Shown here piece by piece: positions 1 through 27,798 of a stretch of DNA of 27,798 nt. The notes under the pieces were generated by a model. That model searched no databases. It saw only the letters and a list, made by a program, of their open reading frames with translations, and was not told where the DNA came from. The position numbers and the translations under genes were made by a program. The DNA is from a virus. How positions within the stretch are numbered: the stretch's first letter is position 1; each line of letters opens with the position of its first letter. The stretch is taken from IMG/VR virus record IMGVR_UViG_3300031673_000374, positions 1 to 27,798 of that record; one strand, written 5' to 3'.

Positions 1-371
1 ACCAGCTCTTCCTTTCCGAAGGCGCGACTCGGGTCTTTGTTGACGTGGTGCTTGTAGGGGTAGGCGTTGTAGAAAGTCTCGTGGCCGAAGTCCATCCCCT
101 TGTGGACCAAGGCCGCCTCGGGGAACCAGTCCCCATTGATGTTGGATCCCCAGAACTCGCCGGCGCCCAGAGCGTTGACCAGCACGTAGATCTTGTTCGG
201 GTTCGGCTTGAGGTCTTCGAGGTACTGCTGCACCTTGGGCAGCATCGGGGCGGCCTGCTTGCCCATCGCAAAGAACTCGGCGGCCTTCTCCATCTCTCCC
301 GGCTGGAAGATCTGAACGAGGCGCTCGCCTTGGTCTCTGCGGGCTTGGAACTGGCAGACCTTGATGATCAT
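1..371 (-). CDS. Probable prohead (capsid maturation) protease, N-terminal part
   Basis: The reading frame starts at ATG 371-369 and runs off the left edge, giving 123 visible residues. It overlaps the stop of the upstream gene by 4 nt (ATGA) and has no clear ribosome binding site, so it is probably translated by coupling. The visible part contains a G-x-N-x-NGDWFPE segment followed by YPYKHHVNKDPSRAFGK. This arrangement (N-x-NGD-[WY]-FPE, then a conserved His in an HHVNKDP context and a small Gly residue) is what I know from phage prohead serine proteases, where the His is catalytic. The catalytic Ser would lie beyond the window. If correct, the enzyme trims scaffold and capsid proteins inside the prohead. 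The position at the end of a leftward block of virion-type genes fits. The assignment rests on motif recall rather than alignment; another virion protein of the same family remains possible. Confidence 0.6.
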   Translation of the reverse strand, partial: MIIKVCQFQARRDQGERLVQIFQPGEMEKAAEFFAMGKQAAPMLPKVQQYLEDLKPNPNKIYVLVNALGAGEFWGSNINGDWFPEAALVHKGMDFGHETFYNAYPYKHHVNKDPSRAFGKEEL

Positions 372-1006
372 GACTTCGGAGGGAGCCCGCCGGGAGACAT
401 GCCGAACTGTCTACCAAAAGACTCAGCTCTGTTGCGATCGCGTGTCTTCATCGACATTCCACTAGGGCTCATCGAGTAAGCGGGCTGGTCAGGCTGGCCG
501 CCAGTGAACGCGGCCATGATCGCGCCCGGGCCCTTCTTGGCCTGTCCGAGATTGCGCTCCATCTCCGCCAGCATCTTGGCCGACTGGGTGGGCATCACCG
601 CTTTGCCTCCCGACAGTTCCATCGCGTTGTCGATGAACGACCCAGCTGTGATGGGATCACCGGCGGCAGTGGGGGACATTTTTCGAACGGAGTTGAACAT
701 CATCTGGACTTGGTCAGCCGGGCGCTTCGACAAGCCAGGTGTGGCCGACAGCATCGCTTTGTAGTCGCGCTGTTTGGAGAAGCGTCCACGAATAGCCTCG
801 ATGCCCTTGCCTATACCAACACCGGCAGCAGCAATGCCCGCACCTGCGAGTGCGGCAGGAAGCTGGTCACCCACCTGCTCGCCCATCCTTGCCAAAGCGC
901 TGCCCGCATCGCCCTTGAATGCCTTGGACAAGCTACTCCAGAAGCCTGCTTGCTTGCGCTGTTGGGCCTCTTTGATCAGCAGGAAGTCATCAATGGGATT
1001 AGCCAT
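368..1006 (-). CDS. Virion-type protein with KEA N-terminal signature and Gly/Ala membrane-like segment
   Basis: A 212-aa protein starting at ATG 1006 in a TAATG overlap with the gene before it. Residues 1-35 contain IKEA followed by an amphipathic stretch (FWSSLSKAFKG). Residues about 45-70 are a Gly/Ala-rich hydrophobic run (LPAALAGAGIAAAGVGIGKG) that could insert in a membrane. A helical domain follows, with motifs typical of proteins found beside capsid and tail genes of large phages (MSPTAAGDP-x-TAGSFIDNAMELSGG). The C-terminus is Met/Pro/Gly-rich and disordered. The mix of a KEA signature and a glycine-zipper segment recurs in the proteins at 10236-10556 and 20195-21064. I infer a minor virion or ejected protein; no enzymatic motif is visible. 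Confidence 0.7.
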   Translation of the reverse strand: MANPIDDFLLIKEAQQRKQAGFWSSLSKAFKGDAGSALARMGEQVGDQLPAALAGAGIAAAGVGIGKGIEAIRGRFSKQRDYKAMLSATPGLSKRPADQVQMMFNSVRKMSPTAAGDPITAGSFIDNAMELSGGKAVMPTQSAKMLAEMERNLGQAKKGPGAIMAAFTGGQPDQPAYSMSPSGMSMKTRDRNRAESFGRQFGMSPGGLPPKS

Positions 1007-1326
1007 TAGTAGTACCCGGCCTTCCGCATGTCACGCTTGGCTTTCATTTCCCGCAGCTTCCAGCGGAGCTTCTGGCCTGTCTGTGACTTGGCGGCGGCGA
1101 CACCGCCGCCCACAACAGCTGCATGTGGCGCGTACTTGATCAGCGCACCGACGCCTTTGTAGCCTTTGTCGCCCGCCTTCGCTCCCAGCTCGGCAGCCCC
1201 TTGGAAAATGGCCTTGGCGCCACCCTTCAGAGCACGACCAACCTCACTAACAGCGCCGCCGATCTTCTCCAGCTCCTCGCCTTCTCGAAGAAGAGAAAGC
1301 ATGCTGGTCAGCTGCTTGAAGTTCAT
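1006..1326 (-). CDS. Small Gly/Ala/Lys-rich virion-type protein
   Basis: A 106-aa protein that starts at ATG 1326 in an ATGA overlap with the upstream gene and ends in a TAATG overlap with the next, so it is fully embedded in a leftward operon. The N-terminal 20 residues look like a short amphipathic helix with an acidic patch (REGEELEKIGG). Residues 30-80 alternate Gly/Ala-rich segments (GGAKAIFQGAAELGAKAGDKG, VVGGGVAAAKS) with Lys, and the tail is strongly basic (KLRWKLREMKAKRDMRKAGYY). It resembles the other small Gly-rich proteins of this window and is probably a minor capsid, scaffold or injected component. No family was recognised. Confidence 0.7.
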   Translation of the reverse strand: MNFKQLTSMLSLLREGEELEKIGGAVSEVGRALKGGAKAIFQGAAELGAKAGDKGYKGVGALIKYAPHAAVVGGGVAAAKSQTGQKLRWKLREMKAKRDMRKAGYY

Positions 1327-2264
1327 GAGAGCGCTCCTCTCAGCTGCGCGCTGACCCCCTCGAGCTGCTCGTCCACGATCCTGACCGCCTCCTCGAGCTT
1401 GCTGTGCTCACAGGCGACCTTCGTGAAGGCGATGAAGCGTTCGACCACGGGGTGCTCGGGGTTAGGGATCTCCCCCACCTGCGCGGTCTTGACCAGCAGG
1501 TTCCCCAGCTCTGGTTGGGTCATTCCCTTGCTCCGGAGGTGGTTCCCGACCAGGACCATCGCCTCCTTCAGCAAGTTCGCGCTCGGCGTGTAGCTTGACC
1601 ACGCCCGAGCCAAATCCCCCAGTGAAGAGGACCCATGCAGAACTTCTTGGCCCGCCGTATCGCACAAGTCACCTCGTACGTCATCCAGGAGCACGCCCGA
1701 GCTGGAGAGCTTGCTCATGAAATGTTCGCGGGCGCCCTCCAGCCGGACCCGGAGATCGTTGACCTCTTCCACGCCATTGTAGCGCGCGAGGTGATCGGTG
1801 TTGGAGACAACCGAGGCAGCCTTCTCGAAATCCGTGACGCCGAACGCCTCCAGCAGCGCTGCTTCTCCAGCGCTGGCGAGCTTGTAGTTCTCGGAGGGCG
1901 GCTCGTAGTCGGAGGACTGAACCTGGTGCACGGCGGGGGTAGATCCGTCATTGAGTTCCCGGATGACCTCCCCCGGGTTGGCCGGGCCGCCCTCGAAGGT
2001 GACGTTGCGTACCTCGCCCGCCTTCTCGAAAGCCTCCATGAAGGCTGCCGTGTTGGTGAACTCCACTACACGCTTGATCTGCTCCGGTGCCAGGCGGAGA
2101 CCCGACTCCTTGATGACAGATGCAGCACTCTTGGTTAGCGCTTCCCCACACGAGCTGAAACGGGCCGCGGCCTTCTTCCCCAGCGCCTCTAGTTGCTCGG
2201 GGTCGATAGGTCGTGCGACGTTCTGTTGCATCAGGCCGATGGGAAGAGCTCCGGGATCACTCAT
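1323..2264 (-). CDS. Hypothetical virion-type protein, 313 aa
   Basis: ATG at 2264 is preferred over an in-frame GTG at 2270, because GAGGT sits 6 nt upstream of the ATG and would abut the GTG. It is the first gene of the left structural block, directly downstream of a good sigma70-like promoter (2287-2316). The protein is mostly helical and mildly acidic, with many short K-x-A motifs (LTKSAA, FEKAGE, YKLASAG, FEKAAS, LVKTAQ, LLKEAM). The same K-x-A texture is seen in the 673-aa and 466-aa proteins of this window. No catalytic motif, transmembrane segment or known fold was recognised. Its place ahead of a probable prohead protease suggests a capsid-assembly or virion role, by inference only. 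Confidence 0.7.
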   Translation of the reverse strand: MSDPGALPIGLMQQNVARPIDPEQLEALGKKAAARFSSCGEALTKSAASVIKESGLRLAPEQIKRVVEFTNTAAFMEAFEKAGEVRNVTFEGGPANPGEVIRELNDGSTPAVHQVQSSDYEPPSENYKLASAGEAALLEAFGVTDFEKAASVVSNTDHLARYNGVEEVNDLRVRLEGAREHFMSKLSSSGVLLDDVRGDLCDTAGQEVLHGSSSLGDLARAWSSYTPSANLLKEAMVLVGNHLRSKGMTQPELGNLLVKTAQVGEIPNPEHPVVERFIAFTKVACEHSKLEEAVRIVDEQLEGVSAQLRGALS

Positions 2265-2286
2265 AGTCACACCTCGGATTGGTCAA

Positions 2287-2316
2287 ACTATAGGGGCCCT
2301 GCTCGCGCACTGTCAA
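2287..2316 (-). promoter_or_regulatory. sigma70-like promoter of the left structural block
   Basis: On the minus strand a perfect -35 TTGACA (2316-2311) is followed by 18 nt and a -10 TATAGT (2292-2287, 5 of 6 to consensus). Initiation would be near 2280, giving a leader of about 15 nt before the start codon at 2264. It faces away from a plus-strand promoter at 2330-2358. Confidence 0.65.
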
Positions 2317-2329
2317 CAATGCTAACGAC

Positions 2330-2358
2330 TTGAAGACGTGATGGGCGCCACGTAGTAT
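2330..2358 (+). promoter_or_regulatory. Candidate sigma70-like promoter of the first plus-strand island
   Basis: TTGAAG (2330-2335), a 17-nt spacer, then TAGTAT (2353-2358); each box matches consensus at 4 of 6 positions. Correct spacing and placement about 35 nt upstream of the ATG at 2393 support it, but the boxes are weaker than those of the opposing minus-strand promoter. Confidence 0.4.
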
Positions 2359-2392
2359 TGGTAACACGTTCTGAGATACCGTGGGAAGTGGC

Positions 2393-2893
2393 ATGGAAGA
2401 CGAACAACGGCTGCGATTGCTGGAAGCCAAGGTCTCTGACCTGCAGCGGCAGGTGGAATTCTTACTGAAAATCACCGGTCTCGATCTCTCAGCGCTGCGC
2501 TCGGCCCCAGATGATGAACTGCTACGATGCTATCAAGATGCGGTGCAGTTGCTAGGGGTGAGTCCAAAGAAAATCCCGCCTGAAGTCTGCGAGCGGTGGT
2601 CCCCGCTCTTCGTCCAGCTCTCCGAGTACGAGATGACGCGCCTGCAAGGCATCGTCGGCTACGATCATACATGGGAGCCATTCTATCACCTTTGCGTCAA
2701 GATGATGACCGCTGTTCGACAACACAAGGACTTCGGCAAGGACGTAGGGATGCAGCACCTCTACGCTTTCCTCGAGCGCGGGCGCAGGGAGATGCGCACC
2801 ACTGCCGTCATCATGATCAAGAAGTACCCCGACAACCTCCCCAAGAAGGCCAAAACCCTCCTCAAAGACGACGATCTCAGCACCTACTTCTAA
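2393..2893 (+). CDS. Coiled-coil hypothetical protein, 166 aa
   Basis: ATG 2393 is chosen because GGGA lies about 6 nt upstream; an in-frame GTG at 2381 is possible but has a poorer leader. Residues 1-30 form a heptad-like coiled coil (MEDEQRLRLLEAKVSDLQRQ onward), giving a probable oligomerisation helix. The rest is a charged, predominantly helical domain of about 130 residues ending in a basic Lys-rich stretch and DDDLSTYF. There is no signal peptide, zinc site or enzymatic motif. It is the first gene of a plus-strand island facing the surrounding leftward virion genes, so it is more likely an accessory or regulatory protein than a structural one. The coiled coil plus helical domain would suit a DNA-binding or adaptor protein, but that is speculation. 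Confidence 0.75.
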   Translation: MEDEQRLRLLEAKVSDLQRQVEFLLKITGLDLSALRSAPDDELLRCYQDAVQLLGVSPKKIPPEVCERWSPLFVQLSEYEMTRLQGIVGYDHTWEPFYHLCVKMMTAVRQHKDFGKDVGMQHLYAFLERGRREMRTTAVIMIKKYPDNLPKKAKTLLKDDDLSTYF

Positions 2894-2984
2894 AAGCGCA
2901 AAACCAGCTATTTCACAGAGATAAGAACTTTGAGACGGAAGAACTACTTCTTTCTGATCATCCGCTTCTTTGCGCAAGGAAGTC
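2894..2984 (+). promoter_or_regulatory. Intergenic leader with candidate promoter
   Basis: This gap holds the 10-mer GATAAGAACT (2920-2929), which recurs exactly upstream of the plus-strand gene at 24264. It also holds a sigma70-like pair, TTGAGA (2930-2935), 17 nt, TCTGAT (2953-2958). An AAGGA ribosome binding site is at 2976-2980. The next gene could therefore be transcribed on its own as well as by read-through. Confidence 0.35.
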
Positions 2985-3377
2985 ATGCAAACAGTGCCCG
3001 AGGGCCCGTCTGTGTTAAACGCACAAGGCGAAACTATCAGCGCTCAGCCCAGCGCTCAGCCCGTTTCTTCCACCCCCAACCCGGCCCCGCAGCCGGCCCC
3101 ACAGCCGGCCCCGCAGCCGGTGAGCTCCGTGTCCTTCCTCTACGCGGAGTACAAGGCGCACACCCCCGAGCAGGCAGCGCAGTTTCGCAAAGAGGCGCGG
3201 CTCTGCCGCCAGTCCTCGGTGGCCGACGCCTTTCTGGCGAACATCCCCAACGACCTCGCGGGAGTGTTCGGCAAGGACAGCACCCCCGCGACACGGATCG
3301 CCAAGGGTGAGTCAGCAGCCGCCAAGCTGGCACTGCTGGGCATCGGCGTGTGGAAAGGGATCACCTGGCTGTTCTAG
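2985..3377 (+). CDS. Small protein with Pro-Ala-Pro-Gln repeat linker
   Basis: A 130-aa protein. ATG 2985 follows AAGGA closely; a TTG at 2970 is also open but would bury that ribosome binding site. Residues 1-50 are low-complexity and extended: a Ser/Ala/Gln/Pro stretch and then three PAPQ units encoded by a 12-bp tandem repeat. Residues about 52-110 form a compact charged domain (FLYAEYKAHTPEQAAQFRKEARLC). The C-terminus is a short hydrophobic amphipathic helix (AAKLALLGIGVWKGITWLF) that could touch a membrane or a partner protein. It is the last gene of the island and is followed by a clear terminator. No family was recognised. The flexible arm plus terminal hydrophobic helix suggests a tethered or membrane-associated accessory protein, by inference. 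Confidence 0.7.
   Translation: MQTVPEGPSVLNAQGETISAQPSAQPVSSTPNPAPQPAPQPAPQPVSSVSFLYAEYKAHTPEQAAQFRKEARLCRQSSVADAFLANIPNDLAGVFGKDSTPATRIAKGESAAAKLALLGIGVWKGITWLF
3081..3120 (+). repeat. 12-bp tandem repeat, about 3.3 copies
   Basis: Units of CCGGCCCCGCAG (the middle copy has one A for G) lie inside the coding region and encode the PAPQ repeats. Slippage here would change linker length by multiples of four residues without breaking the frame. Confidence 0.85.
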
Positions 3378-3401
3378 CAGGACGATCCGCACCATTCTCA
3401 T

Positions 3402-3438
3402 AGGACTCCCGGCATCCGCCGGTCGAGTCCTTCTTTTG
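3402..3438 (+). terminator. Rho-independent terminator of the first plus-strand island
   Basis: Outer stem AGGACT (3402-3407) pairs with AGTCCT (3426-3431), and an inner stem CCGGC/GCCGG closes a 4-nt loop. TCTTTTG follows. It lies 25 nt after the stop at 3377 and just before the convergent terminase gene ends. There is no T-run on the minus side, so it should act only on plus-strand transcripts. Confidence 0.75.
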
Positions 3439-3442
3439 CCCT

Positions 3443-5278
3443 CTAACCGTGATACTGCGGACGGCCAGTATCCTTGATGGGCATGAGGATGTCGGGCCGC
3501 GGCCGCACAATCATCGAGGCCAGGAGACAGAGCAGGATGCTGTGGAACGAGTCGTCCGTCTTGCCTGGTGCCTTCTTGTACTCGGTCATCCGCAGACGTT
3601 CGTTGTACTCACTGAAGATGTTGAGAATGTCAGTGCCGTAGGGCTCAACAAAGTCGTTCCAGCAGGGCAGGTCGATGAGGCGCCGCTTGAGAGCGTTGAA
3701 CACGTCGGTCATCACCTCGGAACGGTGGCACATAAACCGGCGGAGGTTCTCCTCCCAGTACACCTTCTTCTTTTGCCTCGGGTTGTACTGGTACTTCATG
3801 ATCTTCTGCGGACCGTGGCGCCGCATCAGCGTGTCGTTCGGGTGGAAGCCGCCGCCGTAGTCCGTACCCACGACGATGGCACCGAGCTGCGAAATCATCT
3901 GGCTGATGATGTCGAGCTGGCGATCGGGCTCGAGGTCCGGCCCGGTGAATCGGTGGATGTAGAAGATGGTGAAGTTGCCCGTGCCGAGGTAGCCACCAAA
4001 AGTGATGACCGTGTAGCTCCGGCCGGACTCTCCCGTACCCCAGTCGATCCCCCCGAAGACCTGCCGACCTTGAACAAGCGTCCGTACTTCGTCGATGTCT
4101 TGCAGTCGGATGTGGGGCTGGCAGCATGCCTGAAGCTGTCCCCTGGTTAACGGCCGCACGCCCGAGTCGTACGACATGCCCAGCTTCTCGTTGAAGAACG
4201 ACGACCGGCTATACTGCTCCTGCGCCTCCAAGATCTCAGGCCAGTCCACCCACGGCACCATGATCTGTGGGATGCGATAGCCCTCAAAGGTGACGCGCTT
4301 CTCGTTGTCCGGCGTGCGGGGCTGTAGCGCTGCCCACTTGGCTTGAGGATGGCGCGCGTCGATGGTCCTCCGACATCGGTCGCAGATCAGCCCACTCTTG
4401 CCGATGTTGGACTCGTCCAACACGTTCCAGTGCCAGCTAGAAGGATCTTTCGGCGTGCCGTGTCTCTCACAGGGGACTACCCACTCGTTCTGAGTGGAGA
4501 ACTGGGACCAGTAATGCTCGATCGTGTTGTCTTCCGACTTCGGCGTGCCGGAGTAGAGGAACAACTTGAACTTCGAATGGAAGGCGCACTGCTCGATGAT
4601 CGGAATGTTGTCGACCAGGATGTCCTGGAGCTCGTCGATGCAGATGAGGTCAGCGGGGATGCCGCGGACACGGTCAGCCGTCAGGTAAGCGTAACGCAGC
4701 CTGATCTGTGAGAAGTTGATGAACTTCTTGAAGAAGACTGCCTGATTGATTTTGCTCGGGGTGTAGGCGCCCAGCAGCGGTGAGTTCTCTACGACATCCT
4801 TGATGCGATCGCCCGAGAAGACCTTCGCCTGCTCCGCTGAGGGTGCGACGAACAGCGACCGGAAGTTGCTGGTGAGTGCGGAGTAGCACAGCAGCCTGTT
4901 GCCGATCGTAGTGGACTTCTCCACCTGCCTACCGCACTTGAGCAGCACCTTGTCTGACGGCGTGTCGTAGATCCGCCGGAGGTATTCGCGCCCCGTGAAA
5001 TCGAAATCGGAGATGCGGCCAGCCTCCGGAATGCGGATGGCCGTCTCAGCAAATTCAGAGGGGGAGATGTTGTAGGTGGCGTGCTCGAGGGCGCCAAGGC
5101 CGGCGACGTCACCAGGCGTAGGGTCTGGAGGCTCCGCGTCGAACTCGAAGTCGAGCGGGTTGCCGTCGTCATCGTAGTCGAACCACGGCTCTTTGATGGC
5201 ACCATCGACTGACCACAAGAGAGGGATCGTCGCTGCAGTTTTGAGGACAGCTGCCTCTGATAATTGGATCGTCGACAC
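3443..5278 (-). CDS. terL: Terminase large subunit (packaging ATPase/nuclease)
   Basis: A 611-aa protein starting at GTG 5278, with AGGA about 8 nt upstream. The N-terminal ATPase shows a Walker A variant CGRQVEKST (residues 115-123, Lys121), Walker B LICIDE (211-216, Asp215/Glu216) and the coupling motif SGTPKSEDN (243-251). An inserted zinc-knuckle-like element follows (Cys270, His273, Cys299, Cys302), as known from GpA-type large terminases. The C-terminal RNase H-fold nuclease carries GGIDWGTG (Asp412), VVGTDYGGG (Asp473) and KTDDSFHS (Asp575/576), so all three metal-binding acidic positions are present. The motor docks on the portal, pumps DNA into the prohead and cuts the concatemer. 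No small terminase was identified; the two hypothetical genes immediately upstream are candidates by position. The 232-bp upstream gap is unusually long for this genome and holds a candidate RNA. Confidence 0.95.
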   Translation of the reverse strand: MSTIQLSEAAVLKTAATIPLLWSVDGAIKEPWFDYDDDGNPLDFEFDAEPPDPTPGDVAGLGALEHATYNISPSEFAETAIRIPEAGRISDFDFTGREYLRRIYDTPSDKVLLKCGRQVEKSTTIGNRLLCYSALTSNFRSLFVAPSAEQAKVFSGDRIKDVVENSPLLGAYTPSKINQAVFFKKFINFSQIRLRYAYLTADRVRGIPADLICIDELQDILVDNIPIIEQCAFHSKFKLFLYSGTPKSEDNTIEHYWSQFSTQNEWVVPCERHGTPKDPSSWHWNVLDESNIGKSGLICDRCRRTIDARHPQAKWAALQPRTPDNEKRVTFEGYRIPQIMVPWVDWPEILEAQEQYSRSSFFNEKLGMSYDSGVRPLTRGQLQACCQPHIRLQDIDEVRTLVQGRQVFGGIDWGTGESGRSYTVITFGGYLGTGNFTIFYIHRFTGPDLEPDRQLDIISQMISQLGAIVVGTDYGGGFHPNDTLMRRHGPQKIMKYQYNPRQKKKVYWEENLRRFMCHRSEVMTDVFNALKRRLIDLPCWNDFVEPYGTDILNIFSEYNERLRMTEYKKAPGKTDDSFHSILLCLLASMIVRPRPDILMPIKDTGRPQYHG

Positions 5279-5332
5279 TGATCTATCCTACCGCAAGACT
5301 TCCACACCACCAGGTATAAGAAAGATAGTCGG

Positions 5333-5356
5333 GTCAAACGCTAGTGAGTGTTTGAC
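5333..5356. promoter_or_regulatory. Inverted repeat with GTTTGAC arms
   Basis: GTCAAACGCT (5333-5342) and AGTGTTTGAC (5347-5356) pair over 10 positions including one G-T, around a 4-nt loop AGTG. Each arm presents TTTGAC in opposite orientation, and another GTTGAC follows at 5367-5372. It sits between the terminase start and the candidate RNA. It could be an operator, divergent -35 boxes or an RNA hairpin. No -10 box at proper spacing was found for either direction. Confidence 0.45.
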
Positions 5357-5373
5357 AGAAGCCAGCGTTGACT

Positions 5374-5512
5374 GTGGGGCTCATCCCAGGACTCCAATCC
5401 AAGTGCGGAGGAAGCCTGTGGAACTGGAAACGACGTGTTGTACCGCTGGCAAACCAGTCCACCGACAGGGATGAGCCTTACCAATCACTGCCGGCGAAAG
5501 CCGGCATTTTCT
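5374..5512 (+). ncRNA. Candidate structured small RNA next to the terminase gene
   Basis: Bases 5374-5387 pair with 5468-5481 in an unbroken 14-bp helix. Two of the pairs are G-U on the plus strand; on the minus strand they become A-C mismatches, which argues for a plus-strand RNA. Inside are a 9-bp helix with one bulged A (5418-5427 with 5454-5462) and a possible 4-bp helix (5392-5395 with 5407-5410), giving a three-way-junction-like fold. Seven nt after the closing helix comes a GAAA-loop terminator ending in TTTTCT. No convincing coding frame or tRNA shape is present. The RNA would be antisense to the terminase leader. Its 5' end is uncertain: a TATAAG at 5315-5320 could be a -10 box, which would also place the inverted repeat 5333-5356 in the transcript. 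Confidence 0.5.
5489..5512 (+). terminator. Rho-independent terminator with GAAA tetraloop
   Basis: TGCCGGC (5489-5495), GAAA loop, GCCGGCA (5500-5506), then TTTTCT. The GNRA loop and T-tract are both in plus-strand orientation although both flanking genes are on the minus strand, so a plus-strand transcript must be its target. The tail overlaps the end of the minus-strand gene that stops at 5511. Confidence 0.7.
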
Positions 5513-6032
5513 AGCCCCCAACCCTGAGAGCCACACGAGAGAACGGCACCTCGAGCTGCGCGTCCGTCATGGGCACCGGGGTGTTGGGTATTGGTAGCAT
5601 CACCGACCAGCTATCCACCTCTGAGTAGTAGGTGATCTTGTGTGGATGGTACTTGAAGTGGTCGCTGAACACCTCTTCGAGGATGGTCTCGATCTCGGGC
5701 CACCACGGGTGCTCCGCCAGCGTTTGGTTCGCGCGGACTGCGATCTCGGACTGCAGTCGATCGCGCTGCACCTGGTCCACGACTTGGTCGCGCATCTCAT
5801 CCATGTCAGCGTGCGCTTGGTCGTAGATCTCTTTCCGGTCGCGCTTGTAGAAGTGGTAGATGAACAGGTCATCCTTCTCTGTCCACGCCCCCACGACATC
5901 GCCCTTCTCGACCTTGTTCAGCTCGGGGACTCCCTCCTCGAGAGCGCCAGCCATGTCGTTCTGCGGCGTGCCTTTCAGGCCATCCTTCTCATCATCCGTC
6001 ACCCAGAAGGGCTTCTTCTCGATCTCAGCCAT
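5511..6032 (-). CDS. Hypothetical protein upstream of terminase, 173 aa
   Basis: The start is set at ATG 6032 because GGAG lies 6 nt upstream, inside the end of the previous gene; the two genes overlap by 8 nt. Longer in-frame starts would overlap the neighbour far more. The protein is acidic and hydrophilic. The first part (about residues 1-60) is Asp/Glu/Lys-rich, the middle (65-120) is helical with many charged residues (RDRKEIYDQAHADMDEMRDQ), and the C-terminal part (125-173) looks beta-rich (HKITYYSEVDSWSVMLPIPN). No known family was recognised. Being immediately upstream of the large terminase, it could be a packaging or head-tail completion protein; this is inference from position. Confidence 0.75.
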   Translation of the reverse strand: MAEIEKKPFWVTDDEKDGLKGTPQNDMAGALEEGVPELNKVEKGDVVGAWTEKDDLFIYHFYKRDRKEIYDQAHADMDEMRDQVVDQVQRDRLQSEIAVRANQTLAEHPWWPEIETILEEVFSDHFKYHPHKITYYSEVDSWSVMLPIPNTPVPMTDAQLEVPFSRVALRVGG

Positions 6033-6918
6033 CGTCATCTCCATAGTCTTCGGCCACTGGTTCAGCTTCGTCCGTGCCCGCTCCCGACTTGGAGTAGTTG
6101 GGCCCGGCGACCTCTTCAATGGACGGCACCGCGCCGGCGTCGTCCTTACGCAAACGGAACTTGTCGAACGCCGAGAGAACGTCCTTGAGTGCCACGTCAC
6201 TCTGGCGCATCTCGGATTCGGCAGCTTTGATCACGTCCATGTAGTTCTTCATCATCTTCGAGTGAGCCAGCGTTGCTGGTTGCCTCTCGACCTCGAGCAC
6301 CTTTAAGAAGGCCACGTCTCGCATCCGGCGCGCGACGGTCCCAGTGTTGAGGCTGGGCGGCGGGCCCGACAGGCCAGCTACCCAAGGCACCATCGACTGT
6401 GCCGTGTCCGGACTGGCGCGCAGCACAGTGATGCTGTCGTACGCTTCCGGCCTGCCGTCGAGGTAGTTCACCCATTCGTGCATCGCCAGCAGCGACTTGT
6501 TCCAGAAGTAGTGACCGAACGCCTCGAGCCCGGCCACCGTCAGCGAGATGCTGTGGTGCTTGTTCAGGCGAGTAGTAACCTCCTCCACCCGAAGGGGGGA
6601 GAGGAGCAGCTGCTGCACGTTCGCGCGCAGCTGTGGAGTGGTGAGTATCTTGTACGCCTCCTTTACCGAGGCGTGTGGGTACCAGAGGTTGGCGATGCCG
6701 TGCTTCTTCAGGTAGCGCCGCGTCTCCGTGTCCCCTGTCTTGGTCGGCTCCCAGGGATCGGGGAAGGGGTCCATCGTGACCCTGAGTTGGTCGATGTAGC
6801 GACCAGTCAGGCCGTCGAGCCCGTAGTTCTCCAGCAAGCGCAAGATCGCGTTCGTCTCATGCTCCTGCTGCGAGATGAGGAACTTGATGAAGAACTCACT
6901 CGGTGAACGCTCCGCCAT
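6025..6918 (-). CDS. Hypothetical protein, 297 aa, in the terminase operon
   Basis: It starts at ATG 6918, 2 nt after the stop of the 673-aa gene, with only a weak AGGCG as ribosome binding site. Residues 1-220 are helical and rich in Trp/Tyr/Leu; residues 225-297 become acidic and disordered, ending EDYGDDDG. A segment around residues 95-150 (LRVEEVTTRLNKHHSISLTVAGLEAFGHYF onward) could form a helix-turn-helix-like fold, and an FWNK motif is followed by a helix. Position two genes before the large terminase makes a small-terminase or DNA-recognition role conceivable, but no diagnostic motif is visible. A weak resemblance to the protein at 21061-21954 (also 297 aa, also with FWNK) was noted. 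Confidence 0.75.
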   Translation of the reverse strand: MAERSPSEFFIKFLISQQEHETNAILRLLENYGLDGLTGRYIDQLRVTMDPFPDPWEPTKTGDTETRRYLKKHGIANLWYPHASVKEAYKILTTPQLRANVQQLLLSPLRVEEVTTRLNKHHSISLTVAGLEAFGHYFWNKSLLAMHEWVNYLDGRPEAYDSITVLRASPDTAQSMVPWVAGLSGPPPSLNTGTVARRMRDVAFLKVLEVERQPATLAHSKMMKNYMDVIKAAESEMRQSDVALKDVLSAFDKFRLRKDDAGAVPSIEEVAGPNYSKSGAGTDEAEPVAEDYGDDDG

Positions 6919-6920
6919 AA

Positions 6921-8942
6921 CTACGCCTGCGGGACTTCGCCAAGGGTTTTCAGCCCAGCTACCACCTTGTCGAGGTGGACGAGCGCCTTCTGGACGGCTC
7001 CCTCATCCACGGATTTGAGGCCCATGCGAGAAGCCATCAGCAACTCAGACAGCTTCTTGATCACCGCCTCGATCTCCGGCATGTAACTAGCGAAGATGGA
7101 GATGTTCTCTGGGTTGATGAACCCAACGCTGAGGATCTTGTCCACTGCCGTCGGGTCTTCCATCGGGGCAGCTTCTTTCAACAGGTCAGCACGCAGGTTG
7201 GGCATCCTGTTGAGGAGCTTCGACGCGCTCGAGCGCGCCTCTGCGTACTTCACTTTGAGCGTGGTCACCGGCGTGGCGTTGAACCAGAGGTCCGTCGCAC
7301 CGCGGCCACGCATGTTGTCCAGCAAGTGCGCCAGCTTCACAGGCTCTTCGCCCAGGATAGTGCCGAGGAACACGGCGTCGTCCTTGTCGAGGAACTCAGT
7401 CGGCATAACGCCGGCGAGCTTCTCGATGGGCTGCCCCTGGAAGGTGTAGCAAAGACCGTCGGTCAGGATGCGCACCGCCGTCCCAATCGTCAGAGCCTCC
7501 GCTGTTTTGGCGAACTCGTCGGGGCTCGACGCCAGCTTGGTGTCGTTATTCAGGGGTGCCCAGCCCATGTCCTCGGGCATCCCGTAACGGCCGGTGGCGA
7601 TCTGCGTGACCTTCTTTAGCCCCGGGACCTTGGACACCTGGCAGCCCTCACCCATCACAGTCTCGGCGATGTAGGCTGTGCCCTCTGGCGTCTCGGTCGA
7701 GCCCCGGACCATCATCGGGACCAGGGCCTGCGCTCCACTCGGGGTGGCGTAGTAGAAACATCCCAGCCCATCAGGCTCCGTGTCGAGGACGTCCGTGCTG
7801 CTGCCCACCGGCACGCCCGCAATGTTCTCCTGCATTGCGGACTCGCTGCCATTGGTGAACACCGCCATCGGCAAGAGCTCACCTGTCAAGTCCATCACTT
7901 TGGGGAAGACCCAGCCCACGAGCTCGGTGCCTTCCCCCTGGACCTTGACCTTGTAGAGGCCAAACTCATCGACCACCTTGATGATCAGGTCCTCGAGAGT
8001 CTCCTTCACAGCTGGCTGGGTGGTGATGGTCGTGGTGCCGTCACGCTCCACCGCAGAAACCAAGTCCCCGCCCAGCGCCCCGACCGCGGCAGGACGATCT
8101 ACGTCGTCCGCCGTAGGGATGAGCGCCTCTGGGTTGGCCGTCTTGATGCGGAAGCCGCCCGCGATCTTCTGGATCTGCACGACCTTCGGCTTGATGCCGT
8201 AGGCCGCCGACTTGAACATGTCCTCGCCGGTCTGCCCCAGCGGCTGGGAGTAATGCATGTCAGCCAGCTTGGCGATGAACGGGAGAGCTGCTTCGTTGCC
8301 CAACAACGCAGCGCGCAGAGACGGCTCGTCATTGAGCCTGTCCTCGAGCGCGTCGATGTGCGCCTTCTTGATGGTCGGCAAGATCGCGTCCATCAGGAAC
8401 TCAGGGCGAGCTGCAGCGGTCTTGGCACCGCCAGCACCCGCACCAGATTCGGCGACCAACGGCCCCCGACCACCACCGTACTGACGATGGGGTGGGTAGA
8501 GCTGCTCGATCATCGACATGTCGCCCGGACGTTTCCGGACAGCCTCGAAGAGGTTAGGGCGGAAGAGCGCGCGCCGAAGACGGTCCTCGGTCAGCGGCTC
8601 GACCATGCCATCGTTGAGCAGCAGGTCGAGCGGCTTGAGCTTGCCGTCCTGGATGATGACCGGAACGAGGACCTTCTGCGTTCCCTTCGACTCCTCGGGA
8701 GTCGAGTCCGCACGCGGGCTGATGGCCAGCTTATTCAGCAGCTCGATCTGACCCATCCCATAGCGCCGGTCGTTGTCGACGTCACGCAGGACCACCTTCG
8801 GCATGTAGTCACTGGTGAACGGCGCCTGCTGGTAGAGCTGGTCCAAAATCTGCTTGGGCCATTCGTTGGCGTCCTCGGAGAGCCGCGCTTCCATGCCCAG
8901 CTTTTCGAAGGTGAGAGGTACTCTGTCGAGAAAAAGGTCCAT
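6921..8942 (-). CDS. Large virion-type structural protein, 673 aa
   Basis: It starts at ATG 8942, preceded by AGGAGA at a good distance. The N-terminal region (1-110) carries basic and acidic patches (VVLRDVDNDRRYGMGQIELLNK), followed by a Gly-rich linker near 155-180. A large mixed alpha/beta central part (180-560) contains many short beta-like segments, and the C-terminus (590-673) is helical. K-x-A motifs (FKSAAY, FAKTAEA, LLKEAAP) recur as in other virion-type proteins here. The gene lies between the baseplate spike and the terminase operon, so a tail, baseplate or virion-core protein is the most likely role. I did not recognise a family and saw no catalytic motif. Confidence 0.75.
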   Translation of the reverse strand: MDLFLDRVPLTFEKLGMEARLSEDANEWPKQILDQLYQQAPFTSDYMPKVVLRDVDNDRRYGMGQIELLNKLAISPRADSTPEESKGTQKVLVPVIIQDGKLKPLDLLLNDGMVEPLTEDRLRRALFRPNLFEAVRKRPGDMSMIEQLYPPHRQYGGGRGPLVAESGAGAGGAKTAAARPEFLMDAILPTIKKAHIDALEDRLNDEPSLRAALLGNEAALPFIAKLADMHYSQPLGQTGEDMFKSAAYGIKPKVVQIQKIAGGFRIKTANPEALIPTADDVDRPAAVGALGGDLVSAVERDGTTTITTQPAVKETLEDLIIKVVDEFGLYKVKVQGEGTELVGWVFPKVMDLTGELLPMAVFTNGSESAMQENIAGVPVGSSTDVLDTEPDGLGCFYYATPSGAQALVPMMVRGSTETPEGTAYIAETVMGEGCQVSKVPGLKKVTQIATGRYGMPEDMGWAPLNNDTKLASSPDEFAKTAEALTIGTAVRILTDGLCYTFQGQPIEKLAGVMPTEFLDKDDAVFLGTILGEEPVKLAHLLDNMRGRGATDLWFNATPVTTLKVKYAEARSSASKLLNRMPNLRADLLKEAAPMEDPTAVDKILSVGFINPENISIFASYMPEIEAVIKKLSELLMASRMGLKSVDEGAVQKALVHLDKVVAGLKTLGEVPQA

Positions 8943-8951
8943 CGATCTCTC

Positions 8952-10235
8952 CTATGCAGTCTTGACCACTGTGCTTAGCATCGACTGCAGCGCAGGCGCC
9001 TGTACAGGCGGAAGCGTAGGCAGCGCAGGCGGCCCCGGCGCTGGATCTGGCAGCGCTTTGACTAGATGTGTGTGTGTTCCAAGCCACGCCACCAATTTTG
9101 CCCCAAGAACCGCAGGTTCAACAGCCCCTGGTCCACCAAGAGCCAAAGAAGCAGCGCCAATGACCTTAGCACCTGACCAGGTCTCCGTGCTGCTTACCCC
9201 TTTGAGGGCGTGCGTGGTCTTGAGCACGGTGTCTTGGCTCAAGGCCGTCACCGATTGCGCGCCAGTGATGGCGACAGTCTGCGCGCCTTTGATCGTAAGG
9301 CTGTGGTCCCCGTCGATCTCTTCCGTACGCTTCAGCGCTTGCATGACGAACGTATTGCCCGCTTTGTCCAGCCGGATCACGTACTTGGGCTTGCCGGAGA
9401 CCTTGCCGTCCGACGGATCTATGCTCTGCGGTGCGATGGTCAGCTCTAAGAACGTCTTGTCTCCGCCGGGCGGCTTGGTGGCGTCGTCCAGCGAGCCGAG
9501 GCTGACCTTGATCGATGCGTTCTTGTCCTGAGCAAACTCTCGAGCGATGAGGACGAACTCGCTAGGCGCGTTGCCGGCGGGGTCGTTCTCCACCCGCTGC
9601 ACACCCCAGCTCAGAGAGCCTGCGGCAGTGTTCAGCTCGTAATTCTCGCAGAAGTCCCGGATAACATTGAGCAGCGGGATGTACGCGCGCTGACAGATGT
9701 GGGTCGAGCCCAGCTGCAGCACGCCGCCGCGGCGCAAGGCCACGAAGTTGTCGTCACGCCCCTGCCACAGCATGTCACCAGGGTTGAGGACGGGACGGCC
9801 CGCACGGAAGCTGGCGTCCGAGGTATTCCCTCCCGTGTTGGTGGAGCCTCCAGCTGATGTGCCCTTAGCCTGGGGGACATCTTCCTCAGTCTCGACACCA
9901 GGATCTTCGAGCACTGAGGTGAGGTCCTTGCCGAACGCCGCGCCCTCAAGTTCCGGTGCGCTGAGGAAGCCAAGCACGAACGGAGAATCCTCATCCGAAG
10001 GGAAACACACGACGCAGATAGCCCCGACCTCTGGCACGCAGGTGAAGCCCTCTCCGTTGTTGTAGTGGAGATAAGGCGTCATGATCTGCAGGTCCGGGAT
10101 CTGCTTGCCGGTGTACTGGGATACCCAGTCGACCGTCAGGTTCCGGACGTTGACATTCGCTATCGTCCCCGACTCGATCTGTGCTTCATCAATATCAGAG
10201 GACGGGAGCGAGTTGTCAAAGGAGGTCTCAGGCAT
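8952..10235 (-). CDS. Baseplate spike protein (gp5/gpV/VgrG-type OB fold)
   Basis: A 427-aa protein starting at ATG 10235 immediately after the TAG of the previous gene. Residues about 20-95 match the OB-fold of contractile-tail spikes, with the hallmark VPEVGAICVVCFPSDEDSPFVLGFL (67-91 region: P-x-V-G, then a strand, acidic turn and V-x-G). Residues 100-150 are a Gly/Ser/Thr linker. From about 290 to 365 short repetitive strands (SLTIKGAQTVAITGAQSVTA) suggest an intertwined beta-helix shaft. The C-terminus has the TH-T-H motif and a Pro-rich tail as in gpV-type spikes, where His residues bind a metal at the tip. Trimeric spikes of this kind sit under the baseplate and pierce the outer membrane. 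This is the main evidence for a contractile tail. No lysozyme domain is present, unlike T4 gp5. Confidence 0.85.
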   Translation of the reverse strand: MPETSFDNSLPSSDIDEAQIESGTIANVNVRNLTVDWVSQYTGKQIPDLQIMTPYLHYNNGEGFTCVPEVGAICVVCFPSDEDSPFVLGFLSAPELEGAAFGKDLTSVLEDPGVETEEDVPQAKGTSAGGSTNTGGNTSDASFRAGRPVLNPGDMLWQGRDDNFVALRRGGVLQLGSTHICQRAYIPLLNVIRDFCENYELNTAAGSLSWGVQRVENDPAGNAPSEFVLIAREFAQDKNASIKVSLGSLDDATKPPGGDKTFLELTIAPQSIDPSDGKVSGKPKYVIRLDKAGNTFVMQALKRTEEIDGDHSLTIKGAQTVAITGAQSVTALSQDTVLKTTHALKGVSSTETWSGAKVIGAASLALGGPGAVEPAVLGAKLVAWLGTHTHLVKALPDPAPGPPALPTLPPVQAPALQSMLSTVVKTA

Positions 10236-10556
10236 CTACCGGTAGCCCTGCTGCTGCCGCTGGCGCCCGCCGCCGAGCGCTTTGTACCCGCCGTAAGCAG
10301 CTAGGCCGCCTACGCCAGTAGCAGCTGCCATCGAGCCGTAGCCGGACTTTCCGAGCGCCTTCAGGCCGCCCTTCTGCCACAGTCCCTTAATGGCGCCGCC
10401 GTGCCGCTTCAGCGCGGTCCCCGCTCCAACGCGGCGCGCACCCGAAACAGCACTGCCAAGGCCCTTGAAACCCTTCGCCAAGAAGGAACCCACGCCAGCC
10501 TCCTTCTGGATCTCGGCGACTTCCTCGGCAAAGGCGCGCAGCATCTGCTCAGTCAT
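10236..10556 (-). CDS. Small Gly-rich virion-type protein with KEAGVGS signature
   Basis: A 106-aa protein starting at ATG 10556 in a TGATG overlap with the end of the RNA polymerase gene; GAGGAG inside the polymerase C-terminus is its ribosome binding site, so synthesis of the two is linked. Residues 1-20 form an acidic amphipathic helix ending in IQKEAGVGSFLAKGFKG, the signature shared with the protein at 20195-21064. The rest is basic and Gly-rich with a terminal glycine-zipper segment (AAATGVGGLAAYGGYKALGGG) and a QRQQQGYR tail. It has the look of a membrane-active or DNA-packing virion component. Being wedged between polymerase and spike, it may help package or deliver the polymerase; that is inference. 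Confidence 0.7.
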   Translation of the reverse strand: MTEQMLRAFAEEVAEIQKEAGVGSFLAKGFKGLGSAVSGARRVGAGTALKRHGGAIKGLWQKGGLKALGKSGYGSMAAATGVGGLAAYGGYKALGGGRQRQQQGYR

Positions 10557-13500
10557 CAGTACTCTCCTCTTTTCGTGCCCTTGCCTATCTCCGGCCCGAA
10601 GACCACTGGAGGTATCGGGTGCTTACCATGCAGCTTGCTGGTCCACCCCTGCTGAGAAGCACTCACGACCGTGTCCTTGAGTCGTTCGTGGTTCAGCCGA
10701 GCCATCCAGTCCTCCTGCATGTCCAGCGGCAACATATCGACACCCTTCAAAATAGGGCGATGTCGGATCGGCTGCCGGCCTTTGACGGCGTGCCGGTTCA
10801 GGTTAGCAACCCTGGACGTTGGTGCATAGTCACCACGAATGAAATCCTTGTGCCCACCAGGGTCTTCGATCTTGGTCAGGTTGGTCAAGGCTTTCACAAC
10901 CATTTCGGTATTCCGGCGCCGGATGCCGTGCGGACCGTAGATCTTGTGCAGCTCCCCCGACAAGTACCCCTGCACCGGCTCTACCCCTGTGAGGGGGAGC
11001 ATCTCATGGGGATTCACAGGACCGAGCGAGAGCGCGGAGCCTTTGCGTACCTGCATCCCACTCCTGAGCTGCTTGCCCCCGTACATAGGGACGCCCCGAG
11101 CTCTCGGAATGTAGTGCCGCTTGCCCCCCACAAACACGTTGTAACCGCCGGCCGGATCTTGCTGGACCTTGTCGACCTTCCCAGCCATCGTGCTGAGCGT
11201 TGCTGAACCCGGAAGCGTAGTTGGGAAGAGGGTCAGATCTTTGACGCGCTGGAACTCGTCAACGATATCCTCCTTCGATGCCGCGGTGCCGCCCGTGTGA
11301 AAAGCTTTCATCGCCAGCTGTGTGGAGCGTTCGCCCAGGGCCTGGCCAGCCAGGATGCCGACGTTGAGCCCCACCTCTGGCGGCTGGCCGTCTTCCGTCA
11401 AGCCGTAGCACTTCTGACAGACGCCCGGGCCATGCTGACAACGGAGCGGGGAGCGAACCAGCACGCGCCCCACCTTGTTGTTGCGCAGCGAGCTCCGGAT
11501 CTCGGGAGTTACCAACGTGCCGGCCTTGAACAGCTTGCGGCCAGACTTCTGGTCCGTCGCTAGGTGGCGGTCGAGGATGTCCTTCTCGTCCGTAGAAAGG
11601 GCGATGCCCTTGTCCGTCCCACAATCCTGGTCGACGATCGAGTTGTCCATCACCGAGTTCATCACGCGCTTGGATACCCAGCCAGGCTCTGACACCTGCT
11701 GCACCTTCTGGATGATTCCTTTGCGCGCCCCGGACATGTTAGTCCAGTAGTCCGCCACGTCCAGCCCTTCAGCAAACGAGCGCTTCACTGGCTGAGGGAT
11801 GGTCTCGCCCTTGGCGTTGGTGATCAGCATGGGAGCCATCTTGATCTGACGGAGAGCGTCCCGGCCTGGTTTGATACCAGATCGGTGCATCTTCAGCAGG
11901 GCGCTGTCCTTCTCCGGCAGCTCATCCAGTCTGCGGTGCATCTCATCGGTCGCCTTGGCGTAGATCTGAACTGCCTTGGCGTCCTTCTGCGCCTGCGTGC
12001 CTGTCAGCTTTGCGACTGCGCGGTCGGCTGGCGCCATCACCGAATCCCTCATGGCCTTTTCCGGCTTGATGTCCTCCAGCCCGATCGAGAAGGCGGTGTC
12101 GGTGCCCCAATGGTTACCAAGGTCTTTCAGCTTGTTGATCGACTCGCCGTAGTCGTTGCGGTGATCCTTCGCCAGCGCAGTCAGCACCTCGTTCTGACCA
12201 GCCTTGTCCATGGCCCCCTTGCGCTTGAGGAAACCCTTACGCATGGGCTCCGGCAGCGCCCCGGCCACCATGAACCGGCCTGTCGTAGAGCTCAATCCAC
12301 CAACCCTGATCTGGTCAGTGAGCCCTATCTCGCCCTTGCGGGAGGCGCTCTCCACCTCCTTCATGGTCTTGAAAGTCTTGCTGGTCTTCTTCCCTACCTG
12401 CGTGATTCCGTACAGACCCAGCTGCGACTCTAGCGTTGGCTTGTACATCAGGTCGCCAGTCGAGGGACTGAAGAGGTTGCGCGACGGGTGCATCTTGCGC
12501 GCCTCCTCCACGGCCGCCGAGCTGATGGGGACGAATGCTCCCATCGTGTCGCCATCGAAGTCCGCGTTGAAGCCCGAGGTGACCAGTGGGTGGATCTGCA
12601 CCGCCTTGCCCTGGATAATCCGAGGGGTGAACGCTTGCACGTTGTACTTGTGCAGCGCTGGGTCGCGCTTCATCAACAGCGGACGCTCGGACACCACGCG
12701 ATCGAGCGCCCGAGCCACCATCGGGCCGCCGTCCTTGATCATCTGCTGCGCCTGCAACGGCGTAGCACCAGTGAGGTTTCGCAGTTCCCGAACCACGAAT
12801 GGCTTGTATACCTCGGTAGCCGCAGCGCGCGGGAGCCCCACTTCATCAAGACCCAACGAAGGATCGGGGACGATGGTCGACCGCATCGAGAGATCTTGCT
12901 TGCGCTTAACCAGCTTATTCTGGAAGAACCCCTCCTTGGGGGAACCGACTTTCCTACCTGTCTTCCCAGGCTCAGGACGCTTGCCGCTGATGATGTCGAT
13001 GACGCCGCGAAACTCCTTGTTCATGTGGCCGCCGAGCCCTGTCAGCGATCGCAGGCCGTCGTAGACCTCGGCGCGGACCTCGTTCTTCTCCTCGTCCGGG
13101 GCCAGCGGGTTGAAGTTCTTGAGCTGCTTGGCTGACAGGGAGATGCCCTTGTACATGTGGTTGAGGTCGTCAACGTTCAGGTCGCCGTTGGGCAGCTGAG
13201 ACACGGGGCGCATGGACGGCGGCAGAATCGGGACGTTCTGCATCATGTACGCGTCCTTGGCCGACAGCCCCGCATTGTCGAGCGCGCGCAGATACTTGAC
13301 CTTCTTGTTGGCCTGGTCCAGCCGGTTGCCCTTGAGTTTCGGATTCTTCAGCGCCGTGTGGGCTGCCGCGAGCTCCGTCTTGACGTCGATCTTCCCCAGC
13401 ATCGTGCTGAACGCCTTGCCCCCAACGATCCCATTCTCCACGTCGGTGGTGACCTTGCCCGTCTTGGGGTCGATAGCCTTCCGGCCAGCGATAATATCGT

Positions 13501-16500
13501 TGAACTGCGTGCCCGTCACACCCGTCAGTGCTTGAATCGATTTCTCGAAGACGGGGTTGGGGAAGGCCTCAGGCAGCCGCATGTGGCTCCACTTGGTCCC
13601 TTCAACACCTCCCGTCACGGTGGGGTCGAACAGCCCTCCCTTTTCGGCCTTGAGGTCCTTAGCTCGGACCATCTTGCCGCCATCCTTGATCGCCCCGTTG
13701 CTCATCTCCTTCACCTGTGAGTCGGTGAAGGGCACGAGCTGCAGATTGTTGCCTTCCTTCTTGACGTTGACTCCCACGCCATTGAGGTAGCTGGTGAACT
13801 TCTTGTAAGCGAATGTCGGCCGCGGCGCGGGGAGAGTCTCGCCGGCCTGCAGCGCTGCCCAGAACTCATCGTTCTGTCCGGCGTCGCTCTTCAGCGTCTG
13901 CATCTCACGGAGGTTCTCCGTCGCTCCGTGGGCCAGCATAGAATACAACCCCAGGGTACCCAGTGCCTGCGCACCATGAGGGCCACCACCCTTGGGAATC
14001 AGATTGCGATCGTACGCATAGCCGGGGCCGCCGGCGCGAGCTCGCGCCTTCGTCTCAACCTGTTGCTTGAGCTTGAGGATGTGTTGAGGGCCCACCAGCG
14101 CCATGCCCATGGCGCGCCCCGTCTCCGGGTCGAAGACCTCTTCCTTGTCGGTGAGGCCATGAGACTTCAGGTCAGCCGTCACCTGAGCATGCAGGTCCGT
14201 GTTGGGCTGGAAGTTCTTAATATTGTATGGCTTGCCTGTCTTCTCTGCGATCTTGCCAGCCGCAGTCTCAAGCACCTGGCCCAGGTTCACGCGGCCAGGG
14301 ACGCCCGTGGGGTTCAACAAGATGTGCAGCGGGTTGCCGTCCTTGGTATGCGGCATCTCCGAGTCCGGGATGATCTTCGTGATGATCCCCTTGTTCCCGT
14401 GACGCCCCGCAATCTTGTCTCCGATCTCCGCAGCCTTGAGGGTCCTGACGTGGACCGCTGTCTTCTTGCCGCGCTTGACCACCTCTTCGACTACGCCAGG
14501 GTGGTCGGCCTCCCACTTCACGCTCGCGTCAGCGTAGGGCTTGACCAACGACTTGTGCATCTTGGAGAGCTCCATGTCCTCCGCACGGTCGGTCTTCTCT
14601 CGCAGGGCAGCGATCAACGTGTCCCCCGGCATCACCAACTGCCCATGCTTCATCACGCCATCGTCATCTAGCTTGTCGGCCTGCTCTTTCGAGAGCCCGT
14701 CGGGCGTGTACGCTTGGAACTTCTTCTTGTCGAGGATGTGGGTCTTGTCGCGCAGCAAGGTGTTGCGGTGCAGGTGTTCGCTGGAGAGCTTCTTCGATGC
14801 GCTCTCGCTGATCACCACACCGTCCTCAAAGTTGTAGCCCTTGTAGGGCATGTACCCAGTGCGCAGGTTGGTGCCCAGTGCCAGAATCCCGTCCTTCGTG
14901 AAGTTGGTGTCGGCTAGGGTCTGGCCCTTCTTCACCTTGTCGCCGACCTTCACCAGCGCCGTAGAGTGGATGAACCCCTTGTCCGCGTTGAGCGGGAAGT
15001 TGTCGTAGAGCTGGACCTCGCTCTTTTTGCCCTTGGAGTCTTTAACGATCACCCCATCCTTATTGACCGCCACGACCTCACCAGCAGTGTGCGCCCTGTG
15101 AGAAGCAAAACCACCGACGACATTTTCAAAGGTCTTGTTCCCTGCCAAGCTCTGGACTAGCGGCGCCTCGCGGGCAGCGAGAGGGATCGCCTGCTCCATG
15201 TGGCGCCCGGCCATCGTGCTGCGGTTGGGGTGGTCTGCCGCCACGAATGGCACCAGGTTAGAGGCCATCGAGAACATCTGTATTGGATCGCGCATGACAT
15301 ACTGCGCATCCTTCAGAGTACCCTCCGTCATCTCGTTACCAGGAGCTGATAAACGGATCTTGCTCGAGGCTGCGACGGGTTTCCCTTTCTCCCACCGCAC
15401 CTGGTCAGGCAAAGCGAACGTCGAGTTCATCACCTTCTCGGGATTGATCTGCTCGTTCCTCCCCGTCTTGGTGTTGTACATCATGATCTTGACGTCGTGC
15501 CCGTCCTTCTTCACGCCAATCGGCAGGCGTAGAGAGACTCCCGTGCTCTTGCCTTCAGGCGTGTGGATCGGGTCGAGAAATCCCAGGTGCGACGGATCAA
15601 CCAGCTTGGCGTCTTCCGAGATGCCGTGCGCAGACTGGATGCCGCCCTTGCCTGTGATGGTCGTCTTCATCTGACCGCTGATCATCTCGAGCGGGTTGGT
15701 CTGGTCAGGGACGTTGGCCAAGGTGGTGCGGTACATCTCCCGTATCGGACGATTGAATGTGTCCGGACCGATGATCTCGCCCACCTTCGTCCGCCGGTCT
15801 AGCGTATTCTTCACGCGGCGGTGGATGTCCTTGCCACTATCCGCGATGCGCTCGGCGAAAAAGTCCTCCGCGCTGTGCAACTCCTTGAATGGCAGCGCGT
15901 CTCGAGAGTCCGGCTTTGCCTTGCCCTGAGAGATGTGGAGCAGCTTGGTAGCCCCATCCATCAGAGCATTGCCCGTGACGTTCTTGTGCCCGCGGCCCAG
16001 CGTGACCTTGGTAGTATCCTCCCGCAACTTGGAGCCGTTCATCGTGGTCCACAGATGCTCGCGCGCCGTCTCCAAGTCAGCCGGCTGCTCACCCGTCGAC
16101 GCCTTGTAGAACTTGCGCAGAGCCTTCTCGCTGTCCTGCGCGTTGGCTCCAGAGATTTGCTTGCCCCACTTCGCCTCGATCTCCTCTTGCCCCACACCCA
16201 GCTCGCGCATCAGCGGTTGCAGCGGGATGTTGGAGGTCCCGTAGTTCATCGAGAATTCACGGGACTTCGGGTCGAATCCTACCTTGAATCCGCGGCCCTC
16301 CTTCACGTTGTAGTCCGCGCTGAGCTCGCCGTTATCCTTGACCCGTGCGTAGACGCCCTGCTTCAGGCGCCACTGGTTGTCGATCTGGTACTCCTGCCCA
16401 TCGACGATGTGGGAGTAGCGGCGAGTGTGCTTGGGAAGACTGAGGAGCCGGAGGCTTTGCTGGTCGACGACCTTTCCGGAGGTGTTGTCCCTCAGCACAA

Positions 16501-16711
16501 CGTCAGCTTCGACCGGCACAGACCATGTGCGGTTGCCGAGTTTCGCCTTCTTCTGTGATCGGATGTCGTCAATGTGCAGGTCATCGTTGACCTGCACGCC
16601 CTTGAGTTCCAAGGTGTGCTTCTTCCCTACGATCGGGAAAATGCCATCGACTGTCTTAGCCACCCGGTCTTTTAGTACTTTGAACCCTTCCTCTGGAGAC
16701 AGGCGTGCCAT
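10556..16711 (-). CDS. Single-chain beta-beta' DNA-dependent RNA polymerase
   Basis: A 2051-aa protein from ATG 16711, chosen because it overlaps the stop of a 28-codon leader ORF (TGATG) and begins with MARLSPEEGF as the leader does; a GTG at 16732 is also open. Beta motifs come first: a lobe segment (QIDNQWRLKQGVY, about 109-121), the rif-region-like DPIHTPEG (380-387), GYNFED (625-630), GDKIAGRHGNKG (764-775) and LKSD (940-943). Beta' motifs follow: PILPPSMRP (1161-1169), the catalytic NADFDGD (1382-1388; Asp1384, 1386, 1388), GARKG (1661-1665), a zinc site (Cys1697, 1758, 1765, 1768) and QALGERSTQLAMKAFHTGG (1790-1808). The beta' N-terminal Cys4 zinc domain is absent. E. coli beta plus beta' total about 2750 residues, so this is a compact fusion. 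No alpha, omega or sigma gene is visible nearby. Location among virion genes suggests a packaged polymerase. Confidence 0.95.
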   Translation of the reverse strand: MARLSPEEGFKVLKDRVAKTVDGIFPIVGKKHTLELKGVQVNDDLHIDDIRSQKKAKLGNRTWSVPVEADVVLRDNTSGKVVDQQSLRLLSLPKHTRRYSHIVDGQEYQIDNQWRLKQGVYARVKDNGELSADYNVKEGRGFKVGFDPKSREFSMNYGTSNIPLQPLMRELGVGQEEIEAKWGKQISGANAQDSEKALRKFYKASTGEQPADLETAREHLWTTMNGSKLREDTTKVTLGRGHKNVTGNALMDGATKLLHISQGKAKPDSRDALPFKELHSAEDFFAERIADSGKDIHRRVKNTLDRRTKVGEIIGPDTFNRPIREMYRTTLANVPDQTNPLEMISGQMKTTITGKGGIQSAHGISEDAKLVDPSHLGFLDPIHTPEGKSTGVSLRLPIGVKKDGHDVKIMMYNTKTGRNEQINPEKVMNSTFALPDQVRWEKGKPVAASSKIRLSAPGNEMTEGTLKDAQYVMRDPIQMFSMASNLVPFVAADHPNRSTMAGRHMEQAIPLAAREAPLVQSLAGNKTFENVVGGFASHRAHTAGEVVAVNKDGVIVKDSKGKKSEVQLYDNFPLNADKGFIHSTALVKVGDKVKKGQTLADTNFTKDGILALGTNLRTGYMPYKGYNFEDGVVISESASKKLSSEHLHRNTLLRDKTHILDKKKFQAYTPDGLSKEQADKLDDDGVMKHGQLVMPGDTLIAALREKTDRAEDMELSKMHKSLVKPYADASVKWEADHPGVVEEVVKRGKKTAVHVRTLKAAEIGDKIAGRHGNKGIITKIIPDSEMPHTKDGNPLHILLNPTGVPGRVNLGQVLETAAGKIAEKTGKPYNIKNFQPNTDLHAQVTADLKSHGLTDKEEVFDPETGRAMGMALVGPQHILKLKQQVETKARARAGGPGYAYDRNLIPKGGGPHGAQALGTLGLYSMLAHGATENLREMQTLKSDAGQNDEFWAALQAGETLPAPRPTFAYKKFTSYLNGVGVNVKKEGNNLQLVPFTDSQVKEMSNGAIKDGGKMVRAKDLKAEKGGLFDPTVTGGVEGTKWSHMRLPEAFPNPVFEKSIQALTGVTGTQFNDIIAGRKAIDPKTGKVTTDVENGIVGGKAFSTMLGKIDVKTELAAAHTALKNPKLKGNRLDQANKKVKYLRALDNAGLSAKDAYMMQNVPILPPSMRPVSQLPNGDLNVDDLNHMYKGISLSAKQLKNFNPLAPDEEKNEVRAEVYDGLRSLTGLGGHMNKEFRGVIDIISGKRPEPGKTGRKVGSPKEGFFQNKLVKRKQDLSMRSTIVPDPSLGLDEVGLPRAAATEVYKPFVVRELRNLTGATPLQAQQMIKDGGPMVARALDRVVSERPLLMKRDPALHKYNVQAFTPRIIQGKAVQIHPLVTSGFNADFDGDTMGAFVPISSAAVEEARKMHPSRNLFSPSTGDLMYKPTLESQLGLYGITQVGKKTSKTFKTMKEVESASRKGEIGLTDQIRVGGLSSTTGRFMVAGALPEPMRKGFLKRKGAMDKAGQNEVLTALAKDHRNDYGESINKLKDLGNHWGTDTAFSIGLEDIKPEKAMRDSVMAPADRAVAKLTGTQAQKDAKAVQIYAKATDEMHRRLDELPEKDSALLKMHRSGIKPGRDALRQIKMAPMLITNAKGETIPQPVKRSFAEGLDVADYWTNMSGARKGIIQKVQQVSEPGWVSKRVMNSVMDNSIVDQDCGTDKGIALSTDEKDILDRHLATDQKSGRKLFKAGTLVTPEIRSSLRNNKVGRVLVRSPLRCQHGPGVCQKCYGLTEDGQPPEVGLNVGILAGQALGERSTQLAMKAFHTGGTAASKEDIVDEFQRVKDLTLFPTTLPGSATLSTMAGKVDKVQQDPAGGYNVFVGGKRHYIPRARGVPMYGGKQLRSGMQVRKGSALSLGPVNPHEMLPLTGVEPVQGYLSGELHKIYGPHGIRRRNTEMVVKALTNLTKIEDPGGHKDFIRGDYAPTSRVANLNRHAVKGRQPIRHRPILKGVDMLPLDMQEDWMARLNHERLKDTVVSASQQGWTSKLHGKHPIPPVVFGPEIGKGTKRGEY

Positions 16712-16797
16712 CAGTTCACGTGCGTCCAGCACTCAGGCGCTTTTTCATTCCGATCATCGAGAGCATTAAAGCCCTCTTCCGGTGAAAGACGTGCCAT
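16711..16797 (-). CDS. 28-aa leader peptide duplicating the RNA polymerase N-terminus
   Basis: ATG 16797 has AGGAG 7 nt upstream (16809-16805), the best ribosome binding site in this leader. The peptide begins MARLSPEEGFNALDDR and ends at a TGA whose last base is the A of the polymerase ATG (TGATG). The polymerase begins MARLSPEEGFKVLKDR. The first ten residues are identical, yet codons 3-10 all differ at the third base (CGT/CGC, CTT/CTG, TCA/TCT, CCG/CCA, GAA/GAG, GAG/GAA, GGC/GGG, TTT/TTC). Identity continues at L13, D15, R16 and K19 and then stops. This looks like an old tandem duplication in which the peptide sequence, not the DNA, was kept. The likely role is translational coupling or reinitiation for the polymerase, or a copy of a functional N-terminal tag. 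Confidence 0.65.
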   Translation of the reverse strand: MARLSPEEGFNALDDRNEKAPECWTHVN

Positions 16798-16941
16798 TTA
16801 GCAGCTCCTATGTGCGTCCCCGTCAAGCTACCAGACTGGTGCTCTCACGAGCAACGTAAAAATTACACGCAGTTAGTTATAAGGAGGATGTAGGAGATAC
16901 TTCTGTCGCCTGCGATCAACCACCTATGTAAGGAGAGCAGC
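16798..16941. promoter_or_regulatory. Divergent regulatory region between polymerase and second plus-strand island
   Basis: The gap separates leftward and rightward genes. It holds the leader ribosome binding site (16805-16809, minus), a near-palindrome around ACCAG-A-CTGGT (16830-16840, extended imperfectly to 16826-16843), a small inverted repeat TGCTC-TCAC-GAGCA, and an AT-rich patch at about 16855-16883 ending in TATAAG (16878-16883). AGGAG for the plus-strand gene is at 16931-16935. No sigma70 pair with good spacing was found in either direction, unlike the other divergent gaps. A phage-specific promoter under operator control is therefore plausible. Confidence 0.4.
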
Positions 16942-17091
16942 ATGAGCAATTACTTCGGCCCAAAGGATCCTGACGAAGAGACGAACAGCAACGGGCAAGA
17001 TTCGACGAGAGATTTTGAAGAGGATGTCGACGACCAAATCAGCGGCGACAGCAACGACGACGACGGCAACGACGAAGGCAACGACGAGTAG
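16942..17091 (+). CDS. Small, very acidic protein, 49 aa
   Basis: ATG 16942 follows AGGAG with a 6-nt gap, a near-ideal ribosome binding site. After a short MSNYFGPKDP head, almost every residue is Asp, Glu, Asn, Gly or Ser, with runs such as FEEDVDDQ and NDDDGNDEGNDE and only two basic residues, Lys8 and Arg23. It should be disordered and strongly negative. Small acidic phage proteins sometimes mimic DNA to block host nucleases or nucleoid proteins, but that is only an analogy here. It is the first gene of the second plus-strand island and is coupled by a TAGTG overlap to the next small frame. Confidence 0.65.
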   Translation: MSNYFGPKDPDEETNSNGQDSTRDFEEDVDDQISGDSNDDDGNDEGNDE

Positions 17092-17210
17092 TGTTGATCC
17101 GGATCTTCATCCTTACCTTCCTTGGCACGCTCCTAACTGAGCTTGCGATGGAAGGCCACGCCCTCATGAGAGAGGCGCTGGCGGAAGAAGATCAAGACCG
17201 CCCGCGCTGA
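17091..17210 (+). CDS. Putative 39-aa single-pass membrane peptide
   Basis: GTG 17091 overlaps the previous stop by one base (TAGTG), so translation would be by coupling; no separate ribosome binding site is seen. Residues 1-20 (VLIRIFILTFLGTLLTELAM) form one hydrophobic helix long enough to span a membrane, followed by a charged tail (MREALAEEDQDRPR). The lack of internal stops, the coupling and the clean membrane-anchor design support it, but the frame is short and could be fortuitous. Possible roles include a small inner-membrane effector. Confidence 0.4.
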   Translation: MLIRIFILTFLGTLLTELAMEGHALMREALAEEDQDRPR

Positions 17211-17215
17211 GATAG

Positions 17216-17249
17216 CGGGACAAACCCGGAACTGCTTTCGGGTTACCGG
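17216..17249 (+). promoter_or_regulatory. Alternating CGGG/CCCG hairpin cluster before the zinc-protein gene
   Basis: CGGG (17216-17219), CCCG (17225-17228), CGGG (17239-17242) and CCGG (17246-17249) can pair in mutually exclusive ways; the longest is AACCCG with CGGGTT (6 bp, 10-nt loop). The following ATG (17254) has no Shine-Dalgarno sequence, so the structure may influence its translation. There is no T-run, so it is not a classical terminator. Confidence 0.3.
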
Positions 17250-17253
17250 CACA

Positions 17254-17679
17254 ATGAATGAACTACACCCAGAACTCCCGTGTTCATTCTGCGGGGAACC
17301 GTACGGCGAGGAGCGCGAGCTCGTCATCGTACAAGCAGGCGAGATGCAAATCGGTAGGAAATCCGGGCTGCCCGGATTCTACCCGAACGAAAAGGACCCA
17401 ACGACGAATTGGTTCCACCTCGACTGCTTCCTCAGCAGGATGGATTTCACACAGAGCGAGCCCACCTCGCTCGAGCAGTGCGCGCTATGTCACAGCAGCC
17501 TGCACAACACGAGGTGGGTTTTTCGTTTGCAAATAGGCTTGATCGATCTAAATCGGCTCACTTTTGAGCCGTACCAGAACGACAAGAACCTGGCCCTCCT
17601 CTGCACCGACTGTGCATTGGATGGCTTCGGAGAAGGAGACTTCGAGGAAGGAGAACTCCTCCTCGGAGTCGGAACCTAA
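17254..17679 (+). CDS. Two-zinc-site protein, 141 aa
   Basis: The start is taken at ATG 17254, although no Shine-Dalgarno is present. Two Cys/His clusters are visible: Cys10-x2-Cys13 with His55-x2-Cys58 (CSFCGEPYGEE ... WFHLDCF), and Cys76-x2-Cys79 with Cys117-x2-Cys120 (CALCHSSL ... LLCTDCALDG). The first cluster resembles treble-clef or PARP-type fingers in its C-x2-C, W-x-H-x2-C layout, and the second resembles the zinc frame of HNH-type proteins without the HNH catalytic residues. It probably binds DNA or a protein partner. The C-terminus is acidic (FGEGDFEEGELLL). No exact family was recognised; an accessory or transcription-related role is inferred from its place in the plus-strand island. 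Confidence 0.75.
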   Translation: MNELHPELPCSFCGEPYGEERELVIVQAGEMQIGRKSGLPGFYPNEKDPTTNWFHLDCFLSRMDFTQSEPTSLEQCALCHSSLHNTRWVFRLQIGLIDLNRLTFEPYQNDKNLALLCTDCALDGFGEGDFEEGELLLGVGT

Positions 17680-17693
17680 ACCAAGGAGGTTGA

Positions 17694-18158
17694 ATGGCCA
17701 AGCACGGGTACGGGGTAGAATTTATCGCCGTTCCCCATCTAGGCATCCACACACGAGAGGACCTCGACAAGTGCTGCCACTACGAGGTCCGAGAAAAGCT
17801 GAACACATTCTTATGGCTTCAGAGTGAGTACGACGTAGGCCCCGGCGCTCTCCTACAGCTGGTAGCGGTAAATCCAGACGGGGAGCGCCGGGGAATGGAG
17901 CACTACTTCCATTGCTATTGGCACTCAGTGGCGGCAGCACGAGAGATCATCGATCACTTTAATAATGCAAGGACCGGAGACTCCGAGCTTTGCATGGATG
18001 TCAGACAGTGGGAAAAGCGGAGGGAGACCTTTCGCGCGGGGGCGTTGGAGTTGTGGAAAAAGCACAGAGGACAAGCAAGGGAGACGCAATTGAAAGCAGA
18101 GGAAGGCTACAAACAACAAGAGGCGTACTACCGTCGCCTAAAGGAAAGGGGATGCTAA
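17694..18158 (+). CDS. Hypothetical protein with basic helical C-terminus, 154 aa
   Basis: ATG 17694 is preceded by AAGGAGG at ideal distance. Residues 1-100 form a mixed domain with several His, Cys and Trp residues (YFHCYWHSVAAAREIIDHF) but no complete metal-binding motif. Residues 105-154 form a long charged helix rich in Lys, Arg, Glu and Gln, likely a coiled coil or nucleic-acid-binding helix. It is the last gene of the island and overlaps the stop of the convergent portal gene by 4 nt, with no terminator between them, so transcripts from both sides should collide or form antisense RNA. Function unknown. Confidence 0.75.
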   Translation: MAKHGYGVEFIAVPHLGIHTREDLDKCCHYEVREKLNTFLWLQSEYDVGPGALLQLVAVNPDGERRGMEHYFHCYWHSVAAAREIIDHFNNARTGDSELCMDVRQWEKRRETFRAGALELWKKHRGQARETQLKAEEGYKQQEAYYRRLKERGC

Positions 18159-20191
18159 ACGAGCTGCGATTCGGGCCCTCGCCGCGCTGGTCTCTGCTCA
18201 GGCAGGGGCCGCGCGGCGGCGGTCGCAGCCTGCGTTGGTCCGCCGCTCCCACTCATCATTAGCCCCAACACCATGTCATGCAGCTCGGGTTGTTGGGTAC
18301 GGAGCTCGGCCAGAGCGCGCGGCTGAACAGATGGACTAAGCCCGCTGATCTTGTCCGCTAGCTTCCGCCCCATGAGCAATAGATCGACGTTGGCCCGACC
18401 TCCCAGCTGCTCACCGGTCGCGTTCAAAGGCACCGGCGATACCGAACGCATCGTCAGTGGAGATTGGATCTCCGGCGGTGGGCCGCTCGGCATCAACGAT
18501 GGGTTGCGTGGCGCTGGCCTCTGCTCGGGCGGCGTCGGGCCGGGCTGACCGCCCTGCTGCATCGCAGCCTGGTCGGACATCGCCTTGGTCTGCTGCTCAC
18601 CTTGGAAGGCAGCCTGGTCCTTGGCCATCTCGTTCTGCATGGCCATCGACTGCGCTTCCTGCTGCGCTTGGAGCTTCATCTGCCACTTCATCGAAGCTGC
18701 CTGCGTCTCGCCTTCGATCTCCGCCTGGAGCAAACGCTGCTTCTTCATCGCGCTGGCGCGGCGAGCTGACTCCCGCTCCATGATCTGGTCTTCCTTCGAC
18801 GAGTCGAAGTCAGCATCGGCCATCAGCGACTCGTCGGACAGCTTGCCAGCCTGGTTGAGCTGGAAGAGGTACGCCTTGCGTTGCAGGTCGTCCGCCATCT
18901 TGAATGGCTTGAACCTGGCCTTGATGGGAGACCACCCCAACCATGACGAGGTCCTGGTGATGACCCACTTGAGCATCGACAGGTGGTCCTGAAGGTAGCC
19001 CAAGAAGGTGTTCTCCAGCATGCGCAACGAGACGTTGCTGCCCGAGTAGGACAGCCCGCCGAAGATGAGCTCGACCGGGATCCCCATGCCCGCCACGATG
19101 TGCTCGGACCACACCCGGATCTCCTGGCTGAGCAGCAGTGCCCGGCCGTCGCCGCCGATGGTCTGGTGACCGATGGGCAGCGGGAGGATGGGGATGTAGT
19201 TGTTGTCCGCGCGCCAGCGCCGGATCTCCCCTGCAATCTGGTCTCTCCAGTCCTGCAAATTGACCGAGGTGTAGGGATCGGACGTCGCGCTACCGGCCTG
19301 CGGGAACAGCACACGCAGCGGCACGATATGCTCGAGCGCGATCGCCTCCTGCGCCTTGCGCAGAATCTGCAGGTAGAAGGTGTCCTTCAACACCGGGAGG
19401 ATCATCGGCGTGCCCCAGCCGCGGTCCTTACCGGCCAGCGTGGGGCGCTTGAAGTGGTAGATGTTGTCGCGGCTGAACACCACGGCCTTCTTCAGCCGAA
19501 GCGCATCGACGAACAGCTGAGGTACCGTCTCCACCGTCGACTTCTTGCCGATGATGATGTCGTTCCTGAGCTGCACAGGAATCTGGTAGTAGTAGGTGTA
19601 TTCACCGGTCAGGTCGTTGTACTGGACGTCGACGTCCTCGGGGTTCCATCGAAGCAGACGGATGCCCTTCGGCGCCTTGATGTAGTGATCGAATACCACG
19701 GACGGGCCGTGGTGCTCGCACTTCTCACAGATCTGGTAGAACTTGAAGTTCTGAAAGCGGTACGTCGACTCGCGCGCCGGCTTGGTGAAGCCGCAGTTGG
19801 CGCACTTCAACATCTTGATGAACGGGTAGAAGATGCTGACCAGGGCGTTGCCGTAGGTGTGATAGTCCAGCCCAACCTCGACCTGGAACGATCGGTAGCG
19901 CAGCTGCTCGAGTAGAAACTGCTGCCAGCGCCGCTTGTGCTCCGGCCGCTCGGTGTCGAAGATGACATCGGTGATCGGGTACTCCGACATCTTGAAGACG
20001 ACGGCGTTGATCAGTGGATTGACTAGGAAATAGTACCGGCACCACCGGAACATCTGCTTGACGGTGGCGGGCAGATAGGTGTGTGCGATATCGAAGAATG
20101 GACTGGGGTATTGCAGGCCATCCTGCCCGCCAGTTCTGCTGCGCGTCTTGGTGAACCTGGAGTCCCCCTGTGCTCCTCCTAAAGACGACAT
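18155..20191 (-). CDS. Portal protein with zinc-ribbon insertion
   Basis: A 678-aa protein starting at ATG 20191, with GGAG about 11 nt upstream. The core (50-430) has the order expected of portal proteins: helices, a beta-rich clip-like part, and late motifs such as IPVELIFGGLSYSGSNVSLRMLENTF (371-396 region), which resembles the conserved G-[IV]-P-x2-[LI]-[IL]-G-x-S...N segment of large-phage portals. A long Gln/Met/Ala-rich helix follows (about 470-550), then a Pro-rich C-terminal tail. Inserted near the N-terminus is a four-Cys zinc-ribbon-like module (Cys130, Cys133, Cys155, Cys158). The protein should form the dodecameric DNA channel at the capsid vertex that docks the terminase at 3443-5278. 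The terminase lies about 13 kb away, not adjacent. Confidence 0.85.
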   Translation of the reverse strand: MSSLGGAQGDSRFTKTRSRTGGQDGLQYPSPFFDIAHTYLPATVKQMFRWCRYYFLVNPLINAVVFKMSEYPITDVIFDTERPEHKRRWQQFLLEQLRYRSFQVEVGLDYHTYGNALVSIFYPFIKMLKCANCGFTKPARESTYRFQNFKFYQICEKCEHHGPSVVFDHYIKAPKGIRLLRWNPEDVDVQYNDLTGEYTYYYQIPVQLRNDIIIGKKSTVETVPQLFVDALRLKKAVVFSRDNIYHFKRPTLAGKDRGWGTPMILPVLKDTFYLQILRKAQEAIALEHIVPLRVLFPQAGSATSDPYTSVNLQDWRDQIAGEIRRWRADNNYIPILPLPIGHQTIGGDGRALLLSQEIRVWSEHIVAGMGIPVELIFGGLSYSGSNVSLRMLENTFLGYLQDHLSMLKWVITRTSSWLGWSPIKARFKPFKMADDLQRKAYLFQLNQAGKLSDESLMADADFDSSKEDQIMERESARRASAMKKQRLLQAEIEGETQAASMKWQMKLQAQQEAQSMAMQNEMAKDQAAFQGEQQTKAMSDQAAMQQGGQPGPTPPEQRPAPRNPSLMPSGPPPEIQSPLTMRSVSPVPLNATGEQLGGRANVDLLLMGRKLADKISGLSPSVQPRALAELRTQQPELHDMVLGLMMSGSGGPTQAATAAARPLPEQRPARRGPESQLV

Positions 20192-20194
20192 CGG

Positions 20195-21064
20195 CTAAAA
20201 CGCTCCTCGCTCAGTGAACTGTCGAGGCTGCGCTGCGTACTGTGCCAGCTGCCCTGCGCTTCGCGCCGCGTTTGCCGCAGCTCCTACGCCCTTGCCGACC
20301 TTGCCCGCCAGAGATCCAGCGCCCTGGCCAACCAACGATCCAGCGACCATGCCGCCGGGAGCTACCAGCCAGCCGGCTGTGCTGCCCAGGCCGCGCATCC
20401 CGGCCTCGAGTCGACCGGGGCCACCCTCTTCCGGCTTCTTGAGGAATCCTTTGCCCGATTCGTAGGCGCCGAGCCCCGCGAACGCCTTGCCCGTCGTCCC
20501 CGCACGCTGCCATCCACTGCGCAGCAGCTGGCCTGGGGAGGTAACGGCGCCGTGGAGCACGCCCGGGACAGTCTGCCAGCCCTTGGCGAGCGCCTTCTCG
20601 TGCGTGCCCTCCAAAGCCAGCGCCTTGGTCTGCTTGGCCAGCTCCTTTGGCCGAAGCGGCCCTTCCATGACGTTGACCTTCTTCGGGATGATGCCTATCT
20701 CGCGGGCATACTCGGGCGTCATCTTGTCGCCCTTGACTGTCTTGCCTGTCAGCCCGTAGGTCAGCTTCTCTCGCGTCTTACCAAGGCTCTTCTTGATGGC
20801 CTCTCGCCCACCCTTGCGGGCCAGCACACTGGCTCCGCCGATGCCCGCGCCTAGAGCTGCGCCACCGAGCGCGCCGCGCAGCCGGTTGTCCTTGTCGGCG
20901 GCGGCCCCGCCGAGAGCTCCAACGCCAGCACCGACACCCACCTGCCGAAGGTACTTCCCACCAAGGTGCTTCTTCACGAGGCCACCAACCCGACTGCCGA
21001 GGCCAGCCTCTTTTCCGAGTTCGTTAGTGAACCCGATCATGTGGTGGGGACCGATGTGCCTCAT
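20195..21064 (-). CDS. Glycine-zipper virion-type protein with KEAGLGS signature, 289 aa
   Basis: ATG 21064 is chosen because it overlaps the previous stop (ATGA) with GAGG upstream; a longer in-frame start at 21193 would overlap the neighbour by about 130 nt. Residues 12-25 read FTNELGKEAGLGS, matching the KEAG-[VL]-GS signature of the protein at 10236-10556. Residues 40-85 are a double glycine zipper (VGVGAGVGALGGAA, GALGGAALGAGIGGAS), and a second Gly/Ala-rich hydrophobic region lies at about 225-270. The basic middle part (90-190) is hydrophilic. Such proteins in large phage structural clusters are good candidates for ejected, membrane-inserting proteins. Located just before the portal gene. 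Function inferred. Confidence 0.7.
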   Translation of the reverse strand: MRHIGPHHMIGFTNELGKEAGLGSRVGGLVKKHLGGKYLRQVGVGAGVGALGGAAADKDNRLRGALGGAALGAGIGGASVLARKGGREAIKKSLGKTREKLTYGLTGKTVKGDKMTPEYAREIGIIPKKVNVMEGPLRPKELAKQTKALALEGTHEKALAKGWQTVPGVLHGAVTSPGQLLRSGWQRAGTTGKAFAGLGAYESGKGFLKKPEEGGPGRLEAGMRGLGSTAGWLVAPGGMVAGSLVGQGAGSLAGKVGKGVGAAANAARSAGQLAQYAAQPRQFTERGAF

Positions 21065-21954
21065 CGTAAAAGCCTCAGCTGGTCTTTTAGTTGCCGGCGT
21101 CGCAAGGATAGATAATCGCACGCGACCTTCAGTTTGGCCACCTGGATGTCGACGGCCGTCTCGTGCAAGATCGGCTCCGGCGACGCAGCCCACGCCTCTG
21201 GAGAGATTTGCTTGATCTCTCGGTACCTTTTCTGCACCTGCCCGATGAGCGCCTCCCCGTCAGCTATCTGCAACTCCTTGAGAAGTTGTACTATCTCGTC
21301 CTGGCAGAACGCAATAGGGCTGGGGGCATATAAGATGCCCTCCTCCACGACCGCAGCCGCCACGAATCCCTGCATCTCGAGCGAGAACTCCTCGTCACTC
21401 CGCACCATCGTAGCAATGTCGATGGCGTTGATGAGCTGCGCAACCGAGGGCTTCTGCATCACCTGGAAGTCGGGGATGTTGTTGTTCAACGCCTGCGTAA
21501 CCCAGCAGAAGACCTCCCACTTGTTCCAGAACCACTCGTTGATGTGCAGCGTTTTGATAGCCTGGATTTTGGTCTTGGCGTGGTCGCTGATCGAGGGGAC
21601 GCGGAAGTCCTCCCCAATCTCCTTCCACAGTGTACTGGCTTCCCACTCGAACCAGTCGGCCTGGTACTGCTTCAGCAGAGCGATATCGAAGACGACTGGG
21701 TGGGTGTCGTGATGGACGAAGAAGTTCCTGTTGGTGATCGGCGCGAGCTGGCGTTCGTCCGGGCCCACCATCTCGGTAGCTGGAGTCGGATTAGGGTCCT
21801 GGTCCGAACCCTCCCGGATCTCGAGTGGCTCGATCGGCTCGTCTGCGTTGTCGTCTACAGCATCGACATCGGGAACAACTACCGGCTTGGTAGGCGTCTC
21901 CGCCTGGCCGATCTTCTGGAGAACGGCCAGCAGTTGATCTTCATGGCTCGCCAC
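21061..21954 (-). CDS. Hypothetical protein, 297 aa, in the portal operon
   Basis: Start GTG 21954; the leader has only weak Shine-Dalgarno similarity. The N-terminal 60 residues are acidic and Pro-rich (VDAVDDNADEPIEPLEIREG), probably disordered. Residues 65-230 form a helical domain rich in Trp and Phe (YQADWFEWEASTLWKEIGED, INEWFWNKWEVFCWVTQALN). The C-terminal 70 residues are helical and basic. It lies between the Ala/Gly-rich structural protein and the glycine-zipper protein. I see no enzymatic motif; a structural or head-assembly role is inferred from position. The FWNK-helix element faintly resembles one in the protein at 6025-6918. Confidence 0.75.
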   Translation of the reverse strand: MASHEDQLLAVLQKIGQAETPTKPVVVPDVDAVDDNADEPIEPLEIREGSDQDPNPTPATEMVGPDERQLAPITNRNFFVHHDTHPVVFDIALLKQYQADWFEWEASTLWKEIGEDFRVPSISDHAKTKIQAIKTLHINEWFWNKWEVFCWVTQALNNNIPDFQVMQKPSVAQLINAIDIATMVRSDEEFSLEMQGFVAAAVVEEGILYAPSPIAFCQDEIVQLLKELQIADGEALIGQVQKRYREIKQISPEAWAASPEPILHETAVDIQVAKLKVACDYLSLRRRQLKDQLRLLR

Positions 21955-21966
21955 ACCGGGCTACCG

Positions 21967-22710
21967 TTACTCGACGGCCGCGGACAGGGCCTGTGCGCGC
22001 ACGCCGTTCGCAGCCAGGGTGACCGACGCCTTGTCGGTCGCCACAGCCGGAGCCAACGCCGGAACCGTCACGGTGACGCCGGTGTCGGTCCAAGCCGCCG
22101 CACCAGCGGTGCCCGCGGTGTTGGCCGGGAGACACGGCTGTCCGGCCGCCGTGACAGCGGAGCCAGCGAAGTCGCCCACGCCGCCAGCCATGTTGGCGAC
22201 CGCCGCAACGGCATTCACCGCGTCCGCACCACCAGAGGCTGCCCGCAGGTAGCCGTCGGAGTCCGCACCATTGGCATTGATAGCCGTGGCGATCTGGTCT
22301 GCCGTGGAGACGCCGGCCTCGATCTGGACCACGAAGGCGCTGCCGGTCTTCGTGACGACCTCGGCACCGGCAGTGGCACCATCGGTGATCTCGACTGTGA
22401 AGCCGGAGTTGCCGGGCGTCAGCGCCGTGATGACCACTTCGCTGGTGGTCAGCCACAAGGTCAGCTCGTCGAAGGTCATGCCCTGGAGCAGCTCAGCGCC
22501 CACCAAAGCCATGTCGCCGCCGACCGCCGCCGGACCCGCTCCGTCGATGAAGTGCAGCTCGGGGAACCCGAGGCGTGCTTCCATCGCGCGGAAGCCTGTC
22601 TCGGCGTCGCCGCGGAGATCAGAGATCTCTCCCTGCAAGCCGCCGCTACCGCGAACCAGGTGAGGCTTGGCTGCAACCTGTGCTCCAAATGATTTACTCG
22701 CCGTCGTCAT
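21967..22710 (-). CDS. Ala/Gly-rich virion structural protein, 247 aa
   Basis: ATG 22710 follows AGGAGA. The first 85 residues are mixed (GEISDLRGDAETGFRAMEAR). Residues about 95-165 match a beta-sandwich module frequent in phage virion proteins: PGNSGFTVEITDGATAG, then a V-V-x-I-E-A-G-VSTADQIATAINAN segment and a Gly-rich turn (ASGGADAV). The remainder is Ala/Gly/Thr-rich, and the last strands (ASVTLAANGVRAQ) are beta-like. The composition and module point to a surface-exposed or decoration protein, tail tube or related structural component. It sits right after the 466-aa gene and upstream of the portal. Which particle part it belongs to cannot be told from sequence. Confidence 0.7.
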   Translation of the reverse strand: MTTASKSFGAQVAAKPHLVRGSGGLQGEISDLRGDAETGFRAMEARLGFPELHFIDGAGPAAVGGDMALVGAELLQGMTFDELTLWLTTSEVVITALTPGNSGFTVEITDGATAGAEVVTKTGSAFVVQIEAGVSTADQIATAINANGADSDGYLRAASGGADAVNAVAAVANMAGGVGDFAGSAVTAAGQPCLPANTAGTAGAAAWTDTGVTVTVPALAPAVATDKASVTLAANGVRAQALSAAVE

Positions 22711-22719
22711 CGTTGTCTC

Positions 22720-24120
22720 CTACGTTGAGTCCGTGACCATCCGCGCAATGATACGCTTGGAGTCGAGTGGGAGGGAATCGAAAATCTTCTGCGGGGCTTT
22801 CTGCAGCTCTACCGCCATCTCTTCCCCGAAGTTCTCTCGTAGTGCGTCGAAGCTCGCCCCAACGCCCCGTACCAGCTGTTCGTCTGTCAAGCGATCATTG
22901 CCGTGTGTCCACGACCAAGTTGCTTCCTTCGTGAAACCAAACGTGGAATACCACGGATCGTAGATCCCGTCATCCCACAAATGATCCATGCCAGTGGCCT
23001 CGTCGAACTGACGGAGAGCCTCACAGAACACATCTGGAGGAACGCTGGCGTACTTGTTCATCAACCCGTCGAGCATGTCGCGCTCAGCCGAATCGTCGGC
23101 CCAGAACTGCATGCGGCCGCAGACAGCCACCTTGACTTCGCCATCCGGGGCGAACTCTTGGCCGGCGTACTTGCGTATCTGGTCGGTGACCTGGATGCCG
23201 AGATGGTCCGCGCGGGCTGCCAGCTTGATGCAGTAGTCCCGCCGCTCTGAGGGGTGCAGGCTGGTGTTGTGCTCACCAAACCACTGCGTCGCCTCCATCA
23301 CCTGACCGTAGTCGTCGATCGGGAAGCGGCCTTGGCCCTGCTTCACCAGACAGAAGTGACTGTGTGCACGCTTCTCGAACCGAACCGGAGCTTGCTTGCC
23401 GGTGACGTCAACGTAGGGCCGAAGCACTCCGGCGGTCTTCATCGCAGTCTCTTCGTCAGCTTCCTGCCGATCGACAGACTGCGGCATGATCTCCGTGCCG
23501 GTGACGTCCGCGCTCTTCTCTTTCTGCTTCTTGCCGCGATGCTTCCCGATCGCATAAGCGCCGGTGAGGGCTCCGCCAGCAGCCACGGTCTTCGCTGCTG
23601 CGGGAGCTAGCTTCCGGGCAATTATTCCCGCTGCCATCGACTTCGATACAATCCCCGAGTCGACAGCGCTCTTCAGCTGCTTGATTGCTTCGACCTTCTT
23701 TGTCGCGGCTGCCTTCGCCGCACTGCCGGCCATTTGCCAGCCAGCCTTCAGCTGCTGCAGCTTCGCGCCGGCGATCTTCTGCAGCGCCAAAGGGGCTTGG
23801 AGCTCGTGCCAGCCGCATGCCGTGACGAGGTTGGCCGCAGCCACCTTCTGCGCCTCTTCGGGCAGCTTGTGGTGGTTCTCCATGAAGTAGATAACGGAGA
23901 GGGCGGTGTTGCCCTTGTCGGTGCAGGCGTATTTCCGCAGCTTCTCCCCGCGGTCTAACGCTACCAAGGCGAAGACGTCGTCGGGGAGCCGCGCGCGCGC
24001 CTCATCGCTGAGGAGCTCGGCGGTCTTGATGTAGTCCGGTAGCTGCGCGTGAGCGACCTTCTCGGTAAGAACGCTCCCAACGGGGTCGTCGTAGAAATCC
24101 ACGATTAATCCTGTGTGCAT
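22720..24120 (-). CDS. Large virion-type protein, 466 aa, first gene of portal operon
   Basis: ATG 24120 has GAGGG 6 nt upstream and lies directly downstream of a sigma70-like promoter. Residues 1-120 are a helical domain with VIYFMENHHKLPEEAQKVAAANL, a segment I associate with conserved proteins of large-phage structural clusters. Residues 120-200 are Ala/Lys-rich with a Gly/Ala hydrophobic segment (KTVAAGGALTGAYAIGKHRGKKQ). Residues 230-466 form a second globular domain with many Trp, Tyr and Asp residues. K-x-A motifs (MKTAGV, FTKEAT) recur as in its neighbours. No catalytic motif was recognised. As promoter-proximal gene of the portal block it is probably made in quantity. Confidence 0.75.
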   Translation of the reverse strand: MHTGLIVDFYDDPVGSVLTEKVAHAQLPDYIKTAELLSDEARARLPDDVFALVALDRGEKLRKYACTDKGNTALSVIYFMENHHKLPEEAQKVAAANLVTACGWHELQAPLALQKIAGAKLQQLKAGWQMAGSAAKAAATKKVEAIKQLKSAVDSGIVSKSMAAGIIARKLAPAAAKTVAAGGALTGAYAIGKHRGKKQKEKSADVTGTEIMPQSVDRQEADEETAMKTAGVLRPYVDVTGKQAPVRFEKRAHSHFCLVKQGQGRFPIDDYGQVMEATQWFGEHNTSLHPSERRDYCIKLAARADHLGIQVTDQIRKYAGQEFAPDGEVKVAVCGRMQFWADDSAERDMLDGLMNKYASVPPDVFCEALRQFDEATGMDHLWDDGIYDPWYSTFGFTKEATWSWTHGNDRLTDEQLVRGVGASFDALRENFGEEMAVELQKAPQKIFDSLPLDSKRIIARMVTDST

Positions 24121-24144
24121 AGCTTCCCTCGCTGATCTCCGATG

Positions 24145-24174
24145 AGTCTACGCGGCGCATTCCGCAGGTGTCAA
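24145..24174 (-). promoter_or_regulatory. sigma70-like promoter of the portal operon
   Basis: Minus-strand TTGACA (24174-24169), 18-nt spacer, TAGACT (24150-24145). The -35 is perfect and the -10 matches at 4 of 6. The leader to the ATG at 24120 would be about 18 nt. Architecture and spacing match the promoter at 2287-2316, suggesting common control of both structural blocks. Confidence 0.55.
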
Positions 24175-24210
24175 GCACAGGCACCCTAGCAAAACTCTAC
24201 CATTCGCGGG

Positions 24211-24256
24211 GATAAGAACTACGAATTAGGTGCCTAAACCCTAGCCAGAAAGGAGG
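24211..24256 (+). promoter_or_regulatory. Leader of the Cys-cluster gene with shared GATAAGAACT motif
   Basis: GATAAGAACT (24211-24220) is an exact copy of 2920-2929, in both cases 53-65 nt ahead of a plus-strand start. AGGAGG (24251-24256) lies 7 nt before the GTG at 24264 and so decides that start over the GTG at 24258. AGGCACC (24180-24186) and GGTGCCT (24229-24235) form a 7-bp inverted repeat around the motif. Confidence 0.4.
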
Positions 24257-24263
24257 TGTGATC

Positions 24264-24632
24264 GTGTCTTACGCGGACCATGTTCGAACAACCCAGCGTC
24301 CGCAATGTTGGGGCAACGAACACAACTACGACCCTGACGGAGACGAAGAGTGCGCTGGATGCCGGTTCCAGCACTCTTGCAGGGCCGAAATCAACCGGGA
24401 AGGGAGTCCCGCAGTGACAGGATATCGGCCGGCCTATCGCCGCCCACAGCAGGCGCAAGCGCCTGCACGTCGCCACGACGAAGACTCGGATGTGCGGGCC
24501 AACTTCGACGAGGACATCGTACCCGAGGGCGAGCGTCCGCTCGAGCGGTTCGTCAAGGATGCTGCCGGCGGAGCAATGCGAGGCATGTTCTTTGAGATGT
24601 ACCAGTTTTGGAAGCGCTATCGGATCCCTTGA
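24264..24632 (+). CDS. Four-Cys cluster protein, 122 aa
   Basis: GTG 24264 is chosen from the ideal spacing to AGGAGG. Cys15, Cys30, Cys33 and Cys39 (QCWGNEHNYDPDGDEECAGC then RFQHSC) form a compact metal-binding motif, either zinc or Fe-S. Short C-x-G...D-E-C-x2-C-x5-C motifs of this kind occur in many phage and bacterial proteins of unknown role. The middle (45-95) is Pro/Gln/Arg-rich and flexible, then acidic. The last 30 residues (FVKDAAGGAMRGMFFEMYQFWKRYRIP) form an amphipathic aromatic helix. The stop codon overlaps the -35 box of the helicase promoter. Likely a small nucleic-acid or protein-binding adaptor; unconfirmed. Confidence 0.7.
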   Translation: MSYADHVRTTQRPQCWGNEHNYDPDGDEECAGCRFQHSCRAEINREGSPAVTGYRPAYRRPQQAQAPARRHDEDSDVRANFDEDIVPEGERPLERFVKDAAGGAMRGMFFEMYQFWKRYRIP

Positions 24633-24656
24633 CGTACGGATGGGCGTGTGTACAAT
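24629..24656 (+). promoter_or_regulatory. sigma70-like promoter of the helicase operon
   Basis: TTGACG (24629-24634), 16-nt spacer, TACAAT (24651-24656); each box matches consensus at 5 of 6. Initiation near 24663 would give a leader of about 105 nt containing the hairpin at 24731-24759. The -35 overlaps the stop codon of the upstream gene. Confidence 0.65.
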
Positions 24657-24730
24657 AGGGCTTACCGCCAGCGGCTAAGGTCCTCGAATTTGATCACTCA
24701 ACACCCACCTTCAACGATTACAAGCACTTG

Positions 24731-24759
24731 GAATTTCCGGCGCCGAGCGCCGGAAATTC
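24731..24759 (+). promoter_or_regulatory. Perfect 13-bp hairpin before the helicase ribosome binding site
   Basis: GAATTTCCGGCGC and GCGCCGGAAATTC are exact reverse complements around a 3-nt CGA. GGGAGGAG, the helicase ribosome binding site, starts at once after the stem. No T-run follows, so it is not a terminator. It could gate translation, protect or process the mRNA, or be a DNA palindrome bound by a dimer. A long gene-free leader is unusual in this compact genome. Confidence 0.7.
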
Positions 24760-24769
24760 GGGAGGAGAG

Positions 24770-27025
24770 ATGACCGACCTTAGCTTCGTGCGGAGAGACC
24801 CCGACAAAGGGTACTTCGGCAGGCAACTCTGGCTGCCGAAGGCACACATCAACACCCGGTCCGTGAAGCGCGGACTGGAGTTCCCTATCATGGATGATGC
24901 GGGGATCAGCTACTTGCAGCTGTGGCGGGATGCGGGGGAACACTTGGTGGTTCCTCGTGAGTTCCTATCCAGGGAGGAGTACCAACATCTCCCGTTCCCC
25001 ATCGTCTCTGTTCAACCGGCATCCTTCCCTCGTGTGGCATTCGTCAGCCGCGTCGAGCTGGACAAGCAGAAGCCGGAGATGAACACACAGCGCGACGCTT
25101 TCGCCGCCATGCTGCATGCGAAAAGCGGCCTGCTCAACCTGGCCTGCGTTGCGGGCGACACGAAGATCAACTTCAACCGAGGCGGCAAGGGATTCTCGAT
25201 GACCATCGAGAGTGCTCGCCGCCGCTTCTATGGAGCTGAGAAGCGGAGCAGCTACAACTGGAACCGGGATATCCCAACCCGTGTTCGATCGAACAAAGAG
25301 GGTGTGATAGGTCTCCATGAGATCGACGACATTCTCTGGAGAGGGAGACGCCTTACACGCACGTTGACGCTTGTCGACGGCAAGCGCCTGCGCCTGACCG
25401 ATGACCACAAGGTGCTGACAGTGCGTGGCTGGGTCGAGCTCCGACACCTCAGCGTCGGCGACGAAGTCATCACAGACGGAAAGCGAGACGCCTCAGAACG
25501 AAAGCCGAAGCAGGTCTACAAACGTCTGAGCTGGTATCCAGCGCATCCTCATGTACGATCACAGAAGCGGAAAGGCCGTAAGGCGCTCTGCTATGCGATC
25601 GAGGAACACCGAGCGGTTGCTGAAGCTGCTCTGAATGGTTTGTCGCTCGAGCAGTTCAGAGAGCGATGCCGCTCAGGAGACGTGGCGGGTCTGCGGTTCA
25701 TCGACCCCAGCCGGTACCACGTCCACCACATCGACGAGGACATCCAGAACAACGACCCGTCGAACCTTGAGGTGCTACCTCATTCTGGTCACCTCGACAA
25801 GCACCGTCCCGGTTCCAAAGCATTTGGTTATGGGATTCCGACGCCGGTGCGGGTCAAGGAGATCAAGGAGGGACGCTACGAAGATGTCTATGACATCGTC
25901 TGCAAAGACCCTTACCGCAACTTCGTGGCAAACGGGATAGTGATTCACAACTGCGGTAAGGGCAAGACAATCTTGGCGCTGCACTACGTCGCACACAAGC
26001 AGGTCCCCGCGCTGGTGATAGTCAACAACACGACGTTGATCAACCAGTGGCGCTCACGCATCGAGCAGTTCCTTGACGTACCCGGCGGGATTGGCGTTAT
26101 CCAAGGCCCGCCGGAGAAGTGGGACTGGGAAGGCCGCGGCATTGTGCTGGCCATGATCCACACACTATCGCTGCGCGCCAGCGAAGTTCCGCCAGGGATG
26201 GACAGATACTTTGGCCTCGTCATCTACGACGAGGTCCACCACCTGTCCGCCCCGCTGTTCGTCCAGACCGCTCCAATGTTCTACGGAGAGCGGCAGGGAC
26301 TTACCGCAACCACAGATAGGGAAGACGGCCTCGAGCCGATCTACCAATACCACGTTGGGGACGTCTACCACCGGGACCTTTCCCAGGAGATGAAGCCACG
26401 AATCTACTTTCAGCAATGTCCGGTCAGGCTAGACCCACATGACCCTGCTGTGGTGGAAGGTATCTACGACGCTCGAGGACGCATCAGCGTTCCCAAGCTC
26501 AGGACATATCTTGGGACTCTTCCCGAGTGCAACGAGTTCATAGCCGACAAGCTACGAAAGCCTCTTCTTGCGGGGCGCAAAATCCTGGCATTGAGCCACA
26601 GTGTTGATCAGCTACGAGCCCTCAACGAGATGTTCGAGGACTCAGGACTGTGCACTGGAAAGGAGAAGCCCGCCGCAAGAATCCAAACCCTTCGTGAGAA
26701 AAATCTTACCTTCGGAACCTTGCAGTTGGTGAAGGAGGCTCTGGACGAAGCGACGTTGGACACCCTCTTCTTCCTCACGCCGTTTGGTAGCGCCCATATC
26801 GATGACGGGGGCGCCAACACACTGCAGCAGGGGATGGGGCGCATACAACGCCATCTGGACGACAAGCGAACCCCCGTGGTCGTGATCATCGACCACATCT
26901 ACATCCCGAAGTTCCACCGCATGTGCAGCCACCTCAAGCGGCTCATTCATAATTGGCCGGCCGATCAAGGTGGGCCACTCGACTACAAGATTCTCAGACC
27001 CTATACCGAGGAGGAAGTGAAGTGA
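24770..27025 (+). CDS. SSL2/XPB-like SF2 helicase interrupted by an intein
   Basis: ATG 24770 follows GGAGGAG; an upstream in-frame ATG (24728) would include the hairpin and is rejected. The precursor is 751 aa. Residues 126-394 are an intein; the spliced helicase would be 482 aa. After splicing the P-loop reads ACGKGKT (A125 joined to C395). Further SF2 motifs: a Ia-like region (ALVIVNNTTLINQW, 414-427), DEVH Walker B (487-490), motif III TAT (512-514), and motif VI QGMGRIQR (687-694). Layout and spacing resemble SSL2/XPB/UvsW-type DNA helicases. The N-terminal 100 residues are a phage-type substrate-binding domain. It may act in replication, recombination or repair. The downstream genes overlap by GTGA, including a uracil-DNA glycosylase, which favours a DNA-repair or replication operon. 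Confidence 0.9.
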   Translation: MTDLSFVRRDPDKGYFGRQLWLPKAHINTRSVKRGLEFPIMDDAGISYLQLWRDAGEHLVVPREFLSREEYQHLPFPIVSVQPASFPRVAFVSRVELDKQKPEMNTQRDAFAAMLHAKSGLLNLACVAGDTKINFNRGGKGFSMTIESARRRFYGAEKRSSYNWNRDIPTRVRSNKEGVIGLHEIDDILWRGRRLTRTLTLVDGKRLRLTDDHKVLTVRGWVELRHLSVGDEVITDGKRDASERKPKQVYKRLSWYPAHPHVRSQKRKGRKALCYAIEEHRAVAEAALNGLSLEQFRERCRSGDVAGLRFIDPSRYHVHHIDEDIQNNDPSNLEVLPHSGHLDKHRPGSKAFGYGIPTPVRVKEIKEGRYEDVYDIVCKDPYRNFVANGIVIHNCGKGKTILALHYVAHKQVPALVIVNNTTLINQWRSRIEQFLDVPGGIGVIQGPPEKWDWEGRGIVLAMIHTLSLRASEVPPGMDRYFGLVIYDEVHHLSAPLFVQTAPMFYGERQGLTATTDREDGLEPIYQYHVGDVYHRDLSQEMKPRIYFQQCPVRLDPHDPAVVEGIYDARGRISVPKLRTYLGTLPECNEFIADKLRKPLLAGRKILALSHSVDQLRALNEMFEDSGLCTGKEKPAARIQTLREKNLTFGTLQLVKEALDEATLDTLFFLTPFGSAHIDDGGANTLQQGMGRIQRHLDDKRTPVVVIIDHIYIPKFHRMCSHLKRLIHNWPADQGGPLDYKILRPYTEEEVK
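25145..25951 (+). mobile_element. HNH-endonuclease intein in the helicase P-loop
   Basis: A 269-aa in-frame insert begins with Cys (CVAGDTKI, block A), has block B (LTDDHKVLT with the Thr and His of splicing, residues 210-218), block F (VYDIVCKDPYRNFVANG, 373-389) and ends IVIHN before Cys395 (block G). All splicing residues are present: Cys1, block-B His, penultimate His, terminal Asn and a +1 Cys. Between blocks B and F lies an HNH module (YHVHHIDEDIQNND, 316-329, then SNLEVLPHSGHLDKH), a compact homing endonuclease in place of the more usual LAGLIDADG. Insertion in the ATP-binding loop means the helicase is inactive until splicing and the intein cannot be imprecisely lost. Bounds are inferred from motif positions and the restored P-loop. 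Confidence 0.93.
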
Positions 27026-27423
27026 CCGAGAAGAAAGGAACCCTGATCGCCGTCTCTGACGGCGGAGCCAACAAGCTATTTGTTGGCTGGACAGAACAAG
27101 AGCAAGGCGAGGTCGAGCTTGCGATGAGAGGGGGTGACCCTATCGTGCTGAATGACGCACGCATCCTGCGGGAGATCACCGTACCGACGCAGGCCGGGCT
27201 CGCCATCACAATACAGGTCGTGCCGTATTCGGCCTGCCAAGGCGGCATCCGACTGACCATCAGCCCCAGCCACTTCTTCTGGCCGAACGAGGCCGACGCG
27301 CGGAAGATCCTTCAGCTCATCGAGGGGTGCGAAAGGGACGAGACCAAAGCGCGCGCCTCAGCAGCGGGCATCTCTACTCCTGACGGCATGCGGATCGGAC
27401 CAGGCGGACGGATGTCGCAGTGA
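27022..27423 (+). CDS. Hypothetical protein, 133 aa, in helicase operon
   Basis: GTG 27022 overlaps the helicase stop by 4 nt (GTGA), so translation is coupled; GAGGAAGTGAA lies just upstream as a possible ribosome binding site. The protein has beta-rich segments (GTLIAVSDGGANKLFVGWTE, GLAITIQVVPYSACQGGIRLTISPS) up to about residue 85, then a short helix (EADARKILQLIEGCERDE) and a Gly-rich flexible tail. No known fold or catalytic motif was recognised. Its place between helicase and uracil-DNA glycosylase suggests a nucleic-acid related role, by context only. Confidence 0.75.
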   Translation: MTEKKGTLIAVSDGGANKLFVGWTEQEQGEVELAMRGGDPIVLNDARILREITVPTQAGLAITIQVVPYSACQGGIRLTISPSHFFWPNEADARKILQLIEGCERDETKARASAAGISTPDGMRIGPGGRMSQ

Positions 27424-27798
27424 GTCTGGTCGATCTTCGCAAAGACTGGGTCGATTGCGAGCGGTGCGACCTGTGCACCGAGCGCTCGAGGGTGGTGTTC
27501 GGGGAGGGCAACCCTAACGCGGACGTCCTCATCATCGGGGAAGCCCCCGGTGAAGTAGAGGATGCCACCGGCTTGCCGTTCCAGGGTGACGCGGGAAGCG
27601 TGCTGGATGACTTCCTGACCACCACCGGTCTGAACCGGGAGGAGGACATATTCCTCACCAACACCGTGGGCTGCCGACCCACAATAGAGTCGCGGGATGA
27701 TCGAACCGGGGATATGTTCCTCGAGAACCGTCAGCCCAACAAGAAGGAGCGCGAAGCCTGCTGGGAACGTCTGGCAGAAATCGTGTACCAAGTAGACC
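27420..27798 (+). CDS. Family-4-like uracil-DNA glycosylase (Fe-S), N-terminal part
   Basis: GTG 27420 overlaps the previous stop (GTGA); the frame stays open for 126 codons to the window end. C-x2-C (Cys13, Cys16) precedes LC-x4-R, as in 4Fe-4S uracil-DNA glycosylases. The uracil-binding signature GEAPG...ED-x-TG-x-PF-x-G-x-AG follows (GEAPGEVEDATGLPFQGDAG). NTVGCRP supplies the third cluster Cys, and NRQPNKKEREAC the fourth. The spacing between Cys3 and Cys4 is 28 residues, longer than the 14-17 I recall for the family, so an extra loop is present. The enzyme removes uracil from DNA in base-excision repair; phage versions may protect replication intermediates. The C-terminal HPS-type motif is outside the window. 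Confidence 0.88.
   Translation, partial: MSLVDLRKDWVDCERCDLCTERSRVVFGEGNPNADVLIIGEAPGEVEDATGLPFQGDAGSVLDDFLTTTGLNREEDIFLTNTVGCRPTIESRDDRTGDMFLENRQPNKKEREACWERLAEIVYQVD

Follow-up and report, generated by a model that had tools for sequence, protein, structure and literature searches.

What is encoded between the terminase gene of a large virus and its small neighbor, when both of these genes are read in the same direction? The window analyzed here is the whole of a 27.8-kb virus record in which nearly all of the large genes are read leftwards, including one with a weak match to portal. A gap at positions 5279-5510 separates the terminase gene TerL from a small gene that we call p229. The first-pass annotation had placed a candidate structured RNA, read on the plus strand, in this gap between two minus-strand genes. 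The gap is as it was described, and from sequence comparisons we think it very likely that it holds a stand-alone gene for a structured non-coding RNA. Our best reading is that this is a new family of phage non-coding RNA. The gene, its strand, its start and its fold are supported by computation; from these we infer its transcription, a bound partner and a biological role. The two neighbors and the parts of the predicted transcription unit are as follows.

3443-5278, minus strand: TerL, matching phrog_675 (E 2.9e-56), the conserved neighbor at one side of the RNA
5511-6032, minus strand: p229, a small protein with no family assigned, the conserved neighbor at the other side (its open reading frame spans 5511-6200; the true start is probably 6032)
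~5291-5512, plus strand: predicted complete transcription unit, with promoter, hairpins and end hairpin
5291-5320, plus strand: bipartite promoter, with a -35-like CCGCAA (5291-5296, GCAA at 5293-5296) and an extended -10 box, GGTATAAG (5313-5320)
5327-5512, plus strand: proposed RNA of ~186 nt, from the predicted start to the end of the terminator tail (fold z -4.5)
5333-5356, plus strand: 5' hairpin HP1, 9 bp, GTCAAACGC with GTGTTTGAC, from sequence and fold
5361-5367, plus strand: putative pseudoknot strand 1, GCCAGCG, in the linker, with 7 perfect pairs to 5444-5450
5374-5387, plus strand: 5' strand of the 14-bp closing helix of HP2, GTGGGGCTCATCCC, from sequence and fold
5444-5450, plus strand: putative pseudoknot strand 2, CGCTGGC, within the apical loop of HP2
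5468-5481, plus strand: 3' strand of the same helix, GGGATGAGCCTTAC, from sequence and fold
5489-5512, plus strand: HP3, intrinsic-terminator-like, TGCCGGC-GAAA-GCCGGCA (5489-5506) followed by the tail TTTTCTA

Two other genes in the window have unusual domain content. Positions 10556-16732 encode a protein of 2058 aa with Rpb2 and Rpb1 domains, that is, a fused beta/beta' (two-subunit) RNA polymerase, which is 31% identical over 97% to that of Vibrio phage D69. A helicase-like open reading frame (24728-27025) carries an intein splicing domain and an HNH endonuclease domain.

The strand of the RNA follows from its promoter. A PWM built from 60 sites in relatives scored the window promoter at 24.1, compared to 13.7 for the best shuffled sequence. 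GGTATAAG was found 93 times in six large relatives, versus 14 times for the reversed control, and in five of the six it was mostly on the strand opposite TerL. Most of these sites have a ribosome-binding site and a small gene downstream. In 59 aligned promoter sites, A was present at -18 and -17 (88% and 83%), followed by the box, a T at offset 13 (75%) and then a purine (offset 14). In the window, the PWM picked out four strong sites and no more, all of them on the plus strand. The site at 5313 is alone in having no gene behind it; protein genes equipped with ribosome-binding sites follow the other three (starts ~2985, 16942 and 24264):

2918, plus strand: another promoter of this type, GAGATAAG, ahead of a small protein gene that is read on the plus strand amid leftward late genes
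16876, plus strand: the same, GTTATAAG
24209, plus strand: the same, GGGATAAG

Because genes downstream of the motif are read in the direction of the motif, both elsewhere and in the window, the plus strand is fixed and the start is predicted at 5327. We rejected GGTATAAG as a minus-strand promoter for TerL on the same grounds. On the motif evidence, the RNA has a promoter of its own, as befits a non-coding RNA gene, and the promoter type is that used for the small plus-strand genes of the phage, which are probably early or middle genes. The RNA start is 49 bases upstream of the TerL start codon and there is no overlap with the TerL start region.

The predicted fold is better than expected by chance. 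Folding 5330-5515 on the plus strand gave -77 kcal/mol (z -3.8), and none of 200 shuffles was as good; the minus strand of this segment had a z of -4.6. From the predicted start at 5327, z was -4.5 for the plus strand and -3.15 for the minus strand. Random 180-nt windows of related genomes had a mean z of -0.5, and 1 of 150 was at or below -4.5. The 14-bp closing helix described in the first-pass annotation is present exactly, and has two G-U pairs when read on the plus strand. Its terminator-like hairpin with a GNRA loop is also there (the loop is GAAA, and TTTTCT follows). The extent given for the RNA, 5374-5512, was correct for the end and the helices, but began too late, missing the promoter, the start at ~5327 and HP1. 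Similarly, inner helices are present, but a pseudoknot gives a better description of this inner part. We considered HP1 as a general hairpin of early leaders and rejected this, since early leaders had a mean z of -0.07.

The RNA does not appear to encode a peptide. No shared or conserved peptide was found among 25 RNAs (the window RNA and its relatives), and 11 of the 25 had no open reading frame of at least 8 codons bearing a ribosome-binding site. An 18-codon GGAGG-GTG frame inside the window RNA was rejected as coding because it is not conserved.

We found that the same arrangement is kept in relatives. Searching viral contigs with TerL gave 53 loci, and a profile search yielded 80, with many contigs common to the two. 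These relatives are metagenomic, and structures were compared across groups by architecture, without column alignment. About 25 distinct relatives keep the promoter, the hairpins and the end hairpin between p229 and TerL, with sequences that hardly align. In relatives whose TerL is ~66-77% identical, the gap is ~150-280 bases (656 in L034). In nearly all, a box of the GGTATAAG type lies 22-38 bases from the start of TerL and is followed by two hairpins, the second of them long, and then by a GC-rich hairpin that ends at the p229 stop codon and in most relatives has a GNRA-type loop. The TATAAG core is present in every p229-TerL gap except that of L009, where p229 and TerL abut with no RNA between them. 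That is, the RNA is not strictly essential there. Nearly all relatives have a hairpin of differing sequence at the HP1 position, and CCGGC-tetraloop-GCCGG recurs at the HP3 position. Read on the plus strand, the tetraloops are often GNRA or UUCG. When the 25 RNAs were folded from the predicted start, the mean z was -5.07 for the plus strand compared to -3.82 for the minus strand, with the plus strand better in 21 of 25; four short forms (L002, L007, L013 and L017) folded weakly, with z above -2. A nucleotide search for the gap feature in cultured phages gave no match. In some of the TerL loci the gene itself is interrupted near residue 116, 205 or 414 by insertions of ~1-1.3 kb, putative introns or inteins (L025-L028, L031-L034, L036, L039, L041 and L052-L054).

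The end of the RNA looks different in the window and in most relatives. The T-tract in the window (TTTTCT) points to the plus strand, as the first-pass annotation had argued, but in most relatives the end hairpin is not followed by a true T-tract. Tails of the type TTTCT(C)TAGCC follow hairpins elsewhere in the genomes of relatives and are likewise found at the end of the RNA. TTTCTYTAGCC recurs after hairpins in two large relatives, G006 (L148-L157) and G004 (L162-L168), with a bias in G006 towards the strand that carries the small genes. It is possible that a hairpin followed by TTTCTYTAGCC is a phage-style terminator signature. At ~12418-12560 of L156 (G006:172418) there is a promoter with no gene close behind it, and a strong hairpin followed by TTTCTTTTGCCC; this unit is possibly a second non-coding RNA.

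The linker at 5361-5367 and the loop at 5444-5450 likely form a pseudoknot in the window RNA, judging from complementarity. Freeing the two strands would cost ~3 kcal/mol, compared to a helix worth ~-12.6. The corresponding strands are GCCAGC/GCTGGC in L002 and GCCGGC/GCCGGC in L004, L005 and L031, an A-U/G-C change with pairing kept. In group A2, GCCATCACA and TGTGGTGGC are complementary and involve the HP1 loop. The partners were spotted by eye before testing; the permutation test gave p 0.055 for the window alone and a Fisher combined p of 4e-6 over 24 RNAs, a value inflated by kin sequences. In several members no such pseudoknot was found.

Evidence for compensatory change comes mainly from a longer form of the RNA. 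This form, ~370 nt, is at the same place in six loci (L079, L080, L081, L082, L089 and L090) whose TerL is 59-63% identical. It has a conserved motif upstream of TerL, TCTAGTTG-hairpin-CATCCGAGTC, and a GC hairpin near its end, with a UUCG loop in several. Profile comparison assigns the gene on its far side to the p229 family (hhalign 95.5%, E 1.5e-8). Since p229 flanks both forms, a single arrangement, p229 - RNA - TerL, covers the short and the long. In a three-sequence alignment of the long form (A7), 26 of 102 pairs were doubly compensated, and the consensus energy had an alifold z of -9.75 relative to column shuffles; the minus strand had a z of -9.99, so energy alone does not separate the strands. 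A scan of viral contigs for TCTAGYTG..CATCCGARTC gave 47 matches; the promoter box was present only in long-form relatives at the RNA locus, and the rest looked like chance. Short-form alignments were less informative. The consensus of group A2 had an alifold z of -7.2, but pair counting within its six sequences was weak and not significant (54 of 500 shuffles were as good), and the MAFFT alignments A3 and A4 were too divergent for use, including for sequence-based covariation testing. Thus, structure is kept by compensatory change in the long form, with weak evidence from A2 alone. Missing covariation, or stems poorly conserved in relatives, had been named in advance as arguing against an RNA; we looked for both and found neither to be the case. 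Together, the genome-wide promoter motif, the architecture in ~25 relatives and the covariation of the long form strongly support the proposal of a plus-strand structured RNA beside the terminase.

The first-pass annotation knew of no described RNA of this shape, which agrees with our searches: nothing in the window or its relatives exceeded the curated Rfam thresholds, and permissive scans gave only chance matches. Some known RNAs have points in common with it. 6S RNA and other regulators of RNA polymerase are long imperfect hairpins that resemble the window RNA, and this phage also encodes a fused multisubunit RNA polymerase; in contrast to these regulators, the window RNA has no Rfam match. 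RNAI and CopA, antisense RNAs of the plasmid type, are short multi-hairpin RNAs opposite another transcript. The window RNA differs from them in that it does not overlap the start region of the sense gene and has a putative pseudoknot with a compensatory change. GOLLD and ROOL are large structured non-coding RNAs, bacterial and phage-associated, and they form RNA-RNA complexes (PMC12286853). Neither had an Rfam match in the window or relatives. Both are much larger than the p229-TerL RNA.

We suggest that a promoter of the small-gene type would drive plus-strand transcription of the RNA, in the direction opposite to that of the late genes. The product would be an RNA of ~186 nt with a 5' hairpin, a long branched hairpin and a terminator hairpin, in which the apical loop would pair back with the linker. 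Selection would retain the fold and not the letters. Because the fold is kept while the letters change, the RNA is most likely a folded molecule working in trans, and we consider it somewhat probable that it acts by binding a phage or host protein as an RNP. A regulatory role through pairing seems doubtful. The RNA is the full complement of the intergenic region on the late strand, and its promoter opposes the late genes, so it might pair with a late transcript through the p229-TerL junction, or its transcription might collide with that of the late genes, holding TerL down early. However, perfect antisense pairing needs neither compensatory changes nor a pseudoknot, and an RNA beginning 49 bases upstream of TerL leaves the TerL ribosome-binding site free. 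It is very improbable that the region is a DNA element, a packaging or replication site whose palindromes merely resemble RNA stems. The region does adjoin TerL, and the folding energy of the long form is similar on both strands, but the dedicated one-direction promoter, the GNRA and UUCG loops on the plus strand, the preference for that strand in 21 of 25 RNAs and the broad size range (122 to ~370 nt) all argue for an RNA.

Two other possibilities concern what the RNA might act on. It could assemble with the terminase or portal like the pRNA of phi29, with the linker-loop pairing formed within or between molecules; partners that are palindromic, such as UGCCGGCA in L031, might pair from one molecule to another. 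Both the short and the long form of the RNA stand between TerL and a p229-family gene and, like phi29 pRNA (RF00044), a small phage non-coding RNA, have a conserved fold and a variable sequence; the complementary loops that co-vary in pRNA (PMC12670572) may have a counterpart in the 7-bp linker-loop match. On the other hand, RF00044 gave no match up to E 10 in 5279-5515, the phages are different, and the RNA is of another shape, with three hairpins in a row and contacts of 6-9 bp compared to the three-way junction and short loop contacts of pRNA. In addition, the promoter is of the small-gene class, and no RNA is annotated in the record ends upstream of TerL of cultured relatives whose TerL is related (Arash and Vibrio D69). 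We regard a packaging RNA of this type as unlikely. It is also possible, but tentative, that the RNA takes part in host takeover as an RNA counterpart of the small early proteins, with a protein or RNA of the host as its target, for which it might be a decoy. It shares its promoter class with the small plus-strand genes. Moreover, in more distant relatives the promoter box, divergently placed as here, stands before a protein gene: a diverse protein of 210-290 aa occupies the slot of the RNA, under the same promoter, in L098, L099, L102, L104, L119, L121 and L135, and a profile of this protein finds nothing in four RNA-bearing genomes (one covered in part). Against this reading, the RNA occupies a single position in almost every member of the clade, unlike typical dispensable cargo. 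The slot protein was also considered as a small terminase; this was not supported, with no family match and no fold match for a model of moderate quality (pLDDT 76), and a search with a single member found only itself.

It is rare for a phage non-coding RNA to be fixed in a lineage, and a job is known for few such RNAs. It is conceivable, though quite unlikely, that this one would be a structural RNA belonging to the core of a large-phage lineage: a packaging or virion-assembly RNA of a second type, unrelated to phi29 pRNA, at a place where distant relatives carry a protein gene with the same promoter. The RNA is defined well enough, by its promoter, start, fold, neighbors and relatives, for direct testing, and whether it is linked to packaging or to late-gene control is, given its constant position next to the terminase, a clear question that can be answered.

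Follow-up and report, generated by a model that had tools for sequence, protein, structure and literature searches.

A fused bacterial-type RNA polymerase in a phage head gene block, with a candidate sigma-70-family partner and two-element promoter in its relatives

Introduction

Known virion RNA polymerases (RNAPs) are too diverged or too split for their relation to cellular enzymes to be studied easily. In crAss-like phages, gp66 of phi14:2 is reportedly a virion RNAP with beta and beta' in one chain, and we know of no sigma partner for the crAss-like enzyme. COG0085/COG0086 profiles miss this RNAP, whereas the polymerase of the DNA analyzed here (the window, a 27,798-base IMG/VR fragment) has strong Pfam matches. 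The crAss-like RNAP has also been cited as a fused protein (PMC7481178). RNAPs of the phiKZ/AR9 type resemble the window enzyme in being two-barrel polymerases without alpha or omega, and their virion form serves early genes, as is proposed below for the window; in contrast to its single ORF, their beta and beta' are spread over several strongly diverged polypeptides (PMC7598289, PMC13282480). The initiation factors of these phages have no sequence similarity to sigma (PMC7598289, PMC13282480). The virion RNAP of P23-45 is likewise a single chain encoded with structural genes, but it is a tape-measure fusion from a diverged clade and has no clamp, whereas the window enzyme is bacterial-like and unfused to any structural protein (PMC10770324). 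The mReC group (Weinheimer and Aylward 2020), also known from IMG/VR contigs, has an RNAP that is alignable to cellular beta/beta', separate from bacteria, and located beside structural genes; the publication describes beta and beta' subunits and is silent on fusion, sigma, and virion (PMC7481178). A Gp23-type capsid (PF07068) characterizes mReC, in contrast to 0 of 17 fused-RNAP contigs; the domain was found in all three split-RNAP phages searched (YerA41, Carin-5, and RHph_TM30), and the window itself contains no capsid gene. The named mReC contigs were not recovered in scans aimed at them.

Among cultured phages, homologous RNAPs (~31-33% identity to the window enzyme) with the same beta-beta' junction occur in Salmonella phage Arash (Gp206/Gp216, with the sigma factor Gp10) and in Vibrio phages D69, D181, and D148. 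The Arash/Vibrio group also shares the portal, the Gp220-222 order, and a Gp10-like sigma, with TerL homology shown for Arash, and the promoter word of Arash is the same as that of the window's family, with a variant in D69. In this group a second chain begins after the active-site part of beta', and some members have further breaks, whereas the window enzyme is one chain. The contrast that a preliminary description of the locus had drawn with known phage enzymes, as either split or strongly diverged, is corrected accordingly, with the cultured Arash and D69 groups already carrying this enzyme in split form. The open-licence literature searched yielded no account of a phage core that is fused, bacterial-like, and accompanied by a sigma-70-family factor and a promoter, though a search of this scope does not amount to proof of novelty.

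Results and Discussion

The polymerase chain

The features of the window are collected in Table 1. The RNAP ORF spans 2051 aa from an ATG at 16711, or 2058 aa from a GTG at 16732; the ATG is the more likely start, since relatives begin at the residue that it encodes. The preliminary description therefore had the correct extent and length, the gene lying on the minus strand; the plus-strand reading of the same interval is full of stops. Beta occupies approximately residues 1-980 and beta' the remainder, and the Pfam domains follow in the order Rpb2_3, Rpb2_6 (E 5e-61), Rpb1_1, Rpb1_2 (1.5e-24), Rpb1_3, and Rpb1_5 (9e-20), which bears out the reported succession of RpoB-like and RpoC-like motifs. 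The top PDB match by sequence is mycobacterial RpoC (E 3e-104), and identity to actinobacterial RpoB/RpoC is ~29-30%.

Table 1. Features of the window, in order of position.
Feature	Position	Strand	Evidence
Arash Gp222 (head maturation protease-like) homologue, partial	3..410	-	homology
Arash virion protein Gp221 homologue, N-terminal NPIDDFL tag	368..1006	-	homology
Arash virion protein Gp220 homologue	1323..2270	-	E 3.5e-7
Large terminase subunit (TerL), Arash Gp1 homologue	3443..5278	-	homology
Exact family promoter GGTATAAG, AA at -18/-17, predicted start 5327	5313..5320	+	motif match
Baseplate spike (gpV-like)	8952..10235	-	Pfam E 0.0014, below cut-off; conserved in 30 relatives
Gly-rich 106-aa ORF, translationally coupled to RNAP by TGATG	10236..10556	-	found in 6 relatives
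Fused beta-beta' RNA polymerase core	10556..16711	-	Pfam, PDB, alignments, 97 complete fused relatives
28-codon mini-ORF (MARLSPEEGFNALDD...) repeating RNAP N-terminus	16711..16797	-	sequence
Promoter-like GTTATAAG, AA at -18/-17, T/G at +6/+7, divergent from RNAP gene	16876..16883	+	34/52 loci
Small ORFs (49-aa acidic, 141-aa, 154-aa) between RNAP and portal	16942..18158	+	sequence
Portal protein, Arash Gp204 homologue	18155..20191	-	E 6e-118

Alignment to enterobacterial, actinobacterial, and Bacillus enzymes demonstrates that NADFDGD, GYNFEDG, GRHGNKG, the bridge helix, the trigger loop (QLAMKAFHTGG), the flap segment, the clamp-helix region, and the four zinc-2 cysteines are retained, and the basic beta residues and both barrels of a two-barrel RNAP are present (Pfam, alignments). 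The preliminary description had reported NADFDGD, the trigger loop, and the four-Cys zinc site as intact and the beta' N-terminal zinc-binding domain as missing; all of this holds, the domain being cleanly deleted at a beta-beta' junction without a linker. The rudder (the segment after the clamp helices) is shortened. Three residues of the rifampicin pocket are replaced (H526G, R529K, and S531T), and from these replacements the enzyme is predicted to be rifampicin-resistant. AlphaFold models of the two halves, a check that had been suggested, match RpoB (E 1e-55) and RpoC (E 1e-45); they are of medium confidence (pLDDT 67) and unreliable in domain arrangement, and served as fold support only. 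Judged from its motifs and alignments, the protein is a linkerless RpoB-RpoC fusion in one ORF and a two-barrel (multisubunit-type) RNAP with all catalytic motifs intact. In the RNAP of one relative (L029, on a 201.9-kb contig) the zinc-2 cysteines are all lost (three replaced and the fourth also gone), while NADFDGD is retained.

Family and phylogeny

The RNAP ORF is not a product of chance, since it has 34 close relatives in one scan and 442 in a broader scan, 80 of which were kept. Of 112 related IMG/VR loci, 97 encode complete beta and beta' as one ORF; among the remaining 15, 14 are contig-edge fragments and one (L128) is broken inside beta. The Arash enzyme consists of chains of 1526 and 607 aa, split after the active-site part of beta', and the first chain of D181 is interrupted by a homing-endonuclease region. 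The beta-beta' junction itself is fused in Arash, D69, D181, and D148, which places the fusion before these lineages separated and makes it, by this comparison of sequences, ancient. Large contigs contain one RNAP each, save for matches interrupted by inserts. Further rearrangements are seen in individual loci: the Arash-type contigs L228, L233, L236, and L243 have an additional break in the first chain, ahead of the active site, and large in-frame, intein-sized insertions recur at a few sites (e.g., beside NADFDGD) in RNAP ORFs of up to 3596 aa (L007, L011, L014, L015, L021, L022, L033, and L034).

A phylogeny, also suggested earlier as a check, was run with FastTree on concatenated alignments, with no archaeal outgroup and hence an open root, and covers the phage enzymes, sampled bacteria, and the split-RNAP phages Carin-5 and YerA41. 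It places the fused family with the Arash type, outside all sampled bacteria (support 1.0) and separate from Carin-5 and YerA41, and the phage enzymes form long separate branches. Fused rpoBC genes are known from Helicobacter and Wolbachia, and the gene could in principle be a recent capture of such a bacterial gene instead of an old phage enzyme, as the level of identity to actinobacterial RpoB/RpoC and the full set of catalytic motifs might suggest. This origin is nevertheless highly improbable: the 80 matches kept from genome_contigs are at most 31% identical, the phage enzymes branch outside all sampled bacteria, and the gene lies between portal and terminase in many contigs. Some records labeled as phage contain bacterial-looking cellular rpoB/rpoC genes (e.g., AGRM01000005, CAKLQH020000005).

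Neighborhood of the gene

The preliminary description of a bacterial-like, catalytically complete fused RNAP inside the virion block agrees with the location of the gene in the head/packaging block. The order of the portal, RNAP, Gp220, Gp221, and Gp222 homologues is identical in the window and in Arash, whose TerL proteins are homologous, and the relative G003 has this arrangement too, with a homologue of the Arash major capsid protein at its end; the RNAP therefore holds a conserved place inside the head module. The reported TGATG overlap with the Gly-rich ORF was correctly identified. At the other end of the gene, the TGA of the mini-ORF overlaps the RNAP ATG (TGATG), and a partial duplication and a leader peptide are candidate readings of this mini-ORF. 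The small plus-strand ORFs that follow are probably early genes driven from the promoter-like site at 16876. A direct repeat noted in 16400-18200 proved to be low-complexity coding sequence. Elsewhere in the window, 24728-27025 (+) encodes a helicase with an intein splicing domain and an HNH nuclease.

Evidence for presence in the virion

Mass spectrometry of Arash particles found Gp206 to be the most detected protein (3516 spectra, 128 unique peptides), with Gp216 at 1210/40, the portal at 877/32, the major capsid protein at 1333/30, and the sigma factor Gp10 at 467/24 (PMC10585845). Dividing the tabulated spectra by annotated lengths (our own calculation) gives near-equal values per residue of ~2.3 for Gp206, ~2.0 for Gp216, and ~2.0 for Gp10. 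In its accessible sections, the Arash paper does not describe the Gp206 chain as a beta-beta' fusion (PMC10585845). The preliminary description had proposed that the window RNAP is packaged, and the Arash homologue argues for this, although an identity of only ~33% counts against transfer of the virion evidence. The TGATG coupling and the neighboring spike, on which the proposal had been based, are weak by themselves; the conserved portal-RNAP position combined with the Arash mass spectrometry is the stronger evidence.

The Arash particle signal could also represent carry-over of a non-virion enzyme that transcribes middle or late genes, with early transcription performed by the host RNAP. The place of the gene among structural, presumably late, genes would fit such a role, and the particle list of 116 proteins includes clear cytoplasmic enzymes, and the authors allow for carry-over (PMC10585845). 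However, the primase and ligase in the same table are represented by 2 unique peptides each (the primase with many spectra), against 128 for Gp206, and the second Arash sigma, Gp196, is absent from it (PMC10585845). The C-terminal beta' chain and only one of the two sigmas are found at similar length-normalized amounts, only one RNAP was found per genome, and no promoter motif turned up other than the one on the non-structural strand, all of which make carry-over quite unlikely as the explanation. Delivery of the fused RNAP in the virion is the reading preferred here.

A sigma factor in the relatives

The preliminary description had noted that alpha and sigma genes are lacking nearby, which implied a sigma-free enzyme. 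Neither was found among the window proteins scanned, and the sigma profile built from the relatives has no match in the window; since the window is only a 27.8-kb fragment, the lack of a sigma nearby does not mean that there is no sigma. An alpha subunit (PF01000) was detected in 0 of 14 large genomes, with the control detected in 13 of 14. For sigma the implication is not supported: of the 25 fused-RNAP contigs that reach 79 kb or more, 18 encode an orthologue of Arash Gp10, as do all six Arash-type genomes, so the enzyme is probably not sigma-free, and the two-element promoter described below also speaks against it. The seven large contigs in which no Gp10-like sigma was found are incomplete, and three of them (G012, G007, and G028) do contain the promoter motif. 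Gp10-like proteins match Sigma70_r3 above the Pfam cut-off (E 6e-7, 9e-9) and region 2 partially, below the cut-off; their alignment demonstrates a FDPxxGxxLST...QNxARIPE motif (region 2.3-3.0-like), conserved in 23 sequences, and a C-terminal HTH-like segment. The sigma gene of G003 is preceded by genes homologous to those for Arash Gp6 and the virion hydrolase Gp8, the same arrangement as in Arash. From the co-occurrence of the two genes and the co-presence of their products in Arash particles, we infer that the Gp10-like protein is the sigma partner of the fused core. A different sigma-70 region 2 protein (E 1.2e-9) is encoded at 104954-105172 of G012 (locus L043), a fused-RNAP contig with no detected Gp10-like sigma.

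In three genomes the sigma-like protein and the Gp221-like head protein, otherwise dissimilar, have an N-terminal NPVxxFL peptide in common; the peptide was noted at window 368-1006 (-), at G003 5833-6546 and 88928-89698, and at G017 70684 and 163568. A first, looser pattern matched 1.4% versus a background of 0.8%. A narrower pattern, written after inspection of those matches, has 10 of its 17 matches in 2051 proteins within the first 30 residues (2.0 expected), and all ten belong to the sigma-like and Gp221-like families. The resemblance of NPVxxFL to a capsid-targeting peptide is suggestive only.

A two-element promoter

The word GGTATAAG was first seen to be over-represented upstream of genes in G026 and was then tested in other genomes, with exact, one-mismatch (with AA), and degenerate scoring variants, each with controls. 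The window's subclade and most Arash-type genomes are strongly enriched in the resulting promoter consensus, AA-N16-GGTATAAG-N5-TR. When intergenic 8-mer pairs were ranked in eight genomes (42-67% GC) with no word preselected, GGTATAAG ranked first or second in G026, G024, G017, G030, and G037. Observed counts compared with an order-2 expectation are 33/2.0 in G024, 17/0.4 in G026, 28/8.7 in G017, 18/3.8 in G030, 13/2.6 in G012, and 31/4.3 in Arash, and further Arash-type genomes (G040, G042, G043, and G044) contain 31-36 sites each, versus 1-9 for reversed-word controls. Arash has 22 sites at most 150 nt upstream of a gene (71%, versus 10% for random positions). Among 66 gene-upstream sites, A occupies positions -18/-17 of the motif in 85% and 80%, and T (65%) and a purine (96%) occupy +6/+7; the consensus thus has the form of an upstream element, a spacer, and a predicted pyrimidine/purine start.

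The middle bases vary by subclade. A degenerate form, AA-N16-GNNATAAG-N5-TR, is found in 22 of 25 genomes, with mostly zero matches to the reversed pattern. D69 is not enriched in GGTATAAG (9 sites versus 11.5 expected) but in its own variant, GTTATAAG; few exact sites occur in the subclades of G029 and G031-G033, and the enrichment is absent in unrelated split-RNAP phages. The sites are distributed unevenly between strands: 30 of 31 in Arash are on the non-structural-gene strand, and in other genomes 93 are opposite to the RNAP strand versus 24 on the same strand, a count that omits G030, Arash, and D69, whose RNAP was missed by the marker pattern. The window contains two sites (5313 and 16876), and a strong site divergently upstream of the RNAP gene, as at 16876, recurs in 34 of 52 loci, versus 0 of 52 for the same-strand control. 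The sigma and promoter of the relatives suggest that the particles of these phages contain a transcription apparatus of their own, which is taken into the cell.

The host core is the partner of many phage sigma factors, and the main rival to this reading is that a packaged phage sigma recruits the host core to GGTATAAG promoters, with the fused RNAP acting later or at other promoters; a non-virion enzyme with carry-over, as discussed above, comes next. Apart from the general habits of phage sigmas, recruitment of the host core would be in keeping with the resemblance of the GGTATAAG element to an extended -10 and with the second sigma gene (Gp196) in Arash. It is considered unlikely in view of the packaging of the phage core itself in Arash in amounts close to those of Gp10, the sigma-docking surfaces (flap and clamp-helix regions) kept in the fused core, and the presence of the same promoter word across phages of 42-67% GC whose hosts are probably different. 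The pairing of the Gp10-like sigma with the fused core at these promoters is accordingly the reading retained.

A putative small RNA beside TerL

At 5313-5510 (+), between TerL and the next gene and on the opposite strand, the promoter is followed by ~180 nt ending in a GC-rich hairpin (5490-5505), with features of a possible small RNA. Rfam has no match in the window. Of 82 sources with TerL (redundant loci counted), 45 have the promoter at this TerL-side position. Nineteen distinct putative RNAs were folded; their sequences diverge, and folding is good even when the 3' hairpin is left out (mean z -3.35, 14 of 19 below -2). The phage RNAP may also transcribe this structured RNA.

Conclusions

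It is quite probable that the fused core is made late and delivered in the virion, forming with sigma a holoenzyme for early transcription. A single-chain two-barrel core (beta plus beta' without the N-terminal zinc domain) would be made late from the head/packaging block. It would enter the particle together with a dedicated sigma-70-family factor, whose gene lies in another part of the genome, and both would reach the cell along with the DNA. The two-element promoter (an AA-rich element, 16 nt, G(G)TATAAG, and a start 6-7 nt on) would then be recognized by this holoenzyme, whose targets would be early and middle genes, for the most part on the strand opposite that of the structural genes. 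That these components amount to a self-contained virion-packaged system, with a one-chain bacterial-type core, its own sigma-70-family factor, and a dedicated early two-element promoter, is regarded as somewhat probable.

If true, this would be, to our knowledge, the first virion RNAP with a recognizable sigma-70 homologue, and the system would be conserved across hundreds of uncultured phages as well as cultured Salmonella and Vibrio phages. The changes in the rifampicin pocket predict a rifampicin-resistant early phase of infection, and the hypothesis is directly testable in Arash, a cultured phage with particle proteomics and the same promoter word. A bacterial-like chain of ~2050 residues with a sigma and a promoter would provide a tractable minimal RNAP of the cellular type, lacking alpha and the beta' zinc domain, as well as a tractable model for the host-independent start of phage infection.

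Follow-up and report, generated by a model that had tools for sequence, protein, structure and literature searches.

The stretch of DNA analysed here, which we call the window, is a 27.8-kb viral fragment comprising positions 1 to 27,798 of IMGVR_UViG_3300031673_000374. Its minus strand encodes a fused β–β′ RNA polymerase of 2051 amino acids (10556–16711), a single chain with both Rpb2 and Rpb1 domains (Pfam RNA_pol_Rpb2_6, Rpb2_3, Rpb1_1, Rpb1_2 and Rpb1_5). The polymerase gene heads a cluster on its own strand (3443–16711, minus) that reaches TerL (3443–5278; phrog_675), an arrangement that suggests co-expression with virion genes; the genes at 8952–10235 and 6921–8942 had no Pfam or PHROG family match. 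Inspection revealed a promoter-like sequence, TTGCTC-N18-TAGCTT, at 16825–16854 (minus), and a TTGC...GGTAG pattern recurs 5′ of the polymerase in many relatives. A conserved CTTATA(C/A)C box lies 5′ of the polymerase promoter in many relatives, at 16865–16890 in the window (GGTATAAG on the other strand). It suggests a pair of divergent promoters whose −35 regions overlap; the window's divergent gene (16942–17091, plus) encodes a very acidic 49-residue protein. Further away, at 24728–27025 (plus), an intein splicing domain, accompanied by an HNH endonuclease, splits a ResIII-type helicase frame (Pfam PF04851, PF14890 and PF13392).

Two scans of IMG/VR yielded about 80 loci of this polymerase, roughly 40–75% identical, and in the closer relatives the polymerase itself begins M/V/L-ARLxPEEGFxxLKDR. 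We found no close DNA relatives among named phages. Matches in metagenome-assembled genomes fell in Eisenbacteria and Deltaproteobacteria bins; these may be co-binned phage contigs and are no basis for a host claim. Metagenomic tailed phages encoding β and β′ domains of a multisubunit RNA polymerase have been described as mReC Caudovirales (PMC7481178), in a paper whose main text mentions neither regulation nor the RNA element described below; the phages studied here probably belong to the same broad group.

In the window, the polymerase start is preceded by a second, closely similar start. An ATG at 16797 (minus) opens a 28-codon leader open reading frame (16711–16797), MARLSPEEGFNALDDRNEKAPECWTHVN*, which ends with TGA at 16713–16711, and the polymerase ATG at 16711 (minus) opens MARLSPEEGFKVLKDR.... 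A preliminary description of this DNA had reported that the two ATGs are 86 nt apart, that each encodes MARLSPEEGF and that all eight of codons 3–10 differ at the third base only. A sequence check found these statements exact (CGT CTT TCA CCG GAA GAG GGC TTT in the leader, CGC CTG TCT CCA GAG GAA GGG TTC in the polymerase), and the peptide repeat runs on to codon 16 (FNALDDR in the leader, FKVLKDR in the polymerase). The same description correctly gave the upstream copy a good AGGAG, which we locate at 16805–16809 (minus), and noted that the leader stop overlaps the polymerase ATG as TGATG. The equivalent stretch before the polymerase ATG has no such Shine–Dalgarno sequence. A predicted transcript start falls shortly 5′ of the leader AGGAG, and it is at this AGGAG that ribosomes probably enter the polymerase mRNA.

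The leader matched the start of the polymerase with E=8e-5 (tblastn within its own record), so the repeat is not a chance match; the same search found no third copy. The repeat also covers the 5′ side of both ATGs: GGACGCAC is present at 16812–16819 (minus) and again, in the downstream copy, at 16720–16727 (minus), where 6 nt of the duplicated 5′ leader, AGGAG among them, are missing. This indicates that the leader arose by tandem duplication of the beginning of the polymerase gene together with its 5′ leader, and the proposal that it is the remnant of a duplicated gene is thereby borne out for the gene start. The first 30 nt of the leader agree with the polymerase gene of one relative (L002) at 30 of 30 positions, as against 22 of 30 for the window's own polymerase copy; thus the leader keeps the common nucleotide state, and it is the polymerase copy that has changed.

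We found that the leader contains an RNA hairpin at 16750–16782 (minus), beginning at its nt +16, with the sequence CCGG-AA-GAGGGC-UUUAAU-GCUCUC-GAUGA-UCGG. It consists of an outer stem of 4 bp, a 2×5 internal loop, an inner stem of 6 bp and a 6-nt loop, with a possible stem extension (UUUCA/UGAAA) pairing 16787–16783 with 16747–16743. The stem was located by a sliding pair count, and the minimum-free-energy fold includes the same stem. In relatives that carry the hairpin within the coding sequence, codons 6–16 of the polymerase read CCGG-AA-GAGGGN-NNNNNN-NYYCUC-RARGA-YCGG, which has the same two-part stem and asymmetric AA/RARGA internal loop. We examined covariation in 26 loci (24 distinct sequences). 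Across the distinct sequences, 90% of stem cells overall and 96.5% of those in the inner stem were paired, and the covariation score exceeded 500 of 500 shuffles and every slid register, with changes on both sides of two inner-stem pairs and one outer pair. Covariation in the coding-only subset likewise exceeded every shuffle; in five displaced sequences taken alone, the inner stem was 100% paired and two pairs had changed on both sides. One inner-stem pair is mostly G-U, and the conserved molecule is therefore the sense-strand RNA. This RNA is conserved as a structure. Single-sequence folding energies of hairpin-bearing stretches were unremarkable (z −1.7 to +0.5), and Rfam gave no family match at gathering score.

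The hairpin is specific to the polymerase gene, as expected of an operator. A covariance model (R2) built from five upstream copies of other viruses only found the window's leader hairpin at 16750–16782 (minus; E=4e-8) and recovered 18 of the 18 coding copies of its training complement; it did not find the window's polymerase copy. Model R1 also found the window hairpin. Each long viral record had a single strong R1 site, invariably where the polymerase begins; one record (G001) additionally matched more weakly within its polymerase codons. When 2.9 million viral contigs were scanned for the exact pattern, there were 8 hits, all of them at polymerase starts. The element is thus single-copy in the records examined. 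It was undetectable in the deep MAYLDPxEAF clade and in the two cultured distant relatives checked, Vibrio phage D69 and Salmonella phage Arash, and was absent from named-phage protein relatives, which are only 31% identical. Members of a deep clade (L054, L055, L060, L075, L076 and L096–L104) have a different promoter-like pattern 5′ of the polymerase, TTGC...GGxGTAnnCT, with no detectable hairpin; this pattern would leave a very short 5′ leader.

Comparison of the loci revealed two positions for the hairpin. In 22 relatives it is written in polymerase codons 6–16. In 9 to 10 other loci, the window included, it precedes the polymerase gene, and the polymerase codons there no longer fully form it. 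In the window, the corresponding codons (16696–16664) form only two of the six inner pairs. The same hairpin stands just before the polymerase ATG, with no ATG-led frame matching the leader, in L005/6, L010, L031 and L044/53. Divergent versions lie upstream in L046/105, L016/27 and L041, and a related structure in L043; the copies in L016, L041 and L043 were recognised partly by eye or by a kink-turn-constrained search with a background of about 10% per 225 nt. Like the window, L019 has an ATG-led leader, here of 51 residues (MARLDPEEGLRALKDR...); MARLDPEEGL is intact in this leader, which overlaps the polymerase start.

Because the protein constrains the coding sequence, we compared each polymerase copy with a null in which codons 6–16 were recoded using each genome's own synonymous usage while the protein was held. 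The inner stem was better than this null in 21 of 22 coding copies (P 0.004–0.10 each; the exception was L047) and in none of nine polymerase copies from displaced lineages (P 0.45–1.0), the per-locus P values not being independent because the loci are related. Synonymous identity in loci with a coding hairpin was 0.70 in codons 6–16 versus 0.45 in codons 17–60, and codons 7, 8, 13 and 15 had zero synonymous variation; the values for displaced loci were 0.39 versus 0.46. These contrasts indicate that the hairpin is in one place or the other, and the coding and upstream positions are therefore essentially mutually exclusive. Hairpin decay is incomplete in the polymerase codons of L005 and L046, which retain five of six inner pairs. 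Signs that selection actively keeps the polymerase copy from forming a second hairpin were suggestive in the window, L044 and L016 (P about 0.02 each) but absent from the other six displaced lineages, so we make no such claim.

On this evidence, what these phages have conserved is a hairpin near the beginning of the polymerase mRNA, and the repeated peptide is a by-product. In the window, one copy kept the RNA and the other the protein: the leader copy retained the RNA element and Shine–Dalgarno sequence, and the downstream copy lost both and drifted synonymously. The all-synonymous pattern arises because the upstream copy was constrained as RNA and the downstream copy was freed of the RNA but not of the protein. 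A tree of the polymerase minus its first 30 residues needs nine changes between coding and upstream states, at least five of them forced by well-supported branches. The hairpin has thus relocated, in one direction or the other, between the beginning of the coding sequence and the region immediately upstream on at least about five occasions. The upstream copies of L005, L010 and L031 have a similar loop (CUUGGR or CUAGGA); some of them may be of one origin, a point on which the tree does not decide.

The geometry of the two positions bears on function. Coding copies begin at nt +16, which is at the leading edge of the initiating ribosome or just beyond it. Non-coding copies span −50 to −8 and end 7–16 nt before the start codon, adjoining or overlapping the Shine–Dalgarno sequence. 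The distance from hairpin to start codon thus takes one of two values, and by inspection the distance to the promoter-like TTGC...TAGCTT is apparently unfixed. A conserved hairpin beside the ribosome-binding site of the polymerase gene is what an operator would look like, and since the hairpin is allowed only at positions flanking that site, we infer that it acts in cis as a translational operator.

We therefore favour, with a probability of roughly 0.6, the reading that the hairpin is a translational operator of the fused β–β′ RNA polymerase mRNA, working in the window through the leader and reinitiation at TGATG. Duplication of the gene's 5′ end in several lineages would have supplied a second copy, allowing the RNA and protein constraints to split. 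In the window, the upstream copy kept the ribosome-binding site and, within a 28-codon frame, the hairpin, so that the operator would lie at +16 of the leader, which holds the sole good Shine–Dalgarno sequence, and the polymerase start would be reached by termination–reinitiation. Polymerase synthesis would then probably depend on reinitiation, which is plausible because the polymerase copy has no AGGAG of its own and its start overlaps the leader stop; on this point the preliminary description, which had proposed that reinitiation tunes polymerase synthesis, remains plausible. The element would probably be an on/off site for making the polymerase. The hairpin alone hides neither the AUG nor most Shine–Dalgarno sites, so an operator must have a ligand, which we assume.

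More speculatively, and by analogy with T4 gp43, the ligand could be the polymerase itself, acting by autogenous repression. In T4, the gene 43 operator combines a hairpin, located about 40 bases before the start, with sequence that covers the ribosome-binding site (PMC3014915). As in the T4 and RB69 gene 43 (DNA polymerase) operators, the element here lies in a phage polymerase mRNA, and its displaced copies span a similar stretch. Unlike those operators, it belongs to a fused multisubunit RNA polymerase, its stem is divided in two by a conserved asymmetric internal loop, and it is most commonly found within the coding sequence; autoregulation here is by analogy only.

The internal loop suggests a possible mode of recognition. 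The long strand reads CUC-NNN-G-A with an A on the short strand opposite the G, which is the kink-turn arrangement of a 3-nt bulge followed by G(1b)-A(2b) opposite A(1n). The long-strand G and A are invariant, and A(1n) is present in at least 90% of sequences. In coding copies, A(1n) is the free third base of codon 7, which is GAA in every examined coding relative with Glu there. The standard kink-turn G at 2n, which would give tandem sheared G-A and A-G pairs, is not found; almost every sequence has A, C or U at 2n instead. A structure exists for a non-standard kink-turn with A at 2n, Thelohania solenopsae Kt-23 (PMC3985660), which shares with the element the 3-nt bulge followed by G-A on the long strand opposite A(1n). 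The element differs from kink-turn RNAs in its short and variable outer helix and in being known from sequence alone, and no L7Ae-family gene was found in 11 phage records; a host L7Ae-family protein could still be the binder. These features are suggestive only of a loop that folds as a non-standard kink-turn. At the same place in L043 (3653–3682), CCCC-UGU-GA-GGAC-GCA-GUCC-GA-GGGG resembles a standard kink-turn whose orientation is opposite to that of the loop in the rest of the family. We advance only tentatively, as possible but doubtful, the fuller proposal of an undescribed RNA family. In it, the multisubunit RNA polymerase of these phages would shut off its own translation by binding to a kink-turn-like hairpin of its mRNA, and the operator, tolerated both before and after the ribosome-binding site, would have left the coding sequence for non-coding positions again and again through duplication.

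The same hairpin might instead be an intrinsic mRNA element, acting in 5′ stability, RNase processing or the tuning of early elongation or initiation, with no bound protein. The structure, its place near the predicted 5′ end and its single copy per genome fit this equally, as does the accessibility of the AUG and Shine–Dalgarno sites. We consider it unlikely, though worth keeping in mind, since the strict retention of internal-loop bases, including 1n A at a free third base, suggests recognition, and a mere stability role needs no abutment on the ribosome-binding site. An antitermination or polymerase-modifying RNA, like HK022 put or lambda nut, would suit an element that stands at the head of a long run of minus-strand genes, TerL among them. 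This is improbable, given that in most relatives the element lies within translated codons, where ribosomes would strip the RNA, that its place is fixed relative to the start codon and not the promoter, and that each genome has only one strong locus.

The preliminary description had favoured amino-acid selection on both copies, the leader peptide possibly being a decoy copy of a packaging or docking tag. The intact MARLSPEEGF of the window and its counterpart in L019, both overlapping the polymerase start, speak for a selected tag, decoy or regulatory peptide. However, an ATG-led in-frame leader is kept only in these two among about ten displaced cases, and the hairpin stays in the rest: in L005/6, L010, L031, L044/53, L016/27, L041 and L046/105 the short frame has no ATG or is out of frame, and the RNA is preserved. 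That description had named loss or frameshifting of the leader in relatives as evidence against its reading, and this is nearly what we see. The peptide is dispensable in relatives, where a regulatory leader peptide would have a conserved frame; the fixed nucleotides alone dictate most of its residues, and no MARLSPEEGF-like tag occurs elsewhere in the window. Selection on the peptide itself is thus very unlikely. A DNA-level site (promoter part, operator or packaging signal) is hardly credible: it would account for a short conserved sequence near a divergent promoter region, but it fits neither the frequency of G-U pairs and compensatory changes, which concern a single strand, nor a site that moves relative to the promoter and keeps set places relative to the start codon.

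Read as a translational operator, the hairpin would illustrate clearly how the opening codons of a phage polymerase gene can contain a regulatory RNA, with natural duplications separating the RNA constraint from the protein constraint. It also serves as a warning that synonymous-only repeats can signal selection on RNA and not on peptide. The fused multisubunit RNA polymerases found in environmental phages have been little studied, and the hairpin provides a compact candidate operator for them.
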